DNA of 64,000 nucleotides, from positions 33,010,427-33,074,426 of the forward strand of contig OX442315.1 of assembly GCA_949358305.1 (NCBI GenBank). The letters are read 5' to 3'. The notes below the pieces were generated by a model. The model did no database searches. It saw nothing but the letters and a program-made list of their open reading frames with translations, and was not told the origin of the DNA. A program made the position numbers and the translations under genes. This document shows, one piece after another, positions 1 to 64,000 of this stretch; position 1 is the first letter of the stretch, and each line of letters opens with the position of its first letter. This DNA is from Strigamia acuminata (taxonomy: Eukaryota > Arthropoda > Chilopoda > Geophilomorpha > Linotaeniidae).

Positions 1-1703
1 CACATCTCAATTAAATGCAGACACTCTTACTGATTTTCTTAACGAGTTTTATTCCTACAGACAACTTATGGTAATATTTATTTATCTTATACAGTAGTTT
101 AGCATTTCTCAAAATGTGGTTCGTGGACCGGTGCCGGTCCAACATTTTACCATTAAAATGAGGCTGCCGGTCCACCATTTTACCGTTGAAATATAAAAAT
201 TATATAGGCTTAGTAGAGCAACGTTAGATTACATTGAGTCAAAATATGATATTGGTGTTTAATACATTGGGTCAAGAATAAGGTGCGCGCCATAAGTATA
301 GAATAATCAGTTTTTTTGAAATATTTCTTTTTGCGCTTCATCTGGAATCAAACCAATTTTTTTATAAATGTGTGGAGTTTTTTGGGTTTACGAGGACGAG
401 AACGAGAACGAGAACGGGATCGAGACGAGAACGTTTCGAGAACGTTAGTACAAACAGCCAATGGGGGCTGTTCTTTTGTAGTCAACCAATGAGAGATAAC
501 TTTTGTAATATTTAAACCGATTGGATTTGAATAAAGATCACTTTGAATTAAACAAGCAAGCGTGTGCGTCGCGGACCAGCGGGTCCGCCATTGTTTTCGA
601 AGTCAACTTTTAACTAAGTTTACAAATGTATTTTGGCATTAGAATTCATTTAAAATTAACAGGTTTATAACTTTTGTAGAAAAATAAATTTGGCAGTGAT
701 TTTCCTTAAAAATGGGGGTGACATAAGTATAGAATATTTTAGGTTTGATGCAAAAAAATGGATAAAATTAATATCACATAACATGCCTTTGTTTGATTAG
801 TCAATCAGTGATTATGTCATCAATTTTCTGCCATTTTTGAATTGTATTACTTGCTATTTTCTTATTTTGATGCAATCTCTTGTGCAAAACTTGTAACCAC
901 TGTGGAAATCGCTGAAATATGGCAATTAAAGTCACTGGGGCTCTCCAAACAGCAAATCCATAGATCAAGAAGAAATTAATCAATTATACCAAAAGTCCTA
1001 ATCCAAAGATGAAAATCAAATATGGAAGCAAGACGGGGAGGACCAAAAGTGATCATACTTATAGCGCGCACCTTATCGGTCCACTGCATTGCAATAGTTC
1101 CTTGAGGAATTACTAGCTGCATTCAAAAGTAAAAATACTTGTGTTTTAACAATTTTAGTTTAAACAGGAAATGATTTCATTTTTTTGTTGTTGTACCTTG
1201 TTGTTCGATTGGAGGGTATACAACGGCGATTTGCGCATTTTGTGCACTGTCGCTTTTTTGCTTCTTTATAATTATGATGATATTCTTAAGATACTGAAGC
1301 TTCCTACTATTGAATCCTTTTTTGTCATGCAGGATGTTTTGTTTGTCTTTGACTTAATTCATGGACGTGTTTACTCCCCACATCTTCTGGGTTTGCTGAA
1401 TGTTTATGTTCTGGCCTATTACACTTGTGCTCATTTGACTTTTGTCCCTTCTCCTATTGATTTCACTTACCGTTTGTGTGTCAATGTGAATAATTTGCCG
1501 GGTACTATTGATATTTTTAATTTGTCATTTAATGACTTTAAATGTGCTTTGGTTGCTTTATTTGACTAGTTTGTTGTTGCTATTTTTCTGTTGTTGTTTT
1601 TATTCTGTTGTTGTTCTCTTTTTTTGTTTCTCTTTGTTTCGTCCTGTTTCTCCCCTTATAGGCGTTTGCTGTTGGGACTGCTTTTTGTAAACTCAATAAA
1701 CTC

Positions 1704-1752
<49 letters not shown>

Positions 1753-4642
1753 AATTTAAGTAAAACACAAATATTTTAGTTTTTGAATGCAGCTACTGTA
1801 TTTAATCAATCTTCAATTTCCAATAGTTGCAGAGTACTATTTTATACCAAACCGGTTTTGAAAATAAAAATTTATAACTATGCTTGGGTGGGTCAATTTG
1901 GTGTGATCATAGGACTTAGCTGTGCCACTATCAAAGGCAGAACTCCCTTTTCCTGTTTGTTTACACTCGCTATGGATACTTATACAGGGGTTTAATTTAT
2001 TATTGGAGTTGAAATCAATATTTATTATTCTGTGATGACATGTCGGGAATTAAGGCTTAATAGATTCCAGCAATAATTGAGTGGTTGGCGATAACTTATC
2101 CATTACCATAGTGACTTAATTTACAAACTAAAGTGATCTAAATGTTTCAAGTACAATGACTAAAAAGTACATTAAATAGTAAATGTTTATAGTGTTGTCC
2201 AGCAACCAGTTTGATATCATCAATTCATAAATATCATAAATATCATAAATAATATTTAATGTAAGAATTTTCTTTTTTAAACGCAGGAAGTTTCTGTAGT
2301 GATTTTGTCTTCGAGTGAATTGGATATAGAAACAAGACAAGTTTTATTGTCTCCAATTTGGTCACAGAAGGTTGTATATATCAAAGGATCGTCGCTGAAA
2401 GATAGCGATTTGAAGCGGGTTAGGTATGTTTGAGTTGATAATTAATTTTTTATTGGGAGGTAATTAATTTGGGTTGCAATTTAATTTATAGGATTAAAGA
2501 AGCAGACGCCTGTTTTATAATTGGAATCGACAATACAATTGGGAAATCCATGGCAGTGAGTAATAGTAATTGATAAATGATAGAAAATACAAACTTCCGG
2601 GTTTGGGAAAATTGTGGTTGCATAAATGACCACCAGGTGCTCGTGATGCAATGCACGCAGACATTTTGCTGCTGTTTTGTAGGTTATGCACCATGAATGG
2701 TGCTGTGCCAGTGAATATTTTACGTTTGGGAAATATTTTAAGTTTTAACATTGGGTATCGTCCTGCCCCTAGATGGGCGAATCGAATGGTCTGCCAACTT
2801 CAGCCCGGTGGCTAAATTACTCTCCGTTACATGAGTTTTGGCTGCATTTTATCAATATTTTTTTGACGCGAAACGTTAGATAGTTTTTACGACTGATTTG
2901 TTTCTTTTTTTAGCTTGAAGTTGTTCTGTCTGTATTATTATTTTTATACATCGTAATTTGAACGAGCTAAAAAGAAAATTGTATACCATGTACTCTATTA
3001 AAGTGATAGTGTAATTATCTCATCGATCATGGTGTGGAAATAATGTAATTTCACTTCGAGCAAAGTTGGGAATGAAACCTACTACTTTATGTTTGTTGGC
3101 TTGTTGGGTCTATATTTGGGAAACGATTAGAGATAGCAGGAATTTTTTTACACAGTTGAATGGCCAGCCAGCTTTTCGGTTGGAAGGCCATTTGGATGTT
3201 ATTGTTTACGTTCGTTGTTGATAATTGTCAAGAGATTATGGCATTGAAAGTTTATTTATTTATTTTTCTTATGAAATTGATTATATATTATAAATCTAGC
3301 GTAATTACCCAGTAGTCATTTTTCTTAAGACATCTAATATTATGCCCCGCGTTGTAATAGAGACCCGTGCACCAAAAGTGGAAAAACGGTATTCAAATTT
3401 GGACATCAAAAACAGCCTAAAACCAAAACCGCCATCAAAAACAGGTTGTTTTTGAAGTGGTTTATGTCAGGTTTTGGTTTGTCTTCTGATTTTGATGCCA
3501 AATTTATACTGCACATCCCATTCTGCGCAGACGATTTTCTAATTCCAGTTGTCATTTAGCAGTATTAAGCTTATTATTAGGCGTAATAATGCTAAAATAA
3601 AAGTAAATAAATAACAATATTTTGGTCATACGATGTAAATAACTTTTAATGATGAGTTTATTGTTGTTTATTTACTTTATTTTAGCATTATTAGGCTTAA
3701 TACTGCTAAATAACAACTGGAATTAGAAAATTGTCTGCGCAGAATGGGATGCGCAGTATGATTTTAGCATAAAGATACCGGGCGCGAACTTGTAGTGTTA
3801 AACAAAAAATAATTTAAGAAAAACAATGCAAGATGAAAGGTCATTTTTAATTTTTCAATTTAATCACCTGCATCGAACTAACTCCCTTTTCTAAACAGGA
3901 TGAACACACAATTCTCCGGTGTTGGTCAGTGAAGGACTTTGCTCCCACAGTTCCTCAATACGTCCAGATTTTCCGACCGGAAAATAAAGTCCACGTCAAA
4001 TTTGCAGGTCTTTACTAAACAATACACCTCAAAAGAAAAAAAAGAAAATTACCTCGTTTTAATTTACAGAGTTTGTCGTTTGTGAGGACGAAATGAAATA
4101 CGCTATGCTTGCTTACAACTGCATATGTCCAGGGGCTTCCACCATGATTACTTTATTACTCCATACAAGCAGAGGAGAGTAAGTTAAATTATTATTACAT
4201 AAATTTGAAATTAGAAATTAATTTTCCTTTCTTTCGTGCAGAGAAGGCCAGTCATGTAAAGATGAATGGTTGAAGATGTATGGAAAAGGGTCTGGTAATG
4301 AAGTGTATCATGTTTTGCTTAAAGATAGTCTTATTTTTAACGATTACGAAGGGAAAAATTTTACTTATACGTCTCTTCATACACACAGAAGGTGCGAATT
4401 AATTAATTTTCTAATATTTACTTTATTTTTAATATATATATTTATTTTTAATGTCAGATATGGCGTGGTTTTAATAGGGGTGAAATGCACCCACGACACT
4501 AGGGAATCATTTATTAAACTGAACCCAGGACCCGGCCATACGATGCGCTTTACGGATATTTGTTTTTATTTGAGTATATCTCGAGAAGAGAATATGAACT
4601 TCAGTCAAATCGACGATAAAAAAGACACTCCACGTAGTAATA
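1..4642 (+). CDS. slo2: SLO2 exons 1-7: RCK1 half of the gating ring
   Basis: Exons 1-70, 2287-2423, 2492-2555, 3899-4007, 4070-4178, 4242-4391 and 4458-4642 encode the distal part of the first RCK domain, which in KCNT channels forms half of the cytosolic Na+-sensing gating ring. Visible landmarks are [17 protein letters not shown], then [20 protein letters not shown], the [17 protein letters not shown] segment, [32 protein letters not shown] and the closing [13 protein letters not shown]. The first exon is cut by the window edge; its donor is at 71. Most introns here are only 62-68 bp, but 71-2286 and 2556-3898 are long and filled with repeats. Confidence 0.9.
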
Positions 4643-7600
4643 GTAAGTGGTTTATATTAGGTATAGTTATTAAAAATGTGTCATTTAATTATCAGTTTAA
4701 ATATTACGTAAAATAGGCCTACTTAACAAAAATTACTTATATGACAAAACTTCAGAGGCGTTTATTAAAGAGTTTTGTTATAATTCTTGCAGTAGAAATT
4801 GGAGAAGATTTATTTATCTTAATTTTCTTTTGTATTTCTCAAGGTTTTTCATCAAAAATTCAGAATGCTGGATCGTTGTTTTTTAGGCGACCTCTCGCGG
4901 TAAAACCGGTATCGAGGCACAAAAATGAACTAGTAAATCATATTCCGCACGTAGTACAAAATCGCGATATAAGCCACGGTAAGACAAGGGTTTTATTCAT
5001 GTAATTTGACGGGAAAATGCTTCGCCACAGATGTTAACTTGAATAAATTAAATTATTGCTATTGAATTGATTAATAAAGCAAGTAACGAAAGTACGAATA
5101 AAATATTAAATCGCTCACTGAATGTTTAAAATCTAATTTAAATTACACCAAAAACAGAATTATTTTTCAGTCCCTTCTTGGTTTTCACTAATCTATAAAT
5201 CTAAAGTACCATAGTTCCTATGGTTCCAGTGGTGTCTTGAGACTTTTAAATCATTCCCAGAGTCAGTGTATATCGCTTAAACCAAGGATTGGACGATGAA
5301 TTGAATCGTTTGCCGATTAAATTTATCTCAATTCAGCAGACAGCGGCATAAAATTTCAATGAGCAACCTTGGTGTTTTGTCGTTAGAGAATGGCTTTTTG
5401 GTGTTGAACTTTGTGATGGCTTTTTTTTTTATACTTTCTGATGTTTTCTCAGTATTTGCACACCGATTGGATGCAAATGATGTACGGTAATAAAAAGCTG
5501 ACATCTGATAGAGAGCAATCGTCTAAGAAAATGACAATAAAAAAAGCCATTATTCGAACTTGTTAGAAAATAGATTATTTACTTTTACGACATTAATTTT
5601 TATTTTTTTTTAAATTTGATTTTCTTCCAGTTGCCATTACTGAACAAGAGTGCGACGACGATCCAAGCTGGCTTACAGAAATTGAAGATTGCGAGTAAGT
5701 TGAATAAGTTTTTTCATTTTTATAATTTTTATTGCATGAAATGGAGTTTTTGGTGCATATTGTATAGGCATAAAACACATTTTTTTTGCTTAAGTATCCG
5801 GGGTTTAGTGATAATTAATATTGCTGCATTTTTATTACTAATCTGTTTATGTAAATTGCTAGCGGAGTCTTTGAAGTGGTGTAATTTGCATATGCAGTAA
5901 TTTTCTAATGTTTACAATTCACAAGTTTATACATATATTTGCAAATTTAATATTTATGTAATATTTATTCCTCGAATTTGAAGTTCTCCCCACTAGAGCA
6001 ATAACTTCAGCTTCAATCTACACTGAGACAATTTCCTTTGATGTTTTTTCGTGTACAGTAGCTCCAGTTAGATTAATTCGAGTAGGATAAGAAGTCGAGG
6101 AAAAACAATCAACATAAATTGAATTGCCCACTGTCTATCTAGGCACTGTAATAAACATTTAACCATTTCTCTATAATTTAGTTACCGCTACATTTCTCTA
6201 TCTGCTAAAAAAATTAGGTTAAGGGGGATAAATGACGCTTTTTTAGCCACTGGGAATCCATTTTCGCGACTCAGTCGTAATTGTTCTAGATTTACAGTTT
6301 ATTAACCACGCTATGTTACAAATTAAGGTCAAACACTGTTTCTTGTGATAAAATTGGATCCGCATTGACAAAATGATTAGCCTCCTATTTTACATCAGAA
6401 TAAAACAAAAACTAATCTAAACAAACGACCGTTCATCATGTCTAATTGTCTTTTTTAATGTTAACAGAATTGTAATGAGTTATCCACGTGTATCACCATT
6501 CATTGGAGCAAGTCCCACTTTGGTCCACATTCGGAAATCTAAAAAAAGACATTGCTGCATGAAATTAACAGCAGTTAGTTTAATTTAAAAAAATAATTGA
6601 TGCATTTTTGACGGAATAAAATGTTTATTTTGCTTTAAGGTGTGCCAACATTGCAGTTTTGTTAACGCTCAGCAATATCCTTGGCCCAATAGAGAGATTA
6701 TTCTAGTCGCCGAGCAAGCTACCAGTGGTATTTACAACTTTATCGTACCGCTGAGAGCTCATTATTTGTCCAAAACATCTCTACAGCCGATTATTCTCCT
6801 CCTAGAGACAGAGTACGCACAAATTGAATTGAAATTGTATTTATTTTCAAGTTTTACTCGTTTTTTAGACCGGACAAAAGCTTCCTTGATGCAGTTTCTT
6901 GGTTTCCTCTTATTTACTACACTTGTGGCTCCATCCAAAGGTTTGTAATTTAATTATTCATCAAAATTGTAGTTTTTGATGTATATTTTTTATTTTTTTT
7001 TTTAGTTTGGATGATCTTTTAATTGCTGGAGTTGTCAATGCTGGTACGGTAGTCGTAGCCAATAGGGAATGCGACGATTTGTCGCACGGAGAAGAAGATC
7101 TTGCCGATAGCAATACGATAGTTGCTGTACAAAGTGTTTTTGAGTAAGCAATATTTTAATAAGCATGTTGGTCGCTAGATTCCGCCACCTATCTATGCGG
7201 CAGTGAGGAAAAAATCAATTTCTGGTTGTCATGGCGAAATTAAAATTTTAATATTACTCGGTATGTTATTAAATAACGGCGGAAACCCGTGAGTTGATGG
7301 ACAGTTTAAATTGCAATTTTCGAACAAACCTGAGCAATTTTTAGACAAACCGTTAATTAAATCCTTGTGTAACCAGTAGTAACTGCTTACGAGAATTAAA
7401 TAACACACGTGAGATGTGTTATGCAATATTGGCAAGGCCAGAGAGGTCTGCAAAGTATTTTTTATTTTGGTTTAGTACAAATGTGTTATAGTGGTTATAA
7501 CAGTCGCGTGCTTATCGCTGGTCAATCAATGCGCTTTTGTAAACAAACACGGACACACGCCCAGCAAACTGCTTGTAGTATAGACATAGAGATATGGATA

Positions 7601-10600
7601 TTTAATTAAAATATTTTTTTTTGTTTTTATTTTTATGGGGGTCAATGGTTTAAAAATTGGTAGGAAAAGTGATTAGATTTTGAGTTAAATATATATATTT
7701 TTAATTCGTGCAGGTTCTTTCCACGAATTCCAATTACAACCGAATTATCTCAATCTTCCAATATGAGATTTCTGCATTTTCAAGCAAGCAACGCTTATTC
7801 CATGTACCTTTCAGAGATAGAAAAGGTTTTTGTTTTTATTTTAATTATTTTTATTTATGAATTTATATGGAATGAATAATATTTAGGCGGAAAAAGAAAA
7901 GGGGTCCAATATTTCTTTCATGTTTCGATTACAATTTGCTTCAGGAAGAGTCTTCAGTGCTAATATGATGGATACACTTTTATACCAAGTATATAAAAAT
8001 AAAGAAAAAAAATATTTTTAATATTTAAAAATAATTCGTTATTATTCAGGCCTACGTGAAAGATTATATCATCAATATAATCCGTCTCATGTTGGGTATT
8101 GACCAGGCTCCAGGATCAGCTTACTTGACATCGGTAAGGCTTTTTTCCTATTTTTAAAGGCTTTTATTTAACTTGACGTGATTGTTTGTGTGTGGGTGTG
8201 TGCGTGTGTATGTTTATGTGTGTATGTTTATTTGTTTCAACTTCCGGTGTTCCTATGGTGGAGCCCATATACTATAATCGAGGCCGAAATGTCCGGCCCC
8301 GATACTTTTTTTTTATTGTTTCAGTATCAAAAAGGGTTCGTTAAATTCTGAAACCAGGCTAAACCTGGTTCAAATAAAAATTCCTATCTGACCCATAAAT
8401 TTTGTTTTTTAATATTGATAAGAAAAAGTTCTGTCACAGCGAAACAATCTGCGACAGTGGCGCACTCTGGCGGCGATTTGAAGCACCAATATAAAAGCCT
8501 TTTTCCAAAAGCATGGTTTTTTTTTATATTTACTTCTTTAATATTAGTTTCATTCAAAGTTTTTACCATATTTTATTATATTTTTGGGTTTATAAATAAA
8601 TGGCAATTAAAATTCTTTCATTTTCACGCAATGAACGAATTCTGCTTGTACTCAACCCGACTCCCGAACTAACTTGCATGGCAGCCATTTTGAATTTGGT
8701 TGTAAAACCAAAACCACTATGATCGTTTCAGTTTTGCAGGTTATGACGATGGATTGTGCTTGTTTTGGGTGTTCATTCTGCTTATAGAAACACAAAACCA
8801 CTCATTGGTGTCTCTAAATTAAACCCAACTTGTGCGTTTAAACTTAAATTGAGTTTTTCAAACTTGCTAACCTGTATTATCAATTACTTTGCTATCCTCA
8901 CGTGAACGTTTATTGCAGATTAAGGTGACGAGTAAGGAACTCAAATTGATCACGTATGGAAATTTATTTGCGGAACTGTGTGCCTCTGGGGGAGATATAC
9001 CCATTTGCATCTACCGCACGCAGGTGGACGTGGAGAATTTCTCATCTGCTGAAAGCAGTGAGGTGAGAATTACTCAACAGTATCAAGTTCTACGTAACTT
9101 TTTTAATGGCTGTGTGTGAACACACCAGTCTCTTGATGCTAAAGTGCAAAAAAAAAACACTTAGCGAGTAAATATTTTTTTCTAATTTTCCATTTGTAGA
9201 CGGATGTGTTTTCATTGGACAGCTGGGAGAGTTTCACCAAGGATGTTCACGCGACAGAAATCAACAACTTAATTGCATCTAGAATGGAATCTCTTGGAAT
9301 TAACGCTGCAGGATACGGTACGTTGTTTGTTTGTGTGATCTGTGATTCAGAGCAGCATGAAAATGACCTACTTTCTCTTTTTATTCGCCCGACAGAATAT
9401 ATGGAACCAGAACAGAAGACGTCAGCTTCGTATGTAATCATCAATCCGAGTTGTGATTTACATTTGGAAAGTGATGATATTATGTAAGTTTCTGATAAGA
9501 CTGAATTAATAACGGGGATTCAGCTGGTATACTCGAGTTGCACTCAAAAAGGCACCTCACAATGTGTACTCCCATTGGTCGAGCCAGTTTACTGGTGTAG
9601 TGATCCGGTAAAGTAGACCCAAACACCAGAATTGCATTACAATGTACAGACATTGCAATCGATTGCCTAGGCAACGGCCTAAAATTCAAACTTCCAGACG
9701 ATGTAAGCAATAAACACAACAAACATGAGTTTGACATTTTTTAATGTGTGAAACTTCATTTTAATGATGGAAATAACATTTTTTATTAAATAAAATCAAA
9801 ATAACAAACTAAATTAGTCATAACAATCACAACAATAAATAAAAAACAAAACTACTTTTCCTAGTAGTAGCCTACAGTCTGGAGTTAGTAGTAAACTGGC
9901 TCGACCAATGGGAGTACACATTGTGAGGTGCCTTTTTGAGTGCAACTCGAGTATAGCATGTCCCCACAACAGTGCGGGTGTGTATAGTATACACATTGCA
10001 CAATGTTCGCACCACGATCAGTAAACACACGTGATCGCGTTTGGGTACGGGTACGGGTACTGTAGGGTGTGGGGATTTCCCAGGTACGCGCGGGTACGGG
10101 TAGAGAATTTTAATTAGAGACCGGTAACGGGCGGGTAACGGGTACGGTTTTTACGCCAATGCACATCTCTGCCTGTAATCCGGTGGCCCGTGGCGGGCCC
10201 ATCGTGGCCCGTCCCTGGCCCACCGTAACCTGACCCTGTGGCTCGAGCCAACCAGATTTCCCGGTACTAAATTTGTATCCAGTCCAGCCTTGCCCCACAA
10301 GGGGGTTGCTGACAGCTTTCTAGTCTAGGGGCCCGGGATCAGGGGGATTCGGCCGGCGAGTTGGCCAGCTAAGTGAGTTGAGCAGACAAAAAGCGATTTT
10401 ATAAATTATTAAATGTTGTTTTGTGGAGGCTGTGGGTGGTATAGCGTGTTAAAGGGACAGTATGGAAGAGTCGTGATAACAATGAAATGAACAAATACAC
10501 GTGCCTAGTTGGAACAATAGGCTTCCTTTTGTTTTTTTTTAATTTAACAAATAAATAAGGTTTGTGCTCAATGTTTGACTTAAAAACAAGTTTTGCTACT

Positions 10601-11679
10601 TTGGCTTTTATTTAATCAGAAAGTAGCACAAAGCAACTGCTGCCGGGCTGCACACTAATGGAGACTTTCTGTATACTCATCTGTGGTCGGCTTGGCAGAC
10701 TCGATGGAATAGAATAATTTGTCACTGGTTAATCACAGCTGTTCCTACCAGAAGGGCGCTGCAGCAATGTCAACGTTGTAATTTGAAGAAAAGCAGAGAT
10801 TACAAACATAATATCATAGAATTGGAATTTCAAAGCGTAATACAATTTTATTTTAATTTTGTCGCGACTCAACATCACCTTTATTGTCCCTTTAAACGAT
10901 GCAATTTTGGTATTTGTTGTGGTCAATAACCAAAATGCTTCCAGTCTTTATATGCAAATAAATTAGAAAATAATTTATTAATGCACTATGCACACATTGA
11001 ATGGTTGCTAACGTTGAATTGAATTTTTATGAATTCAACCTCAAATCCCCCATGAAAAGAATATTTTATTTTGTTATTAATTGTTTTTCATCTGAGAAAG
11101 TCGAAAGCGAGAAAAAAAAACTGCAAAAGCAAGGAAAAAAGCTTTCAATTTAATTCGTTTTTTTTCTCCTTCTCCTTTTCTTTTTCTTTGTCTTTTTTGT
11201 CTCCACTCAGCTCATTTAGATCGAGAGCAACAAAATGTTAAGCAGTTATTGTGTTTAAGCACTGTAGTGCATTGAAACCAAACCAGCCACATGCAATAAA
11301 AGTGCAAATTAAAACCACCAGGCAATTTATTAAAGTAGACTGCCAAAGACAAATTATTTAAACTGCTTTGATTTGATTAGAAAATGAAATTACGCAACCC
11401 AGAGTAAAGAATTGGAAAAAGTGAATCATTATCGTCATTCATTCAATATTAACTGAGTTTTTTTTTATCAATAAATTTAGCTTTGTGCTCAGACCAAATC
11501 AGCTCAAAACATATCCGTCCTACAATCGCATGAGCAGTCATATTCGTTCAGAAACGCTGCGCACATCTCCGGACCGCAATGCTCATGGCTCCCGCACTTC
11601 ATTACACGCGTATGCAAACCAAGAGGAAAAGGCGGTGGAAGAATATGTATTACATGAGAAATTCTCTCAAAAGAGATAG
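1..11679 (+). CDS. slo2: SLO2/KCNT-type potassium channel gene, 3' part (20 exons)
   Basis: This is a split gene for a sodium-activated (Slack/SLO2, KCNT) potassium channel of the plasma membrane. I joined exons by reading frame, GT-AG sites and family similarity: 1-70 (partial), 2287-2423, 2492-2555, 3899-4007, 4070-4178, 4242-4391, 4458-4642, 4844-4978, 5631-5694, 6468-6573, 6640-6812, 6869-6940, 7006-7143, 7714-7825, 7887-7988, 8050-8133, 8919-9062, 9200-9317, 9396-9483, 11481-11679. All splice phases agree, giving about 785 residues and a stop at 11677-11679. Recognisable family stretches include [49 protein letters not shown] and MDTLLYQ. The transmembrane and pore exons must lie upstream of the window. 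Exon 4844-4978 and the acceptor of 6640 are the least certain joins. Confidence 0.9.
281..1073. mobile_element. Mariner-like non-autonomous DNA transposon in SLO2 intron
   Basis: Terminal inverted repeats beginning AGGTGCGCGC extend about 20 bp (281-300 against 1054-1073, with small differences). They are flanked on both sides by TA (279-280 and 1074-1075), the target duplication of Tc1/mariner-type elements. The 793-bp interior has no intact transposase; a 60-codon minus-strand ORF at 801-983 is all that remains open. The surrounding sequence (about 104-278 and 1076 onward) contains TGTGGTTCGTGGACCGG-like text reminiscent of hAT-type MITEs, so this may be a nested insertion. Confidence 0.7.
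1171..1750 (+). mobile_element. 5'-truncated non-LTR retrotransposon (CR1/Jockey-like 3' end)
   Basis: An open frame at 1171-1569 resembles the C-terminal end of the reverse transcriptase of CR1/Jockey-type LINEs: a pattern like [20 protein letters not shown] then a DLIHG segment, and a final [15 protein letters not shown]. It is followed by AATAAA (1695-1700) and a long (ATT)n tail to about 1750, as is typical of LINE 3' ends. No RT catalytic part is present, so this is a dead 5'-truncated copy within the first SLO2 intron. Confidence 0.65.
3470..3796. mobile_element. Foldback MITE, family A, copy 1
   Basis: Two long arms are near reverse complements. The left arm, from about 3477, reads GATGCCAAATTTATACTGC, then CCCATTCTGCGCAGAC and GCAGTATTAAGC; the right arm, to about 3796, ends CCGGGCGCGAACTTGTAG. 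The arms meet in a short AT-rich centre, so the element could fold on itself over more than 100 bp. Related copies lie at 53827-54114 and 62796-62856. It has no coding capacity. Confidence 0.75.
4844..6573 (+). CDS. slo2: SLO2 exons 8-10: linker between RCK1 and RCK2
   Basis: Three exons (4844-4978, 5631-5694, 6468-6573) bridge the two RCK domains. This region is poorly conserved in KCNT proteins. Exon 9 is acidic ([15 protein letters not shown]). Exon 10 contains [18 protein letters not shown] followed by HCCMKL, matching the conserved SPYIGSSPT...CCLRL segment of vertebrate KCNT just before RCK2. Exon 8 is chosen because acceptor 4843 keeps the frame open and donor 4979 is strong; an alternative acceptor near 4793 would add a hydrophobic, intron-like stretch. 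The donor of exon 10 (GTTAGT at 6574) is weak but gives the right phase for the next exon. Confidence 0.7.
6640..9483 (+). CDS. slo2: SLO2 exons 11-19: RCK2 domain
   Basis: Nine exons encode the second RCK domain. Landmarks in order are [141 protein letters not shown] and [12 protein letters not shown]. The family's long serine-rich insert after the IYRT motif is much shorter here. Exons 9200-9317 and 9396-9483 are split by a 78-bp intron with a pyrimidine-rich acceptor; removing it gives GYEYMEPEQ before SYVIINP, which aligns better with the family than reading through. Most introns are 56-66 bp; 7144-7713 and 8134-8918 are longer. Confidence 0.88.
8183..8231. repeat. GT-rich simple repeat
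   Basis: An imperfect GTGTGTGTATGTTTATGTGT tract lies in the SLO2 intron 8134-8918. It is low complexity with no other feature. Confidence 0.8.
9514..9965. mobile_element. TIR transposon, family B, copy 1
   Basis: An almost perfect inverted repeat of about 65 bp (9528-9594 against 9893-9955) contains TACTCGAGTTGCACTC and TTGGTCGAGCCAGTTTACT. The interior of about 300 bp is non-coding. A related element, sharing the GGTCGAGCC-GTTTACT inner arm and an AAACTACTTTTCC interior segment, lies at 52246-52671, with a fragment at 62700-62780. This copy lies within the last SLO2 intron. Confidence 0.8.
10042..10148. repeat. Degenerate GGGTAC-type repeat patch
   Basis: Repeated GGGTACGGGTAC units and GGTAACGGG variants sit in a locally GC-rich patch of an otherwise AT-rich intron. 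Origin is unknown; it abuts dispersed repeat family C at 10181. Confidence 0.6.
10181..10300. repeat. Dispersed repeat family C, copy 1
   Basis: The sequence contains GTGGCCCGTCCCTGGCCC and CCCGGTACTAAATTTG followed by a CCAGT-containing end. The same words recur at 32717-32779 and 35362-35449. It is GC-rich compared with its surroundings and has no coding capacity. Confidence 0.65.
11481..11679 (+). CDS. slo2: SLO2 terminal coding exon
   Basis: The acceptor AG at 11479-11480 joins in phase to the donor at 9484 and restores the family's DIVYLIRP-like segment as DIIFVLRPNQ. The exon then encodes a polar C-terminal tail of about 60 residues with several SR/RTS sites and ends at TAG 11677-11679. 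The tail is not conserved enough to assign a function. The preceding intron is about 2 kb and carries a TIR transposon and dispersed repeats. Confidence 0.85.
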
Positions 11680-12029
11680 GCGTGGGTTAAAAAATTTAAA
11701 ACTGGAAATAAATTCACCCAAATGGCATTTTATGCATATTTTGTATAACAAATACGTATATATATACTGTACATATAATTCCTATCTCTTCCAATTTTTC
11801 TATTTTTCACGCATCTATTTCTTGTTGCTACGACAAATCAAAGACATTTTAAATTTTAAAACAAAATAAGAAAGTTGTTATTCGGAGTGTTTGTATATGC
11901 TAAGTTTGCGAATAAATATTAAAGAAAACGTGTCTTCATTTATTTCGACAATTTATTTCGATTTAATTTCAGAAATGTGCTCGCCACGATTTTTTGAAAA
12001 ATAGTGATTGTCTACTCCTTTACATAGCT
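11680..12029 (+). promoter_or_regulatory. SLO2 3' untranslated region with poly(A) signals
   Basis: AT-rich sequence after the stop codon. Canonical AATAAA hexamers occur at 11707-11712 and 11911-11916; the second is the more plausible end signal. No further coding potential is visible before the LTR at 12030. The transcript end itself cannot be seen from sequence. Confidence 0.5.
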
Positions 12030-12639
12030 TGTGGTGACCACGAGGTCACAAAAGTGTTTTAATTAATCATAACTTAATAAATAGTAATTTTAATATTGAT
12101 AGTAAAATGATTGTCAGATTATTGCGGGAAAACTAGCTATACTAGTTTTACCGTTTCTGCGGGACTGACGTGACAACGTCATAGATTTGCATAATTCCCC
12201 GAATTTATGCAAATACGTCATTTCCGGTCCAGCCACTATTTAAACCCGTATCTGACCGGAAACCCCCACTATATAGATACCAGAGCAACATTAGCATCAC
12301 CACCTCACCGTCGGGCCGTTTTACCGGATTGATAGAGGATCGATGCCCGTTGCCAAATTCATCTATAAATCACAGTCACAGATATTTATCGTAGCAATAC
12401 TACGATAGTAATATCTACCGAAGCGAAGCGTTTGCGAACACGTGTTTCGCCAGACGCCATTACCCTAGACAACAGAAACCACGTGTAAGACTGCCGTGCA
12501 GCAACAAATCGTATCCGCCGACAAGGATCCGAGACCACAACATTGTTAAGTATATTTGTATTATATTACAAGTGTGAAATAAAAGGTTATTATTGTAAGA
12601 TATTGTGTAAGTTTATTTACCGGAATCAAGGTTACGACA
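12030..12639 (+). repeat. Element 1 5' LTR
   Basis: 610 bp, beginning TGTGGTGACC and ending TTACGACA. The U3 part holds TGACGT and ACGTCA half-sites, two inverted octamers (ATTTGCAT 12185-12192 and ATGCAAAT 12207-12214), a TTCCGG motif and a TATA box (TATATAG near 12271). AATAAA at 12578-12583 is the likely poly(A) signal. It should act as promoter and polyadenylation region for the element. Confidence 0.93.
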
Positions 12640-12641
12640 CG

Positions 12642-12659
12642 TGGGGGCCTGTCCGGGAT
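12642..12659 (+). other. Element 1 primer-binding site (tRNA-Pro-like)
   Basis: TGGGGGCCTGTCCGGGAT lies two bases after the LTR. It differs by two transitions from the usual tRNA-Pro site of retroelements. Element 2 has the identical 18-mer, so the variant is a fixed property of the lineage rather than an error. Confidence 0.8.
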
Positions 12660-12725
12660 AGTTTTGAACATTCAAACTATTTTAAATAAACATATCTTAC
12701 GGTTTGAACTTTGCAAACTATCGAA

Positions 12726-15266
12726 ATGACGAAAAGCGGGAAAAATCGAAACCCTTCAACCGCAAGCGCCCGAAGAAAAGCCATGGAATCCGCCAAGGCA
12801 AGGGCCGAAGCATTAGCTAGTCCAGCGTTAGAAAAGCAGCCACCGGAGCCGACGAGGGAAAAGACGACTGGAAAGACACCAGTCAACGAAAACCACGCGG
12901 AAAAACCACCCGAGAATGTGCCGACCGGAAAAACGCCGGCTAGTAAAGTACCCGCTAGCAAAAACCCAACCAATAAAACGCCGATAAATCAGCGAATCGA
13001 AGAAGAAGTCGAAGAGGAAGAAGAAGAATCCGAACAAAGTCAGAACGGGTATAACCTATTCGACAATCAGGATAATCGCCAGAGTAATCGTGTCACGATC
13101 ACACACGGTTATAATTCGAAGAAATCCCAGATCGATAGCTGTAAAGAAGCGTACGAACTCGCTCGACTGGAGGGAATCCCTTACAACGAAGAAGGGGACC
13201 CGCTAGCACAGATGAACATGATCATTCGTCTTGCCAAAGAGCGAGCGGAAAAACGAGCCCTTAGAAGAGGTCGAAAAAACGTAAAACGTCAAAAAACGAA
13301 TAACCAAACGACGGACTCCTATGATTCCACCCGAACATCCGACGCCGACGACGAAAGCGAGGCCGATTCCCTCAGCTCGAAAGGAATCAACGTTCAAGGA
13401 TGGGATAGTATAGTGGACGAGCCAGTCGAAATCCAGAACGAATTCCTGGAAGCCTTCCAGCAGGACCGTCGAAATAATAAGGGTCAACAGTCGTGGGCAA
13501 TCGCCCAATCCTTTGCTACGAGAGCTGGCCACACCAGTCAAACCCCAAAGGACCCTAACGCAGAGATGATTAGACTGATAAATCAGCGAAACCACCTCAG
13601 AAACCAGCAAGGACGGAACAGGTTGGCAATGCCAAGCCTCGAAGATATCCAGACGGTACAAGCCAACGTCGAAGCCGCAAACGAGGCGGAAAGAATTAAA
13701 ATACAAGCCGCCAACGAAGTCGACCGAGAAGCCGCAAGACTAAAGACACAACTTTACGGCGGGAGAGGGTCGACCATTTTGATCGGACAGAAGAACGGGG
13801 TCCTAAATGGAACAGCCATAAACGGAATTTTCCCCCCCGGAACACAACTGACCGAGTCGCAGCCAAACTCGACAACACCGACCTTGACCGACCCGAACTC
13901 AACCAACGGTAATTTCCAACGATTTGCGCCCCAAAATGGAGCTACGTCCCCGAACTGTGGGAATCAATACCAAGCCGATCCCATAATGGAAGCTAGATTA
14001 AGAGCACTCGAGGAACGAGCACGCGCCGACTCCCAGGTCAACCAAAATCGAAATCTGAGAAATCGCCCAAGACAAAACGAGAGCCTTCTTCGAAAATATT
14101 CCGCCGATCAATGGGCTTTAGAACAAAAGGACCGAAACATAAAATGGTCACAGTTGCGACTGATGAGATTCGACGGAACCTGGAGGGCCGGCAATAACTT
14201 CTTAGACGAAGTGGCACTCACCATTTCACGACTCGGAGCCGAACCCGACGAGATGGTAACAAAAGGGCTACCCGAAATGTTAATAGGGGAAGCCAGAGCC
14301 TGGTATGTGGAAGCAAAATTAAAAACTTGGGAACAGTTTGTCGTCGCTTTCAACAGTCAGTACGGCGAGACCCAAAAAGAAATTAGACAGAGAGTCAGTC
14401 TCATGCTACAAGCCGCAGGAGAAGAGTTACGAGCCTATTTCCGACGAGCGAAAAGTTTGTTCAACGAGTTGGATACGCCACTCGACGAATATGCGCAAAA
14501 CGTGATTTTCGAAAAGGGGTTAAACGACACCTCAAAGAAAGTACTGAGAGATATGAACGCTCCCACAGCAGATAGTTTCGAACAGCTGCTAAAATTTGTA
14601 AATGACTATCACGAAGAAGTAGACGATCGTTATACGGAAGCCCTGACGCCCGAACAGAGGACACAAACGCAACTCCGCATACAGCGTATCCATGCGAAAA
14701 ATCATGACGCAGGGAGACTGATCCAGTCGCGTAGCTTCCTGAACGGGGAAATCGAGGCCGCACCTCCGAAAAAGGCGAACGATAAAGCCACCTCGAACCC
14801 GATACCGGCTCCAAAAGCTTACAAAGCCAGTACAAACTCCGACGCAACTAATCTCGAAGAAGGGAGGGAAAGTGAAGACAATAACTCCGAGCAAAACTCA
14901 GGAGGGGATACCAGCGATAGCCAACAAGAAGAAGAGACTCTCCACGCTAACATGGGGAAAGAAATCGCCCCAAGCTACCGACCCCGAATGAAGACCGCGA
15001 ATAAAACGGAGCACCACAATCCAAAAAGCGACAAACCCTACGAGAAAAAAGAGTTCGTGAGACGACCGTACCCGAAAACAGATAACTCCACCACAAAACC
15101 TTGTAATTATTGTAACGAGGTGGGACACTGGAGAAGAGATTGTCCAAAACGAAAGAAGAGGAAAGAAGAGAAGGAAGCCGCCAAAAACGACGCATTGTTA
15201 GAAAAGCTAACAGCCAAATTCGAAGAACTGACAAAAAACTGGTTAAAGCAGACAGAGAAAAAATAA
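12726..15266 (+). CDS. gag: Element 1 Gag
   Basis: 846 codons from the first ATG (12726) to TAA 15264-15266; the open frame begins slightly earlier at a non-ATG codon. Gag forms the particle that packages element RNA. The N-terminal half is highly charged (poly-Glu around residue 100, Lys/Arg-rich stretches). A Retrotrans_gag-type domain lies at about residues 460-630 (RFDGTWRAGNNFLDEV, then ARAWYVE and FNSQYGE). A single C2HC zinc knuckle, CNYCNEVGHWRRDC, at about 793-806 should bind RNA. The last 12 codons overlap the frameshift site. Element 2 Gag shares the domain order but has a far longer charged N-terminus. Confidence 0.93.
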   Translation: MTKSGKNRNPSTASARRKAMESAKARAEALASPALEKQPPEPTREKTTGKTPVNENHAEKPPENVPTGKTPASKVPASKNPTNKTPINQRIEEEVEEEEEESEQSQNGYNLFDNQDNRQSNRVTITHGYNSKKSQIDSCKEAYELARLEGIPYNEEGDPLAQMNMIIRLAKERAEKRALRRGRKNVKRQKTNNQTTDSYDSTRTSDADDESEADSLSSKGINVQGWDSIVDEPVEIQNEFLEAFQQDRRNNKGQQSWAIAQSFATRAGHTSQTPKDPNAEMIRLINQRNHLRNQQGRNRLAMPSLEDIQTVQANVEAANEAERIKIQAANEVDREAARLKTQLYGGRGSTILIGQKNGVLNGTAINGIFPPGTQLTESQPNSTTPTLTDPNSTNGNFQRFAPQNGATSPNCGNQYQADPIMEARLRALEERARADSQVNQNRNLRNRPRQNESLLRKYSADQWALEQKDRNIKWSQLRLMRFDGTWRAGNNFLDEVALTISRLGAEPDEMVTKGLPEMLIGEARAWYVEAKLKTWEQFVVAFNSQYGETQKEIRQRVSLMLQAAGEELRAYFRRAKSLFNELDTPLDEYAQNVIFEKGLNDTSKKVLRDMNAPTADSFEQLLKFVNDYHEEVDDRYTEALTPEQRTQTQLRIQRIHAKNHDAGRLIQSRSFLNGEIEAAPPKKANDKATSNPIPAPKAYKASTNSDATNLEEGRESEDNNSEQNSGGDTSDSQQEEETLHANMGKEIAPSYRPRMKTANKTEHHNPKSDKPYEKKEFVRRPYPKTDNSTTKPCNYCNEVGHWRRDCPKRKKRKEEKEAAKNDALLEKLTAKFEELTKNWLKQTEKK

Positions 15267-15279
15267 TAAATCTGTCTGC
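15233..15279 (+). promoter_or_regulatory. Element 1 gag-pol -1 frameshift signal
   Basis: The slippery heptamer A AAA AAC (15233-15239) is in the correct gag phase. An 8-nt spacer (15240-15247) leads to a perfect 9-bp stem, GCAGACAGA (15248-15256) with TCTGTCTGC (15271-15279). The 14-nt loop contains the gag stop TAA TAA. Slipping back one base enters the pol frame, which is open from here to 19567. This matches the classic design of retroviral -1 frameshift sites. Pseudoknot formation is not assessed. Confidence 0.88.
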
Positions 15280-18200
15280 ACGCCCGGAAGACCAAACCCC
15301 AAAATTTACCACGAATACGACAATTAACCAGGCAATTAACGAAGTAATTACGGAAGAAGTAGTCAAATTAAAACTCGAATTAAAAGAGAAAAAATCGAAA
15401 GAAATTGAAACGAATAATAAAGAAATTAGCGACTCAAGTTCGGAAGACGAATTAAAAGCCAAATGGATAAACACCAATTGGTTAGAAAAACAAATAAAAG
15501 AATTACAGAAAAAGGTCGTTTATTTCACTACGGCTTACTTCACCACAGAAAAACGCGAATATAGTGGCCCAACCACTAATACGGCGGACGGCGAAAAAAT
15601 AGCCGAAACATTCCAAGAATTACCTCACGCCTACGAGGAGGCCCCACCTCGAAAGAAACGCATTTTACATTGTAATTTGGCTAAAGAGCGGAAGGACTCA
15701 CTCGCAATGTTAACAATCAAGTTTAACGACAAAAAATTCATCGGTTTGTTGGATTCGGGAGCCGACCGGTCCTTTATCTCTTCAGATCTATACGAGTCGT
15801 TGGACAAAAAACAACGCGACAAACTACGGGGAATAAGCGAAAATGTGGCCGTAAAAACCGCTGCTGGAGAAGTGCGTCCAGTAGGAGTACTGACAACAAA
15901 AGTCATATGGGAGGGAGGCGTAATAACCCATCCTTTCATCGTTTTACCAACCTACGACACGGTCCTACTCTTGGGTATGGACATCATGGCCATAATGGAG
16001 ATCCAGCCCAACCCCATAACGAGGTCCTGGAACTATATCGATAAACGCGAGGACCCCCGACTAATGACAGTACCTACCGAACTCCTAGATTCGAACGACG
16101 AAGAGGACGAATGGAAAGGCGGAAATTTGAAGCAATTCGTACAAGATTACGATTTCAAATCTTTTAACGCCCGACTCCAAGAAGGAAATTTGGCTCACAA
16201 TTTGGCCATGGACGCGAACCTAGGAGAAACCCAGACTAAATTACTTGAAGAAATGCTACAAAAACATCGAAAAATCCTGACTAAAGAACCGGGAAAGACA
16301 AATTACGTAAAACACGAAATAGAATTAAGTACGGATAAGCCAGTACGAGTTCCATTCAAGGGCATGAACCCCCAAAAACGCGAAATCGTCAAGACGATCT
16401 GTCAAGACTTACTGGACAAGGGGATAGTGTCCGAGGCATTAGGAGAATATGCGATGAGAATCGTGCTCGTCATGCGTGCAGGATCGGAACCCAGACTGTG
16501 CATCGATTATCGACCTCTAAACGCCATTACCGTTATTGACCCCGTCCAGATGCCATCAATCGAAGCCATTCTTCGAGAATTAGCCCCATTTAATTGGGTA
16601 ACAACGATGGATCTGTCGAAAGGATATTGGCAGGTCGAACTCCGTGCCGAAGACAAAGAAAAAACCGCTTTCTGGTCCCCGATGGGCAGGTTAATGTTTA
16701 ATGTCATGCCATTTGGCCTAGTAAATGCCCCGGCAACATTTCAACGTTTAATCGAAAAAGTTTTGGGCGACGCGCTACATAAATACGCCTGGGCGTATCT
16801 GGACGATATTATTATTGTCTCCCAGACTTTTGACGAACACATCAGACATATCGACGAAGTAATACGTCGTTTAGCAGAAGCCGGACTCCACATACACCCC
16901 GGAAAGAGCCAGTTTTGCCGAAAAGAACTTGCGTTTCTTGGATACAAAGTTGGAGTCAATGGCTTATCCATAGACCCAAAGAAAGTACGAGCAATCACCA
17001 ATTTTCCGGCTCCTACGGACGTGAAAGGAGTACAACGTTTTTTAGGAATGGTAAATTTCTTCGGCCGACTCCTACCACATTTAGCGGAAGTCGCGGCCCC
17101 AATCACCGATCTTTTAAAGACTGTCCAGAAAATAAATCCAAAGGAGGACCCGCCGAAAGACCCCGAAATCAAATTTAACTGGACCAGCCATTGCGAAGCA
17201 GCGTTTGACAAAATCAAACAAATGCTAATCGACACCAAAACCATCCCTCTCCCCGACTTGAATCGCGAATTTATCTTACATACGGATGCGAGTAAAATCG
17301 GATTGGGGGCTGCGTTGATGCAAATGCACGAAATCGACGGCCTACATCAAGAAGTACCCACGATCTTTATCAGCCGGAAAATTCAAGCCGCCGAGAAAAA
17401 TTACTCAGCGACAGAGCTCGAATGCTTGGCAATCGTATGGGCAGTTCGTAAATTCAGGCCTTACCTCGAGTTTACAAAATTTACCGTCCAGACCGACCAT
17501 CAGGCTTTAAGGTGGTTCATGGGCCTGAAAGAACCTTCGGGCCGGATGGCTCGATGGCAATTAGAGCTCATGGCTTACGACTTACAAATCGAGTACAAGC
17601 CAGGGAAGTATAACACAGTCGCCGACGCGCTCTCTAGAGCTCCCGCCTCAGAACCCGACGAGCCAGACGACGACGGCGACGACGATTCTCGGATAGCTTA
17701 CTGTCCCACCCCGATCAGGAAGTGGGAATTCAGAAAACAGAATGAACTGCCGAAAGAAAAGTTGGAATCTTCCGATGAAAAATACGTCGGATATTGGATG
17801 AGGGCATATCAATCGGCAAAAGATGCCAGACCAAATTACGACTTATCCATCGAACCCAGAGTCTCGGATAAATTTGTGCGAGCTTTCGTTACACACGTGA
17901 GTAAAGGCACGAACTGTGTCCCACCTACTCGCGAGGAACTCGTCGAAGCTCAGAAGAACGACACCGCCTTCTGTAAAAGGTTCTATGACTACTTGACCAA
18001 CGAGACTTTCCCTGGCGACGTCTACAGCAGAGAATCCAGAGAAGAGTTCAAAATTAAGGCTTCCGCTTATCTGATAGACGATGGCCTACTTTTAAAGTAC
18101 CATCCGAACTTTCGGGACGACTTGACAGAGTCAGGGAGTTCAATTAAAGTCGTAATTCCGAGAAAAGTTCGAACACAAATTCTGTGGATGGTACACGGCC

Positions 18201-19567
18201 ACCCTCTAGCCGGACACGCCGGCGTGGCAAGGACTCTCTACCGGGCCAGTCAACTGTACTATTGGCCCGAAATGAGAAGGGACATCGTACGATTCATACG
18301 ACACTGTCCACGATGCCAAGCCTGCAAGCCTCGGAATAAGGCTAACTACGAGAATTTATCACTTGGACCGTTCGCCCCTTTTGATTGTTGGAGCGTAGAC
18401 CTTATGGGTCCTAAGATAACAAGTGCAAATAGCCACAAATACATACTCGTGATCATGGATGTCGCAACAGGATGGCCAGAGTTGTATCCGATGGCCCACC
18501 CGACTAAGCAGAAAATAATCCAGTGCCTCTACGAAGTCGCGTTACATTTTGGCTTCCCGCGAAAATTAATTTCCGATAATGGCCCACAATTCGCATCAAG
18601 GTTATACAAGGATTTCTGCAATCAATTCGACATTCAACCATCATTTACTTCAACGTATAACCCACGGGCTAATCCCGTGGAGCGACTCAACCGCGACATA
18701 AAATATGCGCTTGCTATTTTCACAGACGTACATTCCAAGTGGGACGAGTTCCTTAAAGAAATAGCATTTAGCATCCGAACGACCATTTCGAGAAACCGCG
18801 GCTTTTCCCCGGCTTATCTCAACTTCGCTCGAGAGCTACGAGTGCCCTGGGATCCACGCATCCCAGAAGGAATTCGAAAAGTCGATCCAAAAAATCCTCA
18901 CATTTACGTACATCAATTAGAACAAGCAATTTCGGCAACCTACCAACATATGATGTCACATGTGTTTGACATGCGCGAACGAGTGAAAAAGTCTGAAAAG
19001 AACACACAATTTTGTAATTTCAAAATCAACGATCTCGTATGGAAGGACACTCACATTTTATCCAGTGCAGATAAAGGGATTCATGCCGGCTTAGCCGACA
19101 AACGAGACGGCCCATACGTAATTACCAAGGCCCACGGCGGGAACGCATTTTCTCTGCAACGTTTGGCCGATAATGTAAATTTTCGATCAATCCACGCTCG
19201 AGAACTGACGCCTTACTTGCCGGAATTTCCACAAGAAGAATGGGCCGAGGACCAAACGCAGCCATCTCCATCGCCCACAATACGAGATATGTTCGACGAC
19301 ATCGCCACTGTTTCAGACTTGAACGAAAATACGACTCACGCAACTCCAGACAGCGCCGAACTAACTAGCGCCCCAGATGGAAATTTAGGAGGGGAGGAAG
19401 CAGCAGTTAACGAAGAAACTCCTAAAACTCCTGAAAAAGAAAAAGAGATTACTAAAAGATCCACACGATCGAGAAGTAAAATACCGAAACCTATAACACG
19501 ACAAAGTACAAGAAAAAAGGCACCAAACCCGTTTATAAAGGACGGTAAAATCACCGGGAGGACATGA
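15233..19567 (+). CDS. pol: Element 1 Pol: protease, RT, RNase H, integrase
   Basis: About 1444 residues read in the -1 frame after gag. The aspartic protease has LLDSGADRSFIS (D codon near 15751). The reverse transcriptase has LCIDYRPLNAITV (near 16500) and the YLDD active site (near 16796-16807). RNase H starts at LHTDASKIGLGAAL (near 17285). The integrase has an HHCC zinc finger ending CPRCQAC (near 18306) and the D,D,E residues in SVDLMGP, ISDNGPQF and NPVERLN. A GPY/F-like module (RDGPYVI) follows, then an acidic tail ending NPFIKDGKITG. No frame damage is seen. There is no own ATG at the start, consistent with Gag-Pol fusion. Confidence 0.95.
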   Translation, partial: KKLVKADREKIINLSARPEDQTPKFTTNTTINQAINEVITEEVVKLKLELKEKKSKEIETNNKEISDSSSEDELKAKWINTNWLEKQIKELQKKVVYFTTAYFTTEKREYSGPTTNTADGEKIAETFQELPHAYEEAPPRKKRILHCNLAKERKDSLAMLTIKFNDKKFIGLLDSGADRSFISSDLYESLDKKQRDKLRGISENVAVKTAAGEVRPVGVLTTKVIWEGGVITHPFIVLPTYDTVLLLGMDIMAIMEIQPNPITRSWNYIDKREDPRLMTVPTELLDSNDEEDEWKGGNLKQFVQDYDFKSFNARLQEGNLAHNLAMDANLGETQTKLLEEMLQKHRKILTKEPGKTNYVKHEIELSTDKPVRVPFKGMNPQKREIVKTICQDLLDKGIVSEALGEYAMRIVLVMRAGSEPRLCIDYRPLNAITVIDPVQMPSIEAILRELAPFNWVTTMDLSKGYWQVELRAEDKEKTAFWSPMGRLMFNVMPFGLVNAPATFQRLIEKVLGDALHKYAWAYLDDIIIVSQTFDEHIRHIDEVIRRLAEAGLHIHPGKSQFCRKELAFLGYKVGVNGLSIDPKKVRAITNFPAPTDVKGVQRFLGMVNFFGRLLPHLAEVAAPITDLLKTVQKINPKEDPPKDPEIKFNWTSHCEAAFDKIKQMLIDTKTIPLPDLNREFILHTDASKIGLGAALMQMHEIDGLHQEVPTIFISRKIQAAEKNYSATELECLAIVWAVRKFRPYLEFTKFTVQTDHQALRWFMGLKEPSGRMARWQLELMAYDLQIEYKPGKYNTVADALSRAPASEPDEPDDDGDDDSRIAYCPTPIRKWEFRKQNELPKEKLESSDEKYVGYWMRAYQSAKDARPNYDLSIEPRVSDKFVRAFVTHVSKGTNCVPPTREELVEAQKNDTAFCKRFYDYLTNETFPGDVYSRESREEFKIKASAYLIDDGLLLKYHPNFRDDLTESGSSIKVVIPRKVRTQILWMVHGHPLAGHAGVARTLYRASQLYYWPEMRRDIVRFIRHCPRCQACKPRNKANYENLSLGPFAPFDCWSVDLMGPKITSANSHKYILVIMDVATGWPELYPMAHPTKQKIIQCLYEVALHFGFPRKLISDNGPQFASRLYKDFCNQFDIQPSFTSTYNPRANPVERLNRDIKYALAIFTDVHSKWDEFLKEIAFSIRTTISRNRGFSPAYLNFARELRVPWDPRIPEGIRKVDPKNPHIYVHQLEQAISATYQHMMSHVFDMRERVKKSEKNTQFCNFKINDLVWKDTHILSSADKGIHAGLADKRDGPYVITKAHGGNAFSLQRLADNVNFRSIHARELTPYLPEFPQEEWAEDQTQPSPSPTIRDMFDDIATVSDLNENTTHATPDSAELTSAPDGNLGGEEAAVNEETPKTPEKEKEITKRSTRSRSKIPKPITRQSTRKKAPNPFIKDGKITGRT

Positions 19568-19813
19568 TAAAGCAAGAAAAATCCAAAATGGTTGGCATAA
19601 CCAATCAAAAGCGATAAAACAATATGACGTAATTACCCCGACCTCCTAGGGACAAAAACAATCACAAGGAGACTCCAACAATCAACTACGTATTACATAC
19701 GAAAGCCAATCAAGATACTTAACCTCGACTACCCTTTCAACTTTGCACTCCGCGTTCTGTCACGACGACAACAGGTGCTTGACAAAAATCGCAACCAACA
19801 AATCGAATCAAAA

Positions 19814-19957
19814 ATGCGAAGAAACTGGAAGCAATCACCCGACAACGAAGAGGAAGAAATGGATCGGGACCCAAGCGAAGACGAATGGAACGATCCCGCA
19901 AGATGGGACGAGGTTGAACCGGAAGAAAATCGGGAAAAGCCCGATGGAAACGAAAAG
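19814..19957 (+). CDS. Element 1 ORF3, exon 1
   Basis: 48 codons from ATG 19814 to a GTAAAA donor at 19958, phase 0. The product is very acidic (EEEEMDRDPSEDEWNDP). It joins in frame to the acceptor ending at 20173. Element 2 has the equivalent exon at 40436-40552: also acidic, also ending in phase 0, with an ENWDEQ segment similar to DEWNDP. The parallel between the two elements is the main support, since the exon is short. Confidence 0.75.
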
Positions 19958-20173
19958 GTAAAAATAACAAAGAATTTAATTTGTGGCTAAACCACGAAAA
20001 TACGTGAAACAAGATTCATAAAAGAAAACATCTTTATGTCAACAAACGAAAAATGACACGAGCCATTATTTAAAATTCAACACGTGTAAAAAGCACATGG
20101 TCGACCATGGCGCCATCTTGAATCCAAATTCGGAATTTAACAAAAATCTAATTTTTATGTATTCATTCCTCAG
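19958..20173 (+). other. Element 1 ORF3 intron
   Basis: 216-bp GT-AG intron (GTAAAA donor; CATTCCTCAG acceptor) between the two ORF3 exons. It is AT-rich compared with the flanking coding sequence, and its removal keeps the frame. The equivalent intron in Element 2 is 560 bp. An intron kept in the genomic copy requires that full-length unspliced RNA is the retrotransposed form. Confidence 0.72.
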
Positions 20174-22744
20174 CCGGAACACCAACTTACGTGGGGACCC
20201 ATCGATCCACAAAACGTGTCTTCGGGTACACTCTGGAGAAGCGAAATTCCGACCCCATTTCGAAGAGCGTTAGAGGACGACGTCGACACCGGACCATGGA
20301 AAATTCGGCTCACTTCATCCCGAGCCCGATCGCGATTTTGGGCAAGTCAGGAGACCCTGATACACTACTTCCCAGAAAAGATGCGCGACGCACTGAGGAC
20401 TGAAATTCCAGAACGCGACGACGCACCAGCACCACTCCCAAACAAGTTTTTGGAAAAGGACTATCCAAGCGAGCCCAAAGAGTGGGCTGTCCTCGAGAGG
20501 TGGCAAAACGCCGCTACAGACGAAGAGCGCCGACAAATACACAGAGACTATTACAACGAAGTCAGACGGACGGCGTATCGAGATCTCTTCAAAATACTGA
20601 AACCAGCAGGGTATTCGACAGATGAGATAAAAACTTGGTTAAGCCAGGTTCGAGGAGAAAGACCAGACGTTCCCAACTGGCGGCCCGAACACGGATTTAT
20701 TACCTCACAGAAAGCAATGCACCAGCTCCACTACCTGGGCATCTTTGGGCGCAAGCGACAGAAAGCGGAGAAGCGACTCTCGAGCGAATTATTAAATCAC
20801 ACACACGACAACAAGCGACGACGCCTGGATCAGCCAAGCACGTCGTACAACACGCACGATCGATCGCAGTCTCATCCTCGAGTTTATTACCGACACGCTC
20901 GAGAACCCTCGCCGCGACGAGAGCCCAGAGTCGAGAAGCCACGGGAGGTCGAGACATACCGCTACTCCAGAAATCGACCGAACCAACGCGGATGCCTCAG
21001 GTTATCAAGGCCACGAGCAGAAACATGGGGACGCTTTGAGAGATCACGTGAAGTCGATGAGGTAGAGACTTTGCAAGTGGAAGTTCGACAAGAAGTGCCA
21101 TTAACGATCGAACACGAACAATCGGCAGAGCCGATGATCGTACCGGAACAAGAGAGAAAATATACCGAAGCCGACATGGTAGCAGCAGTCCTGAAGGCCA
21201 AAAATGAACAATCGAAGCCTGTCTACCGGCCGACTAAATCGATCGAAATGAGCATAACTTCGGTGCCAAGTGTGTTCATCAAAACACCGACAAAGCCAGC
21301 CACCAGCGTGCCTTCTAGTCTGCCCAGCGCATTCCGAAAAACTGTGGTCATCGGAGCCCCGACATCGCTGAGTCCCTTTGAACAACTCAAACGACGACAA
21401 GATCGTTTTGGACCAATTTTCCCAGCCGTACCGGAAGAAACGCGAAGCGAGACTTCTACGTTGAGAACACCGATTGTTTGGGATGAGCCCGAACCCGATG
21501 TTCAACGAGTTTTAATTAACTCAAGACAAGATACCGTAGTTAGAGTCGACGAAAGCAATCAAACGCCTTCAAGACCACCCCCCAATAACAGATCTTCGGA
21601 CACTCGAGCCACAACCCAGTTTGATCCAACATCGTGTGAATTACAGTCGTTCCTCGATACAACCACGATCGAGCAAGCAAAAGAGATGGTGTCCGACATC
21701 GATGACTACCAAGCCAGAACGATGCAGATCGCCGTGACGAATATCCGAAGCGCGGCCATCGAGTTCACCAACAGCCCTGGACGAGATCACCCGTCACGAA
21801 TGGCACGAACGACAGTCGTAATCACCGACATGATGTCGCTAGTGCTGGCCGCATCTACGTTTAGAAACGCCCGTGTGGCACTGGCAGCCTGGGCGGTCGT
21901 CGCACATGAAAGTTTTCAGCTGCCTCCCGCTCTCGTCGAGCGATGGCTAAAATTGGTTCCTTCCTGTATCCAGGTCCGCGCGCAATTAATTGCAGAAGAT
22001 GCCGACCCAGAACGATCATACCAGGTAGTCCGAGCTGTGGCTGTACCACAAAGCGAACCGGTCGTACTAACCAACAAACCCCTTCCTGAGACTCCGGCGA
22101 GCCAGACAGTCCCAGCAGTCACTCCAGAGGAGACGATAAAGTTCCCCGAAGGACTGGTTCCGATCGAAGGCGTGAAAGTAGTCGTCCGGAAGACGAAGAC
22201 AAAACCAAAGATCCTGCGGCCCAAGAGAAAATTAGAGCCGAAACCTTTGCCTCCGATCGACGCACAACTCAAACACTACTACCCGAGTTTGACGATGACC
22301 CAGAAGACGAAGAACCAGATCAAGCGATCGAGCGACCACGGCCACTCGCTCTACTTATGGATGGAGCGAACTCTAGAGGCAGGTCCAGGCGTCGATTTCA
22401 TTCAGCACCAACGTCTGCTGCGTGCACACCGCGCCCCGAAGAATCCGGCCGAAGCCCAGAAGATCCACCATACCAATCAAGGCCTGGCCCCCTTCCTCTC
22501 GCGTATCTGGGTACATGAACGAGTCGGCGCCCCCTACGAACCAGTTGGCGGCCACGATCGATACTTCATCGGGGAGTTTGAAGACCCGAGCGATCGTTCA
22601 TCACGTCTCACCTCGATTTTGCCGATCGCCGAACCAACGACTCCAGCAACTCCGGAGATGGCTAAACCACCTGTAACCGAAGAATTACCTCCACCTCCGC
22701 CTCCGGACGTTCCTCAGGGATCATCTGAAAAGGAAGCGAACTAA
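20174..22744 (+). CDS. Element 1 ORF3, exon 2 (unrecognised conserved protein)
   Basis: 856 codons plus stop; with exon 1 about 904 residues. I do not recognise the family. Three blocks match Element 2 ORF3. Block A has WKIRL, YSTDEIKTWL, then W-P and QLHYLGIFG. Block B has DHPSRM, ALAAWAVV and LPPALVERW. Block C, near the C-terminus, has SSDHGHSLYLWMER, LLRAHRAPKNPAEA and RIWVHERVG with YFIGE. Between A and B lies a basic Arg/Ser/His-rich stretch that could bind nucleic acid; the C-terminus is proline-rich. No signal peptide, transmembrane segment or zinc knuckle is visible, so it does not look like env. It ends about 70 bp before the 3' LTR. Confidence 0.85.
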   Translation, partial: PEHQLTWGPIDPQNVSSGTLWRSEIPTPFRRALEDDVDTGPWKIRLTSSRARSRFWASQETLIHYFPEKMRDALRTEIPERDDAPAPLPNKFLEKDYPSEPKEWAVLERWQNAATDEERRQIHRDYYNEVRRTAYRDLFKILKPAGYSTDEIKTWLSQVRGERPDVPNWRPEHGFITSQKAMHQLHYLGIFGRKRQKAEKRLSSELLNHTHDNKRRRLDQPSTSYNTHDRSQSHPRVYYRHAREPSPRREPRVEKPREVETYRYSRNRPNQRGCLRLSRPRAETWGRFERSREVDEVETLQVEVRQEVPLTIEHEQSAEPMIVPEQERKYTEADMVAAVLKAKNEQSKPVYRPTKSIEMSITSVPSVFIKTPTKPATSVPSSLPSAFRKTVVIGAPTSLSPFEQLKRRQDRFGPIFPAVPEETRSETSTLRTPIVWDEPEPDVQRVLINSRQDTVVRVDESNQTPSRPPPNNRSSDTRATTQFDPTSCELQSFLDTTTIEQAKEMVSDIDDYQARTMQIAVTNIRSAAIEFTNSPGRDHPSRMARTTVVITDMMSLVLAASTFRNARVALAAWAVVAHESFQLPPALVERWLKLVPSCIQVRAQLIAEDADPERSYQVVRAVAVPQSEPVVLTNKPLPETPASQTVPAVTPEETIKFPEGLVPIEGVKVVVRKTKTKPKILRPKRKLEPKPLPPIDAQLKHYYPSLTMTQKTKNQIKRSSDHGHSLYLWMERTLEAGPGVDFIQHQRLLRAHRAPKNPAEAQKIHHTNQGLAPFLSRIWVHERVGAPYEPVGGHDRYFIGEFEDPSDRSSRLTSILPIAEPTTPATPEMAKPPVTEELPPPPPPDVPQGSSEKEAN

Positions 22745-22805
22745 ATCTAACTTTGAGTTTTCGCAATGTTTGTTGTTTTATTGTAAATCCCCCAACAACA
22801 TTGCT

Positions 22806-22815
22806 GAGGAGGGGA
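22806..22815 (+). other. Element 1 polypurine tract
   Basis: GAGGAGGGGA lies two bases before the 3' LTR and should prime plus-strand DNA synthesis. Element 2 has the closely similar GGAGGAGGGA followed by the same CG dinucleotide and LTR start. Confidence 0.85.
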
Positions 22816-22817
22816 CG

Positions 22818-23427
22818 TGTGGTGACCACGAGGTCACAAAAGTGTTTTAATTAATCATAACTTAATAAATAGTAATTTTAATATTGATAGTAAAATGATT
22901 GTCAGATTATTGCGGGAAAACTAGCTATACTAGTTTTACCGTTTCTGCGGGACTGACGTGACAACGTCATAGATTTGCATAATTCCCCGAATTTATGCAA
23001 ATACGTCATTTCCGGTCCAGCCACTATTTAAACCCGTATCTGACCGGAAACCCCCACTATATAGATACCAGAGCAACATTAGCATCACCACCTCACCGTC
23101 AGGCCGTTTTACCGGATTGATAGAGGATCGATGCCCGTTGCCAAATTCATCTATAAATCACAGTCACAGATATTTATCGTAGCAATACTACGATAGTAAT
23201 ATCTACCGAAGCGAAGCGTTTGCGAACACGTGTTTCGCCAGACGCCATTACCCTAGACAACAGAAACCACGTGTAAGACTGCCGTGCAGCAACAAATCGT
23301 ATCCGCCGACAAGGATCCGAGACCACAACATTGTTAAGTATATTTGTATTATATTACAAGTGTGAAATAAAAGGTTATTATTGTAAGATATTGTGTAAGT
23401 TTATTTACCGGAATCAAGGTTACGACA
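22818..23427 (+). repeat. Element 1 3' LTR
   Basis: 610 bp, identical by eye to the 5' LTR except A at 23101 (G at 12313). It is followed by the AGCT target duplication. Confidence 0.93.
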
Positions 23428-25243
23428 AGCTCCATTACGCCTTTTTTGAGGGCCTTGGAGAACCATACATCCAATTTAGAAAAGTTTCCTGGGATATAGA
23501 CGGTCTCAAATCTGTTTAGTTTTTAATTTTATCTCATTCTGTTTACAAGTTATGAGAAATATTGTAAATTGTCACTTTTTGGAGTTTTTAATTTTTTTCT
23601 CTTTAACTATTCATTTTTTTCCAAAAAACTTTTAACGAAATGATAGCTCTAACAATCCTTTAAATCTTCCTAAAACCATTTTTACTTGTGAGAAATAGTT
23701 TCTGAGAAATTTCAAATATTAAAAGTTTCAAAAATAGGGATATGCCATTGTTTTTGGCAAGGAGTTGTATATTACTTGCGGCGCATATTCTGGACCAGGC
23801 ATATTTAAATTCTTTCCTTAACATTCAACACTGCAAATTCATGATTTGATACGACTCGGGAGCGAAATAATTTTACATCTAGGCATCTAACACCACAAAC
23901 TTTGCACGGGGGCTGTGAATTATGTCGTTGGAACAACAGCTGTTCTCAATCTGTATCTTTAAAGTGAATTCTTTGAACTTTTTGCGTTTTTTGGGTGGTT
24001 TCTGAAGCCCCTGAAGTAGTTTTTATGCCATAACTAAAGCTAAACGATACACCACGGCCCGATTTACGTGTAGGCTACGAGATTATAGCGTAAGGCCACA
24101 GATTATGGGTGCCCCAAAGAAAAAAAAAATAATTGTGAGATATATTTCTGCTGTTTAGTATTGCACTAATTTATCGAGCGTTTTCTCTTTTGGAGGCAAT
24201 TTGCACAAAACGTCTTAAACAAATTGTGATGGGTGTTGACTTTATTAAATTCAATAAATTTTTATTTGCACATTAAAAGTGAGAAAAAAGAATTTGTTTG
24301 TTTAGAGGAATTAAGTGAATAGATAGTTGTGCTGAGGTTTTTTTTATAGATAAACATTAGAACTACTGACAGCACGATGGTTTCAGATTAAAATAAATCC
24401 ACGAAATGATTGATTTTTATGCTGGATTTGAAGACACACAGCAGGGCCCGGCATAAAACGAACACTTAAAATTTATCTTGCGCTTTATAGTTTTATTTAC
24501 TATGAGTTACGTGGTAACTGTGATCGCACGCTAAAAGTTATTAGATTTTTTTTAGTGCCAATAAGTTTAGTATATGATTCGTTTCAGGTTTTTCTGAACT
24601 CCAAAGCGTTTTATTGTCATTCTTTGCACCAAAAACGATATAAATTTTCTTTGAAAATGTTTTTCACACATATGTAAGCTTTAATATTTTTTTTTAAAAA
24701 AATGTTCATTTTAAATTGATATTTACGAGCACAAATGTTTGTTTATACGCATTAATAACATAACTAATCTTTTAATTTTAGTGTTTTTAATTATGGAAAA
24801 GTTGAAGAAAAGAAATCTGCATAAACGAATTAAAGAAATTCATATTAAAAACAATAAAGAAATAGAAATTAAATTAAAAAAAAAAAATCCAAAAGAATTG
24901 AAATTAATTAAAAGATGACAAGATAAGTAAAGTTGTAGTTGCAGAAAAAAATAAAAAAAATAAAAAATAAATAAATAAATAAATAAAACAGACATTTTCT
25001 AGTGGAAAATAACTGAAAGATCAAATGCGACCAATGTCAACTGTCATTACAAAACGTCACACTGGTGTATTAACATTAAGCAAAAGAACACACGTGACGT
25101 AAATTCCACAGTCCTTGGATTGGTTCGCAACGGCTGCGCTGCACCAGCTATATCAAGCGAAACGTCATTTCGCACGAGGGAGAGACGATGAGCCAGGGGT
25201 TCGACGAGCTGCACGTGCAGCATCTACTCCATTGCTTTCCTCG
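23428..25243. other. Gene-free stretch with AAAT microsatellite
   Basis: AT-rich sequence continuing the locus interrupted by Element 1. I see no coding exon. A microsatellite of AAAT units lies at about 24957-24988. From about 25040 GC content rises, and an inverted CCAAT (ATTGG near 25120) is present, consistent with a promoter for the exon at 25244. Confidence 0.5.
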
Positions 25244-25452
25244 ATGGCCTGGTGGCGAGATTACAATGCCAACCAACCTGCGGTCGAGGATTGGCCGTTG
25301 GCCGCCGCCGCACCCGACGAGCTCCGAGAGCAGCGAGCCAACATGGCCGCTCCCACAGCAGAAGCCAATGTCGTTCCCCCACGTTTACCCGCGCGCTATC
25401 GCTTCAGAGATCTCATCCTGGGTGACTACGCACTCTCAGACGACGGCGAAAG
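25244..25452 (+). CDS. First coding exon of a second SLO2/KCNT-type channel
   Basis: The reading frame ends VVPPRLPARYRFRDLILGDY then ALSDDGER at a GTAGAA donor (25453), leaving AG of a split Arg codon. This closely matches the N-terminus of KCNT channels, where PP-PRYRFRDLLLGD precedes the first membrane segment. In-frame ATGs are at 25244 and 25343; the latter has the better context (AACATGG) and gives an N-terminus nearer the family length. An upstream ATG at 25188 opens an overlapping frame and could lower translation. No matching second exon (family FIKNQRSSLRIR motif) is found before 64000, so the next intron exceeds 38 kb or the gene is broken. It lies downstream of, and parallel to, the SLO2 gene ending at 11679. 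Confidence 0.68.
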
Positions 25453-26629
25453 GTAGAAGGAAATTAAATTACATATTACAAAGTATCTTGCACTTCCTGC
25501 TAGACGTTTTTCTATTTTTAAACGATGAATTTTAATGCAGACGACGTGTTGTGACGTTTGAAATCAATTAAAAGGGAGGAATGAAGGTTGAGACTGTTGA
25601 CAATAGATGATTCGTTTTGCGGTTTGCACGGAGTTAAATCTCTAGATTTGGATTTGATTTGGTTTCGATGTTTTCAATGTGGAATTAGGCATCAATATGG
25701 GTGACTAATAATGGTGTAATGTTGGGCAAATTGGAACCATTGTTGCTGGTTTAATTACTGTAAAAGCTCCTCCTGGCATTTGTAAATTTGTAATTCGGTG
25801 TTATTTATTTATTTATTTATTCTACAGGCGTGTGGATGACATTTTGTTTAATAATGGGTAGATATATGGAATTTCATGGTCAATCTATTTCATCACTGTG
25901 AAAACATATACTAAGGGGGGTCTGGTTGTGGTATCTAATGTGTGTAATAGGGCAGAAGGATTGTGTGTACTTACAGTTCGTTAATCATTAATTAACCTGG
26001 GTTTTGTGTAAATAAACAAATCTTTCTTTTAGTGTTTACTTTTTGGAATAATTCTTTTATGTATTTAAAAAAAATTCTTTTTTTTGTAGTTTTTTCATGG
26101 TTTTCTTGTTACTATACATAACCTGATTGATTTTTGTTGTTATGTGTTTTTGTTTAAAGTTTCTTTTACGACTTGTACATAGATATTGGATGGGAGAGTT
26201 AGATAACCATTGAATAAGACTCATGAGAAAGTTATACAACAAGCATAAAGTAAAATCCAGTCTGATCTGGTGGAGATCTCTATATACACATATAAAATCG
26301 ATTTTGTTACTTAATTGGCGTATTTATTTAAAAAAAAAGAATCGTAAATGGCTTTATTATGTTGGGATATTGTTTGTACGACGATCAATAGCAATTCATC
26401 AAAAGGAAATGCGGAATAGTGATATGCATGGTGGAGAATTCTTAAAATAGATATTGAATGGTTTGTATTGAGCTTAAAAATAAAACTATCAGAGTTTTAT
26501 TTCAATACTTGATTTACTTTTTTTTAAAAATATTTTTAAAACTGAGGGAATTTACCAGACAAAGATATTCAGTGAAGCTCAAGGGCAAATGTAAATTAAA
26601 TGGAAAATTTTTCAGGTTTTTCATTTTGT

Positions 26630-26995
26630 TCGTTTTAAATTTTTAAAATTTTGCAGATTTGAATTCTAAATGTCGTGGTTTTATAAATTTCGTCATGTTA
26701 ATTTTAAATGTTATATTTTATGGTTTTAATGTTAAATTTTTTGATTTTAATTTTAAATTTTGCAGTTTTAAATTTAAAAATTTGTGATTTTAATTCTAAA
26801 TTTTGTAATTTGAATTTTAAATTTTATATTTTATATTTTAAATTTAAAATTTTGGAATTTTTACATTTAAAATTTAAAATTTTGGAATTTTTACATTTAA
26901 AATTTAAAATTTTGGAATTTTTACATTTAAAATTTAAAATTTTGGAATTTTTACATTTTAAATGTTAAATTTTGGAATTTTTACATTTTAAACTT
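26630..26995. repeat. 30-bp AT-rich tandem repeat array
   Basis: About five near-identical 30-bp units containing AAATTTTGGAATTTTTACAT occupy roughly 26838-26990. More degraded TTTTAAATTTTG-type units extend left to about 26630. The period is a multiple of three, so a frame stays open and would read as a repeated 10-residue peptide, but composition and lack of context argue against a protein. Confidence 0.8.
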
Positions 26996-29900
26996 AGGGA
27001 TTTTCATTTTTCAACAGCATGATATTACGTTTTAAATTCAGTTACTGCAAACTGCAAATGATCGTCATTGGGCTATGCGTGACTTGTTTCCTCGCTAACA
27101 TGATACAATCATCTAAAATTCGATTAATTACAGATGATCCCATTTTGATCTCTGTGCACACTTCTCATAATCGAACATCTCATTTCAGCTGCAGAAATAA
27201 ACAATTTCAACATTTTTTTCCCAGAATTAAAAAAAAATAAACCTTAAAAAAGGAAAAAAAATCCAATTTTATTTACAGAAACTAAATTACATTTATTTTT
27301 AATTTTGCAAAAAACTTATTTTTCTAGCTAACTCGTTTCAACATCAACAGGTATCCGTGTTGTCATGGAAGCTGAAGCACTGAAGCATGAAAGCAAAAAA
27401 TCCCAACATCAAGTTAAAATTCAAGCTCAAATACTTAAAAAACAATTTTTAGAAAGAAAATTCCATTTAATTCAATTAAATTCATTCTTTGCATAAGTTG
27501 GTAACATGAAGTAATGCACGGCTTAAGCCGAAACATATTGCATGTAACAAGAACCATTAAGTGTAATGGCGACGGGTCGCCATGACAACGGATGTTGTTG
27601 AAATGTTCCACCCAAATGAAATGGTTTCTCCGTGCTACACTTTATTAATTTTGAAATGAACTTATTTTGAGTTAGGGTGTTTAATATGGCATGAAGCGAC
27701 GGAATACATCAAAAAGTACGTCTAAGTGCTAAAAGTAGGCTTAATTTACTTGCAACAACGATTTCAGACGAGAATCTATCTAGTTTTCTATACTATAATA
27801 TAAAATGAGAATGGGAGCTTAAATTGGTGTACAGGAATAATAAAAAAGACAGCAAATACGAAAAATATAACCTATGGACTCGTTATTCTATGAGGTGAAG
27901 AAGGTTTTATGGTCTTGATAAGTGCAGGAACGAGTAAGAACAAAGGATACAACACCCATGATGATGATCTGCCAAATGGTTGCATTAAAGTATAAAGTTC
28001 AGTGGGGAATAAAATGGAAATACCTGTGATTATTGACCAGTAAAACAATGTTGGAGATTTCATTTAATTATTGTAATTAAATAAACCCCAGACAATCCAC
28101 CAACTGCTTCCTTGGTTGACAGATATATTTGACATTGTGGATAATTTGACAGGTATTTTTGTGAACAGGAGTTATGGTTATCCTGCTGTCAAATGAATAA
28201 CCATCAGGAATGCCACTAAGTTGGAAATATTGGTTTTGGTATTTGTATAACACGCTCATCCAGATGTCCAGTTTGACCTATATTCTTGTTTTTACTTGTG
28301 TAAACCCCAAAAATGTTGCAATAAATGCTTGTGTAAGTTGTGTTACCTTGTTAACCATGTTTTGTCAGTTCCCGAAAGATTCAGTTTTCCACGTTTATAG
28401 TTTAATATTTTGCTTGTTTTTATTTATTTTTTATTTCTTTGAGAATTTTATTTAAATTGGTATTTAATATTATTATTTTTATGTTTCATAAACCTTTTTA
28501 TGAATATCGTAATGAGTGCCAATTGAGGCAATAAACTTATTACTGCTGTCTATGAGTAATGTCTTATATCTGTTTTATGTCAGCCAATTAAATGAGAATA
28601 ATTGCGAAAATTATGATTGTATTTTAATGTTGCCCAAGACGCCCACAAATATGGATGAATTAAAAGTAATTCCACATATTGGATGTTAGCATTCTTAGAA
28701 ATTTGTTTATCAGTAGAACTAAAACTAATGTCTTATAAAAATAGTTGAAAATTCATAGTCTACCTCCTGCCCCCAACTTTCCAGTCAAATTTTTTTAAAA
28801 ACACATGGTCTAGAGGGAGTTAGCAAGTTTTCCCACTTTTATTATTTATTTATTTCTTTAAAACACTCCAGTGGAGTAAGAATACAGGAAAGTTAAGAGC
28901 TTTTTTGTTCGTCAAGTGTAAGTTTGTGGATGCGCCTGTGCTGGTGACAGCAATAATAAATGCACTTTGTTGCTGTGCAGTCAAAGATGGTTTCTCTGAT
29001 TTCTTACGGGAGATCGTTCCAGTGGGTAGTGCAGTGTTTTGCAGTGAAATGTCATCTGCTTTTATTGCCCTTGTGCAAATCACTCCTTTATTACCCTCCC
29101 TCTTTCAATGCGTGACACCTAACAATTATGTAACCAATCAGGGTGCTCATGTTGTTTTCTTCCTTGCTCTCTCTCAAGAATAAACCAGTTGTAGTTTAAG
29201 ACATAGACCGACAATCACCTTCTTTCAACTGCTGCTCCAGCAGCTCAACACATACAAAGAACACAACAGGTAGTGCAACGGTAGGGGAACGAGTTTGACA
29301 GATAATTTGAGGTGTGGTTGTCTATTTCGAAGATACGGTCTTCTGGATGGACGAGTATTAATGTCGAACTTGTAAAAGTTGGCGATGAAGTGAGCAGGGT
29401 GAGATGTGTTTCGACCCGAGTCAGCAATAGCAGAGAGGAAGTGAACTTTTAGTAGGTTCTTTAGGGTTACAATGTTGTGTTCATTACAATATAGAATGAT
29501 GTGGCATCTAGGAGGACCCTTAAATGCGGTCTGGATGACTCGATTAGACGCGGAAGTGATTGAGATTTTGTTTTGTTTTGATGTGCTTTAATCTTTCAGG
29601 AAGTTCATTATAACCTATGCAAACTATGTCTGCGGACTGGCACTAGTCCGGGAGCAAACGGCTGCTGCTCCTCCAGTTGGTAAAGCAATGTTAGGTTACT
29701 GGGCCCTAACACATTGGGACAAAATATGACACCAGTCCTTAACACCTTGGCAGGGTGACCGGATTTGGTAAAAGAAAAACCTGGACAATACACAATTTCT
29801 CAAAAATTTAGCCACACAATCTCAGCCGGGGCTACTATTCGAGGGTGGCTACAATACGGTATGTAAAATATGTCTGTGTGAATAGATTGCCACAGAAATC

Positions 29901-30012
29901 AATACAAGTTATAACAGCTGGGAACCTCCGGTTGTTAACTTTTACTGACCAACAAAAAAGACTGCATTGCCTTACTACTGAAAATAGGGATTTAAAATTG
30001 GATTACTCATAG

Positions 30013-30283
30013 CAATTACCATATTACCCCGCTTTGGGGATGATATGTCTTTACAAATTTAGGATTTTGCAAGTCAATATGCAATTCCTGTAAGTATTGA
30101 AACTGCTCTCAGCGGCCCTACCTCGATGTTGAAACACATATTGACAAAGAAATAGGGTTATTCAAATTTACTTTTCTAAGGATTGTTTTATCCAGCACTG
30201 CCAGATAATTCGAATTATACGACACCCTGGTCGAACTTACAATTTTAGGACATGCACTCCAAAGCGGAGTAATACGGTAATTG
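30013..30283. mobile_element. Small TIR element (MITE-like)
   Basis: About 35-bp inverted ends: CAATTACCATATTACCCC at 30013 against the complement of GGAGTAATACGGTAATTG ending at 30283, both followed inward by a CGCTTTGG motif. The 271-bp body has no coding capacity. A target duplication is not clear. Confidence 0.6.
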
Positions 30284-32716
30284 TGATGCAAAATGGCCTT
30301 TGCCGTTAAAATTGTACTGTAAGAGGTTGCACATTGGTTTCAGTAACAAGGTTCACTTGCACCACTTTAGATATTAGGATTTTGAAATAACTTTACAGAA
30401 TGATGTTGATCTATCTATCATTATTTGCCCGGTCTATCTTTTAATACTGTTGTTAGGGCAAGACGAGAGACAAGGTCAAGATTGATGTCATTGAATCTCA
30501 ATGAATTTTTATGCCACCTGGTAGATAAAATTAAAACAGCTAAACTGAAGGGAAGTTTTTTTTGTCCACGACTGTACACTACAACAGTAATGTACACCAT
30601 CATTCAAAAAATCCATCTAGCACCCATGTGCGCCTATTATGATTGAAAGTAAATTTAAGTGAAATAATAAATTGTACCAAACAAAATAATACTCTATTTC
30701 ATCGATTAGATGTCACTCTGTCTACACTCGCTGAAATGTAATCCATTTTATCGATCACACGAGTTCCTTACTTGAAAGTCACTTTCCTTTTACTTCGCTT
30801 TCACAAAAATTTTCTCTCTGGCTTATTTGACTGTACATTGATGAAAATTATCTGAATATAGTTTCTTGAAAACCTTTTTTATAGGTCCGTAGGATCGGCT
30901 TCTTTTAGTATTTCCCACTTGTATGCAAATCTAATGTTAACTTTGTATGCAATTTTGAACGTGCTTCCAAAAGTTATAAATTCCATTCTTTCTATCGTTT
31001 TCCAATGCACAACTTTTCTTATCTTGCAGTCGCGAACAGACTAAAATATTTCACTTCATGCTTCAATTCTTCCATACTTTTTCTCCAATTTCTAAAGGTC
31101 GTAAATTTTCAAACAAAACAGATATGAGAGATACAGCACGTGTGAAAAATTAAATATTTAAACTACGCACATAAATATCAACGGCATTTAAGCGCTCGTT
31201 TAAGCCCCGATGAAAAAAATTATTTAAACATGCGTATACCGACTAGAAATCTTTACACGTGATTTATATTCGTGAGCAAAATACACAAAATCCGCTCGGT
31301 ATACACATGAAACGTGGAATAGGAAAATAAAACATTTATTCCACATAGTCGGGTCGAAAGTAAAACCATACACACAACGGTCCCATTGACTCTTATCGTT
31401 TTATGACAGACCGCGAGTGAGACCCACAGACTTAAAGAAGAAGTTTATTTCTTTTTTTTCTGCTTTATCTAACTGGCTAAATTTCCTCTTCAAGTCACGG
31501 ACTGGTTTAACGCAGACAAACATTCACACACAAGTGGAAGCGTAGGCTGCAGCCTAGTACTCATACGCTTTCAGAGTCTAAATATTTTTACAGTCTTAAT
31601 TTTTCAACAGCATCATTTCAAGCAGAATGTTTTATCCTCTTATTATTCAGAGTCTGATAAATTTGTGGTACTCATGAAATTGTCACCAGAAAGTTTCCGT
31701 ACTCTTAAACTGTGTGAGTCATTATTGCTTGTTTTGCAAATGGCTGGCAATGGCAATGAAGGTTTGTCCGACTTTTCTGACTTAAATAATTTTAAAATCA
31801 GTTTTGGTCTTTTTGCAATTAAAAAAGCATTTATTTTGTCTGAAATGCAGGCAAAAATATAATTCTACTAACCTTCAACAAACGTTTGCAACCGGCTGTG
31901 ACCAGTTGCAAATTTTAGATCAAAAACAAGAGAATTCTGGGTAGACAAAATTTATTCAGAGTCTGAAACAATTAAATTTTTCCGTGCACCATCAGGGCCG
32001 GAAACAATTCGTTTCCACTTGCAAGGGCGATTCAGAGTCAAAACAATATTTTTATGAGTACCATCCTTGGCAGGAAACTTAAGACTTTGATTCCTGTTAC
32101 CATTCCAAGGACGGAATGGTGTTATGAGTACAGCTTCAATAATGAAAAAATAGAAAATGTTAATAAAATTGTTCTTCGTCAGTATTGCGTGAGGTTTCCA
32201 TAACGATTTTTCTCCATCGCAGCACAGCACTCCATCCCCAGAGGTAGAGTTCAATGGCCTCATTATTTTTGCACAATGTCATTTGTGCTGAAGGGAATTA
32301 TCAATGACTTGATATTAGTGCGGTGTTCACTATTATTTTGTGTGTTGACTTTGGGCATTTAAAAAAATAAAAAGAACGCTTGTGGACATTAGGAGAGAGG
32401 TTGAATTATGGAGTAAAGATAGGTTGGTTTTGACGTAATTATAATCATAGTCTCGAAAGCTCGTTGAGAAAATGCTTGGCGCGGTTGTAATTGCATAAAA
32501 TTATGTACTGCGTGTTTTAAATATCCGCTTAGTTGCCAAAATTGATAATAATGGCTGCATTTGCAAATAGAAACAGGGCAGGGACAAACTGTATAAAATG
32601 GTTTCTATAATTGATGAATGTTCTGTATTTTTCTATTTAATTTAGATTTTGTGCCAAATAAATGCGCTTTTTACTAGACACCAACATCCTGCATGCTGCA
32701 AAAACTTAAACTTTCA

Positions 32717-32779
32717 TGGCCCGTGGCCCGTCCTGTCCATATTTCCCGGTACTAAATTTGTTCCCAGTTCAGCCCCGCT
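32717..32779. repeat. Dispersed repeat family C, copy 2
   Basis: Contains GGCCCGTGGCCCGTCCTG and TTTCCCGGTACTAAATTTG, then TTCCCAGTTCAGCC, matching copy 1 at 10181 and copy 3 at 35362. Confidence 0.65.
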
Positions 32780-34865
32780 GTTATCGTTACGTAATTCTGT
32801 TTAGAATTGTCTTTTATTGGTGTCTTCTTTGGTTTAATATTCAGGACGAGTTTTGTAGCTTTGGCTTTCAGCGGTTGATGTTGCGTGAAGTCGTATGCGT
32901 GACATGACTCCTATTTGTATCTTGCAATGTCTCTGCAGAAGAGTCTTGTGTGTTAATCACGTCATCACACTCCGCCCCTGTGCTACTCTAAATCCTGTAG
33001 TAATGCGCCACTGATTAAGTGGCGCCATAAGGCAGACTGCCTCGATGTTACACCCGGTCAACGATACTGCCTCCAACTACAGCAAAAAGAAGAAATAGCA
33101 ATTCAGAATCTGAAGTTAGAAATATGGGGAAATTGGTTGTCTTACTTATTGTTAGATCGGATCTCTCCCGGTTATTTTGGATGTTCTTATGTGTAATTTT
33201 CAATCAATTCGCTTCTTTTTTGATCAAAATGGTAGAACTGGTGAGACTGAAAGTAGTCATTGGCACGTTTCTTCCATTGGTTTTTGCTTCCACCTGACAT
33301 CTCATTGCTGACTGGGTCTGCACATCTGTTTAGAAAAGTAATATTGAGTTCCTTTTGACTGGAATTTTTATGAGAGTCCCAAAACTTTAAGTGACACTTG
33401 AAACTAAATTAAGTCAATTGAAAGCTTCATTAAGACTGATCAAATTATCTAGGTAGCAGATGCCAAGCTCACAAATAGTGTTGTATATTCAATCTAATGT
33501 GTCAATTACCCAAAATTAGGCTAACAACTAATTAATGTTGGTCAGAATTGTAACAACCTGGCGTGAGCACATAATTACAATTTTAATTCAGCGCTCTAAC
33601 CTTGCTACTCTGTAACAAATTTTGCAAAAGGAAAGTATTTTAGGTGATAAGAGTTGTTGTTGTCGTTTGTTGGTGTGTTTGCTATCAGTATTGGTCTGTA
33701 GTGAGAGAAGTAAGAATTGTGTCTGTGTGCATTGGGTTATGGTGTTGCTACATTGTTGATTCCCAGGGTTGTTTAAGCGCCATCTCTTGATGGGAAATGT
33801 TTCCCATAGTGGCGTTGTGCGGTTTTCTGGTCAGATTGTGGTTAGGTTAAAGTTCGTCAACAATTGGAGTTTGCACCAGTCGTTATTTACATTTCCGCCA
33901 AAAAAGACTGTCCTCTTAGAACGAGTTCTAAATCAAAATTGACTCGTCCACCAAATCACAATACAGAATGTGACATACTAAACCTTTTAAAGCTTTGTTG
34001 GTAGTGCACAAATAAATCATCACTGCCTGATAAAATAACATGAGTAATTCAACAACTAGACTAAGTTGTTGTTTGCTCTCAAGGTATAGGAGAGTAAATA
34101 TCATTGCCACGTCATTGAATTTTAATGCGAGGTTAAACTGCAGATCCACAATGGCAAATTGTTTAAATCCAACAAAATACAAACTATGAATAAACGCCTG
34201 TAATCATGGTGAGTTGCCATTTTTCCACAGAAAGTTGTAAAATAACAACTAGAGATGGTGCATTCACATTTATCACATTTGTAAGGACAACAATGTTCAC
34301 ACAAAAATGGTGAATGGGAAGTTATGTGGTCTGAAACAGACTTGTAAATGTCATAACTTCTACAAAAGTGGTTTAAGTGTAAACTAGACGTCAACAACCA
34401 AGTTAAACCAAAAATCTTCCAAAACTGGCTAAAGTTTATCCTTAAAGTAATTGTTAAACACAAAAGAAAAACAAAACAAAGCATAAAACAGTTTAAAATT
34501 ACCAATTAGGTAAAAAAAAGTGTCTCCATTACTTCAGAAACATTGGTGCCATCACTGCAGCATATTTCTGAGCTAACTGCTTGTCTCATTAGGAACAACT
34601 GCTCGTTTTAGCTGAAACATCTTTCCAGTTGAAAGCAGGCTCCACTATAGTGTAATGCAGTGATCAAAGCACTTATGCAGTTATTGTATGGTCTTTTTTT
34701 TTTGGAAAAATGCCTTATATGTGCGAAATTCCAAAGAAAAGGATTTTTTATGCTATGGTAAAAGGAAAAGACAAACCCTCAACTTTTTTGGTAAAAAACT
34801 GACTCGAAAATTGATAATTGTAGAAAAGCACAATATTTGTAGCAGTACTTGAGTTGGCATATTCA

Positions 34866-35276
34866 TTAACCTTCCCATAGCCAAGCCTAGTTTCCACCAT
34901 TGCTAGCTAAGGTCGGTCATTTCTGCCTTCTTTTAAAAATCCTTCTGCACATGTGCACAATCACATTTTTCCTGGTGCAATCGCATTTTTCCTGGTAAAA
35001 GCACATGTTTTAGGACTAATTTTAATACGCCACCTAGTGCAAACAGATGGCAAAGTGGTGTACGGCGCTCCCATTAAGGGTGTTTTATGTTATAAATATT
35101 AAATTATCTTATTAATTATTGAAAAACTATTTGTATTTAGACATTATAAAATAAGAAAAAAATGTTTTTGAGGAATAAAAGTTAACCTCATTAATTAATT
35201 TTCAGGAAAAAAAGAATTACAGTGATTTTTGCACTTCTGTAATTTTTTTGACCCACCATGGCTATGGGAAGGTTAA
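34866..35276. mobile_element. piggyBac-like MITE, family D, copy 1
   Basis: Ends TTAACCTTCCCATAGCCA and TGGCTATGGGAAGGTTAA form an 18-bp inverted repeat whose outer TTAA fits the target duplication of piggyBac-type transposons. The interior is about 370 bp, with repeated CATTTTTCCTGGT words and no ORF. A second copy, split by the BEL element, spans 55285-62110 and shares the interior (TGTACGGCGCTC, GACCCACCATGG). Confidence 0.8.
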
Positions 35277-35361
35277 AAAATTAACGCAATATGAGAATTA
35301 GCACTAATTGTTAACACTAGATGGCGTTCTTGGATGCAACGCACTGTTCACATCAAAGGTT

Positions 35362-35449
35362 GGATTCGAGCTATCCAAATTTCTCGGTATAAATTTGTTC
35401 CCGTGGCCCGACCTGTCCAGAATTCCCGGTACTAAATTTGTTCCCAGTC
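35362..35449. repeat. Dispersed repeat family C, copy 3
   Basis: Two imperfect direct copies of a CGGTA-AAATTTGTTCCC phrase separated by GTGGCCCGACCTGTCCAG. Matches the copies at 10181 and 32717. Confidence 0.6.
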
Positions 35450-36221
35450 ATTTGATCCGACTTCGAAATACTCTGTGAAAGCGTGTATACATTTTTCTGG
35501 TGGACTCTGTGGTTTAAAACCATATTACGGTATTTATTTTGATTTTATTCCCTAGTAAAGGGCAACAAAAGGCCAACTCCAAAATTGAGCTGTCTAATTG
35601 ATTTGATTATCTCCCTTTTTTGTGGTCTGTGGGACGACTTTCATAAGGACCCAACATCGAGATATTGAAAAAAAACCCATGAAAATCCAGTTGGAGGTGG
35701 TGGCAGATGTTCTTGCCATAGAAACAGTATCTTGATCAAGCAAGAATAAGTCCAGCAGGTCCACTGTCCAGGTAGTGACCAGACCTAATGCTGCTTAATT
35801 TCTGTGTTCTAATGCGAACAGGTGATCAGCATGGTGAGCTGTTCCTATCCCTTAATTTAGTTTTGGTGCAGAATCTTTGGCAAATGTAAAACTTGTGTAC
35901 TATCAGAAAAAATAAAATAAATTGATTAAACTTGGGTTAAGATTGGTTTTCAACAGAAACACATGTGTTTAAATATTCATACTAATCCACACGTATTGAA
36001 TAACGTTGTATTTTGGTTAGAATGTTGAAAACATGTGTTAGAAACATATAAACCACAGTATTAAATGTTACATTTTTAACTAAAATAAACACATTGCACT
36101 AATGTTATAAATATACTCTGTTCCTATTAGAAATTGATGCTATATCTACATCATAAAGAAAATATATGTAACGTACAACCTATATTTAAATAATGTTATT
36201 TCAATATTCAACATAACTTTC

Positions 36222-37041
36222 TGTCGCGTCCTACTTGGTATAGGTTTAAATAGCGCTAACGTGTAATACTTTACCTGTGATCAATTATGTAAATACCCAA
36301 ATGAATACCAAATGTATGTAAATAAACAGGTAATTTATTCACCAGGCTTTATGCCTTTAAAATACACTCAGTAATAATTCTAGAGTCGACGTGGTCAGCG
36401 TCGAACAAAGGATTTCTCAAGATGGCGTCGTCGATTCCGCGTGGTCGGCGGAACAAAGGCGGCGTCTCGAGTTGTCGTTAATTCGTCACGGATTCGTCTT
36501 CACGGACGCGGTGGAATGCTCTTTCGAGTCTTCTATCCGTGCCTGTTGTCTAGGGTTTGTTTAGCGTCGCAGAGGCCTCGTCTAGGAACTTTGGGGTTCC
36601 CTACAAAGCACTCGGACACTTACTTCGGCGAATAATCGTCTGGGCGATTATTCTGGGTGATTTCACAAGGGCTATTCTCGTGCTTTCGCAGGAATAGCTC
36701 GCAAGTGACTTCGTGAGAGTTACAGTTTGCACTTTACTCAGCGATCCTCGATCAATCCTAACTTGTAGTTGAAGTTGGCCTGACGGTGAGGTAGTTGCTG
36801 TGTTCTTGGTGTCGTTTGTGTAAGTTCTGTCTTTAGGCGGGAAACACAGCCTTTTATGCAGTGGGGTGAAGGGCCGGCGATCAACCAATGGGGGCTGACC
36901 ACCAGCCGCTTCCTCCCCCTCGGGGCACACACCTGCCATGGGGAGGTGGAGCCAACTCGGGGGGGAACGACTCTTTAATCATAGTGACTCATAGGACAAG
37001 TATCCGCCCTGGGGGGACACTTATCCAACTGGGTCACCACA
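36222..37041 (-). repeat. Element 2 3' LTR
   Basis: 820 bp, no difference seen from the 5' LTR at 48271-49090. Minus-strand AATAAA at 36334-36339, TATA-like box at 36851-36859, CCAAT-type box near 36886. Confidence 0.93.
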
Positions 37042-37043
37042 CG

Positions 37044-37053
37044 TCCCTCCTCC
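37044..37053 (-). other. Element 2 polypurine tract
   Basis: On the minus strand GGAGGAGGGA, then CG, then the 3' LTR. Matches Element 1 in sequence and spacing. Confidence 0.82.
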
Positions 37054-37088
37054 AGCTTCGATCTCGGATCGGAGCGATCTCAATTTTC

Positions 37089-39875
37089 TCATCGCTCTCC
37101 TCTGCGAAGAGCCGGCAGCACTCCTCTGCATGGGCGGAGGATCACGGGTGGCACTGCCGGTGGCGGCGGTGGTAAATCCGGGGGCAGAGAGGTTGTCAGA
37201 TCCGCAGGATTTTGTCGCTCGTTGATGAAGTACTGCGGGTGACTGCCGGCTGGCTCGCCAACCAACCCCGTACGCTCATGGATCCAAATCCGGGTAGACG
37301 CGGGGAATCGATCGGGGACGAGTCGGATCCTTCGCGACTCGGCGCTCGATCCGGGTTTCCTGTGGGCCCGTAGGATACGGCGATGGAAGACGGCGTCCAT
37401 GGTGGATCGGGCTTCTCTGTTTAGCCATTTGAGGATTGATTCGCCGTGATCGTCGGAGTCAATGATGCGTTGTCGCGTGAACTCCGACATCTGAAGGAAG
37501 GGGTATTCCACTCCCAGCCTCAAATAAAGCTGCGCTGCTGGGGGCGGCGGAGGCGATGGTGGGAGCGGAATCTCCATTGGGCTCTCCAACGGTGGCGTAG
37601 CCGGCTCTGCAGAGAGAGCGGCCAGCCCTGCCGCTGGTGGTGAAGGAGAGGGCAGCGGAGGAGTTCGGGGTCCTCGCTTGGAACGCTTCGGAATCAATAT
37701 GGGTCGATTCGCGTGTCGCTTCTCCTTCGGGAATACCGGCTTTGGGGTCGGTATGTATGGTTGGACCGCCGCCTCTGGGGGGGCGGTCTCGATGGCCTGT
37801 GGAAGGCTCGCCGCCGTTCCCGGTATCTCCGGAACCTCCCGAATTGTTCGCAACAAGGAAGGGTGGACTCCGGGGTTCCGGTAGCGGAATGCTAACGAAC
37901 GCATCTTTGAAAACTGTAGGCCTGGGTTTTCCGTATTTCTGGCCAGGTCGAAGCGCAGCGAGGCGGGCTCAGGAGTCCATCCGGCCCATACCTGGTACAA
38001 CGCCCGAGGAAGGTGAACTCCCTCACGGTCGACGATTGTCCAGGCCGCCATAGCTTGCCGACTGTCCAAGAAGACGCCCAGGGATAGCAGCTGGGCCAGT
38101 ACGTTCGTCACAGCCAAATTCAAACTGCTCCGATGGCAGGGGTGAGCGCGGTCCGGATTGTCACTGAATTGTTGTGACAACGTCCGCATCTGTTCGATCG
38201 CCCAGTTGATGTGGTGAGTTTGGGCGGCGTCGGCCTGTCGTATGGCCAACTCGGCAATCGCGGGGTTCTCGTATTCGGCCAGATATTCTTGTAACTCGCT
38301 GAGTGGGGGATAGGCCGCTTCACGCCGGCATCTGGCGTCCATCTCCCGCTGCGCGTACCACTCGGCGTTGCGATGAGGATGGTACACTCGTGGCGTCGGG
38401 GGTGACGGTGGACGGCCCATCCCTGGTAGGTCGTCGTATCTGACCCGTTTGGGAGTTGGATCTCCCACCGGAATCATCCGGGGAGGGGTCCACGTGGTCA
38501 CTGCTGGGTTTGTACCCTCGAGGAGTGGCGGCCATCGCGATTGCACCTGTGGGGGCACAAGCGCGGTGGGCACAGCCGGTGTTGAGCCCGACGGCCGGTT
38601 GGCCGCGTATCCTCGGAAGGCGTTCTTCAATGCCATGGCCAGATCTTGTTTCGTGACCGGTCCATCCTTGTCCGACTCTTCTTGGGATATTTGTTCTTCC
38701 GTCAATTCTCCCAAATCAATCTCTGCCTGGAGCCTGGACGGCCCAGCCGCGGATCCGAGACTTCGGGGTTCGGACCTTTTTGCGGCGGCCATCTCTCGCT
38801 CTTTCTCCAATCCTTTCGCGATCAGAGACCGCGCACGCGTCTTCTGTCGTACTTTACGCTTCCGATTCCTCCTGGTGTTGGCTGCGACGGATCTTCGTTG
38901 GACCGTCCTCTGGGGGACGTCCGTCGGGGAATCAGGTCTCTGGTGTGTTGAGACGGTTCGTCGCGACGAGGATTGATCTGACGACTGTGTGGTAATCGCC
39001 ATAAACAACGAGGATCTTTTCTTTCCTCGATCTTGGTGTGTCTCGGTCCTCGCAGCCCAGTGGGCGGAAGATTCGACCGTTCGCTCAGCCCGCGCGTCGT
39101 CTGGCGAGGCAGGCTCGAGCGTTACTACTCGGCGACACTCCGAGCGCACGACAACTCGAGTTCGGGAACTGGAGCTGCTCGAGCGGCTGCGGTAGTCGCG
39201 ACTCGTTGACGGGCCGGCCTCTGTTGGGGAGACGGCCTGTCTTCTTCGTGCGGGTCCGCGTGGGGCGGACTCCGCCGGACGCTTCGATCTTCTGTGATGG
39301 CGGCGACTTCCCAGGATACCAGCGTGGTATAACTGCCACATCTCAGACTGCGTGGCCGTAAAATTCGCCGGTGGTATCCATCTGGGTGTCAAATGGTCTT
39401 CTTCGATGTCGCGAAGCCATCTACGGATTTCTTCGGGGGAGAAACCGTTTCTCTCGAGAACTCGGGTTACTCCGTGAGTCTCGGTGCGCTTTAAGCGTTC
39501 GATCTCGTCGTCCACTATTTTCTGGCGGGCTGCCAAGGTCGGGGCCTCGCTCCACCTGTGGGAGGTGTGCAGCTCGGCCACCGTGCCTGGGTAAGCCTCT
39601 TCCAGGTACCCGGAGTAAACGGGGCTCGGCGGATCCGCATCGGGTGGGATCCGCGGCCCCACTCGCTCCCTCATCTCCTTCGTCATGCACTCGACCAGCG
39701 TTTTCGATCGCTCGAATTTTTCCTCGAGGGTCCTGGAGTACATCAATCGGATTTTCCAGGCGCTGGTCTCTGCAGGATAGGCCTGCCGCAGGTAAATCGG
39801 CAGGGCTCCGCGAAAGATGTTGTTGGCGGTTGACACCGTCGAAGGCAGGGCGTCCCACGATTCTAGCGGGTCGAC
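37089..39875 (-). CDS. Element 2 ORF3, exon 2 (unrecognised conserved protein)
   Basis: 928 codons plus stop; with exon 1 about 967 residues. It is homologous to Element 1 ORF3. Block A has WKIRLMYSR, FSPEEIRRWL and QLYHAGILG. An Arg/Ser-rich stretch follows (SRDYRSRSSSSSSRTR). Block B has AHPCHRSS, AMAAWTIV and LPRALYQVW. Block C has DSDDHGESILKWLNRE, RILRAHRKPGSSAE and RIWIHERTG with YFINE. Long proline-rich segments flank block C. There is no membrane segment or signal peptide. The RS-rich stretch resembles those of RNA-binding or splicing-linked proteins, but function is unknown. Confidence 0.85.
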   Translation of the reverse strand, partial: VDPLESWDALPSTVSTANNIFRGALPIYLRQAYPAETSAWKIRLMYSRTLEEKFERSKTLVECMTKEMRERVGPRIPPDADPPSPVYSGYLEEAYPGTVAELHTSHRWSEAPTLAARQKIVDDEIERLKRTETHGVTRVLERNGFSPEEIRRWLRDIEEDHLTPRWIPPANFTATQSEMWQLYHAGILGSRRHHRRSKRPAESAPRGPARRRQAVSPTEAGPSTSRDYRSRSSSSSSRTRVVVRSECRRVVTLEPASPDDARAERTVESSAHWAARTETHQDRGKKRSSLFMAITTQSSDQSSSRRTVSTHQRPDSPTDVPQRTVQRRSVAANTRRNRKRKVRQKTRARSLIAKGLEKEREMAAAKRSEPRSLGSAAGPSRLQAEIDLGELTEEQISQEESDKDGPVTKQDLAMALKNAFRGYAANRPSGSTPAVPTALVPPQVQSRWPPLLEGTNPAVTTWTPPRMIPVGDPTPKRVRYDDLPGMGRPPSPPTPRVYHPHRNAEWYAQREMDARCRREAAYPPLSELQEYLAEYENPAIAELAIRQADAAQTHHINWAIEQMRTLSQQFSDNPDRAHPCHRSSLNLAVTNVLAQLLSLGVFLDSRQAMAAWTIVDREGVHLPRALYQVWAGWTPEPASLRFDLARNTENPGLQFSKMRSLAFRYRNPGVHPSLLRTIREVPEIPGTAASLPQAIETAPPEAAVQPYIPTPKPVFPKEKRHANRPILIPKRSKRGPRTPPLPSPSPPAAGLAALSAEPATPPLESPMEIPLPPSPPPPPAAQLYLRLGVEYPFLQMSEFTRQRIIDSDDHGESILKWLNREARSTMDAVFHRRILRAHRKPGSSAESRRIRLVPDRFPASTRIWIHERTGLVGEPAGSHPQYFINERQNPADLTTSLPPDLPPPPPAVPPVILRPCRGVLPALRRGER

Positions 39876-40435
39876 CTGAATAATTTTAGATCACAAGATT
39901 AATATAATAAATCCCAGTTTAACGATGGGGATCAGAAATATGCTCAAGATCGACGGTGGCAGCAACTCCTTTCTTTTGTTGCGGCCGTCGGTCTTATTTT
40001 CTTGTTTCGCAGTTCTGCGATGATCTCCGCCGTCGTAGCGCTGATCCAACACTACCTTTGAACTCAGGTGATCCGCTTTTTAGGAAGGGGTCGCAGGCAA
40101 AACCGATCGTTAAATTCTTAATATTACGTTAAACTTTTTATTTTAACTCTAATCGTATTTTAATTTATTACGATGTTTAATTTTAAAAGAAAGAAAACCT
40201 TTAGTTTTGGTTTTGGTTTGCCACGACGCCATTCCGCGAACACTTCCTTTGTTCTAGTTTTTTGGCGGCCTTGACTCCGAGGTGAATCTGGGTCCACTCT
40301 CGGGTTTTTAGCCAGCCTTAAATCAATAATAAAACAGAAAGAAATATATCAGTCACAAGTCACGCTCCAATCTGGGTTGGATGCAACAGATTCAAAGAAT
40401 TATGTGATTTCTCTGGGGAAATCACACTAATTTAC
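39876..40435 (-). other. Element 2 ORF3 intron
   Basis: 560-bp GT-AG intron (GTAAAT donor; AAATTATTCAG acceptor). It contains a short GGTTTTGGTTTTGG-type patch near 40200 and no ORF of interest. Confidence 0.7.
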
Positions 40436-40552
40436 CTGCAACGGCGGTTGTTCGTCCCAATTCTCATCGTCTTCTGCATTTACGATTAGGCCGTCGCTCT
40501 CGTCTCTCGACGATGCGCTCGGCTCTAATCGTGGGTTGCGTCGATCGGCCAT
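40436..40552 (-). CDS. Element 2 ORF3, exon 1
   Basis: 39 codons from ATG at 40552 to a GTAAAT donor just below 40436, phase 0. The product is acidic (NAEDDENWDEQPPLQ). It joins in frame to the acceptor at 39876. The position between pol and ORF3 and the ENWDEQ segment match exon 1 of Element 1. Confidence 0.75.
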
Positions 40553-40932
40553 TTCAATTTAGGAAAATGAAGTTTTGTTTGAGAGGTCTTTGTCTTTCTC
40601 TTTGGGGGAGAAGCAAAAACACGTCTCGTCGTGTTAAAAACAGTCGGAAACTGGGCCTATCGACGCTGAGAATTGTGGGTCTCGAACGCGTCTCGTATTT
40701 TGCGAGATCCGCCGTGCTGGCAATGACGCTACGGGGTCGACCGCGTGGTTTCATTGTCACGTGGTCGCCCGATACGTCATAACTTCTCGTCTGTTAGTGG
40801 TGACTGCGACAATTCGTTGCGAAGTTTGGACTTAGCCAAATTTTCGCGTTTCAACATGTGCAGCAGCTCTCGTAAGTAAATCTTTTTATTTTACAAGGCC
40901 TCCGCTCCATGTTATCACATTTTCTTTTATTT

Positions 40933-43900
40933 TTAGTTCTTCCCCACGACTTTGCCGTCCCGAATGAACGGATTATTGCTTCGTCGTGGTCGAAGGTTGA
41001 TTTTCGACGTGCTCGTAGATCGTGACTCTACTTGCTCGTTCATCTCCGATGTGTTGGCATTTTTCTCATTATTAATTTTTTTATTTTCCATTTCAGAAGT
41101 ACATTCTTCTGCTTCCTCCCTCTCCGAAATTGCTTGCTCCGGCTGTGCTGGAGCCTCGTCGGCCGGAGATTCGGCGTCGAAGAATTCATCCTCGTCCTCC
41201 GCTATATTTTCAGCTTCATTTGTTTTTTGGAACGTGTCGACCACGGTGCCCCCTTGGCCGCTGTGTGTCTGACCTTCCAGCCAGATTTCTTGGGGAAACT
41301 CTGGCAGATATGGCCTTAAATCTCGGCCATGTATCGACTGAAAATTTTTGTTGTCCTCTAAGCGGCGTAGTTGGTATGCGTTGCCGCCGTGTTCGGCCAC
41401 AATTACATAGGGACCGTCCCTCTTGTCGGCTAAACCTGCGGCGATGCCCCTCGCTGCATTGGACAACGTGTGTGCCTCCTTCCACACTAGATCATTCACT
41501 TTAAAGTTCGCGAAAGCGAGATCGCCTTCTTTATCTGCGATTCTTTCTCTCATGCTGAAAATATGCGCCATCATATGCTGGTATGTGTCGGATATAGTCT
41601 GTTCCAACCGGCACACGTACTCGTGTGGGCTCGATGGGTCTAATACGTTAACAGCTTCGGCAACGCGTGGGTCCCATGGCATCCTTAATTCGCGGGCGAA
41701 GTTGAGGTACGCCGGTGAGAATTCGCGTGTTCTTGACACGGTTGAGCGAATGCTGAAAGCGATTTCTCGCAGGTATTCGTCCCATCGATTGTGAATGTCG
41801 GTGAATACTGTCAGCGCATATTTTATATCTTTATTTAATCTCTCGACTGGGTTTGTCTGAGGATTATATGTGGAGGTGTTCGATGCATCCATTTTAAATT
41901 TCCTACAGAAGTCCTTATATATTCTTGATCGGAATTGGGGGCCGTTATCCGAAATGAGTTTTCTGGGAAACCCAAATCGCATTGCCACGTCGTAAAGGCA
42001 CTCGACTATGTTTTCAGCCGAGGGCTTCGCGAGGGCGTACAGCTCCGGCCATCGGGTGGCCACGTCCATAATTACGAGAATATACATGTTCTTGTTTCCC
42101 GTCGTGGGCTTGGGGCCCATCAAGTCTATGCTTAAGCAGTCAAACGGTGCGTAGGGTCCGAGAGACATGGCGTTTCTGGCTACTTTATCTCGCGGTCTGC
42201 ATGCTTGGCACCGGGGGCAGTGTCGGATAAATTTCGTTATCTTTTGCCGCGCGCCCGGCCAGAAGAAAAGTTGCTTTACTCGATAAAGGGTTCTCGCTAT
42301 GCCGGAATGGCTGGCGAGCGGGTGTCCGTGCATCAGCCACAACAGTCGGTTGTGCAGTGATGCCGGTACGACCACTTTCACCGAGTTTCCCGCTCCACTG
42401 AGGTCATCTTGAAATGTCGGGTGGTATTTTACCAGGAGTTCATCATCTATGAGGTAGCTTGTTGCTTCTTTGACGAACTGTTTCCGGCGGTGTGGGTTTG
42501 TCATCCCTTCCGGAAATTCGCCGTTCAGCAAATATTGTGTTATAATTTGACATTTTGTGTCTGCTGCCTGGTGTTCGACGAACTCACGTCTCGTGGGTGG
42601 AGCATATTGCGTTTTTTCTTCAATTTTTGCTGTGAAGGCGCGTAGTAGTGTTTTGTGGGTTTCTCCGGGGGGCGGAGGTTGAATTGCGGACGTTGAATCG
42701 CTCGTCCCAGCTGGCTGGTACGTTCGAGTCCAAAAACCACAAAACGTTCTATCTTCGGGCTCCATCACCGGCAGTTCGTTTGCTTTTCGTAAGCGCCATA
42801 TTCTGCGTGGAGTTGGGCAGTACAAGAGGTGGGTGTCGTCCTCGCCGTCGTCGTCTGGTCCCTGGGGGTCAGAGGCTGGGGCTCTTGAGAGGGCGTCGGC
42901 CACATGATTGTACTTCCCGGGGCGGTACGTAATTGTTATATCGCACGCCATTAACTCCAGTTGCCATCTTGCGAGTCGGCCGGAAGGTTCCTTGAGCTTC
43001 ATCAACCAGCTTAGTGCCTGGTGATCTGTCTGAACCTCGAAGTTCGTGTACTCCAGATAGTCGCGAAATTTTCGAACTGCCCAAATTACGGCTAGGCATT
43101 CTAGTTCCGTTGCCGTGTAATTTTTCTCCGCGCCCTGTATTTTCCTGCTTATAAACATACAGGGTACTTCTTGCGAGATTCCGTTGTACACGTGGGTCTG
43201 CAGAAGGGCTGCACCCAGTCCGATTTTACTCGCGTCGGTGTGCAACACGAACGGTCGGTTTAGGTCCGGCAATGGCATCTTTTCGACGTCAGCCAGCATT
43301 TGCTTGATAGTGCTAAATGCGGCCTCGCACTGGACCGTCCACTCAAACTCTTTATCCGTTCGTAAGAGATCCGTTATAGGCGCGGCCACCTCAGCCAGAC
43401 CAGAGAGTAGTCGGCCGAAGAAATTGACCATGCCCATGAATCTTTGGACACCTTTTATATCTTCGGGGGCGGGGAATCCGTTTATTGCTTTGACCTTTTC
43501 GGGGTCAATCGCGATTCCCTCGACTCCTATTCGATATCCTAGGAAGGCAAGCTCTTTTCTGCAAAACTTGCTCTTCCCTGGATGGATGTGGAGTCCCGCC
43601 TTGGCTAGGCGAGAGACCACTCTGTCGATGTGGTCTATATGCTCTTCGAATGTGTCCGACGTTATTATTATGTCGTCGAGATACGCCCACACGAAGTCGT
43701 GAAGCATATCTCCCAACACGCTTTCGATCAATTTCTGGAACGTGCTCGGGGCGTTTACAAGCCCGAACGGCATCACGTTGAACATTAATCTTCCTATCGG
43801 GGAGTAGAAAGCCGTTTTTAGTTTGTCTTCTGGTTTTAGCTCCACTTGCCAATACCCCTTTGACAGATCCATCGTGGTTACCCACTTGAACGGGCTCAGT

Positions 43901-45069
43901 TCCCGGAGGATCGAGTCTATAGACGGCATCTGAATCGGGTCTATAACTGTTATCGCATTCAGGGGGCGATAATCAATGCATAGTCGAGGCTCCGAGCCTG
44001 GACGCATTACCAGGACGATCCGCATCGCGTATTCGCCCAGCGCTTGAGTTACTATGCCCTTGTCGAGCATGTCTTGGCACATCTGCGTCACAATGTCTCT
44101 TTTCTGGGGGTTCATCCCCTTGTAAGGCACTCGAATCGGCTTGTCTGTGGTTAAGACTATTTCGTGGGTTGCTTCCGTCGTTCGACCAGGTGTCTTGGTC
44201 AGAATTCTTTCATGTTTTCGAAGCACTCGCCTTAGTAGCGATGCCTCGTTAACACGCAGTGCTGCCTCCTCGACCAGTGTGTCCACGACGTTACTCCTCT
44301 GTAATTCCAGAGTGAAGGCTGCGAAATCGTAATCTTGGACGAATTTTCGCAATCCTCTTCCGTATTCCTCTTTGTCCTTGGCTTCGTCCAGTAATTTTTG
44401 GGGAACTACGGGGACTGGCCGTTCTCCCTCGGGACTTATCCAGTTCCATGAACGGGTTATCGGGTTTGGCTGAATTTTCAGTTTTGCCATGATATCCATC
44501 CCTAAGAGGAATACTTTGTCGTGGGATGGCAAGACTATGAAGGGGTGGGGCAGGTTCCCCCCCTTCCAGTCGATCATGATGCGAACTACGCCCCTCGGCT
44601 TGACGTAGCCGTTGGCGGTGAGCAATTCTACGTTCGCGTTCACTTGTGCCACCTTTTTTTCAATATCCAAGTCCTTTACTATATCTTCGGATATGAATGA
44701 ACGATCTGCTCCTGAATCCAGCAGACCGAACAATTTTTGGTTTTCGATCTCCACTGGCAGCATACACAGAGTTTCGCAATGTGTTTTCGTGACATTGCAG
44801 TGAAAAACGCGTAATGTTTGGGGCTCAACCTCCAGATTGAACGGGAGGTCCGTCCAATCTATGTCGACCTCCGGCTTCGTTCTCACTTGCATACTTGTCA
44901 GCGTCACTGTTTCTTCCTTCTTCGGAATGGTCTGCATGCGATCTTTGATCTGTGCTTCTGCCAAGGCATGACCTGCGGGTCCAGTGTGATATTTCTTCTT
45001 TTTAATTTCCGCGGCTGGCGCAGACGAAGCTGAATTTATTTCGGCGACGCCTGCGCTTGGGAGTTTTTT
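40933..45069 (-). CDS. pol: Element 2 Pol: protease, RT, RNase H, integrase
   Basis: About 1378 residues in the -1 frame from the slippery site. Protease LLDSGADRSFIS lies near 44715. RT has LCIDYRPLNAITV and YLDDIII (near 43680). RNase H LHTDASKIGLGAAL is near 43230. The integrase HHCC finger ends CPRCQAC (near 42205); its D,D,E residues are in SIDLMGP, ISDNGPQF and NPVERLN. A GPY/F-like RDGPYVI segment follows. The tail ends NPFIRDGKVVG, like Element 1 Pol. Element 1 has an extra segment between protease and the gag junction, so this Pol is shorter. All frames are intact. Confidence 0.95.
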   Translation of the reverse strand, partial: KKLPSAGVAEINSASSAPAAEIKKKKYHTGPAGHALAEAQIKDRMQTIPKKEETVTLTSMQVRTKPEVDIDWTDLPFNLEVEPQTLRVFHCNVTKTHCETLCMLPVEIENQKLFGLLDSGADRSFISEDIVKDLDIEKKVAQVNANVELLTANGYVKPRGVVRIMIDWKGGNLPHPFIVLPSHDKVFLLGMDIMAKLKIQPNPITRSWNWISPEGERPVPVVPQKLLDEAKDKEEYGRGLRKFVQDYDFAAFTLELQRSNVVDTLVEEAALRVNEASLLRRVLRKHERILTKTPGRTTEATHEIVLTTDKPIRVPYKGMNPQKRDIVTQMCQDMLDKGIVTQALGEYAMRIVLVMRPGSEPRLCIDYRPLNAITVIDPIQMPSIDSILRELSPFKWVTTMDLSKGYWQVELKPEDKLKTAFYSPIGRLMFNVMPFGLVNAPSTFQKLIESVLGDMLHDFVWAYLDDIIITSDTFEEHIDHIDRVVSRLAKAGLHIHPGKSKFCRKELAFLGYRIGVEGIAIDPEKVKAINGFPAPEDIKGVQRFMGMVNFFGRLLSGLAEVAAPITDLLRTDKEFEWTVQCEAAFSTIKQMLADVEKMPLPDLNRPFVLHTDASKIGLGAALLQTHVYNGISQEVPCMFISRKIQGAEKNYTATELECLAVIWAVRKFRDYLEYTNFEVQTDHQALSWLMKLKEPSGRLARWQLELMACDITITYRPGKYNHVADALSRAPASDPQGPDDDGEDDTHLLYCPTPRRIWRLRKANELPVMEPEDRTFCGFWTRTYQPAGTSDSTSAIQPPPPGETHKTLLRAFTAKIEEKTQYAPPTRREFVEHQAADTKCQIITQYLLNGEFPEGMTNPHRRKQFVKEATSYLIDDELLVKYHPTFQDDLSGAGNSVKVVVPASLHNRLLWLMHGHPLASHSGIARTLYRVKQLFFWPGARQKITKFIRHCPRCQACRPRDKVARNAMSLGPYAPFDCLSIDLMGPKPTTGNKNMYILVIMDVATRWPELYALAKPSAENIVECLYDVAMRFGFPRKLISDNGPQFRSRIYKDFCRKFKMDASNTSTYNPQTNPVERLNKDIKYALTVFTDIHNRWDEYLREIAFSIRSTVSRTREFSPAYLNFARELRMPWDPRVAEAVNVLDPSSPHEYVCRLEQTISDTYQHMMAHIFSMRERIADKEGDLAFANFKVNDLVWKEAHTLSNAARGIAAGLADKRDGPYVIVAEHGGNAYQLRRLEDNKNFQSIHGRDLRPYLPEFPQEIWLEGQTHSGQGGTVVDTFQKTNEAENIAEDEDEFFDAESPADEAPAQPEQAISEREEAEECTSEMENKKINNEKNANTSEMNEQVESRSTSTSKINLRPRRSNNPFIRDGKVVGKN
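45018..45069 (-). promoter_or_regulatory. Element 2 gag-pol -1 frameshift signal
   Basis: On the minus strand the slippery A AAA AAC (45063-45069) is in gag phase. A 6-nt spacer leads to a 9-bp stem, GCGCAGGCG (45048-45056) with CGTCTGCGC (45018-45026), containing one G-U pair. The 21-nt loop includes the gag stop TAA (45036-45038). The stem sequence differs from Element 1, but heptamer, stem length and stop-in-loop are kept, which argues for function. Confidence 0.85.
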
Positions 45070-48000
45070 GCTAGATTAGTATTTAACTCCATCATCATTT
45101 TCATCAAGGTTTGCATGATGCCTTTTTCTTTGACGGTTTTTTCGCATTTGTCGGAGTAGTGACCGTATTCTCCGCAGCTGTAACATTTGATGTTACTTTT
45201 ATCCCCTGTGGGAGTGAATCCCGGTTTTTTCGGGACGAAGGGCGTCGGGAATCGTCTTTTTCCTCCCAATGCCCCTCTCGCTTTTGTTGCCTGCACGTGT
45301 GCTCTGAATTGTGCGATTGCTAAGGCCCGGTGTGCATGGTGCAAATAGGGACCTTGATCGTCGCATCCCGTCGACAAGTTTTCGAGGTGCTCATTTAGGG
45401 CTTCCTCGTCGCTTGATGCTGGCTCCTCTTCTTTAGCCGTGGCGAGAGGTGTTGTCTCTTCGACTTTCTCCATCTGGGTGGAGTCCGTCGAGGTCACCTG
45501 CATCGCCGTTGCTGCCGGTGCTTTCTTTGGGGCAGCTATCGGGTTGGCTGGAAGAATACTGCCTGCTTTAGGCGTCAGCATTCGTCCGAAGGATGCTTCG
45601 GTGAGACTCATTATGCCGCTCAAATATTCACTTGGCCTCATTAATTTCTCTGAGGTCTTGTGACGTTCGGCGCTCGTCTGCAACCGTTTCTCGTGCGCGT
45701 CAGCTTCCTCCGGGGGCAGAGTGGCGTAATACCGCTGTTCTATTTCTAACGTGTTTGTTAGAAGATAGTTACTGACATCTTGGTAATCGCCAGTGCGGGG
45801 TGCACGCATGTCTAGCAGAATTCTTTGCGAGTGGGCCGATAATCCTCCGTAAAAGATCATCGTAAAACCAGCGGGGTTTATTTCGTACGGCGCTCTTGCA
45901 AACAGGAGTTTCGCTCGGGCGTCGTAGTCGGCTAATGTTTCTCCTGGGGCTTGTCGTAGACCCCGTAATTTGTTACTGATCTCGTCTGGAGTCTCGCCGT
46001 ATCGGAGATCGAAACGGACGAGAAAATCGTCCCAGGTTGGGTTTTTCAGTCCCTGATACCATTCTCGAGCTGACCCCGTGGTTAGCTCCACTAGACCGTG
46101 GGTTAGCATGTCGGCGACGGTGGCTTTTGTCGCTTTCTTGATACGCATTACTTCGTCTAGGAAGCGGTCTCCGGCCTTCCACGAACCGTCGAATCGTGTT
46201 TGTATGTAGTGTTGCCAACGGATGTTACCCGTGGCTTCGCTGCTTGGTTCGTTTCGTACGCCATATTTACGCTTAACCCTCTCTCCAGCGCGATTATGTT
46301 CGTCGCCTGGATGGCCTAGATCGATTCCTTCTCTTCTGAAAGAGTTCAGCAGGGCTCGGCCTAGCTCAGACATCGTGTAATGTCGGCCAGATGAGTCCTG
46401 AAAGTTCCCTTCCTCCGAACGAGGGTTGGAGCTCCGGGAGGAGCGGTCTGAAGCATTCGGCCGGTTCGACCGGTGCCCATCGCTGTCTTCTTGACTCCTC
46501 CCTGTAGACGGTCGACTCGGATGGTCGTCGTCCGACGAATCGGAGGGCTCGGAGGGATCTCCTTGGGGGTGAAACCTCGGCCCTCTCGGTGGGGTCTCTC
46601 CGCCAGCCTTCTTCTGTTTCGAGCCTCCGGATGGCGGCGGCTCCCCTCCGTCGTTGTTCTCGTAAAAAGAATGCCATCTGTTTTCCTCGCTTTCGGGGCG
46701 TTCCCGATTTTTATTTGCGTTTTTCTTTTCGAGTAACGCGTCGATGGCTGCTCCCGTCTCGGATCTTTTTGAGGGGTGACGGTCCTTTGTTTTTGGGACC
46801 GACTCGTCTCTCTTTTGAGATTTCCCCCTTTTCGCCGTTTTTGCCGGCTTTGTTGCACCTTCTCCTGTGTCGGTATCAGAGCCGCTGGGGGGTTCTGGTT
46901 TCCGTTTCAGGTTTTCTTCATTTTTCTTCCTGTCCGAGACGTCTTGTGCGTACTCTTTCTGGAACTTTTCTGTCTCCTTCTCCCAGTTTTCGGCTTCCCA
47001 TCTTTTTTGCTCATCTATTATAGCTTGTTTCTTCGCTTTGTACTCTTCGGTCCATCTGACTCGATCCCACTCTTCTTTCTCTTTCAGAAACTGTTCTTTT
47101 TCTTTTCTGGCTTCCTCTTCTCTCAACCTCTCGCGATGTTGTTCTTCCCATTTCTGATGTTGTAGAATGGCCTCTTTTCGCAACATTTGTAGTTTTTCTG
47201 TTTTTCTTTGAGCTATTAGCGCTTGAAATTGGTCCTCGTACTCTTGAGCTTCTCGATGTCGCCCTTCTACTGTTGCGTTCCATTCTTTTCGAATTTTAGC
47301 TTCTCGTTCTTCCCTCATTTTTTGGACCAGTTTCTCTGTTCTCTCGGTGGTTCTTCTCTCGCGTTGCTCCCTTTCTTCCTCTTCCTTCCAGAGTTCTCGC
47401 CGCTCTGCGCTCAGCCTTCGTTGGCGACTAGTCGCTTCTTGTCTGGCTTCCTCGCGGGCCTTCTCTCTGGATTCGTGAAGTGTTCGGTTGGGGTCTGGCG
47501 CGAAACCTCCGGTGTCACTGGGCGTTACCTGGGGCATGGGCGTCTCCGCTGCTGGTCTTGCGACCGGCGTCGGGGCTTGTGCCGCACAGATAGCGTCAGT
47601 GAGTAGGGTAATCGATTCCCAGACTGACGTTCCTACTGGAATGTCTATCATCGCTTTTAGCTGGGCAGCTTGCTGCGTCAACCGAATTAGGTGAGATACT
47701 TCGAAGGAAACAACTGCAGGACTCGCCGTAACTCGGGGGGTTATCGGGGTCCCGCCGTCGTTTTTCCGTGGGGTTTGTTTTACGGACGTCTGAGCCGTTG
47801 GTGGCGATGGGTCTGTGCCGATCGTGACCGTTATTTTCGGAGCTTCATTCGTCTCCTCGGTCATCAATATCGATACTCGTCCTGGCGATACGTCGCGAAT
47901 TTCTTCTCGATTTTCTATGGCTTCCGGATCGGTATCTTCGAAGGGTTGCATATTCAAGGGAACCCGCTCTCGCTCTGGCCCGTCTAGGGCCGCGAGCGAT

Positions 48001-48176
48001 GCAGCTTGCTCCTCTTTCTGCGCCTTCGCTCTCCTTTTATTCGCTCGGGCTTTCGCCTTTGCGGACATTTCAGGGACGGGACCATCCGATCTCAGGTGGT
48101 AGTCGGAGGTCCTTTTTCCCTTCTCGGGCATTCTCTGCTCGGTTTCAGACGTGGATTGCTCGTCTTTGTCTGACAT
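45036..48176 (-). CDS. gag: Element 2 Gag
   Basis: 1046 residues from ATG at 48176. The N-terminal 600 residues are very hydrophilic, with a long Glu/Arg/Lys-rich heptad-like region (about 230-430) likely to form a coiled coil, then a Ser/Pro/Arg-rich stretch. A Retrotrans_gag-type domain follows at about 655-825 (TRFDGSWKAGDRFLDEV, SAREWYQG, FDLRYGE), aligning with Element 1 Gag. One zinc knuckle, CYSCGEYGHYSDKC, lies at about 998-1011. The stop codon is in the loop of the frameshift stem. At over 1000 residues it is unusually long for a Gypsy Gag. Confidence 0.93.
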   Translation of the reverse strand: MSDKDEQSTSETEQRMPEKGKRTSDYHLRSDGPVPEMSAKAKARANKRRAKAQKEEQAASLAALDGPERERVPLNMQPFEDTDPEAIENREEIRDVSPGRVSILMTEETNEAPKITVTIGTDPSPPTAQTSVKQTPRKNDGGTPITPRVTASPAVVSFEVSHLIRLTQQAAQLKAMIDIPVGTSVWESITLLTDAICAAQAPTPVARPAAETPMPQVTPSDTGGFAPDPNRTLHESREKAREEARQEATSRQRRLSAERRELWKEEEEREQRERRTTERTEKLVQKMREEREAKIRKEWNATVEGRHREAQEYEDQFQALIAQRKTEKLQMLRKEAILQHQKWEEQHRERLREEEARKEKEQFLKEKEEWDRVRWTEEYKAKKQAIIDEQKRWEAENWEKETEKFQKEYAQDVSDRKKNEENLKRKPEPPSGSDTDTGEGATKPAKTAKRGKSQKRDESVPKTKDRHPSKRSETGAAIDALLEKKNANKNRERPESEENRWHSFYENNDGGEPPPSGGSKQKKAGGETPPRGPRFHPQGDPSEPSDSSDDDHPSRPSTGRSQEDSDGHRSNRPNASDRSSRSSNPRSEEGNFQDSSGRHYTMSELGRALLNSFRREGIDLGHPGDEHNRAGERVKRKYGVRNEPSSEATGNIRWQHYIQTRFDGSWKAGDRFLDEVMRIKKATKATVADMLTHGLVELTTGSAREWYQGLKNPTWDDFLVRFDLRYGETPDEISNKLRGLRQAPGETLADYDARAKLLFARAPYEINPAGFTMIFYGGLSAHSQRILLDMRAPRTGDYQDVSNYLLTNTLEIEQRYYATLPPEEADAHEKRLQTSAERHKTSEKLMRPSEYLSGIMSLTEASFGRMLTPKAGSILPANPIAAPKKAPAATAMQVTSTDSTQMEKVEETTPLATAKEEEPASSDEEALNEHLENLSTGCDDQGPYLHHAHRALAIAQFRAHVQATKARGALGGKRRFPTPFVPKKPGFTPTGDKSNIKCYSCGEYGHYSDKCEKTVKEKGIMQTLMKMMMELNTNLAKNSQAQASPK

Positions 48177-48250
48177 TTTCTTTCGGTAATTCTACGATTT
48201 GGGTTATCTTATTGAGAGATCACAAGTTCAGATTTGAGATTTATTTCTAA

Positions 48251-48268
48251 ATCCCGGACAGGCCCCCA
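48251..48268 (-). other. Element 2 primer-binding site
   Basis: On the minus strand TGGGGGCCTGTCCGGGAT, two bases inside the 5' LTR, identical to the site of Element 1 and two transitions from a standard tRNA-Pro site. Confidence 0.8.
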
Positions 48269-48270
48269 CG

Positions 48271-49090
48271 TGTCGCGTCCTACTTGGTATAGGTTTAAAT
48301 AGCGCTAACGTGTAATACTTTACCTGTGATCAATTATGTAAATACCCAAATGAATACCAAATGTATGTAAATAAACAGGTAATTTATTCACCAGGCTTTA
48401 TGCCTTTAAAATACACTCAGTAATAATTCTAGAGTCGACGTGGTCAGCGTCGAACAAAGGATTTCTCAAGATGGCGTCGTCGATTCCGCGTGGTCGGCGG
48501 AACAAAGGCGGCGTCTCGAGTTGTCGTTAATTCGTCACGGATTCGTCTTCACGGACGCGGTGGAATGCTCTTTCGAGTCTTCTATCCGTGCCTGTTGTCT
48601 AGGGTTTGTTTAGCGTCGCAGAGGCCTCGTCTAGGAACTTTGGGGTTCCCTACAAAGCACTCGGACACTTACTTCGGCGAATAATCGTCTGGGCGATTAT
48701 TCTGGGTGATTTCACAAGGGCTATTCTCGTGCTTTCGCAGGAATAGCTCGCAAGTGACTTCGTGAGAGTTACAGTTTGCACTTTACTCAGCGATCCTCGA
48801 TCAATCCTAACTTGTAGTTGAAGTTGGCCTGACGGTGAGGTAGTTGCTGTGTTCTTGGTGTCGTTTGTGTAAGTTCTGTCTTTAGGCGGGAAACACAGCC
48901 TTTTATGCAGTGGGGTGAAGGGCCGGCGATCAACCAATGGGGGCTGACCACCAGCCGCTTCCTCCCCCTCGGGGCACACACCTGCCATGGGGAGGTGGAG
49001 CCAACTCGGGGGGGAACGACTCTTTAATCATAGTGACTCATAGGACAAGTATCCGCCCTGGGGGGACACTTATCCAACTGGGTCACCACA
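48271..49090 (-). repeat. Element 2 5' LTR
   Basis: 820 bp. On the coding strand a CCAAT-type box and, about 30 bp on, a TATA-like CATAAAAGG (equivalent to 36851-36859 in the other LTR) form a plausible promoter, and AATAAA at 48383-48388 a poly(A) signal. Short open frames inside the LTR recur identically in both copies only because the LTRs are identical. Confidence 0.93.
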
Positions 49091-50343
49091 TTCTAATGTG
49101 ATTTCAATATTTAACATAACTTTGTAATGTAGATTCAACGTCTTTAAGAAATGATATCTGGTACGTTGAAATAACATAACGCTTCAGTATTACATCAATG
49201 TTGTGAATGTTTTTGTACAACGTTTTTACAACATTACAAATACATTTCGTGTTATTAGGGATACCTACAGTTCCATATTTTTTTTTTCCAAAGAAATTTC
49301 CATTCCATGTATGATTTTACCAACAACTTCTTGGGTAAATACAATGTAAACAATACAAAAATAACGTTCCAATTTGTCCCTGTAAAGAAAAAAAAAATAA
49401 ATACACATTGCTTTTAAAAAAACGAAACTACCTACTTAAATATTTACTGCCTTCACAAGTCTGCTTTCAAGCAGTAATAAAATCACCGAAGCGTAGTTAT
49501 CTTGAGTGAATATCGCATTCACCAAATGTATATATTAATTTGTTAACTGTCAAAAACAATCACGAATTTAAAAATTACTTGTGACATTCAATGAACCACA
49601 TTTTCTTTTTTTTCCGCTTCCGAATCAATGTCCCTCGTTTTGTCTCGACCCTGCCATATTTGGGCGCTCCTATTATTGATCGCTCACGAGAGAGAATAGA
49701 AAATAGCTTCGTATGATTCGAGGATGCTGCACAGGTACAAATACCACCTTGATTTCATCGATAACAAGCATTTTATCATCCTTGAAAACAACAGCCAAAC
49801 ATAGAAATAGAAATAAGTCCAACTATTGATTCTTACCACCACCGACACGTGTCGCTACTAAGAGTTGGCCTTGGTAGAAGACAGCGGCGGAACGGGCCAA
49901 GATGGTGTGTGCTATGTAAACGGTGTAAACTGAGCGAAGAAAAACACTTTAAAGTGACTGCTAATTGAAACAGTGAATGAGAAATACCTTAATTGATTTT
50001 CCTCCTACCGCAGCTTGAATAGCATTACTATTGCGACGCCGAAAGGAAAAGATGTTCGCTTCGGATTTTCATCTCGCTCGCTTCCGTCATCACCACCGAG
50101 GGCTCTGTGAATCTGGTGGAACCGCATTGCCGTTGGTGCCAACTATGGCGGATGTTTGACGGTACGGTGAGCGAAATAAGTTCGATTTTGAGTGACGAAA
50201 ACGCGATCTTTCAGTCGAAATTCGCGACTAATCATCTTGGTAATCTCTAAAACATGATAGGCGCCGGAAATCCGTCTCGCATCGCTTCGATTTCGATTGA
50301 ACATTGAAACTATTTGCGATTTATAGTGCGTGGTGTCCGGGTT
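49091..50343. promoter_or_regulatory. Gene-free stretch turning into a probable promoter
   Basis: From 49091 to about 49850 the sequence is AT-rich without exons. From about 50020 it is CpG-rich, with a CCATATTTGG-like box (near 49652), an AACTATGGCGG word (near 50142) that opens a very short upstream frame, and then the coding frame at 50344. This change fits a CpG-rich 5' end of a host gene. Confidence 0.45.
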
Positions 50344-50582
50344 ATGTGGGAATTGGCTACTCTTTCATCCCACCAATCCGACAATACACCAGCAGCCTGT
50401 GATGAACTAGTGCCGTTGATAAGTCCTTCGTGGGAGGCGCTCGGTCAACCAACGCGCCTCCCCATGGCCAGACGTAAAGGGTCTTTGCTAGAATATCACC
50501 GTTTTCATCCCGGAATGAGAAATACCCCGGCGGACCTGTACTTATCCGGCAGTAGAACTAGCATTCGTGATGACTGTTCAAG
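50344..50582 (+). CDS. Putative first coding exon of an unidentified gene
   Basis: 79 codons from ATG 50344 to a strong GTATGT donor at 50583, leaving AG of a split codon. The product is polar, with PMARRKGSLLEYHRFHPGM and DLYLSGSRTSIRDDCSR. I do not recognise it. Composition and codon quality differ from the surrounding AT-rich DNA. It may splice to 53274, or, because it ends in the same phase (AG, Arg) after DD as the channel exon at 25452, it could be an alternative first exon of that gene. Confidence 0.5.
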
Positions 50583-51919
50583 GTATGTGCTTGTTTGACA
50601 TCGAAAAATTCGAAAATTCACAATGTCTGTGTAATTGGATTGTACGATTTGGAAATTTGATTTTGTGAATTGGTATTTAAACGTTTTAGAATAATTTGAT
50701 TTAAGATTGCTTGAATTTCAGGTGTTTTTCTTTGGACTAAATGTTGAGGTCTCGATTTACTAAGAGCAATAAGATTTGATTACTAGGTTGGAAATTGGTT
50801 GAAATGAGTAGGTAGGGCGATAAATTCCAATGGTATAATTTGAAGTAATGAGTATTTTTTTGTTTGGGTTTTTATAAATGGAAAAAATGTGGTAATGACG
50901 GTTATTTTTCACAATGGAGGTTTCTCATTTTGTAAATTTTTTTTTATTGGATGAAAAATATTTCTTTAATATTAAGAAATGTTGAAATGAGTTTTGAGTG
51001 ATGAAATATATTTTATTCTGTATTTATGAATACTGATGTCTAGAACACTGAATTTTTTTTTGTATTTAAATTTATGAAGATTGTGTTGTTTTAGTGATGG
51101 GGTTGGGAAGTGCTAATGCAGGGATTTGCATTGTTTTTGTGTTATTCCAGCGTTTGAAAAGGTTTTAAAAGGCTATTTGCAGGCGGAATTGTTAAATATG
51201 TTAGGCCTTAACCACTTGAAGATGACCTGCAATAACAAATGTCTTGGAAATAATTATTTTAGCCATAAAAAAATATGTTTGCTGTAACGATGTGTGGAAG
51301 AATATCTTTAATCAAATCTGCTTGCAATTTTCCTCATGTTTACATCTGTTTGCAAATCTAAATGCAAAATCAGACCTAGCTCATGTTTACAAGATTGGAA
51401 TAGCTGCATCCAATTGCATTTTACATAAATTTCAACTCATCATACACGATGGTGAAATTTGTCCTTTCATCATACATATCGGTACTCAAACTGTGGTTGA
51501 GTTGTTCTTTAGTCAACCCCTCCTGTTTAAAGAGAAAGAAAGTGGTAAAAATCTGCCACACAACAGGTTTATTGACATTTAGGATGGGTTAGGACAGGTT
51601 AGGTTAGATGAGAATTCCATGTTATTTTCTCTTGGCAGCAGACACCTACCACAGATGTCTTCAACGTTTATAATTATGTGGTTTTTGAGGAGGCGCATTA
51701 AAATTACTTGTCGTCTAAATTTTTGTCTCGTCCGAATTTTTAGACGGAATGTTTTGTTTCTGAATGCAATTGCTTATTTGGGAAATAAGCTTCCAGGTGA
51801 AGAATTGACCACCAAAAAAATGTGAGTAAATGCATAATTGTATCGAAAGAAGCGGGCCATCATTTTTTCGTTGGTTGAAAATGATGGAAGACAGGAAAAC
51901 GAAACTACAAACAACCGAC

Positions 51920-52083
51920 CAGGGCCGGCTCAGACGTCATTTTTTCGGGCCTCTGGCCAAAGCTTCGCGCTTAGATGGGCCCCGCATTTTCAAATTTCTG
52001 AGAAAGTTCAATAAAATTTTTTTTTTCTAATTAATACTTCGTAAATTTTTTATGAGGTCTCGCAAAATCGCCAGCCGGCCCTG
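51920..52083. mobile_element. hAT-like MITE
   Basis: A 164-bp element with 11-bp inverted ends CAGGGCCGGCT (51920-51930) and AGCCGGCCCTG (52073-52083), a common hAT-type terminus. The 8-bp flanks match at six of eight positions, as expected of an aged 8-bp target duplication. No coding capacity. Confidence 0.75.
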
Positions 52084-52245
52084 AAACAGACACAATAAAC
52101 AAAATATTTTCACGTATTCACAGTTAGGCATGTTTAAGCTTACCATATATTCCTGGTTATAAGCCGACACCTCCCCATTCTGAGGCACTATTTTGCTAAT
52201 AAATGGTGTATGCATGTATAAGCCTAGTTAGCAATTGTGAATGTA

Positions 52246-52671
52246 TACTCTGACCAACCTTAAGAAGGGGACCAGTTCCTATTGGTCAAGCCTGTTTACT
52301 CCTAACTGTTGCATGTATACTTCTACTAAGAAAAGTAGTTTTGTTATGGTTTTAATTAGTTTGATTACTTTAGATTTTTAAAATGATGTAAATTGACTTA
52401 TATTTAATAATAAAATGATTTAAAAGTCTGGAAGCAATGTTTTAAGCCTTTACTCTTTTCAAAATTCGTGATTCTTCAGTTCGCTCAGTTTATCGGTTGC
52501 TTTATCCAGCTGTTTTTGAAAGTTATGATCGATTGTTCTGTTCTGTTCACAAAATGGCTTCCCGTAACTCGAGCGTTTGTATTTTGGCCTACTTTTATGT
52601 AGCCCTACACGAGTAAACAGGCTCGACCAATAGGAACTGGTCCCCTTCTTAAGGTTGGTCAGAGTTTAGTA
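52246..52671. mobile_element. TIR transposon, family B, copy 2
   Basis: A 55-60-bp inverted repeat (52246-52300 against 52612-52671) with CTCTGACCAACCTTAAG and GGTC-AGCCTGTTTACT. Its inner arm and the AAAAGTAGTTTTGTT segment match copy 1 at 9514-9965; the outer arm differs, so the two are subfamilies. No ORF. Confidence 0.8.
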
Positions 52672-53273
52672 CGATAATTCTAAAGTTAGTACCGGTATGT
52701 ACTTTTTTTTGCTGTTCGTAGAAACACTAAAAATTACATACAACACATATTGAATGGTAACCATTGTCTTTTTTCTTTTAAAAAACTTATGTTTTCGAAA
52801 CTGTTTTTTCAAATGGTTGTTTCAAACAGTTGCAAGTCTTACAAGCGAAAGTTTGTTTTAAACCTAAGGGTTTTCTGTTTAGATCAGCTTAGCTGATTTG
52901 CTTTTCATTCAGGGTAGGAATGGCTCATCAGGTTGATCATCTGTTTTCATATGGACATGCAAGTCAAGCAGATTAAGCTTGGTCAGTAAGAAGATAGGCG
53001 ACCTACAGGGAATTCCAGTTACTTTCCATTCTAGTCTGATTTAAGGTACTATTTCTAGGCAAGAGCGTTGGTCACCCATTTCCTTTTTTTGTGACTTCCT
53101 CAGCTATCGGTGCGAGTACACAGTTGGGTCCTTAAAGAAAGTCGTTGCACAAAATGCTCTTTCCACAGTCCAATGCCCTGGACAGACATTTTGTCTTTTG
53201 GGTCATGATCGTGTTTAAATGAAAGAATAATACAATTTGAACTCATTTGTAGTTTTTATTTTTATTTTTATAG

Positions 53274-53395
53274 AGATGTGGTTGAAAATATCAATATTTA
53301 TGGTTGGAAATTAAACGCTTATCGGAAAATTCCCAAAACCATTTTAAATAAATTTTTCGAGTTTTTAAGAATAGTTTCCATGGGCGAACAGCATG
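53274..53395 (+). CDS. Putative internal exon of an unidentified gene
   Basis: 122 bp between a TTTTTATAG acceptor and a GTAAGA donor at 53396. The frame that continues the AG phase from 50582 is open and reads DVVENINIYGWKLNAYRK followed by FFEFLRIVSMGEQH; the other two frames have stops. No family recognised. The following exon is not found before 64000. Confidence 0.45.
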
Positions 53396-53434
53396 GTAAG
53401 AAACATTAGGGGATGTTTGGTGAAGTGAGGGTAC

Positions 53435-53669
53435 TACCGTATTTTATCGATTAAGAGCCGCGGCTATTATTCAAAACTGCCATTTTTGTTGGCAATTACA
53501 ATTTCGGTTTTTTGTTTGTTACATTTGTTTAATTTAACAAACGAAGTCTGAACGTCATGAACGGAGGTTAAATACGGAAACAATACCGTACTTTTGCAAA
53601 AATACGGTATTCTGGTATCTCAATCGCGGCTACAATTCGAGGACGACTCTTAATCGGTAAAATACGGTA
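53435..53669. mobile_element. Small TIR element with TACCGTATTTT ends
   Basis: Inverted ends TACCGTATTTTATCGATTAA and TTAATCGGTAAAATACGGTA, with a shared inner CGGCTA-ATTCGA motif, enclose about 190 bp of non-coding sequence. A fragment of the same family lies near 29830. It begins 40 bp after the donor at 53396. Confidence 0.75.
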
Positions 53670-53826
53670 TACGTAAAATACCACAGAGGGTTACAAATGC
53701 ATATGGAATAAATGTTTAAGTGAGTGTGACATCCACAGATGGCAGAAGGTTTCAAATGTGTGTGTAGTGAATGGTGAGAGGATGAGTGATGAAGATTGTT
53801 TATTCTTTTTTAATATTTAAAGCGAT

Positions 53827-54114
53827 CTACAGTTTGCGGCCAGTACTTGATGCCAAATTCAAACTGCGCATCACATTCTGCACATGCATTTAACATGGCA
53901 ATTGTCAAGCTTGTTGCACACACAGGAAATAAAACAACAAAGTTTTGGTATCCTGGTGAAAATTAATTTGGTTTTTGAGATTATTGTGTGTATTTGCTTT
54001 GTTTTAGCATTATTAAGCATAATGTTAGACTTAATACTGGAATTAGGAAATCACCTGCGCAGAATGGAATGCCCAATAAGAATTTGGCTTCAAGATACCG
54101 AGCGCGAACTGTAG
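53827..54114. mobile_element. Foldback MITE, family A, copy 2
   Basis: 288 bp from CTACAGTTTGCGGCCAGTAC to CCGAGCGCGAACTGTAG. The arms contain GATGCCAAATTC, ACTGCGCATCACATTCTGC and their complements, matching copy 1 at 3470-3796. Confidence 0.75.
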
Positions 54115-55550
54115 TAGACAAGTAATTTAATATGCATAAGGAGAAGGAACTTTTTCCTTTCTCCCTTTGCCATACGTCACTTACGAATGAATGCCTTACT
54201 ACGACAACCATATGCGCATTATGGTACCTTTGTTTAATTTTCAAAAGGGCCACTTATATAAATTGAAAAAAGCGACAACTGTGAATGTGCAATGCATAAG
54301 TCACTTCTATAAGGAAGTAAGGAGATCAATAAATGGTCATACTTGTGACTTATCATTTCTGAAGCATGAATTTTCATCACTTTTATTTAAGTATGCAAAG
54401 GTAAATAAGCCAATGATCTTTCCAAATTGGTAGACATTCTTTTTATAATATTTTTAAAATAATTTTTCTATTTCTAAGAGAGTCGCTGCCCATTTTATTA
54501 TTTAAACAAGTCACCTTTTGTTAAACTCACTTATTTAACATCGGAGTACCAGACAGAGCATGCGCATTAGCGACACTACACAATATCTGTTTATAAGCTT
54601 AAAACTCGTAAACAAGCAAGCTTTTGATTGAATTTTAAATCACACGCTCATCAATTTATTAAAGTGACACACTCTAAACCAAAAAGCAGCGAGTTTAATA
54701 AGTTTATGATGAAATTTTTGTCACTTTCACTTTTTGTGACTTACCATCCCATTATTGCCATTAGCAACTACTACGTCACAATTAAATTTCGTGTGGTGTC
54801 TGTATGCATAATTAAGTTTAGGTTTATATCTTTACCGCTTTCCACGAGACGAATTACTGGCGATATTCCAATGCAGCTTACAAGTTAGATCTTACTGTAC
54901 ACAGGTGTGCTCAAACTGTCTATCCATTCTGTAATGCTCGTTTTTAGATAATGCTAAATTGTGAATTTTCCCATTAAATGTTATCGGCTTAATGTAAATC
55001 CATATGGAAAATGTGAGATTATCGTGGAACTTTTGCATCAGTCACACTAAATTTATTGATGACAGTTTTGGAATTTTGAATTTGTAATTGAAAATTAAAA
55101 CCTAGAATTGTACTTCCGGTGTGCGCCTTCGTAGCAGATAAGGTCTTTCTATATAACATGTTCCATTGTCAACTTCTCATGAAACCGGATATTGCGGATA
55201 TCATTTACATGAACAACATTTGCAGTATCCACACAACTTCGCTAATTGTACTGTATGATTGTCCACATATTTCTCTACTATTAACCTTCCCATAGCCAAG
55301 CCTGGCTACCATACGTTGCTAGTTGTGGTCGGTCAAATCGGCCTTCTTTTAAAATGCTTCTCCGCATGTGCAGAATCTTATTTCTCCTGGTGCAATCGCA
55401 TTTTTTCTGGTTTGACATGTGCTGTGGCCAGGAAAAATGTGATTGCATCTGGAAAATTAAGATTTTGCACATGCGCAGAATCGTTTCAATATAACGCCTA
55501 GTGCTAAAAAGTGGCAAAACAGTGTACGGCGCTCACGTAATGGTGTTTTA

Positions 55551-56030
55551 TGTAAAAACTAGGGTTTTAGTGTATTTTAATTTTGTATTAAATTGGTGTT
55601 GGGAAATTTTGGGTTTTTACTGTAATCTGTTTTAATTGCCTTCTGCGAATTTTTTGAAGGGAAAACCCGAGTCTTTTGTTGTGATTCTAGAAGTGTCTAA
55701 ATTTACACCAGATGTGGTGACGTTTTCTATTGTTTAGAGTTTTTGACCTTTTTTTGACTTTTTGTTCTCATTTTCTGAGAACTATTTATATTTGTATGTT
55801 TTGTTCTTGTTTCCAAGAACTAATTATTTCATGTATTTAACATCGTTTTTTCAACGAAAATAAACCAGTACAAACTTTCACTTTACCCAAGCAGGACTGC
55901 TCTTGTTGAGCAGTTAGAATTTATTTGTATTCACACACTGAAAAAGAACTTAGAAATTTTCGAAACCTGAACCAACTGAATTTACATCAAAAAAGCGAAC
56001 TTTTAACATTCACAAACTGGGATTTTCACA
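55551..56030 (+). repeat. BEL element 5' LTR
   Basis: 480 bp, TGTAAAAACT to ATTTTCACA. AATAAA at 55859-55864 is a likely poly(A) signal. No clear TATA box stands out in the AT-rich U3. Confidence 0.93.
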
Positions 56031-56048
56031 TGGTGCCGAAACCCGGGA
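56031..56048 (+). other. BEL primer-binding site (tRNA-Phe-like)
   Basis: TGGTGCCGAAACCCGGGA directly abuts the LTR. It is complementary to the usual eukaryotic tRNA-Phe 3' end (acceptor strand TTTCGGCA plus CCA, preceded by the CCCGGG of the T-arm). Confidence 0.75.
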
Positions 56049-56119
56049 AATTAATTTAACCCGGACCTGAAAAATTTGTGTCAAGAACGTGAGTGTTGAA
56101 AATTATTTTGAACGTAAAA

Positions 56120-59100
56120 ATGGCCGAAATTTCGGAAATCGATAAGCTGAAGAGGAATCGCACGACCACGAGAACGGCGTGCACCCGGCTGACCAACTCG
56201 ACAGCCGGCTTGCTGGCAGAGGTGCCGGTCGATTTGAAGAAGTTGGCGCGACACAGAGCCCAACTACAAGCCAAAAAGGACATTTTGGCGGGACTGGACG
56301 AACGGATTGGAAACCTGATCACCGACGACAATGAAGCCACGGCCGACCAAGAAACAGCGGACATCTACCAGGAACGCCTGATAGACCACATGGAGGACTT
56401 AGTGCAGCACGCGGACGAGATACGACGAGCCGAGGTGGGACAAGCGAACGAGGCGACAGCGGCCGCCAACCAAAAAAAACTGGAGGACGCGATCGCCGCC
56501 CAGATGCTGCTGAACCAACAGGCCATCACCGCTCAAATCGCCGCCCAGGTCCAAGTCCATTTGCCGCCACCAGCCGTGCCGCCACCGGTCAACGAGGAGC
56601 AGGATGCAGGTTCTATGAAATTACCCACTATTAATATGAACAAATATAACGGGGACCCGACCAAATGGTGCGACTTTTGGTCAAATTACGAAATTGGAAT
56701 CGGGAGCAATAAGAGACTTACACCAAAGGCTAAACTGGTATATCTGAAAACATTTTTGGAGGGGCCGGCGGCCAGTGTTGTTGCTGGACTTAATCCAACC
56801 GATGAAAATTATGAAACCGCCAAGGAACTTTTGAAAAATCGTTTTGGCAAGAAAAATGTCGTAATTAATGCCCATTTGCGCGCCATAGAAAGAGTGCCAG
56901 CGGTGAAAAAGATTGGGGATTTGACGGCGCTCAGGAGGCTGTATGACGAGTGCGAGTTGCACGTGCGCAGCCTGGAGAACTTGGAAGTTGAAGTGGCCAC
57001 ATTTGGCGCTCTGTTGTGCCCAAAATTGATGGCCGCCGTGCCAGATTTTATCGCGATGGGATTCGCGCAGGGGGACAACGACGACGAGACTGACATTAAA
57101 GCTTTCCTCACTTATTTAAACAAGCAAATTGGGTTGAGGGAGCGAACGGCCGCCGCTAATGATTATAACAAAGAGTCAAATTTGGAGGAAAAGAAAACAA
57201 GCCGACCCACGTTTACAAAAAACACTGAATGGGTTAAAAAGAAAGTGACTCTGCCATCGGTCAACGCCCTCACCATCAGCACAAATGAGTGCATTTATTG
57301 CGAGGTCACCGAGCACGCGACGGAAGCCTGCCCACTGCCGCCCCACAAGAAAAGACGAAATTTGATGCGAGCGGGTCGATGTTTTTTGTGCTTTGATAAA
57401 GGGCATCGGGTGACTAAATGCACGGCGAAAATAAAGTGTGAGAAATGCAAGCGGCGCCATCATACACAGCTCTGCGAGGACGACGACCCGGAGGAAATTA
57501 AAACAACAGCCGTGTGGAGTGCTAACAAAAATGAGTTGTATTTTCAGGTGCTGATGGTGGACGTTGAGTCGGATGAAAGGAAAAGGACGGTGCAATGCTT
57601 TTTCGACGGAGGAAGCCACCGGACGTTCATCACAGAGAAGTTATCAAAAGAACTGAATGCACAAGAGGTCGGGGAAGCTGTAATGAATATTGTGCCGTTT
57701 GGTCAACGGGAACCGACGCCGACACAGCGCAAACAAGTTCGAGTAACTTTGTGCGCACGAGACGGGGAAAACAGTCGGATTGAGGTGCAAGCAATCGTGG
57801 TGCCGTGGATCACCAGCTCCGTGGTCAAGAGAGCAGACGACAACATTCAAACAATGCTGAACAAACACGGAATTCGACTAAACATCGATCAGAACCAAGT
57901 CCGACACGGTGACGTATCAATTTTGGTTGGGATAGACTATTTTTGGAAAATTGTGAACGGTCGTGTTGAGAGACTTGGGCCAGGATTGGTGGGACTTGAA
58001 ACCATGTTTGGTTGGACCATTCACGGGTCAAACGAAGAAATTGACAGAAAAGAAAAAAATCTGATTATTCCAGTAAACTTGACTAAATATGAAGAAAGTT
58101 TAGATTTAAAATTACAGAAATTTTGGGAGCTGGACACAATCGGAATCATGCACGAATCCACCACCGGAAGACAAGACGAAGATCTACAAGCACTCGAAGG
58201 ATTCAAACGATCGTTAAAATGGAACGGCGTGCGGTACGAAGTGCGACTACCTTGGTTGGTCTCGAAGGACGAGTTGGAAGATAATTATAACATCGCCCTT
58301 CGTCGATTTTGGAATTTGGTTCGCAAATTCAAAAAAGATCCGAGTTTGTACGCCAAGTATCGCGAAGTAATCAACAGCCAAATAGCCGAGGGGATCGTGG
58401 AAGACGTGCCAACAGGAAACACCGACAAAAACAGATGTTATTACCTGCCACACAGCCCCGTAGTTCGTGAGCAACGAGAGACGACGAAATTGCGTGTCGT
58501 TTGCGACGCTTCGTCACATGGCGCCAAAAACAAATCTTTAAATGACTGCTTATTCACTGGACCGAACCTGTTGCCTGAAATAATAAGAATGTTAATCCAT
58601 TTCAGAACTTTCATTTACGCCGCCATAGGGGACATAGTCAAGGCATTTCACCAGATCGGCATTCACATCGACGACAGGGACTGTTTGCGATTTTTTTGGT
58701 TGTGTGACGAGTGGGATGGAAAGGGACCGTTGAAGTTACGAATTTTGAGGCAGACTCGAGTATTGTTTGGAGCCACACCAAGCCCCTTCCTGTTGAACGC
58801 AACCATCCGCGAGCATCTAATGAAATACGTCGAGCAATATCCAGAAACGGTTCTGCAAGTATTGTTGCGATTTTATGTCGACGATTTTATCAACAGCAAC
58901 CACGACGAGGCGATACTGACGAAAACGTGTTACGAGGTCGCGGAGATATTAAAAGGGGCCAACATGGAACTCACGAAGTGGATGACAAACTCGAGTCAGG
59001 TGCGAGAAAGAATGACACCGTCGGCGACAAACGACAAAACAATAACGAAGGTTTTGGGTCTAATTTGGGATATAAATTTGGACGTATTGTCACTCGAAAT

Positions 59101-61435
59101 GAATGAACTTTTGGAAAAATTAGAAGAAAAACAAATCACAAAAAGGCATGTAATTCAAGTGGTGGCCAGCATTTTCGATCCAGTCGGATTCGTCAGTCCA
59201 TTCAGTGTAACGGGAAAACTAATTTTTCAAGGACTTTGGCGATTGAAATTAGAGTGGGATAAAAAATTGCCTGAAGAAGAAGCTGAGAGATGGCAAAGTT
59301 GGAGAAATCAAGTTCCACTGCTTGCAAAGATTAAGGTGCCACGTTGGATGGGTTTCAGCAGTGACTTTTCGAACGCTCAGATTCATGTGTTTTGCGACGC
59401 CAGCCCGCTCGCTTATGGCGTGGTGATTTATGCCAGAGTGGGCAATGCTAATAATAATAAAATTTGTTTCATTCTCTCCAAATCTAGAATCGCTCCGGTA
59501 AAAACGATTACGTTGCCTCGACTGGAATTGATGGGGGCACTCCTGTCATCGAGGTTAATTGCTAAATTAAACGAGTTGCCGGCGTCAAGGACAATATGTT
59601 GGACGGATTCGACCATAGTGTTGGCGTGGCTGAAGCGGGGGAACAGCAAGACGATTCCTTTCGTGTCCCGACGAGTCGAGGAGATTCAACTCAACGCGCC
59701 ACACGCGGAATGGCGCCACGTCCCCGGCAAAGAGAATCCAGCCGACCTGCTGACCAGAGGGATAGACGCACAACAGCTGTTGGACGACCAAATTTGGTGG
59801 AAAGGGCCAAAATGGTTGTCACAGAACGAGAACACTTGGCCACAGGTGGACATTGAACCCGAATTCGACGAAGAAGCCGACGAACAAGTCAATGTCGTGA
59901 TCGATGACGAGCCACCTTTGAAAGAACTTTTAATCAATTTAAATACATGCAGTTCGTGGACGAGCTTGTTGCACAGAACGGGGTGGGTACAACGATTTGC
60001 GGACAATTTGAAACGAAAGGAAAGGAACGGATCACCATTGTCGTTAGACGAATTACGCCGCGCCGAGCATTATTGGATTGGTGCAGTGCAGCAACTTTAT
60101 TTTTCGAGTGAAATTAAATCAATTGAGGCGGGACGACGAGTCGAGACAGATTCCGTGTTGAGCCAAATCGACTGCGCATTCGACGACCACCACCTTCTAC
60201 ATGTGCGAACCAGACTCGAGTGGGGCGAGGTTCGAAGAGAAGCTAAGGGACCATGGGTGTTGCCAGGAGGACAGCGAATTACTGAACTTTTGATATTAGA
60301 CGCGCATCAACGAGTTTTTCACGGCGGTCTCGGCGACACTCTCGCAGAAATACGGACGCGATTTTGGATTCCAAGAGCGAGATCGTGTATAAAGAAGATA
60401 ATTCATAATTGTTTTATTTGCAGAAAAGTCCAAGGTCGTTTGATGCGACAAATAGAAGCGCCATTGCCAGTTGATCGAGTCAGAAGAGCTGATCCCTTTC
60501 AAATAGTAGGAATTGATTTCGCCGGCCCTCTTTACCAACGCGCGGGAAATAAGTGTTACATTGCTCTCATCACGTGCGCAGTGACAAGAGCCATTCATTT
60601 AGAGTTAGTATCTTCTATGAGTACAGATGATTTTGTAATGGCATTAAAAAGATTTTTTGCTCGTCGCTGCGTACCAGAGGTAATATATTCGGACAACGCT
60701 AAAACGTTTAAGAGGGCCGATGCTGAATTAAGAGTTTTGATGGGGGCCATTAAATCGACCAAGATTGGTAACTTTCTTTCGCAACGCCAAATCACATGGA
60801 AATTCATTGTTGAGCGAGCAGCATGGTGGGGAGGTTTTTGGGAGAGGATGGTGAGGACGGTTAAGGTGTCACTAAAGAAAATTTTGGGGCGTCGTGTATT
60901 GACATTCGAAGAGTTGACCACCACTTTGTGTGAAGTGGAAGCGATGATAAATTCACGACCAATTTCATACGTGTATGCAGATGCTCAGGAAAAAGAGCCG
61001 CTGACACCGTCTCACTTCCTAGTTGGAAGACGTCACATTTCGCTCCCAGGAACTCATCAACATGACCCCAAACAGATGGATGCTGGTGCGGTTGAACTCT
61101 TGAAGCGATGGAGACTTCGTGAGCGCTTGCTAAAACAGATTTGGAGGCGCTGGAACCACGAATACCTGATTGAGCTTAGGGTATTTCGAACCGACAACAT
61201 CAAAAGGGATTTGAGGGTTAACGACGTCGTGTTGATACAAGACGAGAATCAACCGAGGTCAGTGTGGGCAATGGGATTGGTAACACTTGTTTTTCCTGGG
61301 CGGGATGGGAAAGTGAGGTCCTGTGAGGTCCGACTCGCCACAGGGAAGAAGTTGAGGCGTCCCATACAAAGATTGTGCCTTTTGGAAGCGCACGAGGACA
61401 TTGTCGCAGATGTTAGCGACCCCCCCCCAGTGTAA
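56120..61435 (+). CDS. BEL/Pao Gag-Pol polyprotein
   Basis: 1771 residues from ATG 56120 (AAAAATGG context). Gag part: charged N-terminus, then a DUF1759-type region from about residue 165 (NKYNGDPTKWCDFW). Cys/His knuckles lie at about 389-453 (CFLCFDKGHRVTKC among them). Pol part: protease of the BEL type with FFDGGSHRTFI near 495; RT from about 790 (LRVVCDASSHG) with FYVDD near 919; RNase H at VFCDASPLAYG near 1090; integrase zinc region near 1400-1437, then the D,D,E residues in VGIDFAGP, YSDNAKTF and GGFWERMV; a DUF5641-type end (TPSHFLVGRR). The stop TAA (61433-61435) lies inside the 3' LTR. Confidence 0.95.
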   Translation: MAEISEIDKLKRNRTTTRTACTRLTNSTAGLLAEVPVDLKKLARHRAQLQAKKDILAGLDERIGNLITDDNEATADQETADIYQERLIDHMEDLVQHADEIRRAEVGQANEATAAANQKKLEDAIAAQMLLNQQAITAQIAAQVQVHLPPPAVPPPVNEEQDAGSMKLPTINMNKYNGDPTKWCDFWSNYEIGIGSNKRLTPKAKLVYLKTFLEGPAASVVAGLNPTDENYETAKELLKNRFGKKNVVINAHLRAIERVPAVKKIGDLTALRRLYDECELHVRSLENLEVEVATFGALLCPKLMAAVPDFIAMGFAQGDNDDETDIKAFLTYLNKQIGLRERTAAANDYNKESNLEEKKTSRPTFTKNTEWVKKKVTLPSVNALTISTNECIYCEVTEHATEACPLPPHKKRRNLMRAGRCFLCFDKGHRVTKCTAKIKCEKCKRRHHTQLCEDDDPEEIKTTAVWSANKNELYFQVLMVDVESDERKRTVQCFFDGGSHRTFITEKLSKELNAQEVGEAVMNIVPFGQREPTPTQRKQVRVTLCARDGENSRIEVQAIVVPWITSSVVKRADDNIQTMLNKHGIRLNIDQNQVRHGDVSILVGIDYFWKIVNGRVERLGPGLVGLETMFGWTIHGSNEEIDRKEKNLIIPVNLTKYEESLDLKLQKFWELDTIGIMHESTTGRQDEDLQALEGFKRSLKWNGVRYEVRLPWLVSKDELEDNYNIALRRFWNLVRKFKKDPSLYAKYREVINSQIAEGIVEDVPTGNTDKNRCYYLPHSPVVREQRETTKLRVVCDASSHGAKNKSLNDCLFTGPNLLPEIIRMLIHFRTFIYAAIGDIVKAFHQIGIHIDDRDCLRFFWLCDEWDGKGPLKLRILRQTRVLFGATPSPFLLNATIREHLMKYVEQYPETVLQVLLRFYVDDFINSNHDEAILTKTCYEVAEILKGANMELTKWMTNSSQVRERMTPSATNDKTITKVLGLIWDINLDVLSLEMNELLEKLEEKQITKRHVIQVVASIFDPVGFVSPFSVTGKLIFQGLWRLKLEWDKKLPEEEAERWQSWRNQVPLLAKIKVPRWMGFSSDFSNAQIHVFCDASPLAYGVVIYARVGNANNNKICFILSKSRIAPVKTITLPRLELMGALLSSRLIAKLNELPASRTICWTDSTIVLAWLKRGNSKTIPFVSRRVEEIQLNAPHAEWRHVPGKENPADLLTRGIDAQQLLDDQIWWKGPKWLSQNENTWPQVDIEPEFDEEADEQVNVVIDDEPPLKELLINLNTCSSWTSLLHRTGWVQRFADNLKRKERNGSPLSLDELRRAEHYWIGAVQQLYFSSEIKSIEAGRRVETDSVLSQIDCAFDDHHLLHVRTRLEWGEVRREAKGPWVLPGGQRITELLILDAHQRVFHGGLGDTLAEIRTRFWIPRARSCIKKIIHNCFICRKVQGRLMRQIEAPLPVDRVRRADPFQIVGIDFAGPLYQRAGNKCYIALITCAVTRAIHLELVSSMSTDDFVMALKRFFARRCVPEVIYSDNAKTFKRADAELRVLMGAIKSTKIGNFLSQRQITWKFIVERAAWWGGFWERMVRTVKVSLKKILGRRVLTFEELTTTLCEVEAMINSRPISYVYADAQEKEPLTPSHFLVGRRHISLPGTHQHDPKQMDAGAVELLKRWRLRERLLKQIWRRWNHEYLIELRVFRTDNIKRDLRVNDVVLIQDENQPRSVWAMGLVTLVFPGRDGKVRSCEVRLATGKKLRRPIQRLCLLEAHEDIVADVSDPPPV

Positions 61436-61910
61436 AAACTAGGGTTTTAGTGTATTTTAATTTTGTATTAAATTGGTGTTGGGAAATTTTGGGTTTTTAC
61501 TGTAATCTGTTTTAATTGCCTTCTGCGAATTTTTTGAAGGGAAAACCCGAGTCTTTTGTTGTGATTCTAGAAGTGTCTAAATTTACACCAGATGTGGTGA
61601 CGTTTTCTATTGTTTAGAGTTTTTGACCTTTTTTTGACTTTTTGTTCTCATTTTCTGAGAACTATTTATATTTGTATGTTTTGTTCTTGTTTCCAAGAAC
61701 TAATTATTTCATGTATTTAACATCGTTTTTTCAACGAAAATAAACCAGTACAAACTTTCACTTTACCCAAGCAGGACTGCTCTTGTTGAGCAGTTAGAAT
61801 TTATTTGTATTCACACACTGAAAAAGAACTTAGAAATTTTCGAAACCTGAACCAACTGAATTTACATCAAAAAAGCGAACTTTTAACATTCACAAACTGG
61901 GATTTTCACA
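61431..61910 (+). repeat. BEL element 3' LTR
   Basis: 480 bp, no difference seen from 55551-56030. It begins two bases before the Gag-Pol stop codon. Directly upstream lie nine C residues (61420-61428) and AG, not a polypurine tract. Confidence 0.93.
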
Positions 61911-62657
61911 TTTTATGTTGTAAATATTATAATTATTATTGGTTTAACTTATTCCTAATCGAAATAACATTAGAACTTTGTTATTATAAATGTAGAAAAA
62001 ATATTTTTGGAGGAATTAAAGCTGGTCCCCTAAATTAATTTTCAGAAAAAAAAGAGTTAGTTATTTTACTACTTTTGTTATTTTTCTGACCCACCATGGC
62101 TATGGGAAGGTTAAACACCAGGGTCTTTGATTTATCTTTGAATTATTCTTAATTTCTTCATAAAAGAATTGCAATCGAAATGCGTTTGTAGCGTAATATA
62201 TTGTACTCCATGCCACGAAATTAGAATAAGGTCAACAAAAATATATTACTCATTAAAGCACACAAAATAATAATAGTTTTTTTACCTTTGAGAAGAAAAA
62301 AGGAATTAAAGTCAGGAACTACTTTTATTTTGTGTTTTGATGAAGAATATATTTTTGTTGATATTATTCTAATTTCTTGGCACGGCATGTACAGTATAAC
62401 TGTAGATAGTTTGCTGAAGGGTACTTATGGGTATAAAAAGTCAAGTTATAACAGGGTAATGTATTTTGTTTGCATTGCAAAGCATATAAAAGTAATTACA
62501 TTATAAAACATTCCTAGTCAAAGGATATACGTATAGTATATGATAATAGTGGAAAACATGAAAATTTACTTTTGAAAGTGCAGATGGGACAAAACTCTCA
62601 TCATATAGAGCATTATAAATAGAAACAAAGTATGTTTCTATACTCTAAACCGATACA

Positions 62658-62713
62658 ACACTTGCTTAGGGAACTACTTTTCCGCACACTTGCTTACGGA
62701 ACTACTTTTCCGC
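62658..62713. repeat. 28-bp tandem duplication
   Basis: Two adjacent copies of a 28-bp unit ending GGAACTACTTTTCCGC, with one mismatch. The second copy runs into the family B fragment. Confidence 0.8.
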
Positions 62714-62780
62714 GTAGTAGAGCACAGTCCACATTTAGGCGTAATCCGGCTCAACCAATTGGAAATAGGTCAATGTATCG
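62700..62780. mobile_element. TIR transposon family B, fragment
   Basis: AACTACTTTTCCGCGTAGTAG and CCGGCTCAACCAATTGGAA follow in the same order and spacing as in the right part of the copy at 9514-9965. Only this end is present. Confidence 0.6.
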
Positions 62781-62795
62781 GTTCAGATTATACAG

Positions 62796-62856
62796 TTCGT
62801 GCCCGGTATCTTGATGCTAAAATCATACTGCGCAGACAATTTTCTATACAGGATTC
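62796..62856. mobile_element. Foldback MITE family A, fragment
   Basis: Reads CAGTTCGTGCCCGGTATC, then TGATGCTAAAATCATACTGC and GCGCAGACAATTTTCTA, matching one arm of the copies at 3470 and 53827. The other arm is absent. Confidence 0.65.
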
Positions 62857-63589
62857 GTGCGAGCATAAATTGAAACTTGATGTTGATTAGACTGTAAAAG
62901 GTTGTGAGTATGGACGAATCTCACATGTTGTGAGGAGTGCCAGTGAGGTTCTGGACGCACAACACGAATGGACAGTAGACGAGATGCTCAGTTTTAAGTT
63001 GGTTATGGCCTTTATTATGTTGTCTAAGGGTCAACGTTCCCAAAGTATTTCCTCTTGCTAGGGCTATATTGCTACAGTCCAACCCAACCCAAGACCAACT
63101 GCTGACTATGCAATCATGTAGACCGCATGGGCAGTGAGGTTGTATTACTTTTATTTTTGCCAATTTGACCATTTAGGTCATTGAGGTCGTTTGCCCCAAA
63201 CCTTGTGACGGAATCGTGACTTAAGACAATGTGGACGGTTGTCTTGAGACCGTTCACATTGCAGGTTTGGATTGAACTGCCCTTGTTCCATCGGTTCGAG
63301 AACCACTTCCAGGACTGGCCATCTATTGGTGGGACACAGTGACCGCTGGCACCCAGACAGTCACAATGTATGTGAATTCTTACCATGAGTTTTTTTTAAT
63401 ACGGCACAATATTTAAACAAGTAAACATTTGTAATGCAGGGAAGCATTACATATTAGACTTCTAAACCCCTTCTACACTTTTCTTCGATTATTTTGGTTA
63501 GTTTTTTTAAATAATATTTTTTTTGATATTTTCCACTCAGTTGTCCATTTACATTACATTACATTACGGCATTACGTCACGGTTTCCTT

Positions 63590-63604
63590 CCGCCAGGTGG
63601 CGCT
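63590..63604 (+). promoter_or_regulatory. CTCF-like motif 1
   Basis: CCGCCAGGTGGCGCT closely fits the conserved CTCF core (CCAGGKGGCGC). It is repeated exactly and in the same orientation at 63981. Binding is not shown by sequence alone. Confidence 0.45.
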
Positions 63605-63980
63605 CCGGTTTACTTATTATTTTGCCGTAATTTGCTGTTTTCTTCCTTTTAACTACATTTAATTAAATAACTAACGATGCCATCGTTTTCAGCGCCAAAT
63701 TACACTTAGGAAATCTTATTTAAACATTAAAATTGTTGAGTTTTAAAAATCAGTCTTTTTCAAATTTTTCACCAAATTTGCCATGTGGTCGCCGACTTTG
63801 AAGGATCGTAATGGTACTTTTTATCGACCAAATCGAAAAGTAAAATATGCAGGCAGGTGCAGATTTTGATTTCCGGTCGAATGAGACTAGTTTCAAAATT
63901 TACAAATGTCATTTCGAGGTAGAAATGAGCATTTTTTGGTTTGCGACGAACATTTCTGCTTCCATTATAGCTTACGGGAT

Positions 63981-63995
63981 CCGCCAGGTGGCGCT
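63981..63995 (+). promoter_or_regulatory. CTCF-like motif 2
   Basis: The same 15-mer as at 63590-63604, 391 bp further on, with unrelated immediate flanks, so not a simple local duplication. Confidence 0.45.
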
Positions 63996-64000
63996 GTTTT

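Follow-up and report, generated by a model that had tools for sequence, protein, structure and literature searches.

The window, by which we mean the whole 64-kb stretch of DNA that was analysed, carries three LTR elements: E1 on the plus strand, E2 on the minus strand, and one of BEL/Pao type. E1 is a young Ty3/Gypsy-type LTR retrotransposon, as seen from its LTRs, primer binding site, gag, and a pol in the order PR-RT-RNaseH-IN, and both of its flanks show a 4-bp AGCT duplication. Its parts, including a third gene (ORF3) that follows pol, are:

12030..12639, plus strand: E1 5' LTR, 610 bp, TG..CA, one mismatch against 22818-23427
12640..12659, plus strand: E1 primer binding site, CG followed by TGGGGGCCTGTCCGGGAT, tRNA-Pro-like, adjoining the LTR
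12711..15266, plus strand: E1 gag, 851 aa (Pfam Retrotrans_gag 2.7e-07, zf-CCHC 1.7e-05)
15140..19567, plus strand: E1 pol (PR-RT-RNaseH-IN, Pfam), 1475 aa
19814..19957, plus strand: ORF3 exon 1, 48 aa, acidic, ending in phase 0
19958..20173, plus strand: ORF3 intron, 216 nt, GT..AG, with 4 stops in each frame
20174..22744, plus strand: ORF3 exon 2, 856 aa
22818..23427, plus strand: E1 3' LTR, 610 bp, one mismatch against the 5' LTR

The eight letters TGGGGGCC of the E1 primer site equal the start of the tRNA-Pro site of Cer1 as quoted in PMC3315495, and are common to the primer sites of E1, E2 and Cer1. The gag and pol frames of E1 overlap, with a -1 frame, and those of E2 are likewise offset by -1, with a gap between them. 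The BEL/Pao element (55551-61911) is young, with 481-bp LTRs that are 100% identical and a single 1780-aa frame. An AT-rich tandem repeat with a 30-nt step lies between E1 and E2 (26799-27038), and exons of a BK/Slo-type potassium channel gene (2287-4389; Pfam Slo-like_RCK, BK_channel_a) flank the elements, from which we take the genome to be that of an animal.

The first-pass annotation had placed a two-exon gene of about 904 codons after pol, and its coordinates proved exact: the exons join in phase 0 and encode 48 + 856 = 904 aa. In a rough splice-site matrix the donor ranks 2 of 440 GT and the acceptor 9 of 772 AG. All 48 residues of exon 1 are present, at 96-100% identity, in 25 of the 26 E1-type loci, and exon 1 is shortened in the other one, L007 (G000:C6:11021743-11027265), where the first 31 codons are replaced by unrelated sequence while the intron and exon 2 are intact.

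A homologous gene is found at the same place in E2, which is organised as follows:

36222..37041, minus strand: E2 3' LTR, 820 bp, identical to 48271-49090
37089..39875, minus strand: E2 ORF3 exon 2, 928 aa, a homologue of E1 ORF3, with a predicted start
40436..40552, minus strand: E2 ORF3 exon 1, 39 aa, acidic, with an NWDE motif, phase 0
40933..44964, minus strand: E2 pol (PR-RT-RNaseH-IN, Pfam), 60% identity to E1 pol
45036..48176, minus strand: E2 gag, 29% identity to E1 gag (local alignment, 426 columns), CCHC match below cut-off
48271..49090, minus strand: E2 5' LTR, 820 bp, identical to 36222-37041

A 915-aa frame of E2 matches E1 ORF3 in BLASTP with 5e-36, at 31% identity in the N part and 28% in the stretch that holds the middle and C parts, and the two genes agree at codon positions 1, 2 and 3 in fractions of 0.43, 0.52 and 0.31. 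Two further families, F3 and F4, carry relatives in the same genome, which bears out the annotation's view of a conserved third gene. In the F3 copy (L072) the ORF3 frame is open, 49% identical to E2 and, over the N part, 33% identical to E1; its exon 2 start, VDPLQSWDALPS, is preceded by CAG, and no exon 1 was recognised in it. Since the ORF3 motif itself led to F3, this family says nothing on whether ORF3 is a constant part of related elements. F4 came from pol instead: a search with the RT (best 150 of 3,572 candidates) returned a large group with 83-85% identity to E1 RT, and the two members sampled each carry ORF3, which is interrupted in one (L078) and in the other (L079, F4) is an 896-aa open frame, 55% identical to E1 in the N part and 46% in the rest. 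F4 also has an acidic exon 1 that bears the NWDE motif; its donor, GTAAGT, is in phase 0 and its intron has 271 nt, so that the predicted layout of acidic exon 1, phase-0 intron and exon 2 is common to E1, E2 and F4. As to the signal peptide of an envelope protein, which the annotation took to be absent, exon 1 is charged as well as acidic in all three, and further exons upstream are possible. Another relative of E1, at 77-79% identity (L073), has an interrupted frame. In L078 (G000:C5:9926300-9930000) the C-terminal part of the F4 ORF3 stands beside a frame with short tandem repeats that looks Copia-like by eye (zinc knuckle, protease-like letters), apparently a nested element.

The ORF3 protein can be divided into three blocks, as the first-pass annotation had done (residues are those of exon 2):

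20222..20749, plus strand: N block, residues 17-192, conserved with E2, dN/dS 0.11
20750..21622, plus strand: linker, residues 193-483, with Arg-rich stretches, dN/dS 0.16
21623..22048, plus strand: middle block, residues 484-625, predicted mainly helical, dN/dS 0.08
22268..22603, plus strand: C block, residues 699-810, 41% identity to E2, dN/dS 0.04

These regional values come from 10 of the 26 loci compared with the window copy, and the same comparison gives 0.16 for the second linker and 0.30 for the tail. The lowest values fall in the N, middle and C blocks, which shows that the division into three is right; the N-block value depends on few changes (dS 0.11). Over the whole of exon 2, dN/dS against the window copy (Nei-Gojobori, window copy as reference) is 0.11-0.17 in 18 of 18 diverged loci (L009-L026, dS 0.07-0.49), the remaining eight (L001-L008) being the window copy or almost identical to it and thus uninformative. 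The median for 78 pairs from 13 sequences is 0.12, with a maximum of 0.19. Because a homologous frame occupies the same place in E2 and dN/dS is uniformly low in these 18 loci, the E1 frame is not a chance one. Selection had been proposed from the long open frame in a copy with near-identical LTRs, which is a weak argument because so recent an insertion is expected to be open in any case; the conclusion itself stands, on dN/dS, intact copies and relatives.

In the 237.5 Mb of genome searched, decay of the frame is rare among the best-scored matches: internal stops occur in 4 of 54 with the E1 ORF3 as query (best 54 of 1,434 candidates, 6 of the 54 spanning only part of the query) and in 0 of 50 with that of E2 (best 50 of 2,709 candidates). 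As only the best candidates were scored, these copy numbers are minimum values that favour intact copies, and decayed ones are under-counted. In L009-L026, dS jumps from about 0.1 to 0.3-0.9 between exon-2 residues about 1-240 and 241-856, and some of these loci (L011, L021, L022), although 99-100% identical to the window ahead of exon 2, have an exon-2 dS of 0.13-0.46. Such copies are mosaics, probably produced by recombination between subfamilies.

The splice junction 19957/20174, predicted from the letters in the first-pass annotation, is borne out by three genomic E1-type copies from which exactly 19958-20173 is absent. A genome search for the joined exon 1/exon 2 pattern, with up to two mismatches allowed, returned three sites, all of them exact (C1:15587979, C1:20983247, C5:10350060). 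In the C5 copy (L016, G000:C5) exon 1 is joined directly to exon 2 at the predicted junction, and this copy differs from the intron-bearing L015 at 4 of 2,570 nt over exon 2 (about 99.8% alike) and at 1 of 434 nt before the intron. Its two LTRs are identical over 613 matching nt (the 610-nt LTR plus 3). The near-identity to L015 and the identical LTRs indicate that a spliced RNA was reverse transcribed recently. The spliced RNA behind the intron-less copies kept the end of pol. Pairwise differences among the three copies are 1, 2 and 4 nt (1,740-2,427 nt compared), and this lineage may have spread in its intron-less form. The E1 intron-donor pattern is present at 55 genome sites, which indicates that most E1-type copies derive from unspliced RNA and that the RNA usually packaged still contains the ORF3 intron.

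Genomic support for use of the junction onto exon 2 is specific to E1. No joined form of the E2 junction onto exon 2 (39875) turned up in the genome, and this junction stays predicted; the search for a joined F4 junction was likewise negative. In the rough matrix the E2 donor at 40435 ranks 1 of 521, whereas the acceptor at 39876 ranks only 33 of 952. One E2-type copy (L080, G000:C1:58131341) has a precise 119-nt loss corresponding to window 40435-40317, in which the donor at 40435 was used with an alternative acceptor at 40317; the resulting frame would stop after two codons.

The E1 intron holds a conserved non-coding block:

20081..20120, plus strand: intron block (CACGTG ... CACATGGTCGACCATGGCGCCATCTTG), shared with the F4 intron

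Within it, 30 of the 32 nt of 20089-20120 (AAAAGCACATGGYCGACCATGRCGCCATCTTG) are equal between the E1 and F4 introns, and CACGTG precedes them in both. E2 has a related stretch between pol and exon 1, from 40747 on the minus strand. The combined block pattern occurs 321 times in the genome with up to one mismatch, against 0 for the reversed control, and its folding is no better than that of shuffles (z -0.5 to -1.3). The block could serve either as a site for DNA binding or as a signal in the RNA. Since the intron-less form occurs in three near-identical copies, the intron and its block may be dispensable in cis.

The annotation had also stated that the protein belongs to no recognised family. 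No Pfam family scored above cut-off for any ORF3 tested and no match to PDB sequences was found, so that these searches returned no known env, capsid or host gene. The nearest Pfam family is REV, at 12.8-12.9 bits against a cut-off of 22 (E 0.11-0.13), for F3 only. We rejected identity with HIV Rev, as the score is far below cut-off and the match stems from the Arg-rich stretch of F3. The ORF3 family may already be catalogued elsewhere. Structure models are of low confidence (mean pLDDT 37, middle block 55), and what could be modelled looks helical. The Arg-rich linkers differ in type, being RS-rich with TRRNRKRK in E2, TRRNRKSRARRRQR in F3 and a long RD/RE-rich run in F4; the net charge of the E1 protein is +5, +5 and +4 in 50-residue windows from residue 151 to 300. 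Many His, Arg, Glu and Trp residues of the C block are invariant in the aligned ORF3s, and the degenerate pattern R-I-W-x-H-E-R of this block occurs 226 times in the genome, the reversed control 0 times; that these residues form a nucleic-acid or metal site is speculation. Exon 2 of E1 has 3 cysteines in 856 aa, and no cysteine is invariant among the four or five aligned ORF3s. The claim that the protein has no membrane segment fits E1, where traits of an env protein were not observed and the highest 19-residue hydropathy is 1.27, and is less clear for E2, where one window in the middle block reaches a borderline 1.75.

Gene structure, intron removal, blockwise selection, relatives and intron retention together establish ORF3 as a genuine third gene of a gypsy-type lineage, under purifying selection. 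From its basic and proline-rich linkers and conserved blocks the annotation had suggested a nucleic-acid or particle role, which stays an inference, and ORF3 probably helps the element to handle its own RNA. A retroelement whose RNA is spliced also has to bring unspliced RNA out of the nucleus. For Cer1 of C. elegans, the protein CERV, a spliced non-env third protein, is described as needed for the export of unspliced genomic RNA (PMC10309623). With this precedent, an intron that lies in the gene and is mostly retained, and a conserved protein with no evident env traits and with Arg-rich linkers, lead us to read ORF3 as CERV- or Rev-like. We therefore favour, with a probability of about 0.42, the reading that ORF3 is a genuine spliced and selected gene that most likely encodes a nuclear RNA-handling analogue of Rev and CERV, freeing full-length RNA. 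In such a scheme, the protein would be made from spliced element RNA and would let intron-bearing full-length RNA escape splicing, which would then leave the nucleus for packaging. A nuclear location, RNA binding, and export or splicing control are what we infer for the protein. The precise intron loss, the retained donors, dN/dS, the shared layout, the Arg-rich linkers and the lack of a strong membrane segment in E1 speak for this reading, as do the precedent of CERV and the letters TGGGGGCC in the Cer1 primer site. Against it, Pfam, PDB sequences and the low-confidence models gave no link, in sequence or in fold, to CERV, Rev or RNA-binding domains, the cysteine-rich loop of CERV has no counterpart among the conserved ORF3 residues, intron-less copies exist, and the block folds no better than shuffles.

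In a more far-reaching version, which we regard as doubtful, ORF3 would found a new family of retroelement RNA-export or splicing regulators, a system of Rev/CERV type with a separate origin in another animal Gypsy lineage, possibly acting via the conserved block. Given its place, inside the ORF3 intron in E1 and F4 and a little ahead of exon 1 in E2, the block would be carried by unspliced genomic RNA only.

The divergence of ORF3 between E1 and E2 is near that of gag (28% and 25% identity over the whole alignment, against 60% for pol), which, with the Arg-rich linkers and the mainly helical predicted middle block, would suit a particle or assembly protein, either a second structural protein or a gag accessory that acts on genomic RNA in the cytoplasm. 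However, ORF3 has no Retrotrans_gag domain or CCHC knuckle in Pfam and hence no capsid or CCHC signature, and its N, middle and C blocks gave no match to gag profiles and no profile link to pol. A bulk structural protein made from spliced RNA only would also be unusual, and we consider this explanation unlikely. We are similarly sceptical of a role for ORF3 in opposing silencing by the host, or in directing the element's nuclear import or integration: the basic stretches after the N block, the strong conservation and the many near-identical copies would fit, but there is no domain match and no result points specifically there. Capture of a host gene with a cellular function is improbable, even though the LTR elements of rotifers are described as capturing unrelated ORF3s (PMC5408684), as neither Pfam (above cut-off) nor the PDB sequences yielded a relative and every ORF3 match examined further looked element-borne. 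A strongly diverged protein of envelope or cell-to-cell transmission type, for which one could cite the E2 window at 1.75 and the transfer of MDG1-group elements via the short transmembrane sORF2 (PMC11952523), is very improbable given the acidic exon 1, the low E1 hydropathy maximum, the Arg/Pro-rich linkers and the missing invariant cysteine.

Among known systems, bdelloid rotifer LTR elements also carry third ORFs of several unrelated types, described as env-like, GDSL esterase and DEDDy exonuclease (PMC5408684), whereas ORF3 has no Pfam match to a GDSL or DEDDy exonuclease domain or other such family. The Retand elements of plants (TRP28 ORFs) resemble E1 in their long region between pol and the 3' LTR, with conserved extra ORFs to which that account assigns no role, but they belong to a plant lineage and these ORFs are antisense to gag and pol, whereas ORF3 is sense and spliced (PMC11963269). 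The sORF2 of the MDG1 group is likewise an accessory gene of gypsy-type elements, but it is transmembrane (PMC11952523), while ORF3 is without a clear membrane segment.

The closest parallel is Cer1 with CERV, as described in PMC10309623. Both elements are gypsy-type with a non-env third gene between pol and the 3' LTR, expressed from spliced RNA (for ORF3, as judged from the intron-less copies) while the unspliced RNA is the genome; both proteins have three structured parts with linkers between them and diverge rapidly, and Cer1 too has a tRNA-Pro primer site beginning TGGGGGCC (PMC3315495). They differ in that CERV has 517 aa from five exons, with exons 1-3 in the gag frame, whereas ORF3 has 904 aa in E1 and a predicted 967 in E2 and carries an acidic exon 1 of its own behind pol, to which gag exons might be joined upstream; CERV also has a cysteine-rich loop (M domain), in contrast to the lack of an invariant cysteine in ORF3, and a Rossmann-like G domain, where the low-confidence ORF3 models look helical (PMC10309623). 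Because the cysteine-rich loop is absent, we do not class ORF3 as a CERV, which was compared by its description. The env of errantiviruses, another accessory gene of gypsy-type elements, encodes a transmembrane protein, unlike ORF3, and to our knowledge few other cases exist of a non-env third gene that solves the export of unspliced RNA. A second lineage besides Cer1, with many near-identical copies, intron-bearing and intron-less sisters, and relatives in other families, makes it testable whether Rev-like regulators of their own arise repeatedly in gypsy-type elements.
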